This document shows, one piece after another, positions 1 through 64,000 of a stretch of 64,000 nucleotides of DNA. This stretch comes from Pelobacter sp. (GTDB taxonomy: Bacteria > Desulfobacterota > Desulfuromonadia > Geobacterales > Pseudopelobacteraceae), in NCBI GenBank assembly GCA_030824515.1, contig JAVBXN010000021.1:124001-188000 (forward strand). The letters run 5' to 3'. A model generated the notes under the pieces. It did no database searches and had not been told where the DNA came from. It worked only from the letters and a program-made list of their open reading frames with translations. Each line of letters begins with the position of its first letter. Positions within the stretch are counted from its first letter, which is position 1. The position numbers and the translations under genes were made by a program.

Positions 1-2
1 CG

Positions 3-227
3 CAAAAACTCGCGAAACTGGCCGACGACGCGGCCCCTTATCGTGATGACAAGCCGATTCTCGAATACCAGACCGCTCGCAATGCTTACAACCGGACACG
101 CATTCACACCTTGATTGAAAAGAACCTGGAAAGCCTGGACACAATTTTCGCTCAGAAAATACGTATCGCATCGGAGGCCCGTATTATCAGCATTCGGGAG
201 GAGAATGTCCACGAATCGCTGAAATGA
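3..227 (+). CDS. C-terminal fragment of an unrecognised protein
   Basis: An open frame runs from the left edge to a TGA at 225-227 and encodes the last 74 residues of a protein that starts outside the window. The fragment is charged and probably helical (it contains YNRTRIHTLIEKNLESL and ends EENVHESLK), with no membrane segment or recognisable motif. I do not recognise the family. It points towards the end of the minus-strand efflux operon, so the two are convergent. Being short and cut, it could be a chance frame, but the absence of stops over 74 codons and the codon use favour a real gene. Confidence 0.5.
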   Translation, partial: QKLAKLADDAAPYRDDKPILEYQTARNAYNRTRIHTLIEKNLESLDTIFAQKIRIASEARIISIREENVHESLK

Positions 228-247
228 CAGAGAACCGATGGGGAGCG

Positions 248-263
248 TCCGGCTGTAGCCGGA
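248..263. terminator. Short hairpin between convergent genes
   Basis: TCCGGCT, a 2-nt spacer and AGCCGGA form a perfect 7-bp inverted repeat between the partial gene at the left edge and the end of czcA. There is no clear T-run on either side, so it is only a weak terminator candidate. Confidence 0.3.
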
Positions 264-364
264 GATAAATTCCCCGAATACAGACGGAGTTCAACATTCA
301 GGCCCTATGGCCGTATTGGACGGAAGCACAATCCAAACCGGATACTGGCAAGAAAAGTCACAGA

Positions 365-3300
365 TCAGATGTCCTCCTCTACATCCTTCTTCTCGAACCA
401 GCTGTAAACCGACGGAATAATCAACAGCGTCAAAATGGTTGAAGTAACCAGCCCCCCCACCACAACAGTCGCCAACGGCTTCTGTATTTCAGACCCGGCC
501 CCGCCGGCGAGCAGCATCGGTATCAGGCTGAAAATGGAGATGGATGCGGTCATCAGTACCGGCCGCAAGCGGTCAAGACTCCCCTTCCTGATGGCCTCCG
601 GCAATTCATACCCTTCATCTCGCAGTTGCGAAATGCGCGATACCAAAACAAGCCCGTTTAAGACAGCAACGCCAAACAGCACAACAAATCCTACCGACGC
701 CGGAACTGACAGGTATTGCCCGGAAATGAAGAGCGCAAACACCCCGCCAATCAGAGCGAACGGCAGGTTAGAAATGACCAGCAGCGCCAGACGGATCGAC
801 CGGAAGGTGACGTACAGCAGCAGCAGGATCAGGCCGATTGCCACCGGTCCGATGATCATCAGCTTGTTCATGGCCCGCTGCTGATTTTCGAACTGTCCGC
901 CCCAGGTGACGTAATACCCGGCAGGTAGTTTGACCTGCTCCTTGATCTTCTGCTTTGCTTCGGCAACGAAACTACCGATATCCCTGCCGGTGATGTTCAT
1001 CTCGATGCCGATTCTTCTTACGCCATCCTGGCGGCTGATCTGCGCCGGGCCTTCGATCATTTTCACTTCTGCCAGCTGTTCCAGCGGCACATTGATCCCG
1101 GTTTTAGTGGTGATCAGCAGATTCCTGATTGCCTCCAGAGAATTCCTTTTTTCTTCCGGCAAGCGCACGGTGATGTCGAAACTGCGGTTTTCCTCATAGA
1201 GCTGCGATGCCGCTTTACCGGCAACGGCGATTTCAATGACCTTTTGCACGTCACTGATGTTCAGCCCATAGCGGGCAATTCTCGCCCGGTCGATATTGAC
1301 AGTCAGGTAGGGCTGTCCGGTAACCTTTTCCGCATTCAGATCGGTCCCACCCTTTACCGTGGACAGCACCTTGGCTATCTCAGCCGATTTTTCAGTGAGA
1401 ACATTGATGTCTTCACCGAACAGCTTGAGAATAAGCTGCGCCCGGGTGCCGGCAACCAGTTCATCAATGCGGCACTGGATCGGCTGGCTGAAACCGAAGT
1501 TTATTCCCGCCACCGACTCTAGAGACTCCCGCATCTCATTGGTCAGCTCTTCTTTGGATATATCCCGTTTCCATTCACTCTTCGGCTTGAGGACTCCCAC
1601 ATAGCCGGTCTTGTCAGAACCCCTCGTGTCCAGGGCGACCCCGGTCTGCCCGGTTCGACCGACAATGGTATCCAGTTCGGGAAACTGCATCAGCTTTGCC
1701 GCGGCCAGTTGATTCACCTCCATGGCCTTGGACAGGGAAACACCTGGAAGCATGGCAATATCCATGTCAAACGAGCCTTCATCCATGACCGGAATGAATT
1801 CCGTTCCCAAACGTGTTACCAGAAACAGTGAGGCAACCAGAAGAACTCCGGCGACACTCAACACCACGCGCTTTGTGTTCATGGCATATTCGAGCATCGG
1901 CAGATAGAGCCTGCTGGCGTGCTTCATGATGAAGCTCTCTTTTTCCGGATGTGGTTTCAGGAAGATGATGCAGAGCACCGGGATTACAAACACGGAGAGA
2001 AATAGAGATGACAACAGGGCAATGGCCACAGTTATGGCTAAAGGACTGAACATCTTCCCTTCGATCCCTTCAAGGGAGAGAATGGGAATGAAGGTGAGCG
2101 CAATGATCAGCTCACCAAAGATGCTCGGCTTTCTGACCTCCATGACCGCCTTGAGCACGGTTAGTAACTTGGGATGGCGCTCTCCCTCGTCTTCGCTCAG
2201 GTGACGCTGGACGTTTTCCACCTGGATGATGGTCGTGTCGATGATCATGCCTATGGAGATGGCCAGACCACCGAGGGACATCAAGTTAGCGGTGATCCCC
2301 ATAAGTTTCATGACGATGAAGGTAGCCAACAGCGAGAGTGGCAGGGCGATGAGCACCACAAAGCTCCCCCGGAAACTGTTCAATAGCAGGTACAGTACGA
2401 TCAGCACCAGGATGGAACCTTCAATCAACGCCTTGTTGACCGTATTGACACTCGCCTTGACAATATCGCTCCGGTCATAATAGGGGATCAGCTTGATCCC
2501 TTCGGGCAGGATATTGTTTTCATTCATTTCCTTGACCTTGACCGCAACCCGACGCACCAAGTCACGGCTGTTTTCACCCCGCAGCATCATGACGATACCG
2601 CCGACGCATTCATCCTTGCCGTCCTTCATGGAGGCGCCCATGCGCACCGCTTCGCCGACCTTGACCTGGGCGACATCGCGGATATAGGTCGGCGTACCAC
2701 CCGCAGATTTCAGGACGATGGTCTCGATATCGCCGACATCCTTTATCAAGCCGACGCCGCGGACAATGTACTGGTCACTGCCCCGCTCCAGAAGGTTGCC
2801 GCCGACGTTTTCATTGTTGCTGCCGATGGCGGAGTAGACATCATCGACGGTGATGGCATATTTCACCAGTTTTTCCGGGGAGACGATCACCTGGTACTGC
2901 TTGAAATAGCCGCCGAAGGAGTTGATCTCGTTGACACCGGCGACACTTTTCAACTGGGGAGTGATTATCCACTCCTGAATGGTTCTCAAGTTAGTCAGGT
3001 AGGCGATTTTCTGCTGCGGGTCATCGGGCATCTTGCCTTCAAGCGTGTACTGATAGATCTCGCCCATGGCGGTGCCGATCGGCCCCATGGCCACCTCAAC
3101 CCCCTTGGGTACCTTCTCCCGCGCCTCGGCCAACCGCTCGAACACCAGCTGCCGGGCAAAATAGATGTCCACATTGTCCTTGAAGACAATGGTGACTATC
3201 GACAGGCCGAACTTGGTGACCGAACGCATCTGTTCGATGTCCGGCAGACCGCGCATGGACATCTCAATCGGATAGGTGACATTCCGCTCGATCTCTATGG

Positions 3301-3472
3301 CCGAAAGTCCATCGGCATGGCTGACCACTTCAACCTGAATGTTCGTTACATCCGGAAAGGCATCAATCGGCAGCTTCAGATATGAATACGTGCCGAAGAC
3401 GATTATCAGCAGCGCAAGGAAGATGACCATTCCTTTCTGCCGCAACGTATAGGCAATCAATTTTTCTAGCAT
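365..3472 (-). CDS. czcA: CzcA/CusA-family heavy-metal efflux RND pump
   Basis: At 1035 residues this is the normal length for an inner-membrane HME-RND pump, which drives metal ions out through a tripartite complex using the proton gradient. It shows the classical plan: TM1 at about 12-31, a large periplasmic loop, a TM bundle at about 345-505, a second periplasmic loop and a second TM bundle. In TM4, residues 404-420 read AISIGMIIDTTIIQVEN. D412 and E419 keep two of the conserved charged positions, but the first Asp of the divalent-metal DFG signature is replaced, as in monovalent or atypical HME pumps, so the metal cannot be assigned from sequence. It is the last gene of a minus-strand operon behind the fusion protein and outer membrane factor, from which it is separated by an unusual palindromic spacer. 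Confidence 0.93.
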   Translation of the reverse strand: MLEKLIAYTLRQKGMVIFLALLIIVFGTYSYLKLPIDAFPDVTNIQVEVVSHADGLSAIEIERNVTYPIEMSMRGLPDIEQMRSVTKFGLSIVTIVFKDNVDIYFARQLVFERLAEAREKVPKGVEVAMGPIGTAMGEIYQYTLEGKMPDDPQQKIAYLTNLRTIQEWIITPQLKSVAGVNEINSFGGYFKQYQVIVSPEKLVKYAITVDDVYSAIGSNNENVGGNLLERGSDQYIVRGVGLIKDVGDIETIVLKSAGGTPTYIRDVAQVKVGEAVRMGASMKDGKDECVGGIVMMLRGENSRDLVRRVAVKVKEMNENNILPEGIKLIPYYDRSDIVKASVNTVNKALIEGSILVLIVLYLLLNSFRGSFVVLIALPLSLLATFIVMKLMGITANLMSLGGLAISIGMIIDTTIIQVENVQRHLSEDEGERHPKLLTVLKAVMEVRKPSIFGELIIALTFIPILSLEGIEGKMFSPLAITVAIALLSSLFLSVFVIPVLCIIFLKPHPEKESFIMKHASRLYLPMLEYAMNTKRVVLSVAGVLLVASLFLVTRLGTEFIPVMDEGSFDMDIAMLPGVSLSKAMEVNQLAAAKLMQFPELDTIVGRTGQTGVALDTRGSDKTGYVGVLKPKSEWKRDISKEELTNEMRESLESVAGINFGFSQPIQCRIDELVAGTRAQLILKLFGEDINVLTEKSAEIAKVLSTVKGGTDLNAEKVTGQPYLTVNIDRARIARYGLNISDVQKVIEIAVAGKAASQLYEENRSFDITVRLPEEKRNSLEAIRNLLITTKTGINVPLEQLAEVKMIEGPAQISRQDGVRRIGIEMNITGRDIGSFVAEAKQKIKEQVKLPAGYYVTWGGQFENQQRAMNKLMIIGPVAIGLILLLLYVTFRSIRLALLVISNLPFALIGGVFALFISGQYLSVPASVGFVVLFGVAVLNGLVLVSRISQLRDEGYELPEAIRKGSLDRLRPVLMTASISIFSLIPMLLAGGAGSEIQKPLATVVVGGLVTSTILTLLIIPSVYSWFEKKDVEEDI

Positions 3473-3520
3473 GAGGCATACACTCCTGTTGATTTTCGGT
3501 GATAAACAGCATGGTCAAAT

Positions 3521-3641
3521 TTGCGTTCAGATTCAGGTCAGATTTGGCTGAACTGATTGAGACAAACCGCAGACGTAGCAGCGCTACGTCGAGGATTTGA
3601 CGATTGAAGTTCGGCTAAAGATGGCCTGAAGGTGGACGCAA
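3521..3641. repeat. Long imperfect palindrome between czcB and czcA
   Basis: Two 58-nt arms (3521-3578 and 3584-3641) face each other across a 5-nt loop. By hand alignment 39 of 58 positions are complementary, including a perfect 7-bp tip GACGTAG/CTACGTC, and many mismatches would be G-U pairs in RNA. The element fills nearly all of the spacer between the fusion-protein gene and the pump gene, so the mRNA should fold into one long hairpin there. It could be a mobile palindromic repeat or an element that sets relative expression within the operon. Confidence 0.7.
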
Positions 3642-3643
3642 GG

Positions 3644-4912
3644 TCACTTGCCGTGGCCGTGCTCGTCAATCACTTCACCCTTCTTGACTTCTGACTTGAG
3701 GATGAACGATCCCTTGATTGCGTAGTTCTCACCTTCTTTCAGGCCGGAAACGATCTCTACCATGCCAGCTGCCGTTCTACCGACCTGAACCGGCCGCGCC
3801 GCGAACTCAGTTTCATTTTCCGCGACGAAGACCACCTTTTTGCCATCCAGATCCTGCAGGGCATCTTCGGGAACGACCAGCACCGGTGGCGCATCAGCCG
3901 CCAAAGCAAGTTCGACGGTGGCGAACATCTCAGGTTTCAGCTTCCGGCCCGGATTGGCAACCTCGATCCGCGCCTTGACCGTACGGGTGGACTCGTCAAC
4001 CAGATCGGCGATATAGGTGATGCGGCCTCTCAGTTTCCGGTCCGGGAAAGCGCCGACAATAACGATTGCCCCTTGACCTTTACGAACCTTGGACAGATCT
4101 TTCTCGTTTATATCCACCAGCACCCAGACCGAGGAGAGGTCAGCCACGGTGTAGAGACTTTTAGAAGGATCGGAAAGTTCGCCGACAATGGCGTGCTTTT
4201 CGGTGATGGTGCCGCTGATGGGTGAGCGGACCGGCAGGAGCGGCCTTTTGTGGTTGTCTCCCTTGAGGTCGGCAATGGCAACGCCGTATAGGGACAATCG
4301 TTCTTCATCGGTGTGCAATTCGGTCTGTGCCGTCTTGTAGTCTGTTTCAGCCTGAAGGATGTCTTTGCGTGCCGCAATTTTCTTTTCGACCAGACCTTTG
4401 ATTCGATCCATGTTTGACTGAGCCAGGGCCAGCTTGGTCTTTGACTGGTGGTAACGGCCCAGGGCTTCACCAAGTTCGACACTGTCAAGGGTAGCAAGTG
4501 CCTGGCCCGATGAAACACTGTCGCCCAGAGAGGCTCTGACAGCCACAATCTTGCCGCTGATGCGCGGTGATACATGGGCAATCCGGTCGGCATTGGCCTC
4601 CACCTTGCCGGTGGCGCTGATGCTACCGGCAAGCTGCTGCTTTTTGGCCGCAGCGACGACCACGCCATTTTGCTTCTGCAGCTCGGCAGTCATCTTGACA
4701 CTACCCACCTCGCCATGCTCGTCATGTCCCTCATGGCCTTCTTTCTCTTTTTTATGGTCGCCTTCTTTTTCTTCCTTATGGACATCTGCCTTTTCATCCT
4801 TATGTTCCGCATGCTTCACGCCGCTGTTCCCGGTCTGGGTGGAACGATAGAGAAAGCCGCCGCCAACTGCTACGGCAAGGATAAGTCCGATGATAATTGC
4901 TTTTTTATTCAC
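3644..4912 (-). CDS. czcB: CzcB/CusB-type periplasmic membrane fusion protein
   Basis: This 422-residue adaptor bridges the RND pump and the outer membrane factor. It has one N-terminal membrane anchor (about residues 5-23), then a strikingly His/Lys/Glu-rich stretch (about 34-71, with HEGHDEHGE) typical of metal-binding adaptors. A lipoyl/barrel-sandwich domain with a coiled-coil hairpin and a C-terminal beta-barrel follow. Translation probably starts at a GTG (4912) that overlaps the TGA of the upstream outer membrane factor gene in GTGA, indicating translational coupling. The His-rich segment points to a divalent transition metal, but this is only suggestive. Confidence 0.9.
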   Translation of the reverse strand: MNKKAIIIGLILAVAVGGGFLYRSTQTGNSGVKHAEHKDEKADVHKEEKEGDHKKEKEGHEGHDEHGEVGSVKMTAELQKQNGVVVAAAKKQQLAGSISATGKVEANADRIAHVSPRISGKIVAVRASLGDSVSSGQALATLDSVELGEALGRYHQSKTKLALAQSNMDRIKGLVEKKIAARKDILQAETDYKTAQTELHTDEERLSLYGVAIADLKGDNHKRPLLPVRSPISGTITEKHAIVGELSDPSKSLYTVADLSSVWVLVDINEKDLSKVRKGQGAIVIVGAFPDRKLRGRITYIADLVDESTRTVKARIEVANPGRKLKPEMFATVELALAADAPPVLVVPEDALQDLDGKKVVFVAENETEFAARPVQVGRTAAGMVEIVSGLKEGENYAIKGSFILKSEVKKGEVIDEHGHGK

Positions 4913-6207
4913 TGCACACCTCCGGTAAGTTCTGTTGCCACTGCAGATTCGAGCTTCACGAGCGCTGTCTGACGATCATGCAACGCAGTCAGGTACCCTT
5001 CGCTGACCTCGAAGAATTTCTTCTGTTCCTGAATGACTGCCAATATGCCGACCTCACCGAGGCGATAGGCTTCCTGGGTCAGTTTCAGGTTTTCCTCAAG
5101 CTGTGGGATAATATTTGTCTTATACAGGGAAAGAACTTTTTCACTGTTCAGGTAGCTGGCGTAAGCTGTTTCGACTTCCCTTTCAACATTCCGGCTGGCT
5201 GCCAACAAACGGCTTTCGCTGCTGCTCTTTTTGGCTTTGGCTTCCTGAACGCCGGCCTGATTTTTATCAAAGACGGGAATCGGTATTGAAAGTCTGATGC
5301 CAAGCAGATTGTCACGGACTTTTTCCTCGCCTGCTCCGGTTGCATCGGTTTTTCGATCATGCACATAGAAAAGCCCGACCGTGAGGTTGGGAACTTTTTC
5401 AGCCTCAGCAAGGATGATGTCCACGTCACCTCGACCTTTTTCAGCCTCCAGCGCCTTCACATCGGGGCGTAGGCCAAGCGCAAGCTGCTTCAGATCAAGC
5501 AGAGACTTTTTTAAGGTCACTTCTGTATCGAGATTGCCTGTTAACGTCGGTGTTTCACCGGCAGGAAGTCCCATCAGCGTCCATAGTTTTAACTGATTCT
5601 GGCTCAGTATTTTTTCAACATCAATTTTGGAGCTTTCGCTTCGTGCCAGTTCCACCTTAACCAGGTTCATTTCCAGTTCCGGGATGTCACCTGCGGACAG
5701 GCGTTCTTTGGTCACGTCGAGTAACTGACTGTTGAGTTCGATAGCGCGGCCCGATAATTCAATCCTTTTATTGGTCAGAATGGCGTCATAGAAAGCTATT
5801 TTTACCTCTTCACGGATCACTCGCTCCCGGTCAGCCAGCTGCCAACGGTAGATTTCCAGTTCACGTTCAGCGATGATTAGTCGCTTATCCCGCTTCCCCG
5901 TCAGAAAAAATTCCTGTGAAATTCCGAGAGTCAAATTGTTCTCGTCGCTGCTGCCGGTCAAGGCGCCGGTGCCAACTTCAAAATCAAGTGTTGGATTAGG
6001 CAGGAGTCCCGCCTTGACCTTGCCGGCATCGCGAATGCCTTTTTCTTCGCGAAATGATTTGAGGTCGCCATTATTTTGTAACGAAACCTCGACTACCTGC
6101 GGAAGTGTCAGCTTTGGTGTTTCTGCAAACACCAGGTTTGATGATAAAATAGATACGATTCCGGACACTAGGAGCCACGCTCCTCTTCCAAATGCAGTCG
6201 TTCCCAA
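4909..6207 (-). CDS. czcC: CzcC-type outer membrane efflux protein (TolC family)
   Basis: The 432-residue protein has a signal peptide ending near residue 28 (SNLVFA/ET) and the two-fold repeated alpha-helical pattern of TolC-family outer membrane factors. Examples are the first repeat beginning LTLPQVVEVSLQNNGDLKS and the later segments LTLGISQEFFLTGKRDKR and AYRLGEVGILAVIQEQKKFFE. It forms the outer membrane and periplasmic tunnel of the metal exporter. It is the first of the three structural genes, its stop codon overlaps the czcB start, and a small Cys/His-rich exported protein lies about 130 bp upstream in the same direction. Confidence 0.9.
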   Translation of the reverse strand: MGTTAFGRGAWLLVSGIVSILSSNLVFAETPKLTLPQVVEVSLQNNGDLKSFREEKGIRDAGKVKAGLLPNPTLDFEVGTGALTGSSDENNLTLGISQEFFLTGKRDKRLIIAERELEIYRWQLADRERVIREEVKIAFYDAILTNKRIELSGRAIELNSQLLDVTKERLSAGDIPELEMNLVKVELARSESSKIDVEKILSQNQLKLWTLMGLPAGETPTLTGNLDTEVTLKKSLLDLKQLALGLRPDVKALEAEKGRGDVDIILAEAEKVPNLTVGLFYVHDRKTDATGAGEEKVRDNLLGIRLSIPIPVFDKNQAGVQEAKAKKSSSESRLLAASRNVEREVETAYASYLNSEKVLSLYKTNIIPQLEENLKLTQEAYRLGEVGILAVIQEQKKFFEVSEGYLTALHDRQTALVKLESAVATELTGGVQ

Positions 6208-6334
6208 AGGAATAACCTCCTTTATTCAGTTTTGAATGATGAGATGAAAAGCGGTAGTGGACGCACCACGACCCGGGGAGAAGACGGAACTGTCCCTGGA
6301 CAGCGCGGACTGCTCCCGGCGCGGCTTTATTGGC

Positions 6335-6694
6335 CTATTTCTGCGGGGGAATAAACTTGGAAAGGTAGACTTCGGGTAAAAACCTGAAAGGGTCGGACGT
6401 TTGCAGATCAAGAATCAGCGGGTTGAAATCGAATTTAAACTGTTGAACGATCAGAGGCGCGTGACAGGCGCAGTTGAGGCAGTTGTCGCATCCGTCATAA
6501 TCCTTGTGCTGTTCCAAGGGAGAGCATGGGCACTGGTGAGGTTCGGCAATTTCCGGCGACAGTGCCTGATCGCCTGCAGCCAAAAGGTGACTCTGCATGG
6601 CGTGCGCGCTTTCATGCACGCCATTGACCGTGACGGTCAGCATGACCACCAGCAGCAGCCTGGCAAAGAATTTTATCGGGATAAATTTTCTCAT
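6335..6694 (-). CDS. Small exported Cys/His-rich protein upstream of czc genes
   Basis: This 119-residue protein has a signal peptide (about residues 10-32, LLLVVMLTVTVNGVHESAHA). A cluster of metal-ligand residues follows (HQCPCSPLEQH, then CDNCLNCACH), so it probably acts in the periplasm as a metal-binding or metal-sensing accessory. Small His/Cys-rich leader proteins are common at the head of Czc/Cus efflux operons, but I do not assign it to a named family. It is divergent from the VKOR-DsbA gene, so the 6695-6865 interval should hold both promoters. On the minus strand TTGACA occurs at 6734-6729 in that interval. Confidence 0.75.
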   Translation of the reverse strand: MRKFIPIKFFARLLLVVMLTVTVNGVHESAHAMQSHLLAAGDQALSPEIAEPHQCPCSPLEQHKDYDGCDNCLNCACHAPLIVQQFKFDFNPLILDLQTSDPFRFLPEVYLSKFIPPQK

Positions 6695-6865
6695 GATTAA
6701 TTAGATCAATACTGTCCAACTCATCCGGTATTGTCAAGGGCATATTGACGAGCGACCTTCTGTATTATCGCATACAGTGATATTGTTATTTTTGGTGAAA
6801 TCTGATACTTGCTTGCACGAATGTTGCAGTTGCGTCTATATAGGGAATACGGGAAATTATGTGAT

Positions 6866-7876
6866 ATGGAACTAGCACGCAGAAACAGCCGGCTGAATCC
6901 GGCCGCCGCTTTGATTTGGCTCTCGGCCCTGGCTGGGCTGATACTGACGATCATGGAACTTTTGAAGATCTGTACCGATGCCTGCAGCGAAACCGCCGCC
7001 TTCACCATTTTCGGCATCAATTTCGGCTGGTTCGGACTGGTCTTCTTTTCCACCGTGCTGATCTCCCTTGCCGCACGAAAACGGCTGCCACTGGCGGGGC
7101 TGTTGCTGCCGCTGCTCTTTTTCGGGGCGGCCGGAGCTGAAATGAGGTTTATCTGGCTGCAGAAATATGTAATCGGAAAGTGGTGCCCCATCTGTCTGGC
7201 AATCGCCGCGGCAGTCTACCTCGGCAGCTCTGCGCTGCTTTATGAAACCATACGGAGAGAACCAATGAGAACCGGATTTAAAAAAATCGCAGTAATGATC
7301 GTCGCACTCGTCATCGGCACAATCGCGGCTACCTTTGGTGTGGTCAAAGAGAGCCAGGCAGGGCTTGATCTGTTCCTCGGCAAGGCAAAAAGTCCGGTCA
7401 CGGTCTATTTCATCAGCGACTGGTTCTGTCCGGTATGCCAGCAGATCGAGCCGCGCATCGAGCAGATTCATGCCAGCATTGTCAACGATGCCCGTGTCAG
7501 CTTTATCGACTACCCGATCCATGCCGAGACAAACAACTTCACCCCCTACAACCTGCAGTTCCTGGCCTTCGAGAAGGAAAACTACCCCAAATTGCGCAGC
7601 GCCCTGGCCACACTTGCCAAAAAGACCAAGACCCCGACTCAAGAACAGGTCCAGGCCGCGGTTTCACCTTACGGCGTAAAACTGAGACAGGTGAACTATG
7701 CCGACATCCTCTACGGCATGCAGACAAACCTGACCACCTATCGCGGATTCGGTGTGACCGCCACGCCCACCGTGGTCGTGGAAAACAGCAAGACCAAAAA
7801 GCACAAGCTGCTGGTCGGCGACAAACAGATAACCCTGCAGGCCATCCGGGCTGCAATGGCCGAGATCGGCAAATAG
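6866..7876 (+). CDS. Vitamin K epoxide reductase / DsbA-like fusion protein
   Basis: The 336-residue protein joins two halves of a disulfide-forming pathway. The N-terminal part (about 1-130) is a four-to-five-helix VKOR domain with loop cysteines C36 and C40 and the quinone-site CPIC motif at C107/C110. After another membrane segment (about 139-158), a periplasmic thioredoxin/DsbA-like domain carries CPVC at 188-191 and a cis-proline loop (TATPTVVV). It should oxidise exported proteins and pass the electrons to quinone, replacing DsbB and DsbA. I chose the ATG at 6866, preceded by a GGGAA element, because upstream in-frame starts have no ribosome site. It is divergent from the czc operon, whose Cys-rich leader protein is a plausible substrate. 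Confidence 0.88.
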   Translation: MELARRNSRLNPAAALIWLSALAGLILTIMELLKICTDACSETAAFTIFGINFGWFGLVFFSTVLISLAARKRLPLAGLLLPLLFFGAAGAEMRFIWLQKYVIGKWCPICLAIAAAVYLGSSALLYETIRREPMRTGFKKIAVMIVALVIGTIAATFGVVKESQAGLDLFLGKAKSPVTVYFISDWFCPVCQQIEPRIEQIHASIVNDARVSFIDYPIHAETNNFTPYNLQFLAFEKENYPKLRSALATLAKKTKTPTQEQVQAAVSPYGVKLRQVNYADILYGMQTNLTTYRGFGVTATPTVVVENSKTKKHKLLVGDKQITLQAIRAAMAEIGK

Positions 7877-7921
7877 ACGATTAAGCGGTCCCCAAGGATA
7901 TTTTACGCATCCCCTTCAAAC

Positions 7922-7959
7922 ACTCCATCTGGAAGAGAGTAACTGCTTCCGGGTGGAGT
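7922..7959 (+). terminator. Hairpin after the VKOR-DsbA gene
   Basis: Nested inverted repeats ACTCCA (7922-7927)/TGGAGT (7954-7959) and GGAAG (7931-7935)/CTTCC (7946-7950) form a bulged hairpin 45 bp after the stop codon, followed by CTTAATT. The T-run is weak, so this is a possible rather than certain terminator. Confidence 0.4.
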
Positions 7960-8066
7960 CTTAATTCCCCCCATTTCTGTTTACTTGACCTGAATCAAAC
8001 TCTTTTGCCCGCCCTGGTGCCAATCTCGACTAAGCCGTGTCGAACACTATCCAGGGAGTTGATTTT

Positions 8067-8750
8067 ATGCGCCACACGATCCACAGCAGTTTCCGGCTGA
8101 ATCTCATTATACTTCTGATCCTGCTGCCGATGCCGGCGCTGGCCATTCCCGCAATTAGCTGTCACTGCTTCACCGACCGTTCCTATCAACCTTCCCGCCC
8201 GTCTGCGGCCGACCCCTATTTTTTGGCCACGACTCAAAACTCCTTTTTTGCCGTTGTGTTCAATGTCGAAAAGAAAAATATCGTGATCAAAAAACAGCAG
8301 GGAACCTCTCCCGATGACCTCTGGATCGCCTACTGGGTCGCCTCCAGGTCGGGCACGTCGCCCGAAACCCTGCTTGGCAACAGACAGGACAGAGAAAACT
8401 GGAATGAGGTCATCGCTCCGCTGCATCTGCCCCCCAAGAGCCTGGGAACCCGTTTAGCATACGCGCTGAATACTAAATCGACTGCCGACCGTCTGGCCGA
8501 GGCGGTGGTTGACGAACTGTTTCTGCGATACCGGCTGCTGGGTGAAACGGAATTGGCCACAATCCGCCAGGCAGGAGCCTCCAGCCAGGAGCTGATTATC
8601 GCCAGGGTTATCGCCTCCAAAACCGGACAAAGCGCCAGACAGGTCTATCTTGAGTTTAAAAAAGGGGCCAGAACATGGGGAGCCCTGCTCCAGGGAGCGA
8701 AGATCGACCCGAAAGATATGCAGCGGGAGATTGCCACAATGCTGAAATGA
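8067..8750 (+). CDS. Exported protein of unknown function
   Basis: This 227-residue protein starts at the ATG at 8067, behind an AGGGAG site. A signal peptide ends near residue 25 (LLPMPALA/IP). The mature part begins with CHCF, then a mixed alpha/beta region in which PDDLWIAYWVASRSGTSPE and ELIIARVIASKTGQSARQVY look like two copies of one small helical motif. I do not recognise a family. It sits directly upstream of the TetR regulator and TolC export operon, but a regulator promoter lies between them, so co-transcription is not certain. Confidence 0.65.
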   Translation: MRHTIHSSFRLNLIILLILLPMPALAIPAISCHCFTDRSYQPSRPSAADPYFLATTQNSFFAVVFNVEKKNIVIKKQQGTSPDDLWIAYWVASRSGTSPETLLGNRQDRENWNEVIAPLHLPPKSLGTRLAYALNTKSTADRLAEAVVDELFLRYRLLGETELATIRQAGASSQELIIARVIASKTGQSARQVYLEFKKGARTWGALLQGAKIDPKDMQREIATMLK

Positions 8751-8770
8751 AGCGAGAAATAAAAATCATC

Positions 8771-8799
8771 TTGACTGGCAGATAAAACATGCCTACCAT
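8771..8799 (+). promoter_or_regulatory. Sigma-70 promoter of the TetR gene
   Basis: TTGACT (8771-8776) and TACCAT (8794-8799) are separated by exactly 17 bp. The -10 element overlaps the left half of the palindrome at 8797-8818, the usual geometry for autorepression. Confidence 0.55.
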
Positions 8800-8818
8800 G
8801 TGAACAAGTATTCACATG
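8797..8818. promoter_or_regulatory. Probable TetR operator palindrome
   Basis: CATGTGAA, six bases and TTCACATG form a perfect 8-bp inverted repeat overlapping the promoter and the first possible start codon of the TetR gene. A single half-site TATGTGAA recurs at 9433-9440 in front of the TolC operon, suggesting that the regulator controls both itself and the exporter. Confidence 0.7.
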
Positions 8819-8827
8819 AGGTCAAAA

Positions 8828-9418
8828 ATGCTAGAGAAAAAAAGCACACGCATTCGCAAGGAAGAAATTGTCCGGGCCGCGCTTGAGGTTGTCGGCAAAA
8901 GCGGAGTGCGGGCCCTCACCATTTCAGCGATAGCCGGTTCCGCCGGAATGAGCGAGGCCAATATCTATCGCCATTTTGGCGGCAAGGAGCAGATTTTTGC
9001 CGCCCTGGCGGACTATATCGGCGACGCGGTAATGGGCAAGGCCGCCACCATCGCCGCCGGCAGCCGCAGTCCGCTGGAAAAGCTGGAGACCATTTTTTTC
9101 TCCCACATTTCGATCATCGCCGAACACCCCGGAATTCCCAGATTCGTTTTCTCTGATGACGTTCACCTTGGCCACAGGAATATTGCGGAAAATCTGTCTC
9201 TGCGCATCGGAAATTACATCGAGACCATAACCGGCGTCATCTCCGCCGGTATTGCCGAAGGACAGATAAAACCTGAAGCGTCTCCCAGGGAAACGGCGTT
9301 GAGCCTGCTGGGAATGATCCAGTTGACCGCGCTGCGCTTGACAATCGGCAACGCTTCCTTTGAGTTGCGGCCGGAGGCGGAGAAACTTTGGCGCAATTTC
9401 ATTGCGCTTGTCAGCTGA
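8828..9418 (+). CDS. TetR/AcrR-family transcriptional regulator
   Basis: This 196-residue regulator has the TetR helix-turn-helix at about residues 8-55 (EEIVRAALEVVGKSG, then ISAIAGSAGMSEANIYRHFGGKEQIF), followed by an all-helical ligand-binding and dimer domain. I start it at the ATG at 8828, preceded by GAGG at good spacing. The ATG at 8816 lies within the palindromic operator and has no ribosome site. It almost certainly represses the four-gene export operon that follows 70 bp downstream, with an unknown inducer. Confidence 0.9.
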   Translation: MLEKKSTRIRKEEIVRAALEVVGKSGVRALTISAIAGSAGMSEANIYRHFGGKEQIFAALADYIGDAVMGKAATIAAGSRSPLEKLETIFFSHISIIAEHPGIPRFVFSDDVHLGHRNIAENLSLRIGNYIETITGVISAGIAEGQIKPEASPRETALSLLGMIQLTALRLTIGNASFELRPEAEKLWRNFIALVS

Positions 9419-9487
9419 TTTTTTTTGACATTTATGTGAATATATAATCGCATATTATTCAACTTAGCATATATTTACGGGATCTCC

Positions 9488-10750
9488 ATGAAACGACCAG
9501 CACTGACTATACTTATCCTCCTTATCACGATGATCCGGCCATTGCACGCGGCGTCTCCACTGACACTGGACGAAGCGCTGGCGATTGCACTGAAAAACCA
9601 CCCCCAGATCATCGAGGCCAGGGAGAATCTGAATAGCGCCGAAGCCAGGCAGGGGCAGGCCCGGGCCAATTATTACCCCCAGATAAACGTTGCCGCCGAC
9701 TGGAGCAAGGGACAGAGTTACTTTGCCGCGCAGGAAAGCATAAAATTATCGCAGACCAACACGGCCGGCCTGTACCTGAAGCAGACCATCTATGACTTCG
9801 GCCGCACCTCCGGCGCAGTTGACGCGGCCAGCGGCAATCGTGAAGCCGCCGATAAAGCCCTCGCCGTAACCCGGCAGGATTTGACCCTGCGTGTCAGCAG
9901 CGCCTATTTCCTGCTTCTCGCGGCCGAAAAACAGGTCGTTGCCGTCAGTGAAACTGTCCGGGCCAGGGAACAGGTCTACCGGCAGGCACAGGAGTTTTTC
10001 AATCAGGGAATCAGGGCCAAGGTGGATGTGGCCAGGGCTGAAGCAACCCTGTTTGCCGCCAAAAGCGGACTGATACGAGCGGAAAACAACCTGGAAATCG
10101 CCCGACTCGAACTTGCCAATGCCATGGGAATGGCAACCCTTGGAGAACGTACCCCGGTTGAGCCGTCACCGGCTTTACCATCTCTGCCGGAACGAGGCTC
10201 ATCCCTGCAAAATGCTCTGCGCAACCGCGCCGAACTGCAACAGTTTGCCGCCTTGAAGTCGGCTGCTTCCGGCAACCTGAAGTCGGCTAAAAGCAGCTAC
10301 CTGCCAATTCTGTCCGGTGTTGCCAGTGTCGGCTACGCTGACCGGGACTTCCCTCCCGGCGGCAATGTCTGGGGGGTGGGCCTGAACCTGACCGTGCCGC
10401 TATTCTCGGGTTTCTCATCGGTCGAGCAGGTTCGGGAGGTCAACGCAACCATCAACTCGATCGAAGCCAGGCAAAACAACCTCAGGCTGCAGGTTATCAA
10501 GGAAGTCGAGTCCGCCTGGCTTGACGCAAACGAAGCGGTCGCCCGCATGGTTTCGACCCGAAAAGAAGTTGCGGCAGCCAACGAAAGCAAATTACTGGCC
10601 GAGGGGCGCTATCAGGAAGGGGTCGGCAGCATCATCGAAGTCACCGATGCACAATCCCAGGCGCTCGACGCCCAGACGGCCCATATTCAGGTCAACTATG
10701 ATTATTATATTGCATTGGCCCGGCTCGACAGAGCCCTCGGCAAACAGTAA
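9488..10750 (+). CDS. TolC-family outer membrane efflux protein
   Basis: The 420-residue protein has a signal peptide (about 1-21, ending LHAAS) and two OEP repeats. The first begins LTLDEALAIALKNHPQIIEA and the second contains VAATINSIEARQNNL-like and EGRYQEGVGSIIEVTDAQSQ segments. It supplies the outer membrane channel for the adjacent adaptor and ABC transporter. It is the first gene of a tight operon, with 14 bp to the adaptor gene. The upstream interval contains TTGACA (9425-9430) and TATAAT (9443-9448), but their 12-bp spacing is too short for a standard pair. Confidence 0.9.
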   Translation: MKRPALTILILLITMIRPLHAASPLTLDEALAIALKNHPQIIEARENLNSAEARQGQARANYYPQINVAADWSKGQSYFAAQESIKLSQTNTAGLYLKQTIYDFGRTSGAVDAASGNREAADKALAVTRQDLTLRVSSAYFLLLAAEKQVVAVSETVRAREQVYRQAQEFFNQGIRAKVDVARAEATLFAAKSGLIRAENNLEIARLELANAMGMATLGERTPVEPSPALPSLPERGSSLQNALRNRAELQQFAALKSAASGNLKSAKSSYLPILSGVASVGYADRDFPPGGNVWGVGLNLTVPLFSGFSSVEQVREVNATINSIEARQNNLRLQVIKEVESAWLDANEAVARMVSTRKEVAAANESKLLAEGRYQEGVGSIIEVTDAQSQALDAQTAHIQVNYDYYIALARLDRALGKQ

Positions 10751-10764
10751 CGAAAGGGTATCCA

Positions 10765-11934
10765 ATGGATCTGCTGAGAACTCTCGCAAAAAAGAAAAAA
10801 TACCTGATCTGGGCAGCAGCTCTGGTGGCCGTCGCCATCGTTCTCAAGATGACGCTGCTTGCTCCCCCCAAGGTCAAGGTCGTGAACGTTGAAAAGCGCG
10901 ATCTCACCGCCCAGGTCTATGGTAACGGCACGGTCGAGGCCAAGGTGGTGGTCGGCGTTTCCAGCAAAATCACCGGAAGGATCGTAGAGCTGTTAGCCGA
11001 TCAGGGTGACCGGGTGAAACGGGGCCAGCTCCTCGCCCGGCTGGAAAATGACGACCTGCTCCAACAGCAGCAGCAGTCCCAAGCGGGTCTGAACCGATCC
11101 GCAGCCAACTTGAATGTGGAACAGGCCAACCTTCAGAAGGCCAAGGCTAACCTGGCACTGGCGGAAAAAAATGCGCAACGCTTCAAGACGCTGGCCGAGA
11201 AGAATCTGGTGTCCAGGTTGGAGGCCGAACAGTATGAGACTTCCCGCCAGGTCGCCAGGGAAGAGGTCGCCCGAAGCATGGCAACAATTGATGCTGTGCG
11301 CATGGAACAGCAATCAGGTCGGGCCGGAGTTGGTTTTGCCCGGAGCAAGGTGGCCGACACCCTCATCCATGCCCCCCAGGATGGTGTCATCATTACCCGT
11401 GATCTTGAAAAGGGGGCCACGACAACGCCCGGCCAGCCCATCTTCACGCTGGCGGATCCGGCTACGATCTGGGTCAAGGCCAACGTGGACGAATCACAGC
11501 TGAAAGGGGTGGCGGTCGGCAAGAGCGCCGTCATCACACTGCGCTCTTCACCGGGTGAACGATGGTCCGGCCGGGTGGCCCGTCTTGGCCACCAGAGTGA
11601 CCGGGTCACCGAAGAATTGCAGGTGGATGTTGCTTTCAACCCGCCGCTCAGTAATTTCCGGCTGGGAGAACAGTCGGAAGTTTACATCACCACCGAAGCC
11701 AAAAAGTCGGTTCCCTCGCTTCCCTCGGCCACGCTGGTCACAAACGGCAAAAAACGTGGAGTGTGGATTGCGGAAAATGGCCGGCTCAAGTTCCGTGAAG
11801 TCACCGTCGGCATCAGGGATCGAAATGATTTTGCCGAGATTACCGGCGGGCTTGGCGGTAAAGAGCAGGTTGTCATCGCGCCCCAACCGCAGCTGGCCAA
11901 GTTCCGCGAAGGAATGAAGGTCAGGATGCAATGA
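10765..11934 (+). CDS. HlyD/MacA-type membrane fusion protein
   Basis: This 389-residue adaptor has one N-terminal membrane anchor (about 13-31). A barrel-sandwich lipoyl half (VSSKITGRIVELLADQGDRVKRGQ), a long Gln/Ala-rich coiled coil (about 90-185), the second lipoyl half and a C-terminal beta-barrel follow. It links the ABC permease to the TolC-like channel. Its stop overlaps the permease start in ATGA (11931-11934), so the two are translationally coupled. The organisation matches MacAB-TolC and DevBCA exporters, which carry peptides, lipids or drugs; the substrate here is not evident. Confidence 0.9.
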   Translation: MDLLRTLAKKKKYLIWAAALVAVAIVLKMTLLAPPKVKVVNVEKRDLTAQVYGNGTVEAKVVVGVSSKITGRIVELLADQGDRVKRGQLLARLENDDLLQQQQQSQAGLNRSAANLNVEQANLQKAKANLALAEKNAQRFKTLAEKNLVSRLEAEQYETSRQVAREEVARSMATIDAVRMEQQSGRAGVGFARSKVADTLIHAPQDGVIITRDLEKGATTTPGQPIFTLADPATIWVKANVDESQLKGVAVGKSAVITLRSSPGERWSGRVARLGHQSDRVTEELQVDVAFNPPLSNFRLGEQSEVYITTEAKKSVPSLPSATLVTNGKKRGVWIAENGRLKFREVTVGIRDRNDFAEITGGLGGKEQVVIAPQPQLAKFREGMKVRMQ

Positions 11935-13133
11935 ATCTTGCCATCCGCGACATACGCTACCACCGGGGCAGATTTATCCTGACATCGATCGGGTTGGGAC
12001 TCCTCCTGGGGGTCGTCATCAGCATGGGTGGCATCTACCGGGGCCTTATCGCCGATGCACTGGCAATACTGCATGCCAACAGGGCCGACATCTGGGTCGT
12101 CCAGCAGGGCACCAACGGCCCGTTTGCCGAGAGTTCGCGCATCCCGGAAGAGACCAGGCACAGGATCGCCGCGGTTCCAGGCGTGGCGGCGGTTTCCCCT
12201 GTGGCCTTTCAAACCATACAGATCGAACGCAACAACAAACCGTTCCGTTTTTTCCTGATCGGCTACGATCCGGACAGCTTCGGCGGGCCACCGAGTATAA
12301 TTGCCGGCCGGAACATCCGCCAGAAGCATTATGAAATGGTGGCGGCCAGATCGATGAAGATTGCCTTGGGGGAGAAAATCCGGCTGGGGCAAAACGAATA
12401 CAGCGTTGTCGGCATCTCGGAGAATATCGTCTCCTCCAGTGGTGACCCTGCTGCATATGTGACCCTGGCTGATGCCCAGGAGATTCAATTCAAGAAGAGC
12501 AATCATGCCATCAGGAACGAACGGGCAAAAATCGGGGCCGGGGTGGCCAGGAATAGAGCGCTTTCCCCACAGCAGGCGGAGCTTCTCAAGCAGAGCATCA
12601 TCGCAACGACTGAATCCACTCATACGGTCAATGCGGTCATGGTGAGACTGGCTACCGGCGCAGACCTGCAGGAGACGCAGGAGTTGATCCAACGCTGGAA
12701 TCAGTTGCGGGCTATCTCAGATAAGGAGCAGACCGCGATCCTGGCCAAGGGAATGATCGAGAAAGCCAGGATGCAGCTGGGACTGTTCCGGATAATTCTG
12801 CTGGTGATCTCGGCGGTGATCATCTCCCTGATCATCTACACTTCGACCCTCGACAAGATCCGGGTGATCGCAACGCTGAAACTGATCGGCTCGCAGAACC
12901 GGGTGATTGTCGGCATGATCCTGCAGCAATCGCTATTGATGGGGATCCTGGCCTATGCAATCGGCTATCTCACGATTCTGCTGACCTACGAGAAATTTCC
13001 CCGACGGATCGTGCTGGAAGCTTTCGACCTGCAATCGCTGTTTGTAATCGTGATGGCGATCTGCACGCTTTCGAGTTTTGTCGGCATTCGAAAGGCATTG
13101 AAAGTCGAACCGGCGGAGGCCCTGGGTGGATAA
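11931..13133 (+). CDS. FtsX/DevC-type ABC transporter permease
   Basis: The 400-residue permease shows TM1 at about 15-37, a large extracytoplasmic MacB-like domain (about 40-270) and three C-terminal TM segments (about 280-300, 325-350 and 365-385), the FtsX/MacB fold. Unlike MacB it has no fused ATPase, which is encoded by the next gene, as in DevBCA. The start overlaps the adaptor stop codon. Together they should form a mechanotransmission exporter taking periplasmic or membrane substrates to the TolC channel. Confidence 0.9.
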   Translation: MNLAIRDIRYHRGRFILTSIGLGLLLGVVISMGGIYRGLIADALAILHANRADIWVVQQGTNGPFAESSRIPEETRHRIAAVPGVAAVSPVAFQTIQIERNNKPFRFFLIGYDPDSFGGPPSIIAGRNIRQKHYEMVAARSMKIALGEKIRLGQNEYSVVGISENIVSSSGDPAAYVTLADAQEIQFKKSNHAIRNERAKIGAGVARNRALSPQQAELLKQSIIATTESTHTVNAVMVRLATGADLQETQELIQRWNQLRAISDKEQTAILAKGMIEKARMQLGLFRIILLVISAVIISLIIYTSTLDKIRVIATLKLIGSQNRVIVGMILQQSLLMGILAYAIGYLTILLTYEKFPRRIVLEAFDLQSLFVIVMAICTLSSFVGIRKALKVEPAEALGG

Positions 13134-13137
13134 GAGC

Positions 13138-13824
13138 ATGTATGCGATCGAAGTGGACAATCTGACGAAGATCTACGGCAAGGGCGAGACAGCCGTAACC
13201 GCGCTGCGGGATGCAAACTTCAAGGTCAGGCCTGGTGAACTGGTCGCCATACTGGGCCCTTCAGGCTCTGGTAAAACCACGCTGCTGACCTGCATCGGCC
13301 TGATCAATGAGCCGACCCATGGCAGGGTGGTTATCGACGGCACGGCTGTCGCCGATGAAGGCTGGCAAAGCGGCATCGACCTGAAAAAGATGCGCCGCGA
13401 AAAATTGGGTTTCATCTTTCAGGCCCACAACCTGATCCCGTTTCTGACCGCACAGGAAAATGTGATGGTGGCACTGGAGATAAATGGACTGACGCGGGCT
13501 GAAGCCAAAAAACGGGCCGGCGAACTGCTGGATGCGCTCAACCTCGGACATCGGATCAACAACTATCCGACCGCCCTGTCCGGCGGCGAATCCCAGCGGG
13601 TGGCGATCGCCCGGGCACTGGCCAACCGCCCCAGCGTGATTCTGGCCGACGAACCGACCGCGGCGCTCGATACAGAAAACGGCAAAAATGTGATGGACCT
13701 GTTGAAGAAACTGGCGGTGGAAAACCATTCCGCCATCATGGTCGTAACCCACGACCACCGCATGGTGGAGAATTTCGACAGGATTCTGCAGGTCAGCGAC
13801 GGCAGGATTGTCGTCGGTGCTTGA
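13138..13824 (+). CDS. LolD/MacB-type ABC transporter ATPase
   Basis: This 228-residue ATPase has Walker A GPSGSGKT (about 40-47), a Q-loop, signature LSGGE, Walker B VILADEP followed by the D-loop TAALD, and the H-loop VVTHD. It powers the adjacent permease. I take the ATG at 13138, with GGTGG upstream. A GTG at 13126 inside the end of the permease gene would add four residues and is an alternative. The gene ends 28 bp from the end of the convergent chemoreceptor gene. Confidence 0.92.
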   Translation: MYAIEVDNLTKIYGKGETAVTALRDANFKVRPGELVAILGPSGSGKTTLLTCIGLINEPTHGRVVIDGTAVADEGWQSGIDLKKMRREKLGFIFQAHNLIPFLTAQENVMVALEINGLTRAEAKKRAGELLDALNLGHRINNYPTALSGGESQRVAIARALANRPSVILADEPTAALDTENGKNVMDLLKKLAVENHSAIMVVTHDHRMVENFDRILQVSDGRIVVGA

Positions 13825-13852
13825 AAACGCAGGCTTTGTTTTGGAGCTGGAA

Positions 13853-15481
13853 TTACAATTTGAACTGACAGACGAGTCTCCGCAGGGACTCTCCGGTTTC
13901 CGAAAGGCTGGACGAGGCCTGGGCTGTGTCTTGCGCCCCCTTGGATGTTCCTTCGATGATCTCTGAAATGCGGTGGATGTTGCTGGTGATCTCGCTGGTG
14001 GTGGCGGTCTGTTCCTCGGCCGCGGTGGCAATCTGGCTGACCTGCATGGTGACTGAATTGACCTGTTCCAGAATTTCATGGAGCGCCGACTCCAGTTGAG
14101 TAGCTTCGGCGGCTCCTTTTTCTGTCCCCCTGACGCCTTCTTCCATGGAAACTATCGCCTGTTTTGTTTCAATCTGAATGGCTCGGATCATTTCGCTGAT
14201 CTCTTTGGTGGCGCGGGTAGTCCGCTCGGCCAGCGCACGCACCTCATCGGCAACAACGGCAAAGCCTCGACCCTGTTCTCCCGCCCTCGCAGCCTCGATG
14301 GCGGCGTTCAGCGCCAGCAGATTGGTCTGATCGGCGATATCCTCAATTGTGGCAACAATAGCCCCGATCTGGTCGGAACGTTCACCTAACGATGAGATGG
14401 ACTGGGCGTTTTGTCTGGTACGGTCTCCGCGGTCTCGAATGCCATCCACGGTGTGCTTGACTACTTCAAAACCTTTTTGGGTCGTTGTTGCAGCGCGCTG
14501 GGCGCTTTCAGCCGCCTGGTGGCAGTTGTTGGCAATATCCATGCTGGTTGCCGCCATCTCTTCACTGGCCGTAGCTACGGTTCCGGCCTGTGCCGCCACC
14601 TGTTCGGCGTTGCCGGCCATCTGCTCCGCCGTAACATTGAGCTGCACTGTTGCTGACGCCAGGCTGGATGAAGTCTCGATTACGCTGGAAATGGTGTGGG
14701 AGATCTTATCAATGAACTGGTTCAGCCAGTGGGCAGCCTGAGCAGGTTCATCTTTCCCCTTTACCTCAAGCCGCTTGCTCAGGTCGCCGTCACCGGATGC
14801 AATATCCTTCAGACGTTCCACCATTTCATTGAACGATGTCTGCAGAATTCTCCAGAAAATAATCAGCAGAATGTTGACGACGGCAAGTGCGATCACAAGA
14901 ATTGTCATGGTTCTGACGAACATGCTCTCCGTATACTTGTTAAGTGCGCCATGCTCGGATTTCATGTCTTTTTTGAGCAGGGACTGCATTTCTATAATCC
15001 CTGATTTGATTTCACGCCACTTGGGAGTCTCAATCTTTACAAGCATTTCTATCGCATCGGCCTGTTTACCATCTCTGGCAAGCTTGATGATTTCGTCCTT
15101 GACGGCATTGTTCGCCTGCCAGAGTTGCGGCAGTTTATCCAACTGACTCGTGTACACTTTTACACCTTTGGCAATCTCGGTGGCCTCTTTCTGCAAAGCC
15201 AGAAAATCCTCGGATGCTTTTTTGAAGTTGGCGAGCGCCTTTTCGTCACCCGGGTTCAGGATAACATTTCGGAGGGCCTGTTCCGACTGTATTCCCTGTG
15301 TATGCATCTCACTGGTCGTCAAGGCCAAGGCGGAATAAGTGCCGGTGAAATGGTCAAAGCGCTGGTTGGTCCCCTTGGATCCAATATAGGAAACCGCGAT
15401 GGCAACAAGCAGTAAAATACTGGTCAAACCCGCAAATATGCTGAACTTTGCTAACAGATTGATATTTCTGAAAAATGACAT
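13853..15481 (-). CDS. Methyl-accepting chemotaxis protein (4HB sensor)
   Basis: The 542-residue receptor has TM1 at about 12-32, a roughly 145-residue periplasmic four-helix-bundle sensor, TM2 at about 190-210, a HAMP domain and a long cytoplasmic coiled coil. The conserved tip includes [42 protein letters not shown] in pieces. Here the start is the ATG at 15481, preceded by GGAGGT at ideal spacing; an in-frame ATG further upstream has no ribosome site. No C-terminal CheR/CheB tether peptide is seen (it ends CQFKL). The ligand is unknown. Confidence 0.92.
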
Positions 15482-15577
15482 GGCGACCTCCGCTCGAACT
15501 GAATAGCACAAATGCTGCAACATGCATTCCCGCAATTGATATTATTTACCGCTTACAGATATCTATCAATCTACCAC

Positions 15578-15612
15578 ATATTTGCGTTATGGCTCGCCAC
15601 CAACGCAAATAT
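15578..15612. promoter_or_regulatory. Perfect 11-bp inverted repeat, probable operator
   Basis: ATATTTGCGTT (15578-15588), a 13-bp spacer and AACGCAAATAT (15602-15612) lie in the divergent interval between a chemoreceptor gene and a membrane Fe-S protein gene. It sits 25 bp upstream of the -35 element of the Fe-S gene, a position suited to an activator or a shared regulator. Confidence 0.6.
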
Positions 15613-15636
15613 AGAAAATATTTCAGGAGCACCCCG

Positions 15637-15665
15637 TTGACATAATTCATATTATCATATATATT
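15637..15665 (+). promoter_or_regulatory. Strong sigma-70 promoter of the Fe-S membrane protein gene
   Basis: TTGACA (15637-15642), a 17-bp AT-rich spacer and TATATT (15660-15665) match the consensus closely. The predicted start site lies about 20 bp before the start codon at 15691, with GGAG at 15681-15684. Confidence 0.7.
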
Positions 15666-15690
15666 GATTTAAATTATCTCGGAGCTGAAA

Positions 15691-16365
15691 ATGAAATCAT
15701 TTGCACAATCGCTCACACTACCTATTGACTCCCCCTCAAAACCTTTATATCGCTGGCTGCTGGCCCTGTTCATGCTCTCTGTCATCGCTGTCGGCTGGAA
15801 GTACCCGCTGCTCGGCTTCGCCGTGCCGGTAGCGATGTTGACCGGTATGGCCGGCGGCATCTTTCGCGGTCGCTACGTCTGCGGCAATATCTGCCCCCGC
15901 GGCAGTTTTTATGACACGGTTTTCAGTTTCGTCGGAGGCAACAAACCGATTCCCGCGCTTTTGCAGTCATCCGGTTTCCGCTGGGGAGCCATGGCCGGGC
16001 TGATGAGCTTCATGGTCTGGCGGATTGCCCAGAATGCCGGTGACTGGCAGCACTGGGGAACGGTCTTCTGGAGCATGTGCCTGATCACCACCGCGGCAGG
16101 AATCCCGCTGGGCATCGCCTACCGTTCCCGCAGCTGGTGCTCCTTCTGTCCGGTCGGCACGGTGGCCGCAGCAATCGGAGGCGACAAGTTCCAGCTGACC
16201 ATTTCCCACGACTGCCGCCAGTGCGGTGCCTGTGAAAAGCAGTGCCCGATGGGATTCTCGATCGCCGAACATCGTGATGCCGGCGCGCTTCCCCATAAGG
16301 ACTGTATCAAATGTTCATCCTGTGTGGATGCCTGCCGGAGCGAGGCGCTCTCCTGGCCGGAATGA
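15691..16365 (+). CDS. NapH/CcoG-like membrane 4Fe-4S protein
   Basis: The 224-residue protein has four membrane segments with two cytoplasmic cysteine pairs typical of the NapH/NosR/CcoG polyferredoxin fold (VCGNICPRG and WCSFCPVG). A C-terminal ferredoxin domain binds two 4Fe-4S clusters (CRQCGACEKQCPMG and CIKCSSCVDACRSE). It should pass electrons between the quinone pool and an unidentified partner. No obvious redox partner is adjacent. It has its own strong promoter and the palindrome at 15578-15612 upstream, suggesting tight regulation, perhaps by oxygen or metal. Confidence 0.85.
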   Translation: MKSFAQSLTLPIDSPSKPLYRWLLALFMLSVIAVGWKYPLLGFAVPVAMLTGMAGGIFRGRYVCGNICPRGSFYDTVFSFVGGNKPIPALLQSSGFRWGAMAGLMSFMVWRIAQNAGDWQHWGTVFWSMCLITTAAGIPLGIAYRSRSWCSFCPVGTVAAAIGGDKFQLTISHDCRQCGACEKQCPMGFSIAEHRDAGALPHKDCIKCSSCVDACRSEALSWPE

Positions 16366-16401
16366 AACCTCCGGAGAGAACCGGTACACTAAAAAAATGA
16401 A

Positions 16402-16430
16402 GGGGTGGATTCCTTGACGGAATCCACCCC
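16402..16430. terminator. Bidirectional terminator hairpin
   Basis: GGGGTGGATTCC, a 5-nt loop and GGAATCCACCCC form a perfect 12-bp stem. Read on the minus strand it is followed by TTCATTTTTTT, so it terminates the chemoreceptor gene ending at 16460. On the plus strand it may also end the Fe-S protein transcript. Confidence 0.85.
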
Positions 16431-16459
16431 TTCCCCAGTAAAATGACGCTATGTTTGTG

Positions 16460-18082
16460 CTACAGCCTGAACTGCTTGACCAGACCCTGTAGTTCCTCTG
16501 CTATGATTTTGAGCTGATTGGCCGCTGCGGCCGATTCATGGGCGCCTCGCGCCGTTTGCTGTACTACCTCGGTGATCTGCATCATATTGCTGCTGATTTC
16601 CGAAGTCGTAGCGGTCTGCTCCTCGGCTGCAGTTGCAATCTGGTTGACCTGGGTTTGCAGTGAACCGATCTGATTGATAATGTCGGTAATGGCCTCGCCC
16701 GACTTGGCCGCCTCCACGGTTCCAGTCTCAACCTCTTTGACCCCCTGTTCCATCGCCGTAACCGCGCCCCTGGTTTCCGCCTGGATCGCCTTGATCATCT
16801 CGCCGATCTCACGGGTAGCCCTGGTAGTACGCTCCGCAAGCGCCCTTACCTCATCGGCAACAACCGCAAAACCGCGCCCCTGCTCTCCGGCACGAGCAGC
16901 TTCGATGGCAGCATTCAGTGCCAGCAGGTTGGTCTGGTCGGCAATATCCTCGATCGTGCCAACTATCTGACCGATCTGGTCGGAACGTGCTCCGAGACTG
17001 GCAACGGTTTTAGAAGTTTCGTTGACCCTTTCGGCGATTTTATACATACATCTGACCGTGTCCTGTACAACATTTGAACCGGATTCCGCCGATTCGTTGG
17101 CTCTATTGGCCGACTCGGCCGCCATCTGGCAGTTGCGGGCGATGTCGCTGGAGGTCGCCGACATTTCCTCGCCGGCAGTGGCTACGGTTGCCGCCTGGGA
17201 AGCCACCTCCTCGGCGCCGGTAGCCATCTGTTCGGAGGTGCTGTAGACCTCGCCGGAAGTATTGGTTACCCGGTTGGAAGCCGCTTCTATCTTACCTATC
17301 ATGCTTCTCAGGTTATCCACCATGGCCACAAATGATCCGGTCATTTCTCCGATTTCATCGCGACCTGATTGCTTCAGATCCACCCTCAGGTCACCGGATG
17401 CAATCTTGTTTGACTCGTCCGCCAACTTGCGAATCGGAGCCGAGATGATACCGGAAATCAGCAGTCCAAGTATGATTGCAGCCGCAACACAGGCGATAAT
17501 GGTTCCGATGATCCAGTATCTTGCTGACGAATAGAGAGCGTCAGCCTCTTTGACCGCGTCAACAGATTCCTTTCGATTGTATTCAATCAGTTCATTTGCA
17601 TTCTTCTGCGCTGCATCGTAACTTTTCTTGCTGACCGACCGCATGTACCTGGTAGTCTCATCAAGATCGCCGCTTTTTGCAATCTCAAAGGTTTTTGCTG
17701 CTTCCTTGTAATAGACTGCAACCAGAGTTTTCAAATCGCCCAGCATTTTTTTCTCGTCAGATGCCAACGGCAGTTTTTCCAGCGTTCCAATCGCATGGTC
17801 AACTTTTTCAGCTGTTTCTGTGAGTCTTTTGACATAGCGCTGATACTCCTCGGGGGTGGTTTTGGTGCAAACCTGCAGCTCTCCCCGACGGTTGAGGTTC
17901 ATCTGGCTGTCCACGACCCCCAGGCTGACCACCGAAGGCAGCAGGTTCTTGGCTATATCCTCCGACTTGTCGTAGACCCTGCCGATCTGCTGCAGCGAAA
18001 AAACACCCAGCAGTATCGTCAGGATGGTAATTACAAAAAAGGCGGACAGTATCTTGCTGCGAATCTTCATGCTGGAAAACAT
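16460..18082 (-). CDS. Methyl-accepting chemotaxis protein (4HB sensor)
   Basis: The 540-residue receptor has TM1 at about 10-31, a periplasmic 4HB sensor (about 32-187), TM2 at about 188-212, HAMP and the methyl-accepting signalling domain with the standard tip ([20 protein letters not shown]). It lacks a CheR-binding pentapeptide (ends LVKQFRL). The sensor contains a single Cys (VCTKTT). The signalling domain is very similar to those at 13853 and 20036, suggesting duplication with divergence of the sensors. A CheW gene lies about 150 bp upstream on the same strand. Confidence 0.92.
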
Positions 18083-18166
18083 AGGAGCCCCCGTTGGAGA
18101 TGTATTTCAGGATGTATGGTGCGAGGAAGTTTCGGAAATAACGATGCTGATTAAATATCGGGCCGC

Positions 18167-18196
18167 GAGAGGGATTTCCTGTAAGAAATCCCCCTC
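18167..18196. terminator. Hairpin between cheW and the chemoreceptor gene
   Basis: GAGAGGGATTTC (18167-18178) and GAAATCCCCCTC (18185-18196) pair at 11 of 12 positions around a 6-nt loop. It follows the cheW stop by about 40 bp on the minus strand, but no T-run follows, so it may attenuate rather than fully terminate. Confidence 0.5.
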
Positions 18197-18234
18197 GAAT
18201 GCGTATATGAAGAGGTGAGTTTGTTACGTTGAAA

Positions 18235-18738
18235 TTACAGTATGCCGTCGAAGCTGTCCCGCTCATCATCCGAGAACATGCGGTCCACATCCATGATAAT
18301 CAGCAGACGCTCGGCATGATTGAATACTCCGGTGATAAATTCCCTGCCGATTCCGCCGGACATGATCATTGACGGCGGTGGTTGGATTTCGCTGCTGTGA
18401 ATGCGGATCACCTCCGAAACCGCATCGACAATGAAGCCGGTCAGGGTTCCGACCACGTCCATGATGATGATGCGAGTATGACCGCTGTTTTCACTTTCCA
18501 TCAGTCCGAAGCGCTTGCGCATCGAGATGATCGGAATCACCTTGCCGCGCAGGTTGATGATCCCCTCCACATGCTGCGGCGTGTTGGGCATCTTGGTGAT
18601 GGTCGGCATGCGGATAATTTCACGCACCTTCAAGACTTCCACTCCGTACTCCTCGTCGGCCAACATGAAACTGACCAACTGGATCAACTCGTCGTGTTGC
18701 GATGAATGATCTACTTTTACCAATGCGTTTGATGACAT
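18235..18738 (-). CDS. cheW: CheW chemotaxis coupling protein
   Basis: The 167-residue protein is a single CheW-like SH3-type domain (LVSFMLADEEYGVEVLKVREIIRM, then GIINLRGKVIPIISMRKRFGL), which joins chemoreceptors to the CheA kinase. The ATG is preceded by GGAG. It lies upstream of the receptor at 16460-18082 on the same strand and probably shares its promoter. No cheA, cheR or cheB is present, so it must work with a chemotaxis cluster elsewhere. Confidence 0.93.
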   Translation of the reverse strand: MSSNALVKVDHSSQHDELIQLVSFMLADEEYGVEVLKVREIIRMPTITKMPNTPQHVEGIINLRGKVIPIISMRKRFGLMESENSGHTRIIIMDVVGTLTGFIVDAVSEVIRIHSSEIQPPPSMIMSGGIGREFITGVFNHAERLLIIMDVDRMFSDDERDSFDGIL

Positions 18739-18971
18739 GGTGAATTCTCCTGTTGGTGATATATTAAATAAGGTCTACCGGTGCTGAAGCTCTAACGCGT
18801 GTGTTCCATCTTCACAAGGCCACAGTTTATAGTGAGCATTATTAACACAGAAATATTTGATCATAAAACAGTTTATTTAATGTGTGCACGAAAACTTCGT
18901 CCTTGACAACTGGTGCCCCCGAAACCAAATGATGAATCAGGGAGCTGTGAAATACTAGGAGGCGGCCTCTG

Positions 18972-19901
18972 ATGTCGCACATTGACCAGAACATATCCCG
19001 GCGTTTGATTTTTGCCATATTCTTGACCGCCGCCACGCTGATTGCGGAAGTTATCGGCGGCATCTGGTCCAACTCCCTGGCTCTGCTGTCCGATGCAGGG
19101 CACGTTTTTCTGGATCTGTTTGCCCTGATTCTGTCCCTGGGCGCGATCAAGCTGGCGGCACAACCTCCCGGAGAGCGCCATTCCTTCGGCCTGCACCGCG
19201 CCGAGGTACTGGCTTCGCTGGTCAACGGCCTGACCGTGCTGCTGATGGCGCTCGCGATCCTCTACGAAGGGAGCAAACGCCTGGTATCTCCTGAAGAGGT
19301 GCGGACGCTGCCGATGCTGATTGTCGCCGTTCTTGGCCTGGTTGCCAACCTGCTGGCCGCCAAGGGTCTGCATGGACATGCCCATGACGATCTGAATGTA
19401 CGCAGCGCATTCCTGCATGTACTGGGAGATGCGGCTGCCTCGCTGGGTGTGATCTGCGGGGCGATGCTGATGCGTTTCACCGGTTGGTACCAGATCGATC
19501 CTCTGGTTTCCATAGCGATCGGATTGCTGATCCTGGTGGGAGCATTCCGGGTATTGCGGGATGCGGTGCATATCCTGATGGAGGGGGTTCCGCGCGGTAT
19601 GACGGTCGAACAGGTGGCGGAACGGATTCGTGCAATTGAAGGGGTCGCGGATGTCCACCATCTCAACCTGTGGGCGGTGTGCTCGCATATTTTCGCACTT
19701 TCCGCCCACGTTGAGATCGACCCTGAGCATGACGGTCAGCGCAGCCGTCTGATGCACGTTATCGAACACGAATTGCAGCACCATTTTCATATTACCCACA
19801 CCACCATCCAGTTTGACTGTTCCGCCTGCAACGGCGGCCCCCTGATCAAGGAATTCACCCATAGCGAACGAAGCATCGGCTGCAACGGGCACCATCATTA
19901 A
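18972..19901 (+). CDS. Cation diffusion facilitator zinc/cadmium exporter (CzcD/ZitB type)
   Basis: This 309-residue transporter has six membrane helices, with the transport site formed by H44/D48 in TM2 (DAGHVFLD) and H148/D152 in TM5 (FLHVLGD). The HDHD set is typical of zinc/cadmium-selective CDF proteins that exchange metal for protons. A His-containing loop (HGHAHDD) separates TM4 and TM5, and the cytoplasmic C-terminal domain ends with CNGHHH. GGAGG precedes the ATG. It may complement the czc operon at the left end of the window. Confidence 0.92.
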   Translation: MSHIDQNISRRLIFAIFLTAATLIAEVIGGIWSNSLALLSDAGHVFLDLFALILSLGAIKLAAQPPGERHSFGLHRAEVLASLVNGLTVLLMALAILYEGSKRLVSPEEVRTLPMLIVAVLGLVANLLAAKGLHGHAHDDLNVRSAFLHVLGDAAASLGVICGAMLMRFTGWYQIDPLVSIAIGLLILVGAFRVLRDAVHILMEGVPRGMTVEQVAERIRAIEGVADVHHLNLWAVCSHIFALSAHVEIDPEHDGQRSRLMHVIEHELQHHFHITHTTIQFDCSACNGGPLIKEFTHSERSIGCNGHHH

Positions 19902-20035
19902 TTAGAATAATCAGCCATAGCACTTGATTTAATTTTATATTGTAGTATCTATATAGATTGCTATATTAGTAAGAGTGATTTTTAACCTGGGTGTGTTTGT
20001 AATACTGCAGACCAACCGGCGAAAGGACAAAGGAA

Positions 20036-21655
20036 ATGTTCACTGTTTTCTCAAACCGATCTATTGCAACAAAACTGCTGGCGGCGTTTGCCATCATAGC
20101 CATTATTACCGGCATAGTCGGATTTTGCGGAGTTTACAACATCCTCGGGCTCAACCGCTCAAGCAGCGCGCTCTACAGCCAGGGAGTCCAACCTTTGGCC
20201 CTGCTTGGCCAACTGGGCATGGCCGCCCAGAAAGCGCGGGTGAATCTGCGCGGCATGATGATCGACACCGAACGGGAACGGATGGAAGCCAATGCCGATG
20301 CGGTCGGCCAGCGCTATGATGAGGTCGATGCGCTTATCCGGAAACTGGGGTCGGGAACCGGCGATAAGGAACTGGATGCGCTGCGCAAGCTGCTGCAGGA
20401 GTACCGCCCGGTATGGCAGGAGGTGATCAGGCTGCACCTGTCGGGCAACCCCACGGGCGCACTCGAGATCATGCAGAGTGGCGCTCTGGATACGGAGAAA
20501 AAAATAGAAGCCGCGCTGAGGGATTTGATAGCGGCCTACACCAAGGATGCCCAGAAACGGGGAGAAGACAACTCTCGCATGGCCAAACTGGCCAATGCGA
20601 CCATGATTTCGTTTTCGGTGGCCGGTGTCCTGCTGGCATTTATCCTGGGACTTATCAGCGCACGGATGATCAACCGGCCACTCAGGAAAGCGGTTGACTT
20701 TGCCAACCTGATTGCCTCCGGTGATCTCACCCACAAGGAGGAATGTCACTCGGGCGATGAGACAGGGCAACTTATTCTGGCCATGAACGGTATGACCGAC
20801 AGGCTTCACGGCATTGTCAGCCAGGTATCCGGCACCTCGACCCAGGTAGCGGAGGCAGCCGCGCAACTGCACAGCACCGCAGAACGTATCGCCAACGGTG
20901 CCGAGGAGGTTGCGGCACAGGCCGCCACGGTCGCCACCGCCGGCGAAGAGATGTCGGCTACCAGCGGTGATATCGCCCAAAACTGCCAGATGGCCGCGGA
21001 AGGAGCACAGCGGGCTTCAGAGGCGGCCCAAAGCGGGTCGGCGGTGGTAAACGCCACTATTGCCGTAATGGGTCAGATCACTGACAAGGTTCAGGAGTCA
21101 GCCCGAACGGTGGACAGCCTTGGAGCACGGTCCGATCAGATCGGTGCGATCATCGGCACTATCGAGGATATTGCCGACCAGACCAACCTGCTGGCGCTGA
21201 ACGCCGCGATTGAAGCCGCCAGGGCCGGTGAGCAGGGGCGTGGATTCGCGGTCGTGGCCGACGAAGTACGGGCGCTGGCCGAACGCACCTCACGCGCCAC
21301 CCGCGAGATCGGGGACATGATCAAGGCCATCCAGGGTGAAACCAGGGGAGCTGTCGCGGCAATGGAACAGGGTGTCAGCCAGGTCGAGGCCGGTACGGTT
21401 GAGGCGGCCCGCTCAGGTGAATCATTGGGAAATATCCTGCAGCAGATCAGCGATGTTGCCATGCAGGTGAACCAGATTGCAATCGCAGCCGAAGAGCAGA
21501 CCGCCACCACCAGCGAGATTTCCAACAATATGTCGCAGATAACCGACGTCGTACACAAAACATCTCAAGGCGCCAATGAGTCGGCTCAGGCCGCCGCCAG
21601 GCTTAACGACTATGCCGAGGAACTTCAAAGGTTGGTACGGCAGTTCAAACTGTAA
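20036..21655 (+). CDS. Methyl-accepting chemotaxis protein (4HB sensor)
   Basis: The 539-residue receptor has TM1 at about 11-31, a periplasmic 4HB sensor (about 32-185), TM2 at about 188-208, HAMP and a signalling domain almost colinear with the two minus-strand receptors ([19 protein letters not shown]). It lacks a C-terminal tether motif (ends RQFKL). A perfect palindrome TCTATATAGA lies in the AT-rich upstream interval at 19948-19957. The gene ends in the terminator at 21673-21717. Confidence 0.92.
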
Positions 21656-21672
21656 TCCAGCTTCTATCAAAA

Positions 21673-21717
21673 CCAAGCCCCTCAGCCTTACTGACAAGCA
21701 AAGGCGGAGGGGCTTGG
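21673..21717. terminator. Long hairpin between convergent genes
   Basis: CCAAGCCCCTC-A-GCCTT (21673-21689) pairs with AAGGC-G-GAGGGGCTTGG (21701-21717) around an 11-nt loop. That gives sixteen base pairs with one internal mismatch. It separates the chemoreceptor gene from the convergent hybrid kinase gene and can serve either strand, though T-runs are weak. Confidence 0.65.
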
Positions 21718-21748
21718 CTATAGGGTTGCATCACTCTTACACTCCTGC

Positions 21749-23869
21749 TCACCAGACCTGATCCAACACCTCCCTGATCTTGCCCAGCAGCACCTGTACC
21801 GTAACCGGTTTGGCCATAAAACCGACCCCTTCTTCAATCAGCCCCTTCTGTTCGATGATATCGGCGGTATAACCGCTGGAGAAGAGTACCCGGACCTGTC
21901 TCCCCTCTTTTCTGACCGCGTCATAAACCTCGCGTCCGTTCATTTTGGGCATGACCACATCCAGCAGCAACAGCTGAATCCTGTCGTTATTGGCGCGATA
22001 TTTTGCCAGCGCATCCTCGCCGTCCAGCGCCTCGATCACGTGATAGCCGTAATCCTCCAGCGCGTGCACCATGAAACTTCTGACGCTGTCATTGTCCTCG
22101 GCCAGCAGAATCGTTTCCGTCCCACCAGCCACCTGCACGGTTGATTCGCTCTTGCGCGGCAAAATGCATGATTTTACCAGTGGAAGATAGATCTTGAAAC
22201 ATGTTCCCTTGCCAATCTCGCTGTACACGGTTATTTCACCGCCATGCTGCTTGATGATCCCGTAGACGATGGATAGTCCCAGGCCGGTTCCCTTTCCGAC
22301 CTCCTTGGTGGTGAAAAAAGGTTCGAAAATTCTCTGGCGGGTAACTTCGTCAATCCCGCAGCCCGTATCTGATACGGTGATTTTGGCATAAGGCCCGGGT
22401 TTGAGCACGGTGCCGAGCATTCCATCCGTCAACTCGATACATTCGGTTTTGATACTGAGAACTCCGCCTCTGGGCATCGCATCGCGCGCATTGACCGCCA
22501 GGTTCATCAGCACCTGCTCGATTTGTCCGCAATCGGCCATGACCACCAGTTCTTCGGATGCAAAAGAACAGTGCAGCTCAATATCCTCACCAATCACCCG
22601 ACGCAGGATCTTGTCGATGGTCCTGACGATCTCGTTGATCTCCTCGGGCCTGGTTTCCATGAACTGTTTCCGACTGAAGGCCAACAGGCTGTTGGTCAAC
22701 CTTGAGGCCTTGTCGGCAGCGTCCAGGATGTCATCGGTATAATGAACAAGCGCGGAATTTTCCAGTTTGGCGCGCAGGATGCTGCCAAATCCCATGATCA
22801 CGGTCAGGATATTGTTGAAGTCGTGGGCCACCCCCCCGGCCAGGGTACCGATCGCCTCCATCTTCTGCGACTGCCTGAGCTGCTCCTCCAGTCTCTTGTA
22901 GGAGGTGATGTCGCGGCCCTCGGGAATCAGCATCACTACCTTTCCCGCCGCATCGATAATCGGCTTCAGTGAAAAATCGATATAATGCGTCGCCCCATCG
23001 GGCGATTGACAGGTTGCCTCGAAACGGACAAACTCGCCGGATGCCGCCTGCAGAACAGCATTGCGCGCACGTTCGCGCAACTCGTCGGAATACGTCCACC
23101 AGAGCGTCTCCCAAAATGGCCTGTTCAAAACCTCGGATTCGGTCGAACCGCAGAAATCCAGCGCGGTCCGGTTGACTTCCAGCATGGTCCCCTCAGGCGT
23201 GGTCAGCCCGATCAGCTGGAAGGTCTGATCGAAAATGGCGCGGAACTTCTGCTCACTGGTTCGCAACGCCTCATGGGCCAGTTGCAGCTCCTCAACCTTC
23301 TCCTCCAGCAAAATGGCCTGTTCCTGAAGCTGCTCCTGCGCTGTCTGGCGCTCGGCAATTTCATCCTCCAGCTCACGGTTGGCAACGGCCAGGTCAATGG
23401 TGCGCGCCTCTACCCGCTCTTCCAGCAGTTCGTTGGCCTCCTTCAGTCGCCGGGTCAAATCGCGCAGGCTCAGATGTACTTCGACCCTGGCCAGCAATTC
23501 TTCCTGCTGGAACGGCTTGGTGACATAATCCACCGCGCCCGCTTCCAGTCCCTGCACCTTGTGCCCGGTTTCCGCCAGCGCCGACATGAAGATAACCGGG
23601 ATATCCCTGGTACTCTCCTGCCGCTTCAGTCGGCGACAGGTCTCATAGCCGTCGATGCCCGGCATCATGATATCCAGAAGGATCAGGTCCGGCTTGGCAT
23701 AATCCGCCCGACTGACGGCGCTCTCGCCATCCTCGGCCACCAGCACCGAAAAATTGAACCCGGTCAGGCAATCGCGGACCACGGTCAGATTGTTCATATC
23801 GTCGTCAACGACCAGAATCACAGGTTTGCGGCCATAGAATTGCAACCTGATCCGATCTTCAGGATTCAT
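21749..23869 (-). CDS. Soluble hybrid histidine kinase (REC-PAS-HisKA-HATPase-REC)
   Basis: The 706-residue cytoplasmic protein begins with a receiver (VILVVDDD, phospho-acceptor in [10 protein letters not shown], and TKPF). A coiled coil (about 130-205), a PAS domain (about 210-330) and a HisKA dimerisation motif ([10 protein letters not shown]) follow. Next come a HATPase domain (NAVNARDAM-type N-box, [17 protein letters not shown]) and a second receiver ([20 protein letters not shown]). It starts at 23869, where ATGA overlaps the stop of the upstream kinase gene, and GGAGAA precedes it. With the binding protein and membrane kinase it forms a three-gene sensory operon next to the peptide locus. 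No DNA-binding output domain is encoded here. Confidence 0.9.
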
Positions 23870-26187
23870 ATTTCTTCTCCACGACATTGATTAACCAGTG
23901 CCAGCAAAGCCTTGGTCTTGCAACTACCGGCAAGCTCCTTGAGCCGGCCGGCAAAATTATGATATCGGGCATCCGCTGCTTCCAGTGCGACGGCCCACTC
24001 TTCCACTCCCGACATATCGCCCCTCATGGCCAGATCATAAAGCTCGTCAAGCTCTGATGAAGGGGGCGCCAATGGTTCCTGGCCGTCCAAAGAGACAAAA
24101 GATTCCCTGACCGGGGTGACGAATTCCACGGTTTCCCACTCTATCCCCAGCCGGCAACCGATTTTTTCCAGCAACAGGTCGATGCAGATCGGCTTTAGCA
24201 CGAAATCGTCGCAGATCTCGATAAACTCGTTCCTCTGTTCGCTGTCGGTAACCGAGGCCGATGCGCCGATAATCCCGGTCCGGTCCAACAGCGGATTGGA
24301 GCGCATCAAGCGGGCCGCGACCAGCCCATCCATCACCGGCATCACCAGATCCATCAGCACCAGATCCGGCTGTTGTTCATTCACCATATCCAGCGCTTCC
24401 TGCCCGTTTGAAGCGGTAGCAACCTTGAAACCGAGCGGGTCCAGCAGTGAAACCAGCAACGAGGTGTTACCCACATTATCATCAACCACCAAGATGCTTT
24501 TGCGCTCGCCACAATAACCGGTTACCGACAACTCACCCTTCTCCAGGATATGTTCCGGGTCGGTTACCGGCGGCAGCGACAGTTGCATACGGAAGACGCT
24601 ACCTTTGCCCAGCTCGCTCTCCACGGTCAAGCTGCCATCCATCAGTTCCAGCAGATGGCGGGTGATATTCAGCCCGAGCCCGGTACCCTGGCGCGGCTGA
24701 CCTTTGCCGGCCAGCTGGGTAAACGGTTCGAAGATCGCTTCCAGCTTGTCGGCCGGGATACCCTCGCCGGTATCCAGAACGTCACAGCGGAAGACACCTC
24801 CCCCTTGATGATCATAGGCCACACGCAGGGTCACGCTTCCCTTTTGGGTATACTTGACCGCGTTGGAGAGCAGGTTCAACAGGATCTGGCGCAGTTTGCG
24901 CTCATCACCGCGTACGTACTGCGGTAATGGCGACACCTCCTGGTACTGGAAGAGCAGCTCTTTCTCCTCGGCGTTCAAACGGGTCAGGTTAAGGGCCTGC
25001 CGCACAAGAGCCGGCAAGTCGAAAGCAAACTGTTCGATATCCATCTTGCGGGCCTCGATCTTGCCCACATCGAGGATATCGTTGATCAGCGTCAGCAGGT
25101 GCTCGCCGCTGCTGCGCATGATTTCGAGCTGCTGGCGCTGGGTCTCGTTCAGGTTTTCCTGGCGCTTCAGGATCTGGGCATAACCGAGGATCGCGTTCAA
25201 CGGCGTGCGCAGTTCGTGGCTCATGCTGGCCAGAAATTCGCTCTTGGCGCGGTTGGCGGTTTCGGCAGCAACCTTAGCGGTCTGCAACTCCACCACACCC
25301 TTGGCAAACGCCCCTGCCAGGTCATTTACCCCCTGCACCAGATTGTGCCATTCCCCCTCGAACCGGCCCGCATCGCTGCGGCTGTCCAGTCGCCCTTCCT
25401 GCACCGCAACGATCAGCCCGTCCGTCTCCTGCAGAACCATGCGAATGGTGTGGCGCATCGCCGAGAACGAGTTGGCCAGGGCCCCCACCTCGTCTTGCTG
25501 GTGGATTTCGAACTCGCGGCTGAAATCACCGTGGGAGACGTCATCGGCCATCCTGACGATCTGGCGCAGCGGCCGGGTGGCCACCCCCATCAGGAAATAG
25601 GCCGCCAGGCAGCTGGCTGCGGCAAAAGCCAATGACAGCGCCACGCCGCGCGCCACGATGCGCCGCTCGTTCTCGCGCAGCGTGGCCTTGGAAAAGCTGA
25701 TCCTGATCCAGCCGATGGTTTCCCTGACCTTCTGCCCGCTGTCCATACCGCTGATAATATCGAAATCATCTTGCAACTTCTCGGTGAATACCGGTGCGTA
25801 AAAGACAAAAGCGTCCTTTTCCTCGGACATTGAGAGCGACGGTGATGTGGGGGGGGTGGTCAGGTGGCGGGCCAACGCCGGGCCGTTATGAATCAGCGGC
25901 GTCATCCTGTTGTCATAAAAGGTGACGGTCGCCACCTCGGTGTTGGACCTGAGGAAAGCGGCGGTGCTCTTCAACAGTTCCGGATTGCCGGAAAGAATCG
26001 GCAGCTCACCGATCTTGGTCGCCAGCGTGGTGATCGCCTCGGCGCGCTTGATGATCTCGCTGCGGATGACCCCCTTGCCTGCCCGGATCGACTCCCAGGT
26101 ATGGAAGAACGAAATCAGCAGCAAAAGCGGGATCATGAAAAGCAGCGCCTTGACGCGGAAGGTTATTTTCAGGCTCAGTCGCTTCAT
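23866..26187 (-). CDS. Membrane hybrid histidine kinase (HAMP-HisKA-HATPase-REC)
   Basis: The 773-residue sensor has TM1 at about 12-30, a periplasmic region of roughly 155 residues, TM2 at about 186-208, and HAMP ([19 protein letters not shown]). HisKA ([11 protein letters not shown]), HATPase ([24 protein letters not shown]) and a receiver ([19 protein letters not shown]) follow. The last roughly 70 residues form a helical tail that lacks an HxxKG-type phosphotransfer histidine. Its start overlaps the stop of the solute-binding protein gene by ATGA (26184-26187). The pairing suggests that the binding protein presents a ligand to the periplasmic domain of this kinase. Confidence 0.9.
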
Positions 26188-27050
26188 GGATAAGCCTTCC
26201 TGGCCATGCGCACGAGCTCATCCGGGATATTCAGGCGCATCTTGCGGGCGGTGCCCATATTCAGGTACAGGTCGAACTTGCGCGGAGGGAAGGCCGACTG
26301 CTGGCCGACACTGCCGCTTTTCAGGGCGCGGGTGGCATGCTCGCCGATCACCCGGCCGACATTGACCATATCCACCACCAGTGCCAAAAGCGCCCCTTCC
26401 TTGACATGCCGCTCGGAAATGCCCAGAAGCGGAATCCGCCGCCGGAAAGAGAGCAGGTAGGCCTCTTCCATCGCGGTCGCGGTCATGATGCCACTGTCCG
26501 GCAACAGCAGGATCGCGTCGGCATTATCCAGCTGTTTGAGCATATTGACGAATTCGACGGTATTGTTCACGGAGTGCGAGTTTAGCGGAGAGGAAGCATC
26601 ACCGGCCAGGAGGTTCAGTAATGTACGGCTGCCCACCACCGACACCTGTTTCAGGCCCGGCAGATGGTTCCGCACCAGTTCGGCGTACTCCCCGGCCGGG
26701 GTTGCCATGTAGAAGCCGACCGTATTGGAGCGGCTGACGGCCGGCGGTGTCACCACCATGTCATAGATTACCGGAATCGTTGGGGGCAGGGTCAACGCTT
26801 CGGCCAGCGCCTCGCGCCCCAGCGCCACCACCACCCGCGCCTCCTCCTTTTGCAAAATGGCAGCCAGGTTGCCGCGCACTTCTCCCGGAGCATAGGTTTT
26901 GGTTGAGGCATGCAGGGTCTTGCGCATTCCCTGGGTTACTTCCATAACCGGCTTGAGCTGGGCGTCGGCAATGATCAGCACATCCGCCGCATGGCAGGAC
27001 AGACAGGTCAACAGGATGTATGGCAAGGCATAGAGGATGATTTTGGGCAC
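26184..27050 (-). CDS. Periplasmic solute-binding protein (ABC_sub_bind-like) coupled to kinases
   Basis: This 288-residue protein has a signal peptide (about 1-21, [11 protein letters not shown]) and the two-lobed fold of PF04392-type binding proteins. Examples are [46 protein letters not shown] and [13 protein letters not shown]. Translation likely begins at GTG 27050. No permease or ATPase gene is near. It is instead the first gene of a kinase operon, so I infer a ligand-sensing role. It is clearly paralogous to the protein at 29132-30013: shared segments include EVVVALGKEAL-like, PVI(Y/F)[13 protein letters not shown](L/V)[11 protein letters not shown] and PPRKFD(L/I)YLN. Confidence 0.85.
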
Positions 27051-27406
27051 GGGTCATTTTCTCAGGACATTCAAATAGTCGGGCAACTATAGGTGCAATC
27101 CGGCAAAATATCAACCAAAACGGCACGCAGATATTTCTGCGAAATTGTCAGAAAGCAAAATAAGGCAGCGGCGAATCCCGACTAAAATAATCCGGATTAC
27201 ACAATCATATTAAATTGTTAAGTTTACATACAATATTTTAAAAAACGGTTTTATACGCTTGACAATTGGCCTTGAATGTTATAAACGCTTGAGTTAGTGA
27301 AGATTTTCACATGCATTTTGCGGAAATAGCGACTGTTTAACAGCCGACGGGAAGGCGAGGGCGTCCCCCGCGGATAATACCACACCAACTGAGGAGACCG
27401 GAACAA
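27051..27406. promoter_or_regulatory. Divergent control region of the peptide locus
   Basis: This 356-bp AT-rich interval separates the binding protein-kinase operon from the peptide gene. It contains TTGACA (27259-27264) and TATAAA (27280-27285) with a 15-bp spacer, pointing at the peptide. Two copies of TAnnCGCTTGA (27252-27262 and 27282-27292) lie exactly 30 bp apart on the same face of the helix. A third copy is at 30058-30068, between the TonB receptor and the second binding protein. I see no coding frame here. Confidence 0.5.
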
Positions 27407-27508
27407 ATGAAAACGAGCACCCTGGTAGTACTGGAAAAAGGCAACGATTGCGCATTCGAGGGGCCGCTGGCAGCCTGCTGCTCGGCATCCTTCATACCGC
27501 TTGTGTAA
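27407..27508 (+). CDS. 33-residue Cys-containing precursor peptide (geopeptide-like RiPP)
   Basis: A 33-codon frame starts at ATG 27407, preceded by GAGGAG, and ends at TAA 27506-27508. It begins MKTSTLVVLEKGND, continues CAFEGPLAACC and ends SASFIPLV. The charged N-terminal part could be the leader and the C-terminal part, with C15, C24 and C25 among small residues, the modified core. There is no signal peptide and no GG cleavage motif. Immediately downstream are an intrinsic terminator and, 215 bp on, a radical SAM/SPASM enzyme, the usual arrangement for ribosomally made, radical-SAM-modified peptides. From memory it resembles the predicted Geobacter geopeptide family. The modification (for example a Cys thioether) is inference. 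Confidence 0.75.
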   Translation: MKTSTLVVLEKGNDCAFEGPLAACCSASFIPLV

Positions 27509-27536
27509 TCGATTCCGTTTACAGGTTCAAGAAAAA

Positions 27537-27559
27537 GGGGGAGTAATCCCCCTTTTTTT
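27537..27559 (+). terminator. Intrinsic terminator after the peptide gene
   Basis: GGGGGA-gtaa-TCCCCC followed by seven Ts, preceded by five As, is a textbook terminator 28 bp after the peptide stop codon. It should make the peptide mRNA much more abundant than the maturase mRNA, which would depend on readthrough or a separate start. Confidence 0.9.
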
Positions 27560-27638
27560 GTGTCATTCGAAGAATCAAAATCAAATCCCCCTCGTTCCCA
27601 CTTTCTTAACCCTGATAAACAGGATAGGTGCGTTAACA

Positions 27639-27675
27639 AAGTTATTTTCTGCCTGATAACAGCAGAAAATAACTT
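27639..27675 (+). promoter_or_regulatory. Perfect 14-bp hairpin in the maturase leader
   Basis: AAGTTATTTTCTGC (27639-27652), a 9-nt loop and GCAGAAAATAACTT (27662-27675) form a perfect inverted repeat about 50 bp before the radical SAM gene and 80 bp after the peptide terminator. There is no T-run, so it is not a classical terminator. It could be a regulator binding site, an RNA processing site or an RNA stability element. Confidence 0.7.
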
Positions 27676-27723
27676 CTGACTTACTAGAGGGGGAGGCTTT
27701 ACATCCACCCCTGGAGACCCTAC

Positions 27724-29040
27724 ATGCAGCTGTCCAACTATCTGAAGATCTACCCCTGCCCGGACCAGCCCGGCATGAACCTGGTCTACTCCACCCTGCG
27801 CTCGGCGGTGGTGCTGCTGCCGGACGAGCTGCTGCAGGCGGCCATGAACGGCACGCTGCCCGACCAGGAGCGCGGGATTCTGGCCCGGCTCGACATCCTG
27901 ACTCCGGACCGGGCCGCCGAGCGCGAGCGGCTGCGCACGATCTTCGACACCCCCCGCGCCAATACACCTTTCAGCGCCGTGGTGGTGCTCAACCTGGACT
28001 GTAATCTGGCCTGCCCCTACTGCTACGAGGAGGGTTTCCGCGGCAAACATTACATGAGCGCCGAAACCGCCGCGCTGCTGGTGGAGAGCATCCGCCGCGA
28101 GCGGATTGAAAAAGGGCAGCCGCTGCGGCTGACCTTCTACGGCGGCGAACCGCTGCTCTCCCTGGACCTGATCCGGGCCATCGCCCGGCCGCTGGGTGAG
28201 GCCGCCCGCGAGCGCGGGGTGGCCTTCGGCTTCTCGCTGGTCACCAACGGCACGCTGCTGAACCGCGCCTGCGTCGAGGAGCTGCTTTCCCTGGGGCTCT
28301 CCGGGTCCAAGGTGACTATCGACGGCCCCAGAGAGCTGCACGACAAGAGCCGTCCCTTTGTCTCCGGGCTGGGCAGTTACGAGGCGATCCTGCGCAACGT
28401 GCTGGATATCCACAAGATCGTGCCACTGCAGCTGGGAGGCAACTACACCCGCGACAACTTCCGCGAATTCCCGCGCATGCTGGATGACCTGCTGGCCCGC
28501 GGCATCGATCCGGCCCGGGTCGGTACAATGCTCTTCGCACCGGTGGTGCCCAAAGCGGGCCAGCGGGTGCTGTCCGACTTCAACACCGGTTGCGCCTGTT
28601 CCTATGAGCCGTGGTTGATGGAGGCCGCTCTCTGGCTGCGCGAGGAGACCCTCAAGCGCGGTTTCCCGGCCCCCAAGTCGAAGCTGTCGGCCTGCATGGT
28701 CGAGCTGGAGAACGAGCTGGTGATCAACCACGACGGCTCGCTCTACAAATGCCCGGCCTTCATGGCCTGCCCGGAGCTGCGCATCGGTTCGCTGGCCGAG
28801 GGGATCGCCGACTTTAGCGCGTCACACAACCTGGATCTCTGGAAGAAAGACGAGTGCCTGGAGTGCCCCTACCTGCCAATCTGTTTCGGCGGCTGCCGCC
28901 AGCTGACACTGCTGCGCAACGGGAAAATTGACGAAGCAGACTGCCGCAGGGAGTATTACGATACGGTGCTGGAGCGTATGATCAGGCAGGACCTGGAGTA
29001 CCAGGGAACAAAGCCCGCCGGGCAGCAGGAGAAAGAGTGA
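27724..29040 (+). CDS. Radical SAM/SPASM peptide maturase (geopeptide maturase-like)
   Basis: The 438-residue enzyme carries the radical SAM cluster motif CNLACPYC (C93, C97, C100) and the glycine-rich SAM-binding segment FYGGEPLLS. A cysteine-rich C-terminal SPASM-type region (C324, C343, C349, C378, C381, C387, C391, C407) should hold auxiliary Fe-S clusters. The N-terminal ~85 residues precede the barrel and could recognise the peptide, as RRE-like regions do in other maturases. GGAG precedes the ATG. It should install a radical-mediated modification, such as a Cys-derived thioether, in the adjacent 33-residue peptide; that chemistry is inferred from family behaviour. It probably corresponds to the geopeptide maturase family, recalled but not checked. 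Confidence 0.88.
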   Translation: MQLSNYLKIYPCPDQPGMNLVYSTLRSAVVLLPDELLQAAMNGTLPDQERGILARLDILTPDRAAERERLRTIFDTPRANTPFSAVVVLNLDCNLACPYCYEEGFRGKHYMSAETAALLVESIRRERIEKGQPLRLTFYGGEPLLSLDLIRAIARPLGEAARERGVAFGFSLVTNGTLLNRACVEELLSLGLSGSKVTIDGPRELHDKSRPFVSGLGSYEAILRNVLDIHKIVPLQLGGNYTRDNFREFPRMLDDLLARGIDPARVGTMLFAPVVPKAGQRVLSDFNTGCACSYEPWLMEAALWLREETLKRGFPAPKSKLSACMVELENELVINHDGSLYKCPAFMACPELRIGSLAEGIADFSASHNLDLWKKDECLECPYLPICFGGCRQLTLLRNGKIDEADCRREYYDTVLERMIRQDLEYQGTKPAGQQEKE

Positions 29041-29080
29041 TTCGTTTTCCTGATTCGTTCAAATCTGCGGCTCTCACGTT

Positions 29081-29101
29081 CCTCCCCCTTCAAGGGGGAG
29101 G
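29081..29101. terminator. Bidirectional hairpin between maturase and binding-protein genes
   Basis: CCTCCCCC-ttcaa-GGGGGAGG with flanking purine tract (GATAGGAGGGGG) sits between the convergent maturase and solute-binding protein genes. It resembles a common intergenic palindromic repeat and likely ends both transcripts. Confidence 0.6.
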
Positions 29102-29131
29102 ATAGGAGGGGGATGGTGTGTCTGGCAAAAA

Positions 29132-30013
29132 CTACGGATACACCCGCTTGGCCATTCGCACCATTTCATCGGGAAGATTGATCTTCATCCGCCGGGCCGT
29201 GGCCGTGTTCAGGTAGATGTCAAATTTTCGCGGCGGCGAGGGGGGGAACTGACCGATATCGACCCCCTTCAACGCCTTGGCGGCAGCGGAGCCGATCAAA
29301 CGCCCCACGTTGACCATGTCCACCACCAGCGCCACCAGCGCCCCCTCCTTGACATTGCGCTCCGAAACCCCCAGCAGCGGAATCCCCTTGCGAAACGACA
29401 GCAGGTAGGCCTCGTCCAGCGCGGCCGTGGTCAGCACCGCGGTGTCCGGCAGAAGCAGGATCGCGTCCGCATCCTCCAGTCGGCTGATGGCGCTGACGAA
29501 CTCCGAGCTGTTGCGGACCGTGTAGGAGGCCGGCTGCGGCGCATCGCCCCGCCCCAGGAGGCTGAGCTGGTCGCGGCTCCCCACCACCGCAAACTGCCGG
29601 ATCGAATGCAGGTGCTTGCGGATCAGCTCGCTGTACTCCCTGACCGGGGTGGCCAGGTAGAAACCGGTGGTGTTCGGCCGGTTGATGGCGGGCGGTGTTA
29701 CCACCATGTCGAAGATGACCGGGATGTTGCTCGGCAGCGTCAGCGCCTCGGTCAGCGCCTCCTTCCCCAGCGCCACCACCACCCGCGCCCCCTCGCGATC
29801 CAGCGCGCTGTTAAGCCCGCGCCTGGCCTCTTCCGGCGAGATGATTTTCAGAGAACTCCCCAGGCTCTTGCGGATGCCGGAGATGATCTCGGTTGCCGGC
29901 CTGAGCTGGGTATCGGCCACCACCAGCACTTCGGCGGCCGCTGAAGGGGTGGGGAGCAAAACAATTGTCAAAAGAACCATTGCAACCAGGGATAGTGTCA
30001 TGCGTCTAGGCAT
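29132..30013 (-). CDS. Second periplasmic solute-binding protein (ABC_sub_bind-like)
   Basis: This 293-residue protein has a signal peptide (about 1-27, LLPTPSAAAE) and the same two-lobed PF04392-like architecture as the kinase-linked copy at 26184-27050. They share VVALGKEAL-, FDMVVTPPA-, LLLPDTAV- and [21 protein letters not shown]-type segments along their whole length. It follows the TonB receptor by 97 bp on the same strand and again lacks an ABC permease or ATPase. I infer that it captures what the receptor imports, possibly the matured peptide, either delivering it to the kinase or competing for it. Confidence 0.85.
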   Translation of the reverse strand: MPRRMTLSLVAMVLLTIVLLPTPSAAAEVLVVADTQLRPATEIISGIRKSLGSSLKIISPEEARRGLNSALDREGARVVVALGKEALTEALTLPSNIPVIFDMVVTPPAINRPNTTGFYLATPVREYSELIRKHLHSIRQFAVVGSRDQLSLLGRGDAPQPASYTVRNSSEFVSAISRLEDADAILLLPDTAVLTTAALDEAYLLSFRKGIPLLGVSERNVKEGALVALVVDMVNVGRLIGSAAAKALKGVDIGQFPPSPPRKFDIYLNTATARRMKINLPDEMVRMAKRVYP

Positions 30014-30110
30014 TGTCGTTACTGCTCTTTCTGTATCGTGAACGATAATATTTAATGTAATCGCTTGAGTATGTTTCAGGAGGCGCCATTGCCGCCCGGA
30101 ACCTGAGCGG

Positions 30111-32087
30111 TTAAAACCTGAACTTGAGCCCGCCCTCGACCCAGCGCCCCGGGTTGGGGTAGAGGGATGAAGTATAGCGGTCGCCGCTGAACAGGTTATG
30201 GATGGTCAGGAAACTCTCCAGCGTGGTCTTGTCGCTGGTGCGGAACTTCTTGGTGGCGGTCAGGTCCCAGATGAAGGTGTCGTAGTACGGGTTCGGATAG
30301 GCCGGCATGGTTGGGACGAAGTCCCACCAGACGTAGTTGCCGGACAGGAGCATGCTGAACGAGCGGCGGTCGTCGTACTTGATCCCCACCAGCCAGGAGT
30401 AGGTGTCCCAATTGTTACTGCTCCGGTCGGACGGGATCGCGCCGGCCTTGGTGTGGGCATAGGCGTGCCCCAGCTTGAGCGACAGGTTGTAGAAGGGCAC
30501 GCTCTCGGCCTCCAGCTCGTAGCCCTGGCGGGTCACGTCGCCGCCGTTGACGTACTGCTTGTAGGGGGGATTGGCAGCAATGGCCTCGGCTGACATGGCC
30601 TTGGTGGTCTCATGGCGGAAGAGGGTTGCCTTCAGGTTGACCAGCTCGGCCAGGCCGGACTCGAGCCCGAGCTGGTAGGACCAGCCGTACTCGGCCGTCA
30701 GCTGCGGGTTGGGAAGGAAGAACAGCCCCTGTGCCTTGGTGTAGCTCAAGGGGGGCGAAGTGAAGCCGCGCGCGGCAGAGGCACGGGCCACGCTGTGTTC
30801 GCCCAGCTCCCAGGTCAGCCCCAGGCTGGGGCTGACGAAGTAGCCGGTGACGCTGTCGTGGTCCAGGCGCACGCCGGGGGTCAGGGCCAGCGGCCCGAAC
30901 TCGACCGTGTCGTTGGCAAACAGCGCCCAGCGGTCGATGGTGGGATAGACGGTCAGGGTGGCCGGCAGACCGAAGGACTGGTAGAGCGGTCCGGCGTTGG
31001 TGGTCTGGTCCAGGGCGCCGTGGCTGGCCTCCCCCCCCACGGTCAGGGTCTGGATGCCGCTGGTCCAGGTGGCGCGCAGGTTGCCGCCGACGGTCTCCTC
31101 GTCGTAGATGTTCTGCTTGAAGAGCGAACCGTCGGCCAGGAAATTTACCGGAAAGTCGGCATGGGACTTGAAGAAGTGCAGGCCGCCGCGAAGGGTCAGC
31201 TCGGGGGTGGCGCGGTACTCGATATTGCCGGTCAGGAACAGGTTGCGTTGAATAGTCCTGGCGCTGATGCCGAAAGCCGGCACCTCGCCCGCATTCTGTT
31301 CCGGGTTGCTGTAGCCGGCCGTCAGGGTGATGTCCAGGTCGCGGTTGGGGGTCAGCAGCAGCTTGCCGAACAGGCTGTTGCGGCGGTAGTCACGGTTGTT
31401 GCGCAGACCGTCCGAGGCCTGCTGCCCGGCGTAGAGGTAGTAGCCCAGCGGCCCGTTCTTGCCGGCCAGCTCGGCCGCCGTGTCGCGGGAGTTTCCCTCG
31501 CCGAAGGAGCCGCTGAGCATGCCGCCCGGCAGCGCCTTGTCGCCGGTGTTGCGGGTGATGATGTTGACCACCCCCCCCAGAGCCGAGCCCCAGGCCGAGG
31601 AGGCGGCCCCCTTGATGATCTCGATCCGCTCCACGATTCTGAGCGGAATGAAGCTGGTGTCGGCGTTGCCGCCGGCCAGGAAGTTGACCGGCATGCCGTC
31701 CAGCAGCACGGTCACGTGGCGGTCCTCGGAGCCCTGGATGTGCAGCAGCGAGGGCGAGTTGAACTCGTTGAGCGAGAAATCCACGAAGAGTCCAGGCACC
31801 CTGGCCAGCACCTCGCTGACGCTGTTGGCGTTCATCGTCTCGATCTCTTTGGCGGTGATCACGGTCATGTTCTCGGCCACCTGGGTCAGCGGCTTTTCGC
31901 TGCGGGTGGCGGTCTGAACGTACAGCTCCTTCTCCTCCCAGAACAGCAGCAGTTCATCTTCGGAAGGTGTGTTCATGGCGACCTGCAGCCGTTCGGCCGC
32001 TCCGGCCTGGGTGGAAAATAACAGCGCCGATCCCAGCAGCGTAGTCGCCAGCAGCTTCGTGATCCAGCTTTTATCTTGTCGTCTCAT
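30111..32087 (-). CDS. TonB-dependent outer membrane receptor
   Basis: The 658-residue protein has a signal peptide (about 1-30, ending STQAGAAE). A plug domain (about 70-180) contains VSEVLARVPGLFVDFS and VERIEIIKGAASSAWGSALGGVVNIIT, and a 22-strand barrel ends in the terminal aromatic RWVEGGLKFRF. GGAGG precedes the ATG. The plug and barrel resemble BtuB/CirA-type receptors; the substrate is not readable from sequence. There is no cobalamin riboswitch upstream, and the locus context suggests uptake of the modified peptide or a peptide-metal complex. It leads a two-gene operon with the second binding protein. Confidence 0.9.
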   Translation of the reverse strand: MRRQDKSWITKLLATTLLGSALLFSTQAGAAERLQVAMNTPSEDELLLFWEEKELYVQTATRSEKPLTQVAENMTVITAKEIETMNANSVSEVLARVPGLFVDFSLNEFNSPSLLHIQGSEDRHVTVLLDGMPVNFLAGGNADTSFIPLRIVERIEIIKGAASSAWGSALGGVVNIITRNTGDKALPGGMLSGSFGEGNSRDTAAELAGKNGPLGYYLYAGQQASDGLRNNRDYRRNSLFGKLLLTPNRDLDITLTAGYSNPEQNAGEVPAFGISARTIQRNLFLTGNIEYRATPELTLRGGLHFFKSHADFPVNFLADGSLFKQNIYDEETVGGNLRATWTSGIQTLTVGGEASHGALDQTTNAGPLYQSFGLPATLTVYPTIDRWALFANDTVEFGPLALTPGVRLDHDSVTGYFVSPSLGLTWELGEHSVARASAARGFTSPPLSYTKAQGLFFLPNPQLTAEYGWSYQLGLESGLAELVNLKATLFRHETTKAMSAEAIAANPPYKQYVNGGDVTRQGYELEAESVPFYNLSLKLGHAYAHTKAGAIPSDRSSNNWDTYSWLVGIKYDDRRSFSMLLSGNYVWWDFVPTMPAYPNPYYDTFIWDLTATKKFRTSDKTTLESFLTIHNLFSGDRYTSSLYPNPGRWVEGGLKFRF

Positions 32088-32176
32088 CGTTTGCCTCCGC
32101 GGCCGCTAACAAAATCAAATTCGTATACTACTGAATTATCGTCTGTTGTCAACAGCGAGTGCCGCTATTTTAATCA

Positions 32177-32205
32177 GATTGATGATTTTGTGTATCAAAT
32201 CAATC
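32177..32205. promoter_or_regulatory. Inverted repeat upstream of the TonB receptor
   Basis: GATTGAT (32177-32183) and ATCAATC (32199-32205) are perfect 7-bp arms around 15 bp, with further inner symmetry (GAT/ATC). It lies about 90 bp upstream of the receptor start in a 234-bp divergent interval and is a candidate operator. Confidence 0.4.
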
Positions 32206-32254
32206 GTTTTTTCAAACTGTATTTGTATAAAGCGGATAATATTTGGAAAACATA

Positions 32255-32281
32255 TTGACATTCATATGTCTGCATTATATT
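32255..32281 (+). promoter_or_regulatory. Promoter of the OsmC-like gene
   Basis: TTGACA (32255-32260) and TATATT (32276-32281), spacer 15 bp, precede the gene. The -10 element begins a 23-bp block that recurs exactly at 35023-35045. Confidence 0.55.
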
Positions 32282-32298
32282 TTGTGCATATACACATT
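32276..32298 (+). promoter_or_regulatory. Repeated -10/operator block, copy 1
   Basis: The block runs from TATATT through the near-palindrome TGTGCATATACACA and is identical over 23 nt to 35023-35045. The palindrome lies just downstream of the -10 element, around the transcription start, so a bound protein would block the promoter. It precedes the OsmC-like gene. Confidence 0.75.
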
Positions 32299-32321
32299 GC
32301 TTGGAAAGAAAGGGAAATAGC

Positions 32322-32732
32322 ATGGAAATGAGAATAATATTCCCGGGCGGCAAAAGGGTTGACGCGGAATTGAACGGCAGGGTCATCAGCAGCGACCAAC
32401 CGCCTGGCGGTGGCGGCGAAGGGGCGGCGCCGACTCCATATGACTACTTTCTGGCCTCCATGGGCACCTGCGCCGGGATCTATGTGCTCAGTTTCTGCCA
32501 GGAGCGGGGCATCAGCACCGAGGGGCTGGAACTTACCCAGCGCATGGATTTCGTCAGCGAAGGGGGCAAGAACCGGCTGGCAAAAGTGGATCTGCAGATT
32601 ACCCTGCCACCCGGTTTTCCGGTCAAATATCATAACGCGATCATCAAATCCGCGGAACTCTGTGCCGTGAAAAAGGCGCTGATGAATCCGCCGGACTTCG
32701 AAATATCAATCCAGGACACAACAGACAAATAA
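32322..32732 (+). CDS. OsmC/YhfA-family protein
   Basis: The 136-residue protein fits the OsmC superfamily. Its first strand-rich part is followed by the helix with the first conserved cysteine (MGTCAGIYVLSFC) and a later conserved cysteine in AELCAVKKAL. OsmC/Ohr proteins reduce peroxides through a Cys pair, while YhfA-like members have no proven activity. I place the start at ATG 32322 behind AAGGGA; a TTG at 32301 would be upstream in frame. Its promoter block is shared with the NifX-like gene at 35062, tying it to that sulfur/iron-cluster cassette. Confidence 0.82.
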   Translation: MEMRIIFPGGKRVDAELNGRVISSDQPPGGGGEGAAPTPYDYFLASMGTCAGIYVLSFCQERGISTEGLELTQRMDFVSEGGKNRLAKVDLQITLPPGFPVKYHNAIIKSAELCAVKKALMNPPDFEISIQDTTDK

Positions 32733-32753
32733 ACCTGAAAACGGCAATTCGCT

Positions 32754-32879
32754 CACGCAAAGGCGCAAAGACGCAAAGAAAGTCAATATCTTACAATCCA
32801 TAAAGGCCTCACCCAAATGGTTAAGTCCAGACGTTTTCTAACGCTTTGTTTTTCTTTGCGAACTTAGCGCCTTTGCGCG
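32754..32879. repeat. Palindromic intergenic repeat (CGCAAAG type)
   Basis: Arms at 32754-32781 and 32851-32879 are nearly perfect inverted copies: CACGCAAAGGCGCAAAG then ACGCAAAGAAA against CGCGCAAAGGCGCTAAG then TTCGCAAAGAAA. They enclose about 70 bp. This CGCAAAGGCG motif is a familiar dispersed intergenic sequence in many bacteria, so I read it as a MITE/REP-like element. It contains no gene. Confidence 0.7.
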
Positions 32880-32938
32880 ATCAACTGCTTTTTGTAGGAT
32901 AAATATCTTCAATCTGCTTAAAACCGGAGGAAACACCC

Positions 32939-33352
32939 ATGAATAGCGCAATACTGTATCGGACACAAACGACCAAGACCCTGAGGGAATTCGTGCATGC
33001 GCTGGCTGCCGCGGGCCAGAAGCGCGGCTTCATCATCCACAACGAAAGCACGATGGAAATGGCCCATACCTTCGGCAAACATGGAGTCAAGGTTGGAGCC
33101 GGCTTCGATCTGCACATGATCCAGATCTGCAAACCCGAGAAAGCCGCCGCCAGCCTTTCGCAAAACCCGGAGCGGGCGGCACTGATGCCCAAGTTCATTA
33201 CGACCTTTACCAGCAACGGCATGACCGAGATCCGCATGCTGCGCTACGGGCGAACGATGATCGAAGCGCTGGTGTTGGATGACCCGGACTTTGCCTCCTC
33301 CCTGGAAGAGAGCTATAACGCGATCCAGAAGATGATCGAAGAGTCGCTCTGA
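32939..33352 (+). CDS. DUF302 family protein
   Basis: The 137-residue soluble protein matches the DUF302 pattern: an N-terminal beta strand, a helix in TLREFVHALAAAGQKRGFIIHNE, then GAGFDLHMIQICKPEKAAASL and a C-terminal FITTFTSNGMTEIRMLRYGR stretch. The function of DUF302 is unknown, but members often accompany thiol/redox and metal-handling genes. GGAGG precedes the ATG. It ends one base before the permease gene, so the two are coupled. Confidence 0.8.
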   Translation: MNSAILYRTQTTKTLREFVHALAAAGQKRGFIIHNESTMEMAHTFGKHGVKVGAGFDLHMIQICKPEKAAASLSQNPERAALMPKFITTFTSNGMTEIRMLRYGRTMIEALVLDDPDFASSLEESYNAIQKMIEESL

Positions 33353-33353
33353 T

Positions 33354-34325
33354 ATGTGGCGCTTTCTTATAGCCATCAACAAGAATCTGGTGCTGGCAAT
33401 TCCGGCCACGATGCTGGCCGGTTTCGTTTGCGGCCTGTTGGTTGATCCTGCTTTCATGAAAAGCCTGATCATACCGTTTACCTTTTTGATGGTCTATCCG
33501 ATGATGGTGACCCTCAAAATCCGTTCAGTGCTGGAGGGTGGCGATACGCGGGCGCAGTTGATGACCCAGGCGATCAATTTCCTGGTGATTCCCTTTGTCG
33601 CCTACGGCATCGGCAGGGTTTTCTTTGCCGAGCGCCCGTTTCTGGCGCTGGGACTGTTGTTGGCATCGCTGGTGCCGACCAGCGGCATGACCATTTCCTG
33701 GACCGGTTTCGCCAAGGGCAACCTGGCGGCGGCTGTCAAGATGACCGTGGTGGGCCTGATTCTGGGATCGCTGCTGACCCCGTTTTATATCCGTATTCTG
33801 ATGGGAGCCCAGGTCGATGTGGACATGCTTTCGGTGATGAGGCAGATCCTGGTGGTCGTCTTCCTGCCGATGCTGGCCGGCTACGCCACCCAGCGCTGGG
33901 CCCTGAAGCGCTATGGACAGAAAGTATTCCAGGAGCAGATTTCCCCGCGCTTTCCGGGGCTCTCAACCGTCGGCGTGCTGGGTATCGTCTTTATCGCGAT
34001 CGCGCTCAAGGCCCGCAGCGTGGCCGACAGCCCGGCCCTGCTGGTTACGATCCTGATACCGCTGCTGCTGCTATACCTTTGCAACTACCTGCTCAGCACC
34101 CTGGTCGGAAAAGCCTTCCTGCCGCGTGGCGACGCCATCGCGCTGGTCTACGGCACGGTCATGCGCAACCTGTCGATCGCGCTGGCGGTGGCAATGAACG
34201 CCTTCGGCAAGGCCGGCTCGGAAGCGGCGCTGGTGATCGCGCTGGCCTATATCATCCAGGTACAGTCGGCCGCCTGGTACGTGCGCCTGACCGACAAGAT
34301 CTTCGGAGCGAGGAGTGAATCATGA
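33354..34325 (+). CDS. BASS/ACR3-like membrane transporter
   Basis: The 323-residue protein has about ten membrane helices of the bile acid:sodium symporter/arsenite ACR3 superfamily. Typical segments are LIIPFTFLMVYPMMVTLKI, LGLLLASLVPTSGMTISWTGFAKGN and GDAIALVYGTVMRNLSIALAVAMNAFG. ACR3 export of arsenite needs a conserved Cys in TM4, which is not evident here, so the substrate is probably another anion or a sulfur compound. Its stop overlaps the methyltransferase start (ATGA at 34322-34325). Confidence 0.82.
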   Translation: MWRFLIAINKNLVLAIPATMLAGFVCGLLVDPAFMKSLIIPFTFLMVYPMMVTLKIRSVLEGGDTRAQLMTQAINFLVIPFVAYGIGRVFFAERPFLALGLLLASLVPTSGMTISWTGFAKGNLAAAVKMTVVGLILGSLLTPFYIRILMGAQVDVDMLSVMRQILVVVFLPMLAGYATQRWALKRYGQKVFQEQISPRFPGLSTVGVLGIVFIAIALKARSVADSPALLVTILIPLLLLYLCNYLLSTLVGKAFLPRGDAIALVYGTVMRNLSIALAVAMNAFGKAGSEAALVIALAYIIQVQSAAWYVRLTDKIFGARSES

Positions 34326-34930
34326 AAACCACCAACTGGGATGAACGTTACAGCGAACCGGGCTTTACCTACGGCACGACCCCCAACTCGTTCCTGGTTT
34401 CGGTCGTGGACAGGATCCCGCCGGGCCGGGTTTTGATGCTGGCCGAAGGTGAAGGGAGAAATGCCGTTTATCTGGCCTCCCTCGGATATCAAATCACCGC
34501 GGTTGACGGCTCCGCCGTCGGACTGGGCAAGGCGCTTGAACTGGCGGATGAGCGCGGTGTCAGCCTGACCACAATCGTGGCCGATCTGGCTGGATTCGAG
34601 ATCGAGCCGGAAAAATGGGATGCGGTCGTCTCCTGTTTTTGCCATATCCCGTCGGCCATCCGGATTCCCCTGCACCGTAAGGTCGTCCAGGGGCTCAAGC
34701 CTGGAGGCGTATTTGTGCTGGAGGCATTCAGCAAGGAACAGATGGATTATGATACCGGCGGTCCCAAGTCTCTCGATATGCTGATGTCACGGGAAGAGCT
34801 GCTGCAGGAACTGGACGGTCTGGATTTCATGCATGCCGCCACGCTGGTTCGCGACGTCAAGGAGGGGCGCGGGCATACCGGCCTGGCTTCGGTGGTGCAG
34901 ATACTGGCCGTCAAGCCGTTAACCCCTTGA
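34322..34930 (+). CDS. Class I SAM-dependent methyltransferase (TehB-like)
   Basis: The 202-residue enzyme has a Rossmann SAM site (VLMLAEGEGRNAVYLASLGYQITAVDGS) and the WDERY start typical of TehB/thiopurine-type methyltransferases that act on chalcogens, metalloids or small thiols. It overlaps the transporter gene by 4 nt, suggesting that the pair acts on one toxic compound. Which compound (tellurite, selenite, arsenite or a thiol) cannot be said from the sequence. Confidence 0.85.
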   Translation: MKTTNWDERYSEPGFTYGTTPNSFLVSVVDRIPPGRVLMLAEGEGRNAVYLASLGYQITAVDGSAVGLGKALELADERGVSLTTIVADLAGFEIEPEKWDAVVSCFCHIPSAIRIPLHRKVVQGLKPGGVFVLEAFSKEQMDYDTGGPKSLDMLMSREELLQELDGLDFMHAATLVRDVKEGRGHTGLASVVQILAVKPLTP

Positions 34931-34978
34931 TTTTATGTGAGTGATGTTCTCTTTTTGTTGATCTTGGCAGCAATGTTT

Positions 34979-34992
34979 TGTGCTTATGCACA
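34979..34992. promoter_or_regulatory. Upstream operator half of the NifX-like gene promoter
   Basis: TGTGC-TTAT-GCACA is a perfect 5-bp-arm palindrome related to the TGTGCATATACACA site 50 bp downstream. It lies just upstream of the -35 element at 35001. Confidence 0.6.
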
Positions 34993-35000
34993 ATAACCTG

Positions 35001-35028
35001 TTGACTTTTAAATCCATCGGCATATATT
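35001..35028 (+). promoter_or_regulatory. Promoter of the NifX-like gene
   Basis: TTGACT (35001-35006) and TATATT (35023-35028) with a 16-bp spacer, flanked on both sides by TGTGC palindromes. Confidence 0.6.
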
Positions 35029-35045
35029 TTGTGCATATACACATT
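35023..35045 (+). promoter_or_regulatory. Repeated -10/operator block, copy 2
   Basis: Identical over 23 nt to 32276-32298, containing the -10 TATATT and the near-palindrome TGTGCATATACACA, 17 bp before the start codon of the NifX-like gene. Identity over both promoter and operator implies co-regulation of the two genes. Confidence 0.75.
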
Positions 35046-35061
35046 AAACTGGAGGTACACA

Positions 35062-35442
35062 ATGAAAGTTTGTTTTCCGGTAATGGAAAATCAAGGGTTG
35101 GAGAGTCGGGTATTCGGTCATTTTGGTTCCGCGCCCGGATTTGTCGTGGTGGACATGGTCACCAGCGAGGTGACGGCGATCAACAACAGCGATCAGATCC
35201 ATCAGCATGGGGCCTGCAATCCGGTGGCCGGTCTTGGCGGTTACCAGGTGGATGCAATCGTGGTCGGCGGCATCGGCGGCGGTGCGCTGCATAAACTGAA
35301 CAGCGCCGGTATGCGAGTTTTCAAGGCGATGGAAGGGACCGTCACGGAAAACATGGCGCTGTTCCGCACTAACGGACTGCCGGAATACATGCCGGGCCAC
35401 ACCTGCGGCGGACATGGCCAAAGCCATGGCTGCTCCCACTAA
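35062..35442 (+). CDS. NifX/NifB-type dinitrogenase cofactor-like protein
   Basis: The 126-residue protein has the Nitro_FeMo-Co fold (MKVCFPVMEN, VFGHFGSAPGFVVVD, then GGIGGGALHKLNSAGMRVF) and a His/Cys-rich tail (CGGHGQSHGCSH) that could bind metal. Stand-alone members of this family occur in many anaerobes without nitrogenase and are thought to handle Fe-S or heterometal clusters. GGAGG precedes the ATG. It is followed within 2 bp by a DUF134 gene and then an IscU-like scaffold gene, a recurring trio. Confidence 0.85.
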   Translation: MKVCFPVMENQGLESRVFGHFGSAPGFVVVDMVTSEVTAINNSDQIHQHGACNPVAGLGGYQVDAIVVGGIGGGALHKLNSAGMRVFKAMEGTVTENMALFRTNGLPEYMPGHTCGGHGQSHGCSH

Positions 35443-35444
35443 GC

Positions 35445-35777
35445 ATGACACGTCCACGTAAACCGAGAATCTGCAACTGCCCGCACCGGGCAGGATACTC
35501 AGCGGTGTTCAAACCGGCCGGAACCCCCCTGAAGGATATGGAAATCATCCCGCTGGCCCACGACGAACTGGAAGCGCTGTACCTGTGTGACGGCGAGGGG
35601 AAGACCCAGGAAGAGGCCGGGGTGTGCATGGGTGTATCGCGCGGCACGGTGCAGCGCCTGTTGGCCGGAGCCCGCTGCAAGGTAGCCCGGGCGCTGGTCG
35701 GGCAGAAGGCGCTGGCTATCTCCGGCGTCGGGCCGGCAACGGGCCAGGTTTCCGTTCCGGAGGAAACAGGGCTGTGA
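35445..35777 (+). CDS. DUF134 helix-turn-helix protein
   Basis: The 110-residue protein starts MTRPRKPRICNCPH, typical of DUF134. Its central helix-turn-helix resembles sigma-70 region 4 (LEALYLCDGEGKTQEEAGVCMGVSRGTVQRLLAGARCKVA). The Cys residues near the N-terminus (CNCP) and others could bind a metal or an Fe-S cluster. It lies between the NifX-like and IscU-like genes. I suggest it as the regulator that reads the TGTGC palindromes, but there is no direct evidence. Confidence 0.82.
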   Translation: MTRPRKPRICNCPHRAGYSAVFKPAGTPLKDMEIIPLAHDELEALYLCDGEGKTQEEAGVCMGVSRGTVQRLLAGARCKVARALVGQKALAISGVGPATGQVSVPEETGL

Positions 35778-35798
35778 GCGTACGAAAGGAATCTCACC

Positions 35799-36197
35799 AT
35801 GAGTGAGTTTTATACGGCAAAAGTATTGGATCATGTCCACAACCCCCGCAACGTCGGCTCGCTTGAGAACGCCAACGTGGTGGTACAGGCCGGCGACCCG
35901 GGCTGTGGCGATGCGCTCGTCTTTTTTATCAGGATCGAGGATGACATAATTCACGACATCAAGTTTCTGATCAAGGGATGCGGCGCGGCCATAGCCACCT
36001 CATCGATAGCGACCGAACTGGTGATGGGCAAGTCGCTTGACGAGGTTCTTACCCTGGATGACCAGAAGATCGCCATGGCTCTGGATGGCCTCCCGGAAGA
36101 GAAAATGCACTGTTCCAACATGGCTGCCTCGGCGCTGCACGCGGCGGTGCAGCAGTACCGCTCGACCATCGCCGGAGAGACCCCGCCGGTGGGTTGA
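35799..36197 (+). CDS. IscU/NifU-type Fe-S scaffold protein
   Basis: The 132-residue protein keeps the three scaffold cysteines C36 (GCGDA), C61 (KGCGAAIATSS) and C105 (HCSNMA) and the conserved Asp D38, the ligands for assembly of a 2Fe-2S cluster. It starts with the family motif TAKVLDHVHNPRNVG. No cysteine desulfurase is adjacent, so sulfur must come from elsewhere or the protein works with the NifX-like protein on a special cluster. Confidence 0.9.
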   Translation: MSEFYTAKVLDHVHNPRNVGSLENANVVVQAGDPGCGDALVFFIRIEDDIIHDIKFLIKGCGAAIATSSIATELVMGKSLDEVLTLDDQKIAMALDGLPEEKMHCSNMAASALHAAVQQYRSTIAGETPPVG

Positions 36198-36248
36198 GAG
36201 CAGCTATTGCCAGCCAGGGCGCAAACCCGGCTAAAGGTCCTGCAACAC

Positions 36249-37511
36249 ATGCGAAAACAAGGGTTCGTGACAACTTTCATGGTGACTGCGCTGGTGATTG
36301 TTGCGCTGGTTTTAAGCGGGACGTTCCTCTGGTTCTACCTCCGCACCGAAAAGCTCTCCATGGGATTGGTGCATCAGCAGGCCCAGACTCTCTTTCGTCA
36401 GATCGTGCTGACCCAACGCTGGATCACCCAACATGGCGGTGTATTTGTCCAGGTTCTTCCCGGAGTCGATCCCAACCCCTACCTGACCAGCCTGCCCGGC
36501 CTGAAAGTCACGATTAAGGACGAAGACGGAAACCTGTACACCTTGCGCAATCCCGGTCTTGCCACACGCGAGATTTCGCAACTGGCAAATGAATCGGGAC
36601 TGTTTACCGTCCGCATTACCAGCCTGAAACCTGTCAACGCACTCAAGAACAGCCCTGACGCCTTCGAGCGGGATGCGCTCCTGAAGCTGGAAAACGGTAT
36701 AAAAGAGGTGTCAAAGGTTGACAGGACAGCCAATGGTGTTTTTTACAGGTATGTTGCCCCTCTCTATTATGAGACCACATGCAACCGCTGCCACAGTCAT
36801 CAGGGGTATAATAATGGTGATATCCGGGGCGGGATAAGCATCTCCATCCCCATGGACGAGCTTGTCGATGAGATGAAATTGTCCCGTTTATATACCCTGT
36901 TAGGATTTATCGTTGTGTTCGGAACCATGTTCTTGATTCTGTTCATCATTGCCAGGCGCTTTATGCGAGAATTGGCTGTTGCCCAGGGAGAACTGGAAAG
37001 ATCGGCATGCACTGACAGTCTTACCGGGCTATTTAATCGCAAAACCGCTGAAATCCGTTTCAGGGAGGAAATATCGAGACATGGCAGATCCGGTGAGCCC
37101 TTGTCATGCCTGATGCTGGACGTGGATCATTTCAAGAGTGTCAACGATAACCATGGTCACCAGATCGGTGATATGGCTCTGGTCGAGGTAGCCAGGATCG
37201 TCTCTGAGCTGTCACGCCAGGCCGATGCTGTCTTCCGGTATGGTGGTGAAGAGTTCCTGATTCTGTTGACCAACACTTCTCTGCAAAGCGCGCTGATAAT
37301 TGCCGATCGAATGCGGATCAAGGTTGAAGAGGACACCGCCAAGCTGTCTGATGGCGCTCTCTCGCTTACCATCAGTTGCGGAGTGGCGGAGTATTGCGGG
37401 AATGAGTCCGTAGAAAAATTAATCGGGCGGGCAGACGCCGCATTGTACCGCGCAAAGGCCAACGGGCGGAACCGTGTCTGTACTGAAAATGCGTCATGGT
37501 TTTCGCTGTAA
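36249..37511 (+). CDS. Heme-binding diguanylate cyclase (DUF3365-GGEEF)
   Basis: The 420-residue protein has TM1 at about 9-29, a periplasmic Tll0287-like (DUF3365) domain carrying one c-type heme motif CNRCH (178-182), TM2 at about 214-235, and a GGEEF domain. The active site GGEEF is intact (332-336) and the inhibitory site RQAD (323-326) is present, so it should make c-di-GMP or, as some Geobacter enzymes do, cyclic AMP-GMP. The heme suggests redox or gas sensing. I take ATG 36249; a TTG at 36207 without a ribosome site lies upstream. It could feed the GEMM riboswitch at 50265-50346. Confidence 0.87.
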   Translation: MRKQGFVTTFMVTALVIVALVLSGTFLWFYLRTEKLSMGLVHQQAQTLFRQIVLTQRWITQHGGVFVQVLPGVDPNPYLTSLPGLKVTIKDEDGNLYTLRNPGLATREISQLANESGLFTVRITSLKPVNALKNSPDAFERDALLKLENGIKEVSKVDRTANGVFYRYVAPLYYETTCNRCHSHQGYNNGDIRGGISISIPMDELVDEMKLSRLYTLLGFIVVFGTMFLILFIIARRFMRELAVAQGELERSACTDSLTGLFNRKTAEIRFREEISRHGRSGEPLSCLMLDVDHFKSVNDNHGHQIGDMALVEVARIVSELSRQADAVFRYGGEEFLILLTNTSLQSALIIADRMRIKVEEDTAKLSDGALSLTISCGVAEYCGNESVEKLIGRADAALYRAKANGRNRVCTENASWFSL

Positions 37512-37605
37512 TCCTGATTTTCATCCCAACGATGCCTGCAGATGTGATAAAAGATTTCGACCGTAGTCCTTGACTTAACCTCTGGAGTCTGTGCCGGGGA
37601 CACTT

Positions 37606-38742
37606 ATGAACACCACCCAACGCGCCTGGAAACTGATCCGCAACGGCATTCGCTATCGCCGACTGAAATCCGACGGCAAACCATACCGGCTCGAAGCGAT
37701 CAGCCTGGAAATCACCCATCGCTGCATCTGCAAATGCAGCATGTGCAATATCTGGAAGATACCATCAAACGTTCCGGACCTCGATCTTTCAAATTGGCTG
37801 ACACTGCTTTCCTCTCCTGAACTCCGGCACATCCGGGAGCTGGACCTGACCGGAGGGGAACCGTTTCTGCGAAAAGACCTGGACGAACTCCTCCAGCTTA
37901 TCTGCGACCTCCAGCCGACTCACTTTCCCGACTTGCGCACGCTGGCAATCACCACAAACGGAATTTTGACCGGTAGGGTTCTGGAAATTACCCGGAGAAT
38001 AATCGGCCAGTTGCAGGATCGCGGAATCGACCTGGTATTGGCATGTGGCATGGATGCCGTGGGAGAAGTTCATGACCGGATCCGGAACTTCCCGGGGGCC
38101 TGGGAGAATCTTCAGAAAACTCTGGACGAACTCTACCATCTCAGGACGATTCATCCCAATCTGGTCCTGGGCATAAAAACCACGGTTGTACCCCAAAATG
38201 CGCACATACTAACCCAAATAGCCGAGTACGCGGAAAGAAACAACCTGTTCACTATAATTTCCCCCCGTATTATCACTCCGAACCGGTTTGGAAACACCGA
38301 CATGGAGAGCGATCTGAAATTCAGTTCCGAAGAGCTGGATGCGATGATTCGCTTCTACGAAAACCCGGGCGCTACCTGGAACGGGCACCGGGAAGCATTG
38401 CTTGGCTACCTGAAGAGCGGCAGGATCGACAAACCTTGTTCCGCCGGTTATAATACGCTCTTTGTCCGGCATAACGGTGAAGTCTTCTGCTGCCCGGTAT
38501 TGCCGGTCTCGCTGGGCAACATCAAGGAGCGGACACTTTCAGAGCTGTTCCGGAGCACGGTTGCCGACCGGTTCCGAAAAATGGTCGGTGATCATTCTGA
38601 ATGCAGCACGTGTACTGAGCCGGGTATGGAGCGTATTGCCTGGCCTTTTGAGGGATTCGCCTTTCTGAAGTTGATGGCAGGAATGGGAAAAATAGATTCC
38701 GACAAACTCGTGCTGCAGATGGGGCTCGACAAGTATCTGTAA
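37606..38742 (+). CDS. Radical SAM protein with C-terminal SPASM-like cysteines
   Basis: The 378-residue protein has the cluster motif in RCICKCSMCNIW (C40, C44, C47, with an extra C42) and LTGGEPFLRKDL for SAM binding. A C-terminal region with CSAGYNTLFVRHNGEVFCCPVL-type cysteines and CSTC completes it. This is the MoaA/SPASM-type layout used for peptide, cofactor or lipid modification. No precursor peptide was found next to it; the small gene that follows is a CxxC protein, not an obvious substrate. The function is unassigned. Confidence 0.82.
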   Translation: MNTTQRAWKLIRNGIRYRRLKSDGKPYRLEAISLEITHRCICKCSMCNIWKIPSNVPDLDLSNWLTLLSSPELRHIRELDLTGGEPFLRKDLDELLQLICDLQPTHFPDLRTLAITTNGILTGRVLEITRRIIGQLQDRGIDLVLACGMDAVGEVHDRIRNFPGAWENLQKTLDELYHLRTIHPNLVLGIKTTVVPQNAHILTQIAEYAERNNLFTIISPRIITPNRFGNTDMESDLKFSSEELDAMIRFYENPGATWNGHREALLGYLKSGRIDKPCSAGYNTLFVRHNGEVFCCPVLPVSLGNIKERTLSELFRSTVADRFRKMVGDHSECSTCTEPGMERIAWPFEGFAFLKLMAGMGKIDSDKLVLQMGLDKYL

Positions 38743-38769
38743 TGCTGCGCGAACAGTGGAGAGAACCGC

Positions 38770-38949
38770 ATGAAGATCTGTACGATATGCGCCGGTGAAT
38801 TCGACGACACGGAAAAGCCTTCGATGTATGCCGAGGCCGGCGAATGGCTGGCGGGCGAAGTCTGGCAGGATGCCGGGCAGCTATGCCCGCGCTGTCTCGA
38901 GAACCGGGCCAAACTGGCCATGATGTACTGCCACGAGTATAACTCCTGA
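38770..38949 (+). CDS. Small protein with two CxxC motifs
   Basis: A 59-residue frame starts at ATG 38770, preceded by GGAGAG, and ends at TGA 38947-38949. It encodes MKICTICAGEF at the start and QLCPRCLENRAK later, two CxxC pairs that would form a zinc ribbon or a rubredoxin-like knuckle. It follows the radical SAM gene by 27 bp and is probably co-transcribed. No family is recognised. Confidence 0.7.
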   Translation: MKICTICAGEFDDTEKPSMYAEAGEWLAGEVWQDAGQLCPRCLENRAKLAMMYCHEYNS

Positions 38950-38958
38950 AGTCAGGTT

Positions 38959-39789
38959 TCAGGCAGCGTCGCCAGCACAGCTTTTCCCGCCCGGAATCCG
39001 TTCCTCGCACGGCACCCGCGTCTGGCACAGGCCGCACCCGGTCTGGGCGACGCCGTAAAGCTCCCCGACCGCCTCGGGCACCGCTCCATAAACATAGCCG
39101 CGGCAGGTCTCTTTGTCGTGTCCCTGCCGGGAAATCGCACCCACCGGGCAACGACTGATGCAGATACCGCAGCTGCCGTCGCGGTGGTAGAGGCAGTTGC
39201 TCCGATATCCTCCGGCATTTCGCGACGTCGGCGGCAAAGCCAGGTCGGTGACGACGCTCCCCAGCCGGTGGGCGATCCCGCGCGCGGTGATCAGCCCGTC
39301 GTTGAGGCTGAAGGTGCCCAGCCCGGCCGCATAGGCTGCGTGGCGTTCCGACCAGCTGGAAGCGATGCCGGCGGAGGGATCGTCCAGCTGCCGCCAGCCT
39401 GGCGCCAGTTGCGGCGCCACGGCGCGATGACCGCGCCCTTCCAGCCATTCAACCATGTGACGACGCAGGGCTGCATTGAAGTTTTCGCCGTTGTTACGGG
39501 TCAGGGACCACTCCAGCGAGGGCCAGCGTTCCTGATGCCGGTTGCTGACACGGGTGGCGCGGCTGACCGGAAGAACCCAGCAAATCACCGTGGCCGCACC
39601 GTTTAGAATCTCATCCGGCAACTGGTGGAAATCGCCGATGATTCGTTTGTACTCGCGGAAGACTGGGTCACCTGCTGCCGCGAAGCCGATCAGCGCATCC
39701 TCGAAATATGGCTCGTTGTTATTTGGGAAACGGTTTTCCCAGTTCTCCTGCACAAAATTGCTGATCTCGGCGCGAATCGTCTCCCACAT
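38959..39789 (-). CDS. 4Fe-4S protein related to epoxyqueuosine reductase
   Basis: The 276-residue protein has ferredoxin-type cysteine clusters at its C-terminus (CLYHRDGSCGICISRCPVGA and CGLCQTRVPCE). The preceding domain resembles the QueG/reductive dehalogenase-like iron-sulfur family (AAYAAGLGTFSLNDGLIT). It is shorter than true QueG and I see no cobalamin-binding signature, so the substrate is unknown. The flavodoxin-like gene lies 19 bp upstream on the same strand, suggesting an electron-transfer pair. Confidence 0.8.
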   Translation of the reverse strand: MWETIRAEISNFVQENWENRFPNNNEPYFEDALIGFAAAGDPVFREYKRIIGDFHQLPDEILNGAATVICWVLPVSRATRVSNRHQERWPSLEWSLTRNNGENFNAALRRHMVEWLEGRGHRAVAPQLAPGWRQLDDPSAGIASSWSERHAAYAAGLGTFSLNDGLITARGIAHRLGSVVTDLALPPTSRNAGGYRSNCLYHRDGSCGICISRCPVGAISRQGHDKETCRGYVYGAVPEAVGELYGVAQTGCGLCQTRVPCEERIPGGKSCAGDAA

Positions 39790-39808
39790 GCGAACTCCTT
39801 TGACAAGA

Positions 39809-40378
39809 CTATGCCAGCATCTCCCGGGCCATTTCCCCGGCCTGATTCAGGACCGATTCCGGAACCTCGTCAATGCTGGCCGGCCCTATGCCGCAGACGC
39901 GTATCAGGCGTGTGTCGCTGAATCCCATCCATTTGAGGAAGACTTCGTAGCGCGGGAAGATGTCGGCGAAATACGTTTGGTCCGGATGCCCCTGGACCAG
40001 CGCGAAAACAAGTTTTTTGGGGCTGAGCCGGCTCGGTTGCGGGTTGCTCAGATAATCCGGTTTGAGATAAGAGTAGCTCCGGTCGATAAAACCCTTGAGC
40101 TGGGCGGTGACATCTCCGTAATAAACCGGCGAAGCCAGCACAACCAGGTCGGCCTCCTTCACCGCGTTCAGCACCTCGCTCAGGTCATCGTTCAATACAC
40201 AGTGGTCATGGGATTGCTTACAGGCATAGCACCCCTGGCAGCCGCGATAGTTGAGCCGGTTCAGCTCGAATGTGCGGGTTTCCGCGCCCAGCTGTGCGGC
40301 GCTTTCCGTGAAGCGGTTGGCAATTGAGGCGCTGTTCTTTCCTGAACGCGGGCTTCCCAGCAGCGTAACGATTCTCAT
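39809..40378 (-). CDS. Flavodoxin-fold NAD(P)H-dependent oxidoreductase
   Basis: The 189-residue protein begins MRIVTLLGSPRSGKNSASIA, the FMN phosphate-binding loop of NADPH-dependent FMN reductases, and has the family's CQGCYACK segment and LASPVYYGDVTAQLKGFIDR. It should be a cytoplasmic flavin reductase and is probably the first gene of a two-gene unit with the Fe-S protein. The 287-bp interval upstream has no gene. Confidence 0.85.
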   Translation of the reverse strand: MRIVTLLGSPRSGKNSASIANRFTESAAQLGAETRTFELNRLNYRGCQGCYACKQSHDHCVLNDDLSEVLNAVKEADLVVLASPVYYGDVTAQLKGFIDRSYSYLKPDYLSNPQPSRLSPKKLVFALVQGHPDQTYFADIFPRYEVFLKWMGFSDTRLIRVCGIGPASIDEVPESVLNQAGEMAREMLA

Positions 40379-40665
40379 ATTTTCCCCCTTGGCATGACCT
40401 TGATGCTTGATTTATAGAACAGAACCATCGATTTTGCACGCTTGACGCTGAGCAGTATTCTTTCCCGCAATTTCTAGTCCGCTCGCCAAACGGTGTCAAG
40501 CGGTTTCAGTCGGCAAGGGACGAGATCAGGAGCAACACCGGAAGCTTACCAACATGTATATGAGATTTTGTATCATAATTGAAAACAGCGTACGGACATA
40601 ACCGCACCGTGCTATCATTAAAGCAGTAAGAGCACAACGCATCTGACTAGAGTGGAGAAGCTGAA

Positions 40666-41160
40666 ATGAAAAGCAAATGCGATATTCAGACACCTTTGGG
40701 TGAAATGATCGCGCTGGCGGAGCAGTCGGCCTTGACTGAACTGCGCTTTGTCGGCCAGAAATATGCGCCTGAAAATACCGGTGAATGGCGGCACGATCCG
40801 GATCATCCGCTTTTTACCGCTCTACGCGAACAACTGGATGATTATTTCGCCGGACGGCTGCAAACATTCGATCTGCCGCTGGCCCCCCGAGGGACCCCGT
40901 TCCAGATGGCGGTCTGGGAACTATTGCGCGGCATACCGTCAGGACAAACAGTCACCTACGGCGCACTGGCCGGACGTCTGGCCGAACAGCGCCAGGGGCG
41001 CGTCCCGGCCGCCCAGGCGGTGGGGGGCGCCGTGGGACGCAACCCGATCGCGATCATCATTCCCTGCCATCGCGTGCTGGGTGCAAATGGCTCGCTGACC
41101 GGCTACGCCGGGGGAGTGGAACGCAAAGCGGCGCTGCTGGAACTGGAAAAGGCTGCGTGA
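40666..41160 (+). CDS. ogt: Methylated-DNA--protein-cysteine methyltransferase
   Basis: The 164-residue protein has the alkyl-acceptor motif PCHRV (133-137, acceptor C134) and the DNA-binding helix region GTPFQMAVWELLRGIPSGQTVTYG. It removes alkyl groups from O6 of guanine by a suicide reaction. There is no fused Ada regulatory domain. It is a single gene, convergent with the DUF1848 gene 3 bp away. Confidence 0.94.
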   Translation: MKSKCDIQTPLGEMIALAEQSALTELRFVGQKYAPENTGEWRHDPDHPLFTALREQLDDYFAGRLQTFDLPLAPRGTPFQMAVWELLRGIPSGQTVTYGALAGRLAEQRQGRVPAAQAVGGAVGRNPIAIIIPCHRVLGANGSLTGYAGGVERKAALLELEKAA

Positions 41161-41163
41161 GGT

Positions 41164-42114
41164 CTATCGCTTTTTCCCTTTATCCAGTGAAGTGATGATT
41201 TCAAGTAGCCCCTCATAGCGACCCAATAAGGCCGGGCTGTCGGGGTAATGCCTGCTCAGGTTGCTTTCGATCATGCCTTCGTTGAAATTGGCGTAGCAGT
41301 AGGCGCACTTGAAACCGCAGCTGTTGTAGCTGCCCATGTCCGCCGATTCGACGCAGTTGCAGGCCTTGCGCTGGTTTTTGTCCTTGCGTAGTGAAGCATT
41401 GACTCCGAACAGACTGCGGATCAGGCTGCCATCAACGCAGGCGCCATGTCCGATCCCGAAGTCCGCCAGCTCAAGCTCCTCGCTGCAGGTGAATATCTCC
41501 AGATTGTCGCGGTCGGCGATCATCTTGAAGCCTCGCGCGATCTGTTCCAGCGCCACCCGCTGTTCCCGCGCGGTGATATCCTCCAGCATGATGCCGGTGC
41601 CCCGCAATGCCCGCTGCAGCCGTCCCCGCCCCCTGCCGTAGAAATCATGGAAACTTATCACCAGTCTCCTGCTGGCCTGGCGGAGCTGTCCGGAAAGTTC
41701 ATCCAGCTTTTCCAAGTGCCACTCCACCGCTGTGACGCTGGAAAGGATGATCGGATCGTAGCGCCACACCACCCGTTCAGGACCGGTACGCTCCGCCAGT
41801 TCAAGCATCGTATCGATGCGCTCCTCTTGCGGCGGCAGATTCGGCTCGAAGGTCGTGTCGTATGGATTGAGGGTGAATTGGAAATAGTAGTTCAATCCGC
41901 GCCGGTCCAGTTCATCCAGATGCCTGAAAAGCGGCTTGGGGTTTTTGCTCCAGAAACAGATTGCATCCACATCCTGCGGCTTCAGGCTGACTGCCGTGAC
42001 CTGCCGGCTGTTGAAGGGGTTGACCCGGTGGAAAAAGCCCTCCCGCACCCGCGTCATGAACCACTCGGCATGGAAAGCCGGTATGTCGGTGCGCCTGCTG
42101 GCGGAAATGATCAT
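41164..42114 (-). CDS. DUF1848 protein with a radical-SAM-like cysteine cluster
   Basis: The 316-residue protein starts MIISASRRTDIPAFHAEWF, characteristic of DUF1848. Its C-terminal part carries CNCVESADMGSYN followed by CGFKCAYC (C266, C270, C273), the CxxxCxxC spacing of radical SAM clusters but placed near the C-terminus, as in circularly rearranged or spore-photolyase-like proteins. A barrel-like region (VVWRYDPIILS, LVISFHDFYG) precedes it. The function is unknown; I suspect SAM radical chemistry. Confidence 0.8.
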   Translation of the reverse strand: MIISASRRTDIPAFHAEWFMTRVREGFFHRVNPFNSRQVTAVSLKPQDVDAICFWSKNPKPLFRHLDELDRRGLNYYFQFTLNPYDTTFEPNLPPQEERIDTMLELAERTGPERVVWRYDPIILSSVTAVEWHLEKLDELSGQLRQASRRLVISFHDFYGRGRGRLQRALRGTGIMLEDITAREQRVALEQIARGFKMIADRDNLEIFTCSEELELADFGIGHGACVDGSLIRSLFGVNASLRKDKNQRKACNCVESADMGSYNSCGFKCAYCYANFNEGMIESNLSRHYPDSPALLGRYEGLLEIITSLDKGKKR

Positions 42115-42137
42115 GGTTTGCCCGCGTTTTTTTGTAT

Positions 42138-42168
42138 AAAAAAAGCCCCCTGACTCCTGGTCCGGGGG
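42138..42168 (-). terminator. Intrinsic terminator of the glcD-maf-yggS operon
   Basis: On the minus strand CCCCCGGAC, a short loop and GTCAGGGGG, followed by C and seven Ts, form a strong terminator about 85 bp after yggS and before the DUF1848 gene. Confidence 0.88.
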
Positions 42169-42254
42169 ATGATCAAAATCAGAATATACGTTACATGACT
42201 ATCGTGCTCAGTTCCAGCGCAACCTGTTCTGTCCGCTGATCGGGACAGGCATGA

Positions 42255-42938
42255 TCAGCGTTCCCCGAAGATGGCCGTCCCGACCCGCACCAGGGTCGCG
42301 CCTTCCTGTATGGCGGCCTCGAAGTCGCCCGACATGCCCATGGAGAGCTCCCGCATCTCGACGCCCGCTATCCCGGCCTCATCAATCACGGCGGAGAGCC
42401 GGCGCAAACCTGCAAAAAAGGGTCGGGCCGCTTCCGGATCATCGAAAAACGGCGGCATCGTCATCAACCCACACACCCTGATGTTCGGCAACAGGGCGCA
42501 ATCCCTGACCAGTTGCAGCGCCTCTTCCCCGGTGGTACCGGACTTGGTGGACTCGCCGGAGATGTTGACCTGGATCAGCACCGGGCAGACCAGCTCCAGT
42601 CGACCCCACTGGCGGTTGATTTCCTCGGCCAGCGAAAGCCGGTCCACCGAATGGATCAGCGCCACCCGGCCGGCAATGTACTTGACCTTGTTGCTCTGCA
42701 GGTGGCCGATCACGTGCCACTCGACCGGTTCCCGCACCTGGTCCAGCTTGGTTGTCAGTTCCTGGATGTAATTCTCGCCGAAAACCGTCTGGCCGGCATG
42801 GAAGGCTTCGATGACATCCGCCGCGGGACGGGTTTTTGATACCGCCACCAGGCGCACGGCATCGGGATCGCGACCGGCCGATTCGGCAGCCGCCCGGATA
42901 CGCAGCCTGATATTTGACAGGTTTCGGGAAATGGGCAT
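42255..42938 (-). CDS. yggS: YggS/PLPBP pyridoxal phosphate homeostasis protein
   Basis: The 227-residue protein has the conserved PLP-lysine segment VRLVAVSKTRP, then FGENYIQE, WHVIGHLQSNKVKY and the C-terminal SMGMSGDFEAAI. It binds PLP and balances vitamin B6 and amino-acid pools. It is the last gene of an operon, 13 bp after maf. Confidence 0.95.
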   Translation of the reverse strand: MPISRNLSNIRLRIRAAAESAGRDPDAVRLVAVSKTRPAADVIEAFHAGQTVFGENYIQELTTKLDQVREPVEWHVIGHLQSNKVKYIAGRVALIHSVDRLSLAEEINRQWGRLELVCPVLIQVNISGESTKSGTTGEEALQLVRDCALLPNIRVCGLMTMPPFFDDPEAARPFFAGLRRLSAVIDEAGIAGVEMRELSMGMSGDFEAAIQEGATLVRVGTAIFGER

Positions 42939-42951
42939 GGCGGACTCCGGC

Positions 42952-43539
42952 CTATTCCAGTGCCTGCATCGCCTGCAGCACCTCGTACAGTTCGGTCATC
43001 GGCAGACCGATCACGTTGGTGTACGAACCGCTGATCGAGCGGACGAAGTGAACCGCGCCGCCCTGGATGGCATAGGCACCGGCCTTGTCCATCGGGCAGC
43101 CGCTGGCGATATAGCTGTTTATTTCCCGCTCATCCAGCGCCTTGAAAGTCACCTCGGTGCTGACGCTGCGGCTGATGTGAATGCAGCTGACCTTGTCGAA
43201 CACGGTAAAACCGGTAATCACTTCGTGTTCCCTGCCGGAGAGGGCCGCCAGCATCCTGTAAGCGTCCGCTTCATCGACCGGCTTGCCTAGTATGGCGCCA
43301 TCAAGAACAACAATGGTATCGGCGCCGATGAAGAAGCGCCCCTCGGTTGCGGCCGCAACCACGTCGGCCTTTTCCCGCGACAGGCGCAGCACATGATCAA
43401 CCGGCGCCTCCCCAGGCAGCACATCTTCGCAGATATCGGCCGGTATGACGTTAAATGTCAGGCCGGCCAATTCCATCAACTCGGTTCGGCGCGGCGAAGC
43501 CGAGGCCAGCACTATCGATCCATGCTTGTTATTTTTCAT
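42952..43539 (-). CDS. maf: Maf-family nucleotide pyrophosphatase
   Basis: The 195-residue protein starts MKNNKHGSIVLASASPRRTELME, the diagnostic Maf motif, with GADTIVVLDGAILGKP in the middle. Family members hydrolyse dTTP/UTP or modified nucleotides, protecting DNA and RNA. I set the start at 43539, since an open frame reading further upstream overlaps another gene and has no Maf homology. It overlaps the small membrane protein gene by 11 nt. Confidence 0.93.
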   Translation of the reverse strand: MKNNKHGSIVLASASPRRTELMELAGLTFNVIPADICEDVLPGEAPVDHVLRLSREKADVVAAATEGRFFIGADTIVVLDGAILGKPVDEADAYRMLAALSGREHEVITGFTVFDKVSCIHISRSVSTEVTFKALDEREINSYIASGCPMDKAGAYAIQGGAVHFVRSISGSYTNVIGLPMTELYEVLQAMQALE

Positions 43540-43834
43540 CCTGTTTTTCCTTCTGCTGCAACCGGGCGTTCTTTTTGCGCTCCTCGTACTCCTGAATCGC
43601 CTTATGCTCGGCTTCCATTTCCTGCCAGTGCTTGGTCCAGTCCTTTTTGCGGATCTTGTGCAGCACGAATACACCGGGGATGATCACGACGCCCCAGAAA
43701 ATATTCATGGTCATGTCGTAGACGATGCCATAAACCAGCGAAGCTATGCCCATCACCATCAGCAGCGCCTCCATTGACAGAATACGTCCTATCAGCGAGG
43801 ACTCCTGAATTTCCTTGTTCGGATCTTGCGTCAT
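43529..43834 (-). CDS. Small membrane protein in the glcD-maf operon
   Basis: The 101-residue protein has two membrane helices (about 23-40 and 44-62, MEALLMVMGIASLVYGIV and FWGVVIIPGVFVLH) and a highly charged Glu/Lys-rich C-terminal tail. The start at 43834, with GGAGG upstream, forms an ATGA overlap with the FAD oxidase stop. Function is unknown. Confidence 0.8.
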   Translation of the reverse strand: MTQDPNKEIQESSLIGRILSMEALLMVMGIASLVYGIVYDMTMNIFWGVVIIPGVFVLHKIRKKDWTKHWQEMEAEHKAIQEYEERKKNARLQQKEKQDEK

Positions 43835-45225
43835 GACTGTTGTTCCTCCCATGGAAACATTTTGCCTGGATTCAATATATTGTTCGGATCAAGAGCTGCC
43901 TTGATGGCCTTCATCGCGCCGATCTGCTGCGGGGACAATTCCAGCTCGATGTAGGGCGCCTTGGAAAGGCCGACGCCGTGCTCGCCCGACATGGTGCCAT
44001 TCAGGTCCAGCGCCGCCTGGAACACCTCGCGGATCGCCTGGTGCGCCTTGTCGTCCATACCGGGGATATCCTTGTCGATCATGATATTGACATGGATATT
44101 GCCGTCGCCGGCATGGCCGAAGTTGACGATCGGAATATCATATTTCTGCTGGATCTTTTCGATCGTGCGGATCACATCCGGAACCTTGCTGCGCGGCACG
44201 ACGATGTCCTCGTTGTACTTGGTGGGATTAATGTCCCGCAGCGACGGCGACACCAGACGCCGCACACGCCAGAGCTCTTCAGACTCGGCGGCGTCCTTGG
44301 CGGCACGGAACTGCACCAGCCCCAGCGGCGTTATCAGTTCGTGAATCCTGGCCGCCTGTTTCTCGATCAGGTCGCGGTCGCCGTCCACCTCGATCAGCAG
44401 CACAGCCCTGCCCTCCGCCGGAATCCCCAGACTAAAGCGCCGCTCGACGCACTGCAGCGTGGCATAGTCCATGAATTCCAGCGTGGTCGGAATGATCTTG
44501 TTGCCGATGATCGTCGACACCGCCTTGGCGGCTCCGTCGATCGAATCAAAGATGGTCAGCATGGTTTTCTTCGCGTCCGGGAACGGCAGCAGCTTGAAGA
44601 TGATCTTGGTCATCACCCCCAGCGTCCCTTCGCTGCCGCACAACAGGCGGGTCATGTCATAGCCGACCACGGCCTTGTAGGTCTCGCCTCCGACGCGGAT
44701 GATCTCGCCGGTCGGCAGCACCACCTCCAGCCCCATCACGAAGTCACGGGTGACGCCATACTTGACGCAGCGCGGACCGCCGGCGTTCTCGGCCACGTTG
44801 CCCCCCAGGGTCGAAAACTTGAGCGAAGCCGGATCGGGCGGATAGAACAGACCCAGCTTCTCGACCGCGATCTGGAACTGTTCGGTAACGACCCCAGGCT
44901 CAACCTCGGCGATCAGGTTTTCGGTATCGATCCGCAGGATGCGGTTCATGCGGGTCGTCACCAGCACGACACCGCCCGCCTTCGGCAGCGATCCGCCGGT
45001 AAATCCGCTCCCCGCGCCGCGCGGGAAAACCGGGAAATGCTCGCGGTTGGCCAGTTTGAGGACAGCCGAAACCTCGTCGGCATTGGCCGGGTGTACAACC
45101 GCATCCGGCAGGAATTCCATCTGGGTGGCGTCATAGCCGTAGCAGATCATGTCCTGTTTACTGGTGGCAATATTTTCCTGTCCGACTATAGCCGTCAATT
45201 GATTGATCAGACGCGCGTCCAGCAT
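43831..45225 (-). CDS. FAD-linked D-lactate/glycolate oxidase (GlcD family)
   Basis: The 464-residue enzyme has a PCMH-type FAD domain (VFPRGAGSGFTGGSLPKAGGVVL, then LGGNVAENAGGPRCVKYGVT) and the FAD-oxidase C-terminal domain (NFGHAGDGNIHVNIM, MSGEHGVGLSKAPYI). It should oxidise a 2-hydroxyacid such as D-lactate or glycolate, passing electrons to quinone or an Fe-S partner. No GlcE or GlcF-type subunits are adjacent, so it may act alone. It is the first gene of the operon ending at the 42138-42168 terminator. Confidence 0.9.
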   Translation of the reverse strand: MLDARLINQLTAIVGQENIATSKQDMICYGYDATQMEFLPDAVVHPANADEVSAVLKLANREHFPVFPRGAGSGFTGGSLPKAGGVVLVTTRMNRILRIDTENLIAEVEPGVVTEQFQIAVEKLGLFYPPDPASLKFSTLGGNVAENAGGPRCVKYGVTRDFVMGLEVVLPTGEIIRVGGETYKAVVGYDMTRLLCGSEGTLGVMTKIIFKLLPFPDAKKTMLTIFDSIDGAAKAVSTIIGNKIIPTTLEFMDYATLQCVERRFSLGIPAEGRAVLLIEVDGDRDLIEKQAARIHELITPLGLVQFRAAKDAAESEELWRVRRLVSPSLRDINPTKYNEDIVVPRSKVPDVIRTIEKIQQKYDIPIVNFGHAGDGNIHVNIMIDKDIPGMDDKAHQAIREVFQAALDLNGTMSGEHGVGLSKAPYIELELSPQQIGAMKAIKAALDPNNILNPGKMFPWEEQQS

Positions 45226-45501
45226 ATAAGAAACCTTTCATCGATTCAGATGTAATGAATCAAGATACATGATCCGGGTGCTTTTCTGCAAGGCAGTTTT
45301 GCTTCCAGCCGAAATCGCCGGAGTTCATTGCATAAGACAATAACCGGATTGAAACACCTGATACCCTCAAGGACATATTAATAACAATCACAACTTGAAT
45401 TAAAAGACGAAAACCGGAATAATCACAAGCGAGTAATATCACCGCTGTGCTGGTATTAAATATCTGTCTCCGGACTCAGGGGAACAAGGAGGAAGCAATC
45501 A

Positions 45502-46260
45502 ATGGATCATTTCCTGGCAACGCTAAAAGAGACTGTCAACCCGGCAACACAACCGGTCGGGGTCAATCTGGTGCGTGATCCGGCCCTGCTCGAAGGGAAA
45601 AAGGTCAGGCTGAGGGGAGAACGGCTGGCGATCTGCCAGCAGATCGCCTATAGCCGGATGTATTCCTGGTCAACCTGGACCGATGCAGCCACCGCACATT
45701 GCGTGATCGGCGCCTGTTGCACGGGCTTGATAGCCACCCCGCAGAGAATTGCCGATGGCACGGTCAACGCCGGTGTGTACCAGGAGAACCTGCAGGCAGC
45801 GGCAGCCATGCAGGGGCTGATGCCGCGCGTTAAAACCGGCGTCATGGGTGTATTGACATACCCGTTGTCAAGGCCGGTGGAAGGAGTGGTTCCCGATCTG
45901 GTGGTCATCTATGTAAATTCCGCACAGGCGATGCGCTTTACCCAGGCTTTTCTTTACCAACAGGGTGGCGAATTTGTCATGAAAACATCCGGGGATGCCG
46001 GCGTTTGCTCCCGGGCTGTTGCTCAAGTCGCATTAACCGGCGAACCGGCGGTTGAAATCCCCTGCATGGGGGATCGGCGTTTTGCCGCGGCCCAGGACCA
46101 TGAACTGATTGTCGGCATTCCATTCGGATGGCTGGAGAGAACAGCCGCCGGTCTGGCGGCAACCCATAAGGCCGGCATCCGTTATCCGATACCGCATCAG
46201 ATCCCGACCGCCTGCGACTTGCCGCCGGACTATATTACCGGTGAAAATGATGTCAAATAA
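45502..46260 (+). CDS. DUF169 family protein
   Basis: The 252-residue protein has the DUF169 pattern: PVGVNLVRD near the start, GERLAICQQIAYSR, CVIGACCTGL, and later PDLVVIYVNSAQAMRFTQAFLYQQGG and CMGDRRFAAAQDHELIVGIP. Several conserved cysteines suggest binding of a metal or cofactor. The family is common in anaerobes and has no known function. AAGGAGGAAG gives a strong ribosome site. The next gene overlaps its end. Confidence 0.82.
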   Translation: MDHFLATLKETVNPATQPVGVNLVRDPALLEGKKVRLRGERLAICQQIAYSRMYSWSTWTDAATAHCVIGACCTGLIATPQRIADGTVNAGVYQENLQAAAAMQGLMPRVKTGVMGVLTYPLSRPVEGVVPDLVVIYVNSAQAMRFTQAFLYQQGGEFVMKTSGDAGVCSRAVAQVALTGEPAVEIPCMGDRRFAAAQDHELIVGIPFGWLERTAAGLAATHKAGIRYPIPHQIPTACDLPPDYITGENDVK

Positions 46261-46483
46261 CCGTCAATTGAACATGCTCGACTACAGGTTTCTGATTCCG
46301 GTTGTGCTGCTGCTCGGACTTGCACCATTCTATCCCCGGCCTCATCTGGTCGAGAAAGTCGGAATGTTGATGGCCGGCAATTTGAAAAAACCGATCGATA
46401 TCTTTGACCTGTTCTGGCACGCCTGGCCCTTTGCGCTGCTATCCTATCGGCTTTTCCTGGATATCAGGCAACGGGTTGGATGA
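46250..46483 (+). CDS. Small conserved membrane protein
   Basis: The 77-residue protein has a hydrophobic segment (DYRFLIPVVLLLGLAPF) and a second weaker one (LFWHAWPFALLSYRLFL). It overlaps the DUF169 gene by 11 nt in another frame, so it is probably translationally coupled. The ATGs at 46247 and 46250 are both possible starts. Similar 70-80-residue proteins in Geobacter relatives have no known role (some are loosely labelled RND transporter). Confidence 0.7.
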   Translation: MSNNRQLNMLDYRFLIPVVLLLGLAPFYPRPHLVEKVGMLMAGNLKKPIDIFDLFWHAWPFALLSYRLFLDIRQRVG

Positions 46484-46569
46484 CGAACGCTCCTGCGGAC
46501 AAAATTGACAAAGACTGGAACACAGATTATTGTATTCAAAATACTGAATGTATACAGAGAGGAGTTGTG

Positions 46570-46752
46570 ATGCCGATATTCGAATACACCTGCCTTAAAT
46601 GTGCCCACCGCTTCGAAAAGCTGCAGAAATCCTCAACCGTAACTTCGACAGAGTGTCCCGAGTGCGGTTCTTTAGACGTCAGGAAGGAATTCTCAGCGTT
46701 TTCTTCAGCGGTAAGCTCATCATCCGCCGCAGGTTGTTTCAGCGGTGGCTGA
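46570..46752 (+). CDS. FmdB-type zinc ribbon protein
   Basis: The 60-residue protein begins MPIFEYTCLKCAHRFEKLQK and has a second pair CPECGSLDVRKEFS, the FmdB zinc-ribbon signature, followed by a Ser-rich tail ending AAGCFSGG. GAGGAG before ATG 46570 fixes the start. FmdB proteins are often labelled regulatory but the role is unproven. Confidence 0.88.
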   Translation: MPIFEYTCLKCAHRFEKLQKSSTVTSTECPECGSLDVRKEFSAFSSAVSSSSAAGCFSGG

Positions 46753-46761
46753 AGGCCGCAC

Positions 46762-46780
46762 TGACGCCAGGCTGGCGTCA
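46762..46780. terminator. Hairpin after the FmdB-type gene
   Basis: TGACGCCA-ggc-TGGCGTCA is a perfect 8-bp stem 10 bp after the stop codon. No T-run follows, so termination would be weak. Confidence 0.5.
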
Positions 46781-46970
46781 CTTGATACAAACCATTAGTT
46801 GCCACTGTCGAAAATTATTACAATACAATATTTGTATTTCTGTATTTTCGGATAGTTAGGAACAATTGGGCAATAATTCCCCAGAAATTGCTGTCGAAAA
46901 AACTGACAGTTTGACCAGAACATCTGGCACTGACAGATCCAACCTCTATAAAATTAGCATGATATAACCG

Positions 46971-46986
46971 TGGCACAAAACTTGCT
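46971..46986 (+). promoter_or_regulatory. Sigma-54 promoter of PEP-CTERM gene 1
   Basis: TGGCAC-AAAAC-TTGCT matches the -24/-12 consensus perfectly (GG-N10-GC). It lies 45 bp before the start codon at 47031. An inverted repeat CTGTC-N9-GACAG at 46891-46909, about 60-80 bp upstream, is a candidate activator site. Confidence 0.85.
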
Positions 46987-47030
46987 GTCATATTGGCTAC
47001 TTATGTTAATAATCACCAGGGAGGGTGAAA

Positions 47031-47714
47031 ATGAAGAAAGCAATTATCACAATGGTATCAGTGCTGTTTCTGCTGGTTACCATGGCAACGGCAAATGCGA
47101 CTGTTTACACATCCACAGGCACCGCCTCGGCCGACTTTGTTTTTAGCGGATTTGACAATAACAATCCGCTCAAACTATCGTTATCCAATATTGTAGTCTC
47201 CGGCACACCAAACCTGCCACCATATCCGGGCCTGTATGACTGGTCTCTTGATGTCACCAGGTTTGCCGTCACTCTTGGCGGAGGTGGTTCGTTTGCGGTT
47301 GGTCCGCTAGCCACAATCGATATAGGCACCTATGCTCTTCCGCCACTTACCACTCCAGGCTCAACAAATCTAGGAAACGTTATAATTCCTTTTGCACTCT
47401 TCGGACAGGGCTCTGGTTCCCTTGCTCTGGACAATCTCACGGTGGGCTGGAGTAATCTTACCACCAGCAGCACTGGCAGTGCCATCGACTTCACCATCAC
47501 TGCTGATGACATGACCGAATTGAAAGGATACCTGTGTTACCTGGACAATCTGGCGCAGACTGATCTGGGAGCACCGGACGGTATTGGCTCCGGTCACATC
47601 GAATTTGCCGGTTCCCTGACGGCGGCTCCCGTACCCGAGCCCTCCTCGGTAATTCTCCTTGGTATTGGCCTGATCGGGCTTGCGGGAGCATGCAGGAAAA
47701 GATTCAGGAGATAA
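47031..47714 (+). CDS. PEP-CTERM sorting-domain protein
   Basis: The 227-residue secreted protein has a signal peptide (about 1-24, ending ATANAT). A Ser/Thr/Gly/Asn-rich beta-type body follows, and a C-terminal sorting signal VPEPSSVILLGIGLIGLAG is followed by a basic tail (CRKRFRR). Such proteins are processed by an exosortase and displayed or released with exopolysaccharide. AGGGAGGG precedes ATG 47031; a GTG at 47025 is less likely. No exosortase is encoded here. Expression should depend on sigma-54 and an activator, as is known for PrsK/PrsR-controlled PEP-CTERM genes. Confidence 0.9.
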   Translation: MKKAIITMVSVLFLLVTMATANATVYTSTGTASADFVFSGFDNNNPLKLSLSNIVVSGTPNLPPYPGLYDWSLDVTRFAVTLGGGGSFAVGPLATIDIGTYALPPLTTPGSTNLGNVIIPFALFGQGSGSLALDNLTVGWSNLTTSSTGSAIDFTITADDMTELKGYLCYLDNLAQTDLGAPDGIGSGHIEFAGSLTAAPVPEPSSVILLGIGLIGLAGACRKRFRR

Positions 47715-47740
47715 TCAGCCGGCATAAAGCAGCTTCATGG

Positions 47741-47773
47741 AAAGGCAAAGCCATTACCGGCTTTGCCTTTTTT
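47741..47773 (+). terminator. Intrinsic terminator of PEP-CTERM gene 1
   Basis: AAAGGCAAAGCC-attacc-GGCTTTGCCTTT with a continuing T-run is a perfect 12-bp stem, 27 bp after the stop codon. Confidence 0.92.
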
Positions 47774-47836
47774 GTGCGCCAGGCACTGCACTTCCGGACT
47801 CAAAACAATAAGGTAAGCTTAACCTGTAAACGGCAA

Positions 47837-47995
47837 TTAACCGCCGAGAAAAGCGGATGCACGCCGATAAAACCTGGACTTGAATCAAAAAATTAACACC
47901 TATATGGATTAAACCCGTATTTTGTTGAAACTTTTGATTTCTCGTTTAGAAGCGCCTACTTCTGACGGGGTGTATCGGCGTTCATCGGCGGTTAA
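47837..47995. repeat. Palindromic intergenic repeat (TTAACCGCCGA type)
   Basis: TTAACCGCCGA (47837-47847) and ACGCCGATA (47861-47869) recur inverted as TATCGGCGT (47973-47981) and TCGGCGGTTAA (47985-47995), with AACCTGG/CCAGGTT further matched just outside the right arm. The interval 47774-48085 holds no gene, and this looks like a dispersed palindromic element of a kind seen in Geobacter-group genomes. Confidence 0.6.
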
Positions 47996-48085
47996 CAGCT
48001 TCTTCCAGGTTTAAACACTTCCCATTGCGGCACACTTTTGTGATACAAGGTTTACTCAAATTTCCCCAGGAATAAGATCCCCATC

Positions 48086-49333
48086 GTGTCCAACGAACCC
48101 GGCACAAAACCATCGCTCCCCGCCAGCCTCCACTACGGCTGGATCATCGTCGCCGTCGGCTCGCTGGTACTGTTCTCCTGTTTCGGGCTGGCCCGCTATG
48201 CCTATGCGATGCTGATTCCGGGGATGCAGGCGGGACTCAAGCTCTCCTACGACCGGATCGGCTTTATCGGCACCGCCAATTTCGTCGGTTACCTGCTGTC
48301 GGTGATACTGGCGCCGCCGGTTATGCGCCGGCTGCGGCCGCGCGCCACAATTGCATCCGGGCTGCTGCTGCTCAGCCTCTGCATGCTCGGCATCAGCGCC
48401 AGCAGCAACTTTTTCACGGTGATTTTCCTCTATACGCTGGTGGGTATGGGGGGCGGTTTCGCCAACATCCCGATGATGGCGCTGGTGACCTGCTGGTTCC
48501 GCAGTGAGCAACGCGGGAAGGCCGCCGGACTGGTGATCGGCGGCAATGGAGCCGGCATCATTCTGGCCGGTTTTTTGGTCCCTCAGTTGAATCGGCTGTA
48601 CGGGTCCGAGGGGTGGCGCAGCGGCTGGCTGATCCTGGGGCTGATCTGCCTGGCGGTGGCCGGCTGCGCGGCGCTGCTGCTACGCAACCATCCGGGCGAA
48701 CTGGGCCTTGAACCGGTCGGCAAGCCGCTGCCGCCGGCCGAAAGCCAGCTTAAAAGCCGCGAACGGCGGGGGGACGGCGCCATCCTGCTGCGCCTGGGGC
48801 TGCTCTACCTAGCTTTCGGGGCAACCTTCATGGTCTTCGGCACCTTCATCGTCACCACCATGGTCAACGAATACGGTTTCAGCGAGGCAAAAGCCGGACT
48901 CTACTGGTCGTGGGTCGGAGTGTTCAGCCTGTTCTCCGGAGTCAGCTTCGGAGCGCTCTCCGACCGAGTCGGCCGCAAATGGGGGCTGGCAACCGTGTTC
49001 CTGGTGCAGTCGGCCGCCTATCTGCTGGCGGGACTGAAACTTGGCAACACAACCCTGGTGATCTCGATCGTCCTGTACGGTCTGGCGGTCTTCGCGATTC
49101 CAGCCATCATGGCGGCGGCCATCGGCGACTACCTGGGCCTGTCACGGGCCGCGTCGGCTTTTGCCACTGTCACGCTCTTCTTCGCCTTCGGCCAGTCGGC
49201 CGGCCCGGCGCTGGCGGGAATGATCGCCAGGGCGACCAACTCCTTCTGCAGCGCCTACCTGCTGGCGTCACTGATTACCGCGGCCGCGGCCATCTTCGCG
49301 GCAACGCTGCCGCCGCCACGCAGCGATGTCTGA
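48086..49333 (+). CDS. MFS transporter (YbfB/OFA-like)
   Basis: The 415-residue carrier has 12 membrane helices in two halves, with the MFS loop motif GALSDRVGRKWGL between TM8 and TM9. Features such as YAYAMLIPGMQAGLKLSYDRIGFIGTAN point to a broad anion/organic acid subfamily. It starts at GTG 48086. It is a single gene, convergent with the riboswitch-controlled gene and 6 bp from its end. The substrate is unknown. Confidence 0.87.
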   Translation: MSNEPGTKPSLPASLHYGWIIVAVGSLVLFSCFGLARYAYAMLIPGMQAGLKLSYDRIGFIGTANFVGYLLSVILAPPVMRRLRPRATIASGLLLLSLCMLGISASSNFFTVIFLYTLVGMGGGFANIPMMALVTCWFRSEQRGKAAGLVIGGNGAGIILAGFLVPQLNRLYGSEGWRSGWLILGLICLAVAGCAALLLRNHPGELGLEPVGKPLPPAESQLKSRERRGDGAILLRLGLLYLAFGATFMVFGTFIVTTMVNEYGFSEAKAGLYWSWVGVFSLFSGVSFGALSDRVGRKWGLATVFLVQSAAYLLAGLKLGNTTLVISIVLYGLAVFAIPAIMAAAIGDYLGLSRAASAFATVTLFFAFGQSAGPALAGMIARATNSFCSAYLLASLITAAAAIFAATLPPPRSDV

Positions 49334-49339
49334 ATGACG

Positions 49340-50191
49340 TCAGGCCGCCAGCTTGAGCGCCTCCGATGCCAGAATTATCCGCTCATCCTCCAGGGTCACC
49401 GCGTGCGCGTTGTGATCGATAATCTCGTAGAGCCTGACGTACTTCTCTACTTCGGCGGCGGTTGCGGTCTTGCGCCCGTAATACTTGCCCGATTGAGGAA
49501 AGACCTCGGTTACCATGTGATCGTCATAAATGCCGAAATCAAATGAGCTGTTGGTATCGCGGCCGCTGATGTCGTTGGCCAGGGGCAATTCGCCGCGGAA
49601 GGCGACCCGCACGTCGATGCCGTCGCGGTACTGGGCCAGCAGGATCCTCTGGGCCTCGGGCTCGGCCATTTCCTCGCGGTTTATCACGAAGATGCGGGTT
49701 ATGGCCACCCCCCGCTCCAACGCCCGCAGGTTGGACTGGTAAAAGTTCATCAGCGCGCCGCGTGTATGCCAGCCGACGGTGAGCGGGTCCACCGCTTTAA
49801 GTCGCTGCAGCGATATATCGGTGCACTTGGCTCCCTCCAGGTAGTATTCGGTTTCATCGAGCGGCATGTAGCCCTGCTGGAGCAGCAGGATGGTACGCTT
49901 GATCCCGCTCAAAATTTCCTGGGCCTTGACCTGGCATTCCGGATCGTTAATCTGCGCAACTGCAAATGTGATTTCATGCGCCTGGTTATACTGGCTGGTC
50001 AGCTGGCAGCGGGTGTTGTCCAGATCTTCCCTCAGCAGGTAGGTGGCCAGTGAGAGCAGCAGACCGATACCGAAGATGCTGTAAGCCGCCTCCGGGTTGT
50101 GCAGTACAAGGTGAAAGAATATGGCCAGTCCAGAACCGGCCAGAAACTCGATGAATACCGCCATGTGCTGAATTTTTTTGCTTAACTTCAT
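49340..50191 (-). CDS. Riboswitch-controlled membrane protein of unknown function
   Basis: The 283-residue protein has two N-terminal membrane helices (about 11-27 and 32-50, VFIEFLAGSGLAIFF and AAYSIFGIGLLLSLAT). A cytoplasmic alpha/beta domain of about 220 residues follows, with the look of an effector (GVAITRIFVINREEMAEPEAQRILLAQYRDGIDVRVAF, SSFDFGIYDDHMVTEVFPQ). I do not recognise the family. The start at 50191 follows GGAGG; an in-frame ATG further upstream lies within the terminator region of the riboswitch. Control by a cyclic dinucleotide riboswitch implies a role in surface life or electron transfer. Confidence 0.75.
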   Translation of the reverse strand: MKLSKKIQHMAVFIEFLAGSGLAIFFHLVLHNPEAAYSIFGIGLLLSLATYLLREDLDNTRCQLTSQYNQAHEITFAVAQINDPECQVKAQEILSGIKRTILLLQQGYMPLDETEYYLEGAKCTDISLQRLKAVDPLTVGWHTRGALMNFYQSNLRALERGVAITRIFVINREEMAEPEAQRILLAQYRDGIDVRVAFRGELPLANDISGRDTNSSFDFGIYDDHMVTEVFPQSGKYYGRKTATAAEVEKYVRLYEIIDHNAHAVTLEDERIILASEALKLAA

Positions 50192-50228
50192 TTTGAGCCT
50201 CCACTCTTTAGTGCTGCTTTGCCGGCAA

Positions 50229-50284
50229 TAAAAAAAGCCGGATCGCACACTATCCGATTTAATTGATAGTTCGGCGACCCGGCT
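50229..50284 (-). terminator. Riboswitch expression-platform terminator
   Basis: On the minus strand AGCCGGgTCG, the last strand of the aptamer (50284-50275), can pair with CGAtCCGGCT (50245-50236), which runs into seven Ts. Folding of the ligand-bound aptamer would use the same strand and prevent the terminator, suggesting an ON switch. Confidence 0.75.
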
Positions 50285-50346
50285 ATCTCGTGGAGACCCT
50301 GGGCTTTCCGTCCCATCCTCGCGGATGGTTTAGTAGTATCGCTATC
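50265..50346 (-). ncRNA. GEMM-I (cyclic dinucleotide) riboswitch aptamer
   Basis: Read on the minus strand, AAACCATCC-GCGA-GGATGGGACGGAAAGCC reproduces the first GEMM hairpin with a GNRA tetraloop and the conserved GGACG-AAAGCC joining segment. The second hairpin GGGTCTC-cac-GAGATAGCCGGGTCGCCG and a closing helix GATAG/CTATC follow. The ligand is c-di-GMP or, as in several Geobacter copies, cyclic AMP-GMP. I cannot decide between them by eye. It lies upstream of the membrane protein gene ending at 49340. Confidence 0.85.
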
Positions 50347-50371
50347 GCAAGTTCATTGCTTACTTGGGCGC

Positions 50372-50400
50372 ACCATACCTACTGCCAGCAGATTTGTCAA
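50372..50400 (-). promoter_or_regulatory. Sigma-70 promoter of the riboswitch transcript
   Basis: On the minus strand TTGACA (50400-50395), a 17-bp spacer and TATGGT (50377-50372) place the transcription start about 20 nt before the aptamer. Nothing else is recognised between 50401 and 50580. Confidence 0.65.
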
Positions 50401-50602
50401 GAACCCAACCGGGCCCGAGTATTCTAAGCAGCCGTAATAATTGTATTTATCCAGCCGTTTTTTACCTGATCGTAACATGTCCCGGGTGGGTCATCAACAT
50501 GGACATGCTTTTTTAATATGGCTATTCCCCGAAGATTCCGTTAGATAATATCAATCCGCATCCAGGCGACAACCCTTCTTGCTGACCCGAAAGGAGCAAA
50601 GC

Positions 50603-50911
50603 ATGCATCTCATCCAGATCCTCCTTCCGCTTTACGATAACGACGGCATTCCCTTTCCCCAGAAACAATACCTGGAGGTCCGCGATGAGCTGACGGAACG
50701 CTTCGGAGGCGTCACCGCCTATCTGCGCTCCCCCGCCGAAGGCCTGTGGCGGGAGACGCCTTCGACGACGGTCCGTGACGAGATCGTGATCTACGAGGTG
50801 ATGACCGGGCAACTGGACCGGAATTGGTGGCGCTCATACCGGGAGGACCTGGCAGAACGTTATCGCCAGGAGATGCTGGTGGTGCGGGTGAGCGAAATAC
50901 ACCTGCTATAG
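50603..50911 (+). CDS. Small hypothetical protein
   Basis: The 102-residue soluble protein starts at ATG 50603 behind AAGGAG. It reads as a dimeric alpha/beta barrel-like fold: LIQILLPLYDNDGIPFP, a helix in DELTERFGGVTAYLRSPAEGLW, then DEIVIYEVMTG and MLVVRVSEIHLL. Proteins of this kind occur widely as uncharacterised single-domain proteins. It is monocistronic. Confidence 0.78.
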   Translation: MHLIQILLPLYDNDGIPFPQKQYLEVRDELTERFGGVTAYLRSPAEGLWRETPSTTVRDEIVIYEVMTGQLDRNWWRSYREDLAERYRQEMLVVRVSEIHLL

Positions 50912-51065
50912 CGCCAGCAGCCATGATAAAGTCAGCTTCAGCCAATTATTCCTGCTTGTCGCTTTAACCGGACAAACAAGACTGATTTTATCTTTTAATT
51001 TGACAAGCAAATCGGTGCGGGAATATAGTTAGATCATGAAAAACCAAACAGAGGAGGGCATTAAA

Positions 51066-51473
51066 ATGAGAGCGCTCAATATTTTGATAAAAACGGTATT
51101 GTCTGGTGTGGTTGCGTCACTGATGCTGGTAAGCCTGGCCGCTGCGGCCACGGTCGAGATCAAGGCCAAGGACGGTATCGGGAATTTTCTGACCGATGAA
51201 AAAGGGATGACCCTGTATCTGTTCAAAAAAGACACTCCGGGCAAGAGCGCCTGCGCAGGGCCCTGCGTTGACAAATGGCCGCTCTTTGCCGCCGAAGTCG
51301 TAACCGTGCCGGCAGGAGTAATTGCCGCCGATTTCGCGGTAATTACACGGGATGACGGCAAGAAGCAGACTACCTACAAAGGTTTGCCGCTATACTACTT
51401 CTTCAAGGATGTAAAACCGGGAGATACGGCTGGCCAGGGCTTTAACACGGTCTGGTACGTGGTCGCACCCTGA
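51066..51473 (+). CDS. Exported COG4315-type repeat protein
   Basis: The 135-residue protein has a signal peptide (about 1-27, SLAAAA). Two copies follow of the repeat found in COG4315/PF03640 proteins: GMTLYLFKKDTPGKSACAG with CVDKWPLF, and GLPLYYFFKDVKPGDTAGQG with WYVV. These are periplasmic or surface proteins of unknown function with a conserved CxGxC-like pair. Start ATG 51066 is behind GGAGGG. Confidence 0.85.
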   Translation: MRALNILIKTVLSGVVASLMLVSLAAAATVEIKAKDGIGNFLTDEKGMTLYLFKKDTPGKSACAGPCVDKWPLFAAEVVTVPAGVIAADFAVITRDDGKKQTTYKGLPLYYFFKDVKPGDTAGQGFNTVWYVVAP

Positions 51474-51497
51474 TTACCGAAGAGATACAGTTGAAGT

Positions 51498-51526
51498 AAA
51501 AAGCCCCGTTAACAGCGGGGCTTTTT
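51498..51526 (+). terminator. Intrinsic terminator
   Basis: AAAAAGCCCCG-ttaacag-CGGGGCTTTTT, a perfect 11-bp stem ending in a T-run, 24 bp after the COG4315-type gene. Confidence 0.92.
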
Positions 51527-51661
51527 CGTTATCTGATCGGTGTAAAAATGAAAAGCTGATAACGGCTGGAGAGTCATACAAAATCCCTGTTGCCAGCGGG
51601 GACGAAACCATCTATTCTTTACCGCGGCAATAATTAAAATCTGATCTGGAGGTTCACAGAG

Positions 51662-52102
51662 ATGCAACGTTTGATGAAAATGGTGATAACCGGAATCCTG
51701 GCGGCACTGATCGCGGTTCCGGCCTATGCTGCGAAAGAAGTGAAAAGTTCCGGCGGCAAGACCGTCACGACCGCTTCAGGGCTGAAGTACACCGATCTGG
51801 TGGTCGGCAAGGGCGCTTCGCCGGTGGCCGGCAAACAGGTCAAGGTGCATTACACCGGCACGCTGGAAAACGGCAAGAAGTTCGACAGTTCGGTTGACCG
51901 CAAGGAACCATTCTCGTTCGTTATCGGCGTCGGCCAGGTTATTCCGGGCTGGGACGAGGGTGTCATGACCATGAAGGTCGGCGGCAAGCGCAAGCTGATC
52001 ATCCCCTCCAAACTCGGTTACGGAGCATCGGGAGCGGGCGGAATCATACCCCCCAACGCCACATTGCTGTTTGACGTGGAACTGCTCGACGTCTCCAAAT
52101 AA
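51662..52102 (+). CDS. FKBP-type peptidyl-prolyl isomerase, exported
   Basis: The 146-residue protein has a signal peptide (about 1-23, AVPAYAAKE). One FKBP domain follows (VKVHYTGTLENGKKFDSS, GVGQVIPGWDEGVMTMKVGGKRKLIIP, LGYGASGAGGIIPPNATLLFDVELL) with the active-site aromatic residues present. It should catalyse proline isomerisation in the periplasm. Confidence 0.94.
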   Translation: MQRLMKMVITGILAALIAVPAYAAKEVKSSGGKTVTTASGLKYTDLVVGKGASPVAGKQVKVHYTGTLENGKKFDSSVDRKEPFSFVIGVGQVIPGWDEGVMTMKVGGKRKLIIPSKLGYGASGAGGIIPPNATLLFDVELLDVSK

Positions 52103-52128
52103 TCAGTACCGTAATCACGCATCACTGA

Positions 52129-52155
52129 ACAGCCCGCCTGCGCGGGCTGTTTTTC
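52129..52155 (+). terminator. Intrinsic terminator of the FKBP gene
   Basis: ACAGCCCGC-ctgc-GCGGGCTGT followed by TTTTC, 26 bp after the stop codon. Confidence 0.92.
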
Positions 52156-52175
52156 TTTAACACCGGAGAGAACGC

Positions 52176-52658
52176 ATGACAAACCTGATTTCCGCCGAAG
52201 GGCTTAAGAAACTGTGTGACGAATACGACCAGCTCTGGAAGGTGGAGCGCCCCAAGGTAGTCCAGGGGGTATCGGACGCCGCGGCCGAGGGGGACCGTTC
52301 CGAAAACGCCGAGTATATCTACGGGAAGAAACGGCTGCGGGAGATCGACCGCAAGCTCAAACACCTCGGTTCGCGCCTGAAGGTGCTGAAAGTGGCGGTC
52401 CCGCCGGCAAATCCGACCATGGCTTCCTTCGGCTGCTGGGTCACCTATGAAGAGGAGAACGGGGAGGAACGCTGCTATCAGCTGGTCGGGCCGGATGAGA
52501 TCGATGTCAGCATCGGCCGGATCAGCATCGACTCTCCGGTCGGACAGGCGCTGCTGCACAAGCGGCTGGACGATGAGGTGACCGTTCGCAAGCCTGGCGG
52601 AGAGAGTGTGGTTTACATCACCGGCATCAGCGCGGTAAGGCCTGCATCACGGCAATGA
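52176..52658 (+). CDS. greB: GreB-type transcription elongation factor
   Basis: The 160-residue protein has the N-terminal coiled coil whose acidic tip motif (SDAAAEGDRSENAEY) inserts into RNA polymerase. The C-terminal FKBP-like domain (CYQLVGPDEIDVSIGRISIDSPVGQALLHKR) is also present. It stimulates cleavage of backtracked RNA. The size and the AAAEGDRSENA motif favour GreB over GreA. Confidence 0.92.
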   Translation: MTNLISAEGLKKLCDEYDQLWKVERPKVVQGVSDAAAEGDRSENAEYIYGKKRLREIDRKLKHLGSRLKVLKVAVPPANPTMASFGCWVTYEEENGEERCYQLVGPDEIDVSIGRISIDSPVGQALLHKRLDDEVTVRKPGGESVVYITGISAVRPASRQ

Positions 52659-52786
52659 TTGCGCTTCCGCTGATCCGTTGACAGGGCGGTTTTGATAATG
52701 TAGACAGTAGCGGGATATGCGCCGAAACGAATGCTTCACTTGAAGAAGGATGATTGCCTTGCAATGCCGATTCCAGGAGGTCCGAG

Positions 52787-53791
52787 ATGAGAGTTCTGTT
52801 GCTTGCGCTGTGCCTGGCGATAACCGCCGGCTGTGCCAAACCTTCGATAATGGTCATGAAAAAAGAACCGGGCAACTCGACCGAGGCGGCCAGACTGAGA
52901 AAGGTGGCGGTTGTTCCGTTTTCGGGCAGGGATGGCGACAAATTCACCACCGAGCTGGAAACCCTGATCGCCGGCATCAGGATCGATGACCGGCAGTTCT
53001 TCGAGATCGTCAACCGCAGCAGGCTGAACGCGGTGATTGACGAGCAGAAACTCTCGATGAGCGGCGCCGTCTCGCCGGAGACGGTGGTAAGCATCGGCAG
53101 GCTGGTGGGAGCCAAGGGGATCTATACCGGCGACGTGATCGAGTCCAACATCAACACCACCCACTACCGCGCCGAACGGACCAAATGCGTCAAGAGCGGT
53201 AACTCGGACTGCGGCAAGACCAGGACCTATACCGTCGGTTGCACCAAAAAGGATACCGTGGTCAAGATCAACCCAAAACTGATCGATGTCGAAACCGGCC
53301 GTATCGTCTATTCGGAATCGTACCAGGGCAGCGAAACCTCCTCCAAGTGCGAAGACAGCAAATCCTCGCTGGCCGGCGATGCCGACATGAAGAACGCCGC
53401 CCGCGGGAAGATCCTGCAGTCGATCCGCCGCGACATCGCGCCGCACAACATTCCGGTCAAGATCAGGCTGTCCGACCGCACCGACGGGATCGAGGACAAG
53501 AAGCTGGTTGAGCGCTTCGAGGGAGCCCTGGATTTCGCAGCCGGCAACCGCATCGACAGGGCCTGCGAAATCTGGGGTGAGCTGGCGGCAGCAGGGGGTG
53601 ATTCGGTCGGGCTTCAGCATAACCTGGGCGTATGCGCCGAGATCGATGGCAGGCTTGATGAAGCGCTCACCTGCCTGGTAAAGGCCGACCGGCTGACCAC
53701 ATCGCCGGACGAACTGGTATCGGAATCACTGAAACGGATAAAAGCCGATATCGCCCGTCAGAAAAAGCTGAAAGCACAAAACGTCGATTGA
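52787..53791 (+). CDS. CsgG-like lipoprotein
   Basis: The 334-residue protein starts at ATG 52787, behind AGGAGG, with a lipoprotein signal (LCLAITAGC, lipidated Cys at about 16). A CsgG/FlgO-like domain (KVAVVPFSGRDGD, FFEIVNRSRLNAVIDEQKLSMSG, VGAKGIYTGDVI) and a C-terminal TPR-like segment (GLQHNLGVCAEIDGRLDEALTCLVKAD) follow. A cysteine-rich insertion (TKCVKSGNSDCGKTR, VGCTKKD) interrupts the CsgG fold. It is probably outer-membrane associated and of unknown role. Confidence 0.82.
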   Translation: MRVLLLALCLAITAGCAKPSIMVMKKEPGNSTEAARLRKVAVVPFSGRDGDKFTTELETLIAGIRIDDRQFFEIVNRSRLNAVIDEQKLSMSGAVSPETVVSIGRLVGAKGIYTGDVIESNINTTHYRAERTKCVKSGNSDCGKTRTYTVGCTKKDTVVKINPKLIDVETGRIVYSESYQGSETSSKCEDSKSSLAGDADMKNAARGKILQSIRRDIAPHNIPVKIRLSDRTDGIEDKKLVERFEGALDFAAGNRIDRACEIWGELAAAGGDSVGLQHNLGVCAEIDGRLDEALTCLVKADRLTTSPDELVSESLKRIKADIARQKKLKAQNVD

Positions 53792-53826
53792 TGCGGCGAA
53801 AGGCCGGTCTTTGGCCAGCCGCCTCA

Positions 53827-55098
53827 TCAGACACCCTGAACGGAGCGCAACACCTGCAACATCCCGGTCAGATCCTCCGGGCATTGGTAACCGGCCCGCG
53901 CAAGCAGCGGCGGCACGCCCTCTTCCGGTGATAGGCGCGGATAGCCCTGATCACTCAGCACATGAATCAGCCGCATCGTGCGGAAGGCGTCGAACCAGCC
54001 GTGAAATGCGGCCGACAGCCGGGCCGGATCCCGGTTCTGCTTCAGCAGACCATCCCAGGAGCCCCCGAATCCGGCCTGTTCCAGAAACTCCCGCAAAACC
54101 GGCGCGATCCTTCCGGCCCGCGCCAACAGGTCGCTCCCACCCGAATCCAGGCTGCCGGCCACACACTCCAGCCATTCCCCAAGTATCGCGAAGACCTGCG
54201 GCCGGTAGAACATCAGCCGCTGCTCCCCCTCGGCCAACATATCGCCGACCGAACGTCCGGTCCCGAAGGGCACCCGCTGCGATGAGCGGGGCGAAGGGTG
54301 GACGATCGTACCCGTCAGCGGCGCGACCCCCGACGTCTTGTGAACCTGCTGCAGAAAATAGAAATCCTCTCCCGCCAGGCGGCGGTTCATACCACCTGCA
54401 GCAACATAGGCCGATGCCCGGCAGGCCATGGCGCTCCCCACGGTGTGGAAGGCGTAGGGTGAAGCGGCCAACTCCAGTCCCAGCACATAGCTACGCAGAA
54501 ACAGTTCATAACGCTCGATGGCCCGCTGCCCCGGCGGATCGGCGGCCTGCCGGTGCCGATAGGGGATGCTGGCGCCGCCAGGTGACGAACCGGAGAAATG
54601 GGCCAGGATCGCCGGCAGATAATCGGGCTGCACCAGCGTGTCGGCATCCAGACAGACCTGCAGCGGATCGCCACCGCAATAATCCAGCCGCAAAAGAGCC
54701 AGGTCCAGGCCGATCTTGCGCGCCAGACCGACACCCTGCCGGGCAGGCAGTTCGTGCCCGGGCGAGCTGGCATCAACCCAGCAGAGATGCTCCAGGCGGT
54801 ATTGTTGTTTCCATTCCGGCAACATCGCCAGCGTGGCCAGATTGTCGTTCCGCTCACCATCGCCGGCATCGACGCGCTGGTTGACCACCACCAGCACCAT
54901 GAATCGATCCAGCAGATCAGCAGGATTATGCGAGAGGGATTCCAGCGTCAGCCGGAGATTGGCGCTTTCGGCCAGAGAAGGGATCACCACCGCTCCGGCG
55001 AAGAGTTGCTGCGGTGGCGGGCATATCCGCCAGGGGATTGAGACGGCCCGTTTGGCCAGGTAGGCGGCGATGTTGGGTGGAAATGACGGTTCAGGCAC
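53827..55098 (-). CDS. Family 2-like glycosyltransferase
   Basis: The 423-residue soluble protein has a GT-A fold. Evidence includes AGAVVIPSLAESANLRLTLESL, the DxD-type site in QVCLDADTLVQPDYLP, and GGMNRRLAGEDFYFLQQVHK, an ED acceptor-site motif. The start is probably GTG 55098, 12 bp after ubiX. It is the last gene of the quinone-cluster operon, though a direct role in quinone synthesis is unlikely. The sugar and acceptor are unknown. Confidence 0.78.
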   Translation of the reverse strand: MPEPSFPPNIAAYLAKRAVSIPWRICPPPQQLFAGAVVIPSLAESANLRLTLESLSHNPADLLDRFMVLVVVNQRVDAGDGERNDNLATLAMLPEWKQQYRLEHLCWVDASSPGHELPARQGVGLARKIGLDLALLRLDYCGGDPLQVCLDADTLVQPDYLPAILAHFSGSSPGGASIPYRHRQAADPPGQRAIERYELFLRSYVLGLELAASPYAFHTVGSAMACRASAYVAAGGMNRRLAGEDFYFLQQVHKTSGVAPLTGTIVHPSPRSSQRVPFGTGRSVGDMLAEGEQRLMFYRPQVFAILGEWLECVAGSLDSGGSDLLARAGRIAPVLREFLEQAGFGGSWDGLLKQNRDPARLSAAFHGWFDAFRTMRLIHVLSDQGYPRLSPEEGVPPLLARAGYQCPEDLTGMLQVLRSVQGV

Positions 55099-55110
55099 TG
55101 GCAGGATGAT

Positions 55111-55716
55111 TCACTGGTTGCCCCAGCGTTTGTAAAGGTCATTGGCGATGCCCAGCTGGTCCAGCAGCTTGCCGACAACGAAATCGACCATCTCCAGCAC
55201 CGAATCGGGCCGGGTGTAAAAACCTGGCATGGCCGGCACGATACGCGCCCCGCAGCGGGACAGTTTCAGCATGTTCTCCAGATGGATCTCGGAAAGCGGC
55301 GTTTCGCGGGGGACCAGCAGCAACGGACGGCGTTCCTTGAGCATCACGTCGGCGCTGCGCTCGATCAGGTTGCCGGAGACACCGCAGGCGATACGGGCCA
55401 GGGTGCCCATGCTGCAGGGGCAGACCACCATTGCGTCCGGTGCCGAGGAACCGCTGGCGGCGCTGCGGAACAGGTCATCGGGATGGGCCAGTTCAATGCC
55501 GGATTCCACCTCCAGATGTTGATAGAGCCTGTCTAACGCCTTGTCCAGATCACCGGACAGATCCAGGCCGGTCTCCTCCCGGCAGACCGCGGTGCCGCTG
55601 CAACTGGCGCTGAAGGTCACCCGGTACCCGGCCAGACAGAGCTGCTCCACCAGCCGCAGTCCGTAGACCGAGCCGGAGGCACCGGTCAGCGCGACGAAGA
55701 TGTTACCGTTATCCAT
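55111..55716 (-). CDS. ubiX: UbiX flavin prenyltransferase
   Basis: The 201-residue enzyme has the UbiX start FVALTGASGSVYGLRLVEQL, the loop PDAMVVCPCSMGTLARIA with the conserved Ser, and the C-terminal LLVPRETPLSEIHLENM. It makes prenylated FMN, the cofactor of the UbiD decarboxylase encoded in the same operon. In this phylum the pair may instead serve the futalosine menaquinone route (as MqnM). The ubiA stop lies 3 bp before its start. Confidence 0.94.
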   Translation of the reverse strand: MDNGNIFVALTGASGSVYGLRLVEQLCLAGYRVTFSASCSGTAVCREETGLDLSGDLDKALDRLYQHLEVESGIELAHPDDLFRSAASGSSAPDAMVVCPCSMGTLARIACGVSGNLIERSADVMLKERRPLLLVPRETPLSEIHLENMLKLSRCGARIVPAMPGFYTRPDSVLEMVDFVVGKLLDQLGIANDLYKRWGNQ

Positions 55717-55719
55717 GGC

Positions 55720-56589
55720 TTACCTCGTCAGAATATCGGCGCCCGTGAACAGCAGGATCGCAACGCTGATATATCCGTTCATGTTGAAAAATGCCGCATC
55801 CAGCTTGTCCAGGTTGCCGTCCCTGAGCAGCCAGTGCTCATAGGACAGCATGCCGGCCACCACCAGGATGCCGAGCATGAAGATACTCCCCAGGTCCATG
55901 ATCAGGAAAAGCCAGATCAAGAGCGCCATCATCACCAGATGGAAGATCCGGGCCGTCCGGAGCGATCCGTTGACTCCCAGCAGCACCGGTATCGAGTGCA
56001 GTCCGGCAGCCTTGTCGAACTCCCGGTCCTGCAATGCGTAGAGGATGTCGAAACCGGCTACCCAGAAGAGCACCACCGCGCCCAGCAGCAGGGCCGGCGC
56101 TTCGATCTGCCCGCGCACGGCAACCCAGGCGCCGATCGGCGCCGCCGCCAGGCAGATTCCCAGCACCACGTGCGCCAGCGAGGTGAAGCGCTTGCAATAT
56201 GAGTAGAGCACCAGGAAAAACAGCGCGATCGGCGACAGCTTCAGGCAGAGCGGATTGAGCATGGCTGCCGAAAACAGCATCAGAGCCGTGGATATCACGA
56301 TAAAAAACAGTGTCAGGCCGCCGCTGATCAGACCGGCCGGAATGGCCCGCCCGGCGGTGCGCGGGTTGCGGGCGTCGATCTCGGCGTCGATCAGGCGGTT
56401 CAGCGACATGGCCGCAGTACGGGCGCCCACCATCGCCAGCATGATCCAAAGCATCTGCCGGCCTCCGGGAAGACCTCCCGCTGCCAGCAGAGCCCCGGTC
56501 AATGCGAACGGAAGCGCAAAAACCGTGTGCGAGAATTTGATCATATCAAGAAAAATGCGTATTTTCGGAAGACTACCGGCGACCGTCAT
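55720..56589 (-). CDS. ubiA: UbiA-family prenyltransferase (UbiA/MqnP)
   Basis: The 289-residue protein has about eight membrane helices and both Asp-rich prenyl-diphosphate motifs (NRLIDAEIDARNPRT and ALQDREFDKAAG). It attaches a polyprenyl chain to an aromatic acid. The close homologue MqnP prenylates the futalosine-pathway intermediate, which would fit a menaquinone-using anaerobe. It shares an operon with ubiD and ubiX. Confidence 0.93.
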   Translation of the reverse strand: MTVAGSLPKIRIFLDMIKFSHTVFALPFALTGALLAAGGLPGGRQMLWIMLAMVGARTAAMSLNRLIDAEIDARNPRTAGRAIPAGLISGGLTLFFIVISTALMLFSAAMLNPLCLKLSPIALFFLVLYSYCKRFTSLAHVVLGICLAAAPIGAWVAVRGQIEAPALLLGAVVLFWVAGFDILYALQDREFDKAAGLHSIPVLLGVNGSLRTARIFHLVMMALLIWLFLIMDLGSIFMLGILVVAGMLSYEHWLLRDGNLDKLDAAFFNMNGYISVAILLFTGADILTR

Positions 56590-56610
56590 TTCCTGCTCCT
56601 GTTTGATTTA

Positions 56611-57120
56611 TTACTGCTGAAAAAGAACCCTGATCAGCGCTTCTACCCGGGCCAGTTCATTGTCGATCCTGGAAAGATCAAACATCCCCGGATAATATTC
56701 ATATGGATAATGCTTGTAAAGCGTGCCGACCCGGCCGTCCTGGTTGTACGCATACGACGTGCGCATTTCAAAGTTATGTGGAACGATCTGAATCACGGTC
56801 TTTCCCGGTCGCGCCAGGAATTCAATCCGCAATTGCGTATAGTACTTGCGACCGCCGGCCGGCATGCCAAAGCCGGTGTCGGTATAAAAATGATGGGGGG
56901 CGCTTATCAGCACTGAACCGGAGCTGTCAACCTCCAGAATTCGGCTCTTCCACTCGTCTTCAATAAGCTGGCGGACGCGGCGCATCGCATCAGCCTGACC
57001 GGCCTTGACCTCAACCACACGCGACTTGATCGGCACCGCTTCGGCGCGCATATGGTAACAGGCCGACAGCTGAAACAACAGCAATAGCATGATAAGCAGA
57101 AAGAAACTACGCAAGGCCAT
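56611..57120 (-). CDS. Lipoprotein of unknown function in the ubi operon
   Basis: The 169-residue protein starts MALRSFFLLIMLLLLFQLSAC, a lipoprotein signal with lipobox LSAC. A small alpha/beta domain (ILEVDSSGSVLISAPHH, YYTQLRIEFLARPGKTVIQIVPHNFEMRTSYAYNQ) follows. The start at 57120 overlaps ubiD by 14 nt. No family recognised. An envelope role is likely. Confidence 0.7.
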   Translation of the reverse strand: MALRSFFLLIMLLLLFQLSACYHMRAEAVPIKSRVVEVKAGQADAMRRVRQLIEDEWKSRILEVDSSGSVLISAPHHFYTDTGFGMPAGGRKYYTQLRIEFLARPGKTVIQIVPHNFEMRTSYAYNQDGRVGTLYKHYPYEYYPGMFDLSRIDNELARVEALIRVLFQQ

Positions 57121-58507
57121 ACTCCCGCCAACGCCTCCCAACCAGTCTTGCAATATCCTCATCCATATTTGCCCGGTTCTGCGGCGACCGGCAACCGGTG
57201 GCATCCAGTGCCGTTCGGCCGGTGGCGGCATCATGAATCAAGTCGTGCCGGTACTCCAGCAGGTTGATGCATTGCCAGGCGGCCCGCTGAAGACCCGCCG
57301 GCCCGCAAGCGGCATCGACAAAAACCAGCATCCGCGCGGCGGCAAACCAGGGCAGAAGCCACAGTTTTTCAGCCATCTCCCGTACCATGTCGGGACGCGG
57401 GTTTTCAAGGGAAATTATGGCGCTCTGGTGGAAGACCCATTCAAACGGGAAGTGGATATCGGCCAGCTCCGGCAGAATTTTCTGCAAAAATGCCAGCTGC
57501 AGGCGTTCCCAGGCAACGGCCATCCAGCAGTCCTCCATCGGCGGTGGACCGACCACCGTGGCCGGAACGATCGCGTTCGGGCGGTGACGGATCGCGGTAA
57601 CCCGCATCAGCGCGGCCGAAGAGGCGGGAGAATAGCAACCGGTATGGTTGCCGAAAGGCCCCTCCGTAACCGTGTCGCCCGCTTCAACGTAGCCTTCGAT
57701 CACGACCTCAGCGCCGGTCGGAACCCGTAACGGAACCGTGCCGCAAGTTGCTGTCCGTAGCGGCTCCCTGCGCAAAAACCCGGCAAAAGCGGTTTCATCC
57801 AGATTCCCCGGAAGCGGCAACATGGCGCTGAAAAGCATGGCCGGATCGCCCCCCAACACAATCGCCACCGGCATCTTTTCACCACGGCTACGGAACTCTG
57901 CTGCCTGGCGGGCGGCGCCGCTACCGGTTTTCCACTGGATAGCCACTTCGCGGGGGCCACGGATCTGGACGCGATACAGGCCGCAATTGGGGTTATTGCC
58001 ATCCGGGGAGGTGGTGAAGACCTGCGGCAGCGTGATGTAGCGCTGATGGCCACAGGCCGATCCGTCCTCCGGCCAGCTCTGCAGGAAAGGGAACAGGGTC
58101 AGGTCAGGTTGGTTGGCTGTGACCAGTTCCTGGTCCGCTTCCGTAGCGTCAACGGCGGCAAAGCGGCTGAATTCCGGCAGCCCGGCAAGCTGCCGGTCGA
58201 GGTTGTGGAAGTCGATTTCCGGTATCCTGTCCAAAAGTTCACGCAGCCGGACGCGCAAGCGGTCGGGGTGATCGATTCCCAACGCCAGGCAGATCCGCTT
58301 CAGAGAACCGAACAGGTTGGTGGCGACCGCAAAGCGGCTGCCGGCCGGCTGTTCGAACAGCAGCGCCCGGCCGCCTCCCGGCTGCTTGCAGACCCGGTCG
58401 GTGATCGCGGCGATTTCCAATAGCGGGTCAACCGGCGCCGAGATGCAGGCCAGTTGGTCGTGCCGTTCCAGCAGGGAGATATAGTTTTGCAGGTTTTCAA
58501 TCGGCAT
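57107..58507 (-). CDS. ubiD: UbiD-family prenyl-FMN-dependent decarboxylase
   Basis: The 466-residue enzyme has the UbiD conserved region around AGDTVTEGPFGNHTGCYSP, containing the catalytic Glu, and the N-terminal segment LLFEQPAGSRFAVATNLFGSLKR. It decarboxylates an aromatic acid in quinone synthesis, using the cofactor from UbiX. In futalosine-pathway organisms the equivalent is MqnL. It is the first gene of a five-gene minus-strand operon. Confidence 0.92.
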   Translation of the reverse strand: MPIENLQNYISLLERHDQLACISAPVDPLLEIAAITDRVCKQPGGGRALLFEQPAGSRFAVATNLFGSLKRICLALGIDHPDRLRVRLRELLDRIPEIDFHNLDRQLAGLPEFSRFAAVDATEADQELVTANQPDLTLFPFLQSWPEDGSACGHQRYITLPQVFTTSPDGNNPNCGLYRVQIRGPREVAIQWKTGSGAARQAAEFRSRGEKMPVAIVLGGDPAMLFSAMLPLPGNLDETAFAGFLRREPLRTATCGTVPLRVPTGAEVVIEGYVEAGDTVTEGPFGNHTGCYSPASSAALMRVTAIRHRPNAIVPATVVGPPPMEDCWMAVAWERLQLAFLQKILPELADIHFPFEWVFHQSAIISLENPRPDMVREMAEKLWLLPWFAAARMLVFVDAACGPAGLQRAAWQCINLLEYRHDLIHDAATGRTALDATGCRSPQNRANMDEDIARLVGRRWREYGLA

Positions 58508-58828
58508 GGTTTTACCTGTATCCAGAGGTCACATTTTTGTAATCGGGCAGGCAATGCATGAGCGGGTGGAGTTGCCGCGCCGGGCGCGAAACGTCACGGA
58601 CACACGTGAGAACAGTTCCAGCACACGTTCAAGCCGCACTTTGACGTCGCGGAAGGATACAAAGCATGGCTGGAATGTAACATGAATGAAAATGGGGGTG
58701 CAATGCAGATTTGAAACGGCAGGGTTACCTGCAGACAGTTAGTACATCAGAGTGTCGGAATATTTAACAATCAAAACATCCGCTCGCAATTACATCCGTA
58801 ACACCCTTTAATTATTCTCAAAAATAAT
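58508..58828. other. Intergenic region upstream of PEP-CTERM gene 2
   Basis: No coding frame or recognised repeat is visible in this 321-bp stretch. It must hold the promoter of the ubiD operon (minus strand) and any activator site of the sigma-54 promoter at its right end. The inverted pair GACAG (58734-58738) / TGTC (58753-58756) lies 75-95 bp before that promoter. Confidence 0.5.
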
Positions 58829-58844
58829 TGGCACTATAAATGCT
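58829..58844 (+). promoter_or_regulatory. Sigma-54 promoter of PEP-CTERM gene 2
   Basis: TGGCAC-TATAA-ATGCT has the exact GG-N10-GC spacing and differs from consensus by one base (TTGC to ATGC). It lies 59 bp before the start codon at 58903, and an ATG at 58840 falls within the -12 element, excluding it as the start. Confidence 0.8.
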
Positions 58845-58902
58845 GGCTAATACTGGCAATCGTTTGACAGATTCAGCCAATTCGAATACGGGAGACTTTC
58901 CA

Positions 58903-59526
58903 ATGAAATCAGGATCCTTCATTTGCATGCTGACAGGACTGTTATTGATGGGCCTCATCGGAACCGCGCAGGCCACCATAATTTTCAGTGATAATTTTAA
59001 TACTGAAAATGGAGGAGCCGGCACATTAAACTACAACGGCTTCACCAACTGGGTCGTTACCGATGGAACGGTTGATCTGATCGGAAACGGATTCTACGAC
59101 TTTTTGCCCGGAAACGGTCTCTATGTTGATATGGATGGTTCAAGCAGCAATGCGGGCATCATGACCCACAACTTCGCACTTGCGGCAGGTACTTATACCC
59201 TGAGTTACAATCTGGCCGGCAACCACCGCAACAGCTCCTCCGAACTGGTTGGCGTGAATGTAGGCCTGGGAAGTCTTGTCAACGTCACCCATGCACTCAA
59301 CCAGAATGACCCGTTCACAACTTTTACCCAGAGTTTTTCGGTCAACTCGCTGACATTGGCAAGCCTGAGCTTCGTCGGTTTTGGTGGTGACAACATCAGC
59401 ATGCTTCTGGACAACATCGTGCTTGAACATGTAAATCCTGTTCCCGAACCCGGCACCATGATGCTGCTGGGCTTTGGCATGGCCGGCCTGGCCATCTACG
59501 GCAAGCGCCGCATGAACAAACAATAA
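58903..59526 (+). CDS. PEP-CTERM sorting-domain protein
   Basis: The 207-residue secreted protein has a signal peptide (about 1-24, GLIGTAQATI). A roughly 155-residue beta-sandwich-like body (IIFSDNFNTENGG, GSSSNAGIMTHNFALAAGTYTL) follows. The C-terminal signal VPEPGTMMLLGFGMAGLAIYG has a basic end (KRRMNKQ). It starts at ATG 58903 behind GGGAG. Like the protein at 47031 it has a sigma-54 promoter, so both probably belong to one regulon linked to exopolysaccharide. Confidence 0.9.
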   Translation: MKSGSFICMLTGLLLMGLIGTAQATIIFSDNFNTENGGAGTLNYNGFTNWVVTDGTVDLIGNGFYDFLPGNGLYVDMDGSSSNAGIMTHNFALAAGTYTLSYNLAGNHRNSSSELVGVNVGLGSLVNVTHALNQNDPFTTFTQSFSVNSLTLASLSFVGFGGDNISMLLDNIVLEHVNPVPEPGTMMLLGFGMAGLAIYGKRRMNKQ

Positions 59527-59555
59527 CTGAGCACGATACGTCCAATGCAGGAGGG

Positions 59556-59583
59556 AAGGCGTTGCTTCGGCAACGCCTTTTTT
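59556..59583 (+). terminator. UUCG-loop terminator of PEP-CTERM gene 2
   Basis: AAGGCGTTGC-TTCG-GCAACGCCTT followed by Ts is a perfect 10-bp stem with a stable tetraloop, about 30 bp after the stop codon. Confidence 0.92.
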
Positions 59584-59604
59584 GTTCTGTCGACAAACTT
59601 TACA

Positions 59605-59856
59605 CTGAACATGGTTTATTAACCCGGCACACTCGGCAACCACCATTGGCAGCCAAAGAATATGCAATAACAACCTGTGTATATCGACCGGTTTCACCCG
59701 ATATGCCGCCCTCAGTACCAACTCCAGCTCAAGCAGCACTGATTTGGGCATATAGACAGCTTCAGAGCGTTCTAAAAGTTTCATGGCACGACGAGCCTGA
59801 AGTTAATCATCGTTGATCAAGTAGCATACCCAGACATTGGTTTCAAAAGTAACCAT
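59605..59856 (-). pseudogene. Degraded VapC-like PIN-domain toxin
   Basis: A frame starts MVTFETNVWVCYLINDD at 59856 and meets an in-frame TAA at 59805-59803. It continues in the same frame as LQARRAMKLLERSEAVYMPKS, LLELELVLRAAY, LLLHILWLPMVVAECAG and LINHVQ, an obvious PIN-domain sequence. The homology stops near 59605, just before the terminator of the PEP-CTERM gene, so the C-terminal third is missing. The first catalytic Asp also appears changed to Glu. Confidence 0.75.
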
Positions 59857-59861
59857 CGTTG

Positions 59862-59942
59862 TCACTCCTTGCGCCAGGCGCGTGCCACTTCCTCGTCAAT
59901 CGCCGACCGCATCTCTTCCAGGGTTTTGGTAGCTCCTTTATA
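59862..59942 (-). pseudogene. Remnant of the cognate antitoxin gene
   Basis: In frame before a TGA at 59864-59862, the sequence YKGATKTLEEMRSAIDEEVARAWRKE looks like the C-terminal tail of a VapB-type antitoxin, ending 5 bp before the toxin start. Upstream sequence in this frame is not recognisable. Confidence 0.5.
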
Positions 59943-60282
59943 GCCGACACACCCCACATACGATATTGTGCCATTGAACTTACTCCTATCAAAATAGGTC
60001 GGTTCATTGCTTATACACCTGTCTCAATAATCGGCGCCACTTCAACCAAAGCAAGTGAGAGGAGCGTCAAATCCACGGCAGCTAAGCTAATTATTCGATT
60101 TTTGAAGAGCATATTTTTCCGTTGACAGGTGGACTATAGAATGTCCCACCAGAGCCCGCTCTGGATAAAGCGTCTAACTATTAAAATGGAATTAGACTTT
60201 GCGTCTAAATAAAAAAGTATCTGAATATCAGCCTGTTAACTATTCAATGTCGTGTTAGCAACGGTGACGTCTAAATTAACGT
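59943..60282. other. AT-rich gene-free interval with CGTCTA repeats
   Basis: No gene was found. CGTCTA occurs four times (60171-60176, 60202-60207, 60268-60273 and 60280-60285), one copy within the hairpin TTAGAC-tttgc-GTCTAA (60192-60208). It lies downstream of the AlbA_2 gene and next to the toxin remnant, so it is probably debris at the edge of an acquired segment. Confidence 0.4.
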
Positions 60283-61692
60283 CTATGCCCAAAATGGTAC
60301 ATAACTGCGGTATCTGAGCGAAGTAATAGTAGGGTCAGCCAGCTTGATAATCTCGGCTTCCATCGCATCCCGGATCACCCGCGACACGGATTCAGCCTTC
60401 TTCTCCGGTAGCTTGAATCTGTCTCGCAAACTTTGGTTAGTCATCTTCTGGTTCATGACATATCTGAGACAGCAGTGCTGATAACAAGCCCTGATGCGAT
60501 CATTGCGATCCATATCTTCGAACTCTTTGTGTGAAAATAGAATTGCCTTAGTATGACGTTCTCCGACACGAAAATCTGGAGCTGGAAGCTGATAGACCTC
60601 GGCTGCATGAATTACCTTGTCTACGCCACTCCCCTTTTCCTCGCAAATCCCCATACGTCTCATCAGATCGGCAAGGCGTTCATTGCGTGATTGATATTCG
60701 TCGATGAAGCGTTCGGGCGGGATAAACGGTTTGCCGGGATTTGCTATCTCGATACGGTCAGAATAGATTTCGATCATTACGGAACTGCCGCTCTCCATGA
60801 AATCCTGATGGATGAGGGCGTTTGCCACCAGCTCACGGATTGCTATTTCCGGAAACATCTTCACCTCATGGCGCAGAGCCGTTTCAATCACCTCATTTGC
60901 GGGAATCTGACCATTGACAAAATCTATCAACCCCTCAAAACCCACGGCATACCCTTTTATGCCCGGTTTATCCAGGCGGGTGTTCATCTTGCTCGTGCCG
61001 TCGTACACAATGACGCGCGGCGCTTTGCGGGCAAGATCGGGGAATTCGTCAAGCCGTTTTGCAAGCAGAATTGCCCCCAGATTGGTTATATCCCAATGTT
61101 CGCCTTGCCTGATGATCAGCCGTTCGCGCTCAAAACGATCCAGTACGCCTTCCCGGTTGGCCGGATAAGGCAGTTTGAGCAGGTCGAAATAGCTTTGGGA
61201 GTCCAACAGCCTGACCACATCGTCGGCGCTGCATTCCTTCAAGGTGTTTTGCGCCAGCCAGTCCGCTTTGCCTTCATTGAAGATGCTGCGTAACCGGTCT
61301 TCCGTCATGGAAACGGTGTCTTCTGTGGAGCGCATCAAATAAGCGCCTTCAAACTGGTAGGCCGTACCTGCCGGTCGTGATGGAATGTTAAAGATAACTA
61401 CCCGGCCATCAGGATGGCTCACCTCTTCCACATCAACCCGGAAACGCAGCTTTTCAAATATCTTTGCTTGAATATCGCCAGGATTGGTGAATGCATTGCT
61501 GCCGACGACACGGCGGGGAAACTTGTCGGTCACACCAAGGACAAACCTGCCACCACCTTCATTCGCCAAGGCCACGCAGTACCGGTATAACTTGGTAGTG
61601 TCGTACTGATTCTTGGCCTCCTTGAATTCAAGATGTTCGTCTTCGCGAGGCGCTGATATGAGTCGTTCAAACTCTGGAAGAGTGGTGCTCAT
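60283..61692 (-). CDS. AlbA_2/Schlafen-domain ATP-binding protein
   Basis: The 469-residue protein has an N-terminal AlbA_2 (Schlafen-like) nucleic-acid-binding domain at about 15-130 (EDEHLEFKEAKNQYDTTKL, ALANEGGGRFVLGV). A GHKL-like ATP-binding domain lies at about 280-350 (FPEIAIRELVANALIHQDF, IEIYSDRIEIANPGKPF, EKGSGVDKV), and a C-terminal winged helix follows (MTNQSLRDRFKLPEKKAESVSRVIRDA). Such proteins often sit in defence islands. Its ATG overlaps the stop of the upstream NTPase gene (61689-61692), so they form one operon. Confidence 0.82.
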   Translation of the reverse strand: MSTTLPEFERLISAPREDEHLEFKEAKNQYDTTKLYRYCVALANEGGGRFVLGVTDKFPRRVVGSNAFTNPGDIQAKIFEKLRFRVDVEEVSHPDGRVVIFNIPSRPAGTAYQFEGAYLMRSTEDTVSMTEDRLRSIFNEGKADWLAQNTLKECSADDVVRLLDSQSYFDLLKLPYPANREGVLDRFERERLIIRQGEHWDITNLGAILLAKRLDEFPDLARKAPRVIVYDGTSKMNTRLDKPGIKGYAVGFEGLIDFVNGQIPANEVIETALRHEVKMFPEIAIRELVANALIHQDFMESGSSVMIEIYSDRIEIANPGKPFIPPERFIDEYQSRNERLADLMRRMGICEEKGSGVDKVIHAAEVYQLPAPDFRVGERHTKAILFSHKEFEDMDRNDRIRACYQHCCLRYVMNQKMTNQSLRDRFKLPEKKAESVSRVIRDAMEAEIIKLADPTITSLRYRSYVPFWA

Positions 61693-64000
61693 GACCCACC
61701 TTCTACTGCTGTTTTAGTTTCAACCGAATGTTCAGTCCAATCCGGCCATTGGAATTCCAGCCGCTGCGCTACTACCTGCATCCAGTGAGGGATGCGTCCT
61801 TGTCGCTGCTTGGCGAATTTTTGCCAGTCGGTCTGCCAAGCAGTGTTAACTAGCTCTGTCGGCTCAAACGTATTCATCCATGCTGTTGTACATAGCCAAT
61901 AGCATTTCACCTGAGGACTCACCTTTGACAGTTTTGAACATTCCAAAAGTATCTGTTTAAATGAAAAACTGCGACCAACTGGATCAGTTGCGTAGCACGC
62001 GTGCAAGAACAAGCTATACAATTTCACAAGAGATTTTTGGTGTGAATGTTCTGTCTGCACAAATTCGGAACCCAGTACATAATCACCTGTAGCACTAGGA
62101 TTCCTTAGCCAGTTGATGAAGCTTTGAAGGCAATTGCAAGAAAACAACTCGAAAGAGTATCGAACGGGATTTTTTTGTGCCAATTTTTGAGCAATCAATT
62201 TAGATTCACAAAGATTTATTAATGCTTTTTCGTATTGTCCAGCTTCACATAACATAACAGAACAATTTAACAAAACTTCTCTGTAATCGGATTCAAATTG
62301 ATCCGGTTTTTTTGTGGCACAGTTTTTAATAATATTTAGTGCTGAGATTAAATATTGCAACGCCTCATCATATTCACCAATATCACTTAAATACGTTGAA
62401 TAATAAGACAATGAATCCGCATAGATCGGATTATATTTTTCCTCATCTGATATTGATAACAGTTGACTCATATCAAGAGCTTCATGAAGAAAAAGCTGGG
62501 CATCATTTTCGTGTCCTGATGCGAATAAATGGTATCCGTAATTTTGAAGCGAGACGATATAGTCACGCCTAGCTCTAGCTGAGTTGTCGCTAAGCAATAG
62601 TTTGCGAATCTCCAATGCCTTGAGGTCATATGGCAATGCCTCTTTATAATATCCAGAGTTTCCTAAATAAGCGGCATAGTTTGCTAGTGCAATAGAATAA
62701 GTTGATTGAAAACGCTGTCTATCTTTAGTATGCAATTTTTTAAAGAGCTCTGTAACTTCAAACGCACTATCTAGAGCTTCTAAAACTCGCCCTGTGTCAG
62801 ATAACGATACAGAATAATTGCCAAGTTTTTCGGCATAATCTTTAGTGCTTTCAACACTGCCTTGTTTATTGAGCATTTTTGAGTGAGCATTTTCGGATAA
62901 AAACTTCGACACAAGATAGGCCAGTTCTGCAAGTTGAATAGAAGGTTCAAATAATTGCGGAGCCAATAGCCCTGCTACTTGACCTTTTATTGCCAGTGAT
63001 AAACATTCAAAAGCCATCTCTGCCAGCACAGGCAAAAAACCAATTGTCTCTTTTGAAACAGCCACAATTTCCTGATGACAATATGTAAAATTATGAGCAA
63101 GGGCAGTTACAATTATTTCCTGCAAATCTGGGCGCTTATCTGACAAGCGTGCCAAAATTGTAAGGGCATGGCGGCGGATTATTTGGGGTGAGGTGTTTGA
63201 AAGGACAGCATCAAGTAAGCATAGTGCATCTGAACCAACTAAAGCTTGTGCCACCAGAGCCTCGCCAAGCAGGTCGGGGCGTACCGCCTGCAAGCCTTGT
63301 TTTCCAGGATATAGCGGCAGCAATGCTTTGAACAAAGAGCTGAAATCCGCTGTACTGAAGGAAGTTCCGCCCATTTTGTTCCAATATGCTTGGGCGTCTT
63401 TCGGAGAGGCAAAGCCACCAGCCAAAGTGGTCAGCGCCAACAGTTGCTGTGCATGCTGTTCCGGTTCGCCGAAAGAAAAATGCGCGAGCAAGCGGCTCCA
63501 GTAACGGCGTTCGTGGTTGAGCAGCGCCCGGATTAACCCCTCGGCGGTTGTTGGACGTTCACCATGCAGTGCCAACAGAGCTGCCATCTGCAAGTAGAGA
63601 GGATGGCCGAAATGATCTCCAGTCAGTTCTGGCGTTACATCCGGTGCGCTCACCCCCAAAGCGTCTGCAAAAGCGGTCAATGCCTGGCGATAGGCATGGC
63701 GACGGCCATCTTCTTCAGCGTGGAGAGGCGGCAGGGTATATGGTCCTGTTGTGGCATAACCACTGAGCAGTGCCTCGCAGTGAGGGTCTTTGCTTGGCAG
63801 ATTGTCCCACCATTCTCCTCCATCACGGGCAAGCAGCAGTACCCGGACTGGGTGGTTGCCGGGGTTTTGCACAATGGCTTTGATAAGGGCAAGCAAAACC
63901 GGTTGCCGGGTTTCGGCATAATCGATGACAACCAATACAGGCAAATCGAAAGCACGAAGCTGCTGCCAGGCGGCTGTCATATCACGCTGTTCCAACTGGG
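61689..64000 (-). CDS. STAND-like NTPase with TPR repeats (truncated by window edge)
   Basis: At least 768 residues are encoded and the N-terminus lies outside the window. The visible start has the Walker-B-like strand LPVLVVIDYAETRQP and sensor-like VRVLLLARDGGEWWD of a STAND/AAA NTPase. About ten TPR-like helical repeats follow from about residue 380 (YAEKLGNYSVSLSDTGRVLEALDSAFE, NYGYHLFASGHENDAQLFLHEALD and similar). The TPR part is clearly AT-richer than the rest of the window, suggesting recent acquisition. The layout matches sensor-effector defence ATPases, with the coupled AlbA_2 protein as possible partner. The effector domain may lie outside. Confidence 0.75.
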   Translation of the reverse strand, partial: QLEQRDMTAAWQQLRAFDLPVLVVIDYAETRQPVLLALIKAIVQNPGNHPVRVLLLARDGGEWWDNLPSKDPHCEALLSGYATTGPYTLPPLHAEEDGRRHAYRQALTAFADALGVSAPDVTPELTGDHFGHPLYLQMAALLALHGERPTTAEGLIRALLNHERRYWSRLLAHFSFGEPEQHAQQLLALTTLAGGFASPKDAQAYWNKMGGTSFSTADFSSLFKALLPLYPGKQGLQAVRPDLLGEALVAQALVGSDALCLLDAVLSNTSPQIIRRHALTILARLSDKRPDLQEIIVTALAHNFTYCHQEIVAVSKETIGFLPVLAEMAFECLSLAIKGQVAGLLAPQLFEPSIQLAELAYLVSKFLSENAHSKMLNKQGSVESTKDYAEKLGNYSVSLSDTGRVLEALDSAFEVTELFKKLHTKDRQRFQSTYSIALANYAAYLGNSGYYKEALPYDLKALEIRKLLLSDNSARARRDYIVSLQNYGYHLFASGHENDAQLFLHEALDMSQLLSISDEEKYNPIYADSLSYYSTYLSDIGEYDEALQYLISALNIIKNCATKKPDQFESDYREVLLNCSVMLCEAGQYEKALINLCESKLIAQKLAQKNPVRYSFELFSCNCLQSFINWLRNPSATGDYVLGSEFVQTEHSHQKSLVKLYSLFLHACYATDPVGRSFSFKQILLECSKLSKVSPQVKCYWLCTTAWMNTFEPTELVNTAWQTDWQKFAKQRQGRIPHWMQVVAQRLEFQWPDWTEHSVETKTAVEGGS

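Follow-up and report, generated by a model that had tools for sequence, protein, structure and literature searches.

The peptide gene analysed here lies on the forward strand at positions 27407–27508 of the window, which is the whole 64,000-nucleotide stretch under study. It runs from an ATG to a TAA and encodes a predicted geopeptide precursor of 33 residues, MKTSTLVVLEKGNDCAFEGPLAACCSASFIPLV, consisting of a leader with the sequence LVVLEKG, a Cys–Cys (CC) pair at residues 24–25 and the tail SASFIPLV. A ribosome binding site, GAGGAG (27391–27396, +), is located ten bases upstream of the ATG, and the stop codon is separated from the maturase gene by an intrinsic terminator (27537–27559, +), a GC stem (GGGGG–AGTAAT–CCCCC) followed by seven T, which is present in eight of eight orthologs. 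An earlier note, made from the bare sequence, had recognised all three elements: its frame is exact, and the ribosome site and terminator are present as it described them. Further upstream is a sigma-70-like promoter, TTGACA-N15-TATAAA (27259–27285, +), in which TTGACA is found in all eight orthologs and the TATA element follows 15–17 nt on; a generic promoter scan does not report it because the spacer range of the scan is 16–18. The 5′ leader also contains a GC-rich hairpin (27344–27373, +) that is kept in most of the window’s ortholog group; it is the only copy found in the genome at up to 3 mismatches. Its structure support is weak, with up to two sequences breaking most pairs, and it was rejected as a supported structure on a single two-sided change in nine pairs. 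Rfam matches in the region 20000–36000 (two, both far below gathering scores) were likewise discarded.

The seven close orthologs (L063–L069, with maturases 73–90% identical) encode peptides of 32–33 residues in which all three cysteines are present. Pooled over the window and these seven, the pN/pS ratio is 0.17 for residues 2–12 and 0.22 for residues 13–25, which indicates purifying selection, and 1.0 for the tail, at a pS of 0.5–0.6. In the window’s group the peptide leader is conserved and the tail is fast-evolving. The ORF is confirmed as real, not a chance reading frame, and from its conservation it is close to certain to be the substrate of the adjacent maturase.

The maturase gene (27724–29040, +) encodes a radical SAM/SPASM protein, as the earlier note had said of the precursor’s neighbor. 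The protein matches the geopeptide maturase model TIGR04280 over profile positions 1–428 of 428 with 628.6 bits (cut-off 400), and its third-best NCBIfam match is the model of PapB, a ranthipeptide maturase. It comprises an N-terminal RRE-like domain, the C93–C97–C100 motif and a seven-cysteine SPASM pattern. Cysteines 93, 97, 100, 324, 343, 378, 381, 387, 391 and 407 are invariant in an alignment that took in 51 of 81 maturases; the first three we take to be the radical SAM triad and the other seven the SPASM pattern. By sequence, the closest solved structure is 5wgg (E 6e-32), which, together with 5why, is presumably the SCIFF maturase CteB. In the predicted structure (pLDDT 90, pTM 0.88), residues 4–427 superimpose on 5why/5wgg, both titled as concerning thioether formation (Z 26.1–26.2, 383–393 residues aligned, first in Foldseek), residues 81–430 superimpose on an anaerobic sulfatase maturase (Z 26.4), and TigE follows at Z 23.4; the VIA-align Z values cover only hits that Foldseek had already found. 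CteB is the top-scoring fold that also covers the N-terminal part, where residues 7–71 (three strands plus helices) are presumably the RRE, and the model of the maturase is similar to CteB along almost the entire chain.

A precursor that adjoins a radical SAM enzyme with a SPASM domain has the gene context of sactipeptides and ranthipeptides. The earlier note’s class, a sactipeptide- or ranthipeptide-like precursor, is upheld to the extent that PapB is one of the closest family matches and CteB the closest of the solved structures, but the note missed the specific NCBIfam family, geopeptide. The SPASM match is evidence for the enzyme class, not for the product; a thioether RiPP is the likely product of the peptide gene.

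Maturase relatives number 220 in named genomes, and the best 80 of the 220 (L063–L142) plus the window give 81 loci. In 78 of them the maturase gene is preceded by a small ORF whose product has a leader motif, CC and a short tail; this is the conservation beside homologous maturases on which the earlier note had staked its reading. A script that required the motif and a ribosome site found 76; the peptides of L078 and L136 were added by hand from frame translations because both miss the motif, and their upstream stretches are a few bases off in upstream-region comparisons, the start offset having been guessed. In the three loci without a peptide (L076, L085, L137) the contig extends only 0 to 189 nt upstream. 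A peptide motif of this kind occurs twice in 280 kb of far-flank DNA. Taking one peptide from each of the 78 loci, the length is 27–42 residues and the tail has 7–10 residues in 76 peptides, with only 4 of 649 tail residues acidic. The core pair is CC in 76 peptides and CxC in two, and it is the sole core side-chain feature common to all 78. The three cysteines that the earlier note called a hallmark do not characterize the family: some Cys precedes the pair in 17 of the 78 loci, the window’s eight among them, and the first Cys of the window’s peptide (NDCAF) is specific to its ortholog group. The gap between peptide and maturase has a median of 69.5 nt, and across the family 29 of 76 loci have a terminator after the peptide gene, compared to 0.6 in shuffles.

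Against the curated geopeptide model TIGR04229, the window’s peptide scores 14 bits (E 0.035), below the cut-off of 30. Among the same 147 genomes TIGR04229 has hits over its cut-off in 14 and TIGR04280, the model of the maturase, in 101; therefore, TIGR04229 covers few of the peptides. Geopeptide is used here in a wider sense of our own, as the peptide of a TIGR04280 maturase, encoded by a short upstream ORF with [LIVM]x[VI][LI][DE]xG and a C-terminal CC. The window’s peptide carries this motif, with CC near the C terminus, and is by its sequence a divergent geopeptide despite the score below the model’s cut-off. The tandem peptides of L111, like those of L139, agree in CC and tail and differ in their leaders, with the codons of CC and tail identical in L111 and showing three synonymous differences in L139; the tails of tandem or paired peptides differ in L088, L119 and L148.

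Several other features of these loci were observed. The pentamer GTCCA, absent from the window, precedes the start codon of the peptide by 21–67 nt in 34 of 77 loci, where mononucleotide shuffles would give 3.1, and is possibly a leader or operator element. An ORF of 254 codons without a Pfam match is inserted between peptide and maturase at L066:9053–9814. Geopeptide loci with a receptor and a binding protein also occur in L140, a record titled Thermodesulfovibrionia, and L138 (Pseudomonadota), these lineages being given by the record title alone. Sigma-54 sites scoring at least 8 number 6 forward and 5 reverse in 79 upstream regions (15 in 395 shuffles, i.e. 3 per 79). With an NtrC-type regulator nearby there are 2 forward and 5 reverse in 27 regions (0.55 expected per strand), and with none nearby 4 forward and 0 reverse in 50 (0.9 expected). 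Sigma-54 promoters were set aside as a family feature and are suggestive for single clades only. In viral contigs 35 stretches fit a pattern, none of which is a maturase relative, and two plasmid records (best E 2) were rejected as not credible.

The most informative part of the locus is its surroundings, which the earlier note did not link to the peptide: a TonB-dependent receptor, PF04392 proteins and a hybrid kinase provide the best functional clue. Divergent from the peptide gene is the gene of periplasmic binding protein 1 (PF04392; 26184–27050, −), which overlaps by 4 bases that of a hybrid histidine kinase (23866–26187, −) with HAMP, HisKA, HATPase and receiver domains in Pfam; this gene in turn overlaps that of a second kinase/receiver protein (21749–23887, −). 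On the other side, convergent with the maturase gene, are the TonB-dependent receptor of the geopeptide-linked subfamily (30111–32087, −) and, downstream of the receptor gene, periplasmic binding protein 2 (PF04392; 29132–30013, −). When the 848 ORFs of the 81 loci are clustered, 76 loci have a TonB-dependent receptor of one subfamily, 64 a PF04392 protein and 57 a histidine kinase. The PF04392 count is low because an antisense ORF was chosen instead in L099, L104, L117 and L123; the kinase is missing or unrecognised in 24 loci, and the five receptor-less loci have at most 523 nt upstream. In the usual layout kinase, binding protein and receptor share one strand and diverge from peptide and maturase; in the window, by contrast, the receptor gene is downstream of the maturase, not upstream. 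Among solved receptors, those closest in sequence are the colicin I receptor and BtuB, and the two nearest solved relatives of the L129 binding protein carry only uncharacterised names.

The earlier note’s remark that no dedicated protease or transporter is nearby is supported. Neither an exporter nor a leader protease recurs among the examined neighbors, and no exporter or protease Pfam family is matched by more than two of 69 close neighbors (49 loci; among the 25 of 102 families listed), Lon occurring in two. A TonB-dependent receptor beside a precursor is also the gene context of methanobactin-like metallophores. MbnB/MbnC-type genes, sought without a model of their own, were not recognised among clusters in at least 4 of the 81 loci, nor in the listed portion (25 of 102) of the Pfam families of the 69 neighbors.

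The base rate of the receptor linkage was estimated in 22 genomes with 80 plug domains in about 87.9 Mb. A plug domain lies within 7 kb of 20 of 22 over-cut-off maturases, where 1.4% is expected for each, and 23 of the 80 plug domains are near a maturase. The two maturases without a nearby plug are the C57 copy of the window’s own genome and a contig-edge fragment (G011:C168). A wider survey covered 297 genomes of the phylum, 26 of them over the maturase cut-off, and all 22 over-cut-off loci from outside the window’s order were taken; L179 (307 bits) falls below the cut-off and was excluded, and L158 is not independent because it is from the same record as L104. Among the 22, 19 have a receptor and 18 a PF04392 protein, which is missing or cut off in L161, L168, L173 and L174. 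A peptide is found in 17, of which 14 were detected by a looser motif and three by eye (L163, L164, L175); no peptide was found in L168, L169, L172, L173 and L174. L169 and L172 do have a receptor, and the receptor-less L168, L173 and L174 have 0.8 to 1.8 kb of contig upstream. Outside the order the receptor gene mostly runs in the same direction as the peptide gene, so the association of the genes is more durable than their order.

The maturase-linked receptors are, by their sequences, a subfamily of their own. A profile of linked receptors gives 504–752 bits for 18 held-out linked receptors and 95–194 bits for three of the five unlinked receptors of the window’s genome, and a receptor tree separates the linked receptors from these three unlinked ones with a support of 0.999. 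In 39 genomes there are 48 subfamily receptors above 400 bits, of which 38 are within 7 kb of a maturase and 10 are not; a subfamily receptor is near 34 of the 41 maturases. The binding protein is kept beside nine of the 10 maturase-less receptors (L180–L189), and the DNA examined around them, cut on the upstream side in L189, contains no geopeptide motif. Therefore, their ligand may be something else, or they may be listeners. The own-genome C57 maturase and those of L190 and L191 have neither a receptor nearby nor a recognisable peptide. Two loci of the window’s genome deserve mention. At L145:7656–15352 a TonB receptor, a PF04392 protein and two kinase/receiver proteins form an operon in which no geopeptide motif is present; the sensory module thus extends beyond geopeptides. 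At L144:7438–11947 a maturase is located beside a kinase and an NtrC-type regulator, with no receptor or recognisable peptide.

L150 and L152 each have two cassettes with different peptides and one receptor per cassette, and in genome G061 each of the three loci (L153–L155) has its own receptor. A single receptor accompanies two maturases both in L148 and in L151; L148 encodes four similar peptides, and in L151 none was found by the motif.

Receptor, tail and maturase were compared across 86 loci, 10 of them in the window’s group, after the likeness of the tails had been noticed. The maturases of the window’s group belong with their own order (median identity 0.51, versus 0.41 to Pro-bearing loci from outside it; clade support 0.999), whereas their receptors group with those from outside the order (identity 0.41, versus 0.31 to other receptors of the order) in a clade of 26 members with a support of 1.0. 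This clade includes the receptor of L086, which is placed like those of the window’s group, and excludes that of L157, a locus outside the order whose maturase, receptor and tail are all of the in-order type. Five of 11 peptides in the window’s group carry a Pro at the sixth residue after CC, as do 12 of 17 from outside the order and 2 of 67 others; the seven bearers among the 78 peptides of the 81 loci are the window, L063, L065, L069, L070, L113 and L119, and the remaining tails of the window’s group are hydrophobic and lack Pro. These placements, set against that of the maturase, imply that receptor and tail travel together and the maturase does not. The pairing against the maturase tree in the window’s lineage is an observation of one or two events, seen post hoc. 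Mantel tests on 61 of the 78 loci give 0.33 for tail and receptor given the maturase and 0.31 for leader and receptor; because the leader correlation matches that of the tail, they do not discriminate the two.

The ORF, its conservation, the maturase family, the predicted fold and the near-universal linkage to a receptor and a binding protein are what any interpretation has to accommodate. Because the peptide–maturase pair is nearly always found beside the same receptor and binding protein, the peptide may be released, recaptured and sensed, and a role as ligand of the receptor–sensor set would be the simplest account of the linkage. That the geopeptide is a thioether RiPP which a TonB receptor and a sensor of its own recognise outside the cell is a proposition we hold at even chances; its chemistry, export, ligand identity and signalling are what we infer. 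The N-terminal RRE-like domain of the CteB-like maturase would bind the LVVLEKG strand, and the radical SAM/SPASM core would convert Cys residues, CC above all, into thioethers. Judging by gene anatomy, the terminator after the peptide gene would leave peptide transcript in excess over that of the maturase. The released product, probably CC with an acid-poor tail of about eight residues, would leave the cell and be recognised at the surface by the receptor; in the periplasm the PF04392 proteins would bind it, and the co-encoded histidine kinase would report it. Such a self-sensed peptide could be a pheromone, or a metallophore sensed in its loaded form. A more ambitious version, in which a closed make–release–recapture–sense loop spans the phylum, each core tail is exchanged together with its matching receptor and receptor-only genomes are listeners, is tentative, and we lean somewhat against it.

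The strongest competitor keeps the geopeptide inside the cell as a cofactor or regulator and leaves the receptor, binding proteins and kinase to another ligand, such as a metal complex or a corrinoid, with shared regulation holding the genes together. A linkage found at nearly all loci and retained through rearrangements of gene order across the phylum makes this unlikely, as do the single receptor per tandem cassette, the agreement of receptor and tail type against the maturase tree in one lineage and a tail that is short, poor in acidic residues and fast-evolving. It retains some weight from the lack of a recurrent exporter, the 10 of 48 subfamily receptors with neither a maturase nor a peptide motif around them, the likeness of the receptors to the colicin I receptor and BtuB, and the geopeptide-free operon in the window’s own genome. 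Somewhat less probable is a modification other than a thioether, e.g. epimerisation or C–C linking, on a peptide that is nonetheless the true substrate; it would be compatible with the other steps proposed. Products are unreadable from sequence and the maturase is also similar to anaerobic sulfatase maturases and TigE, but CC/CxC as the only shared core side-chain feature, the PapB match and CteB as the best solved relative argue for thioethers. A bacteriocin-like toxin against relatives, with receptor and kinase serving uptake, immunity or competitor sensing, would suit the fast-evolving tail and the related peptides in many species; it is improbable given that no recurrent immunity or exporter gene was recognised among the examined neighbors and that the locus is kept beside a binding protein and often a sensor kinase. 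A chance ORF, to which only the sub-cut-off score of the curated model could point, is already contradicted by purifying selection and conservation and can be dismissed.

Among known systems, the geopeptides of NCBIfam (TIGR04229/TIGR04280) share with the window the enzyme family and the frame, position and size of the peptide; the window differs in the low score of its peptide (14 bits), the extra spacer Cys, the hydrophobic tail and the place of the receptor gene. SCIFF peptides, made by CteB, and PapB ranthipeptides are thioether RiPPs. Their enzymes are the closest in kind, 5wgg/5why by structure including the N-terminal part and PapB by model match, but here the peptide is short, a single CC pair is constant, and a TonB receptor, a binding protein and a kinase are linked. 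PQQ is a radical SAM/SPASM-made peptide product with a TonB receptor of its own, PqqU, to which only a generic match is seen in the window (45.5 bits versus a cut-off of 1200). Methanobactin is a modified peptide whose operon, according to passages of PMC3621798, often includes a TonB-dependent transporter for re-uptake; the same passages describe a signalling pair in four Methylosinus operons, a MATE exporter in 13 operons and FecIR-like signalling. Geopeptides would share with it a modified peptide and a TonB-dependent receptor gene. As far as those passages go, methanobactin differs in having different biosynthetic enzymes, a MATE exporter and FecIR-like signalling, the latter two unrecognised at geopeptide loci, where metal binding would be hypothetical.

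In the 5.39 million open papers searched, outside which most subscription papers fall, there is no mention of ‘geopeptide’, TIGR04229 or TIGR04280, and no on-topic title appears among the matches listed for ranthipeptides in Geobacter or for receptor, radical SAM and RiPP together; two Geobacter passages of PMC4289311 concern lasso peptides. The geopeptide family has been named in a profile library and apparently not tested. With a receptor and a sensor linked to it, this orphan family yields a hypothesis that can be tested. If the proposed reading is true, relatives of Geobacter would possess a peptide-based sensing or metal-scavenging loop, and the family would offer ready-made matched peptide–receptor pairs from dozens of species as well as a compact enzyme for studies of thioether formation.
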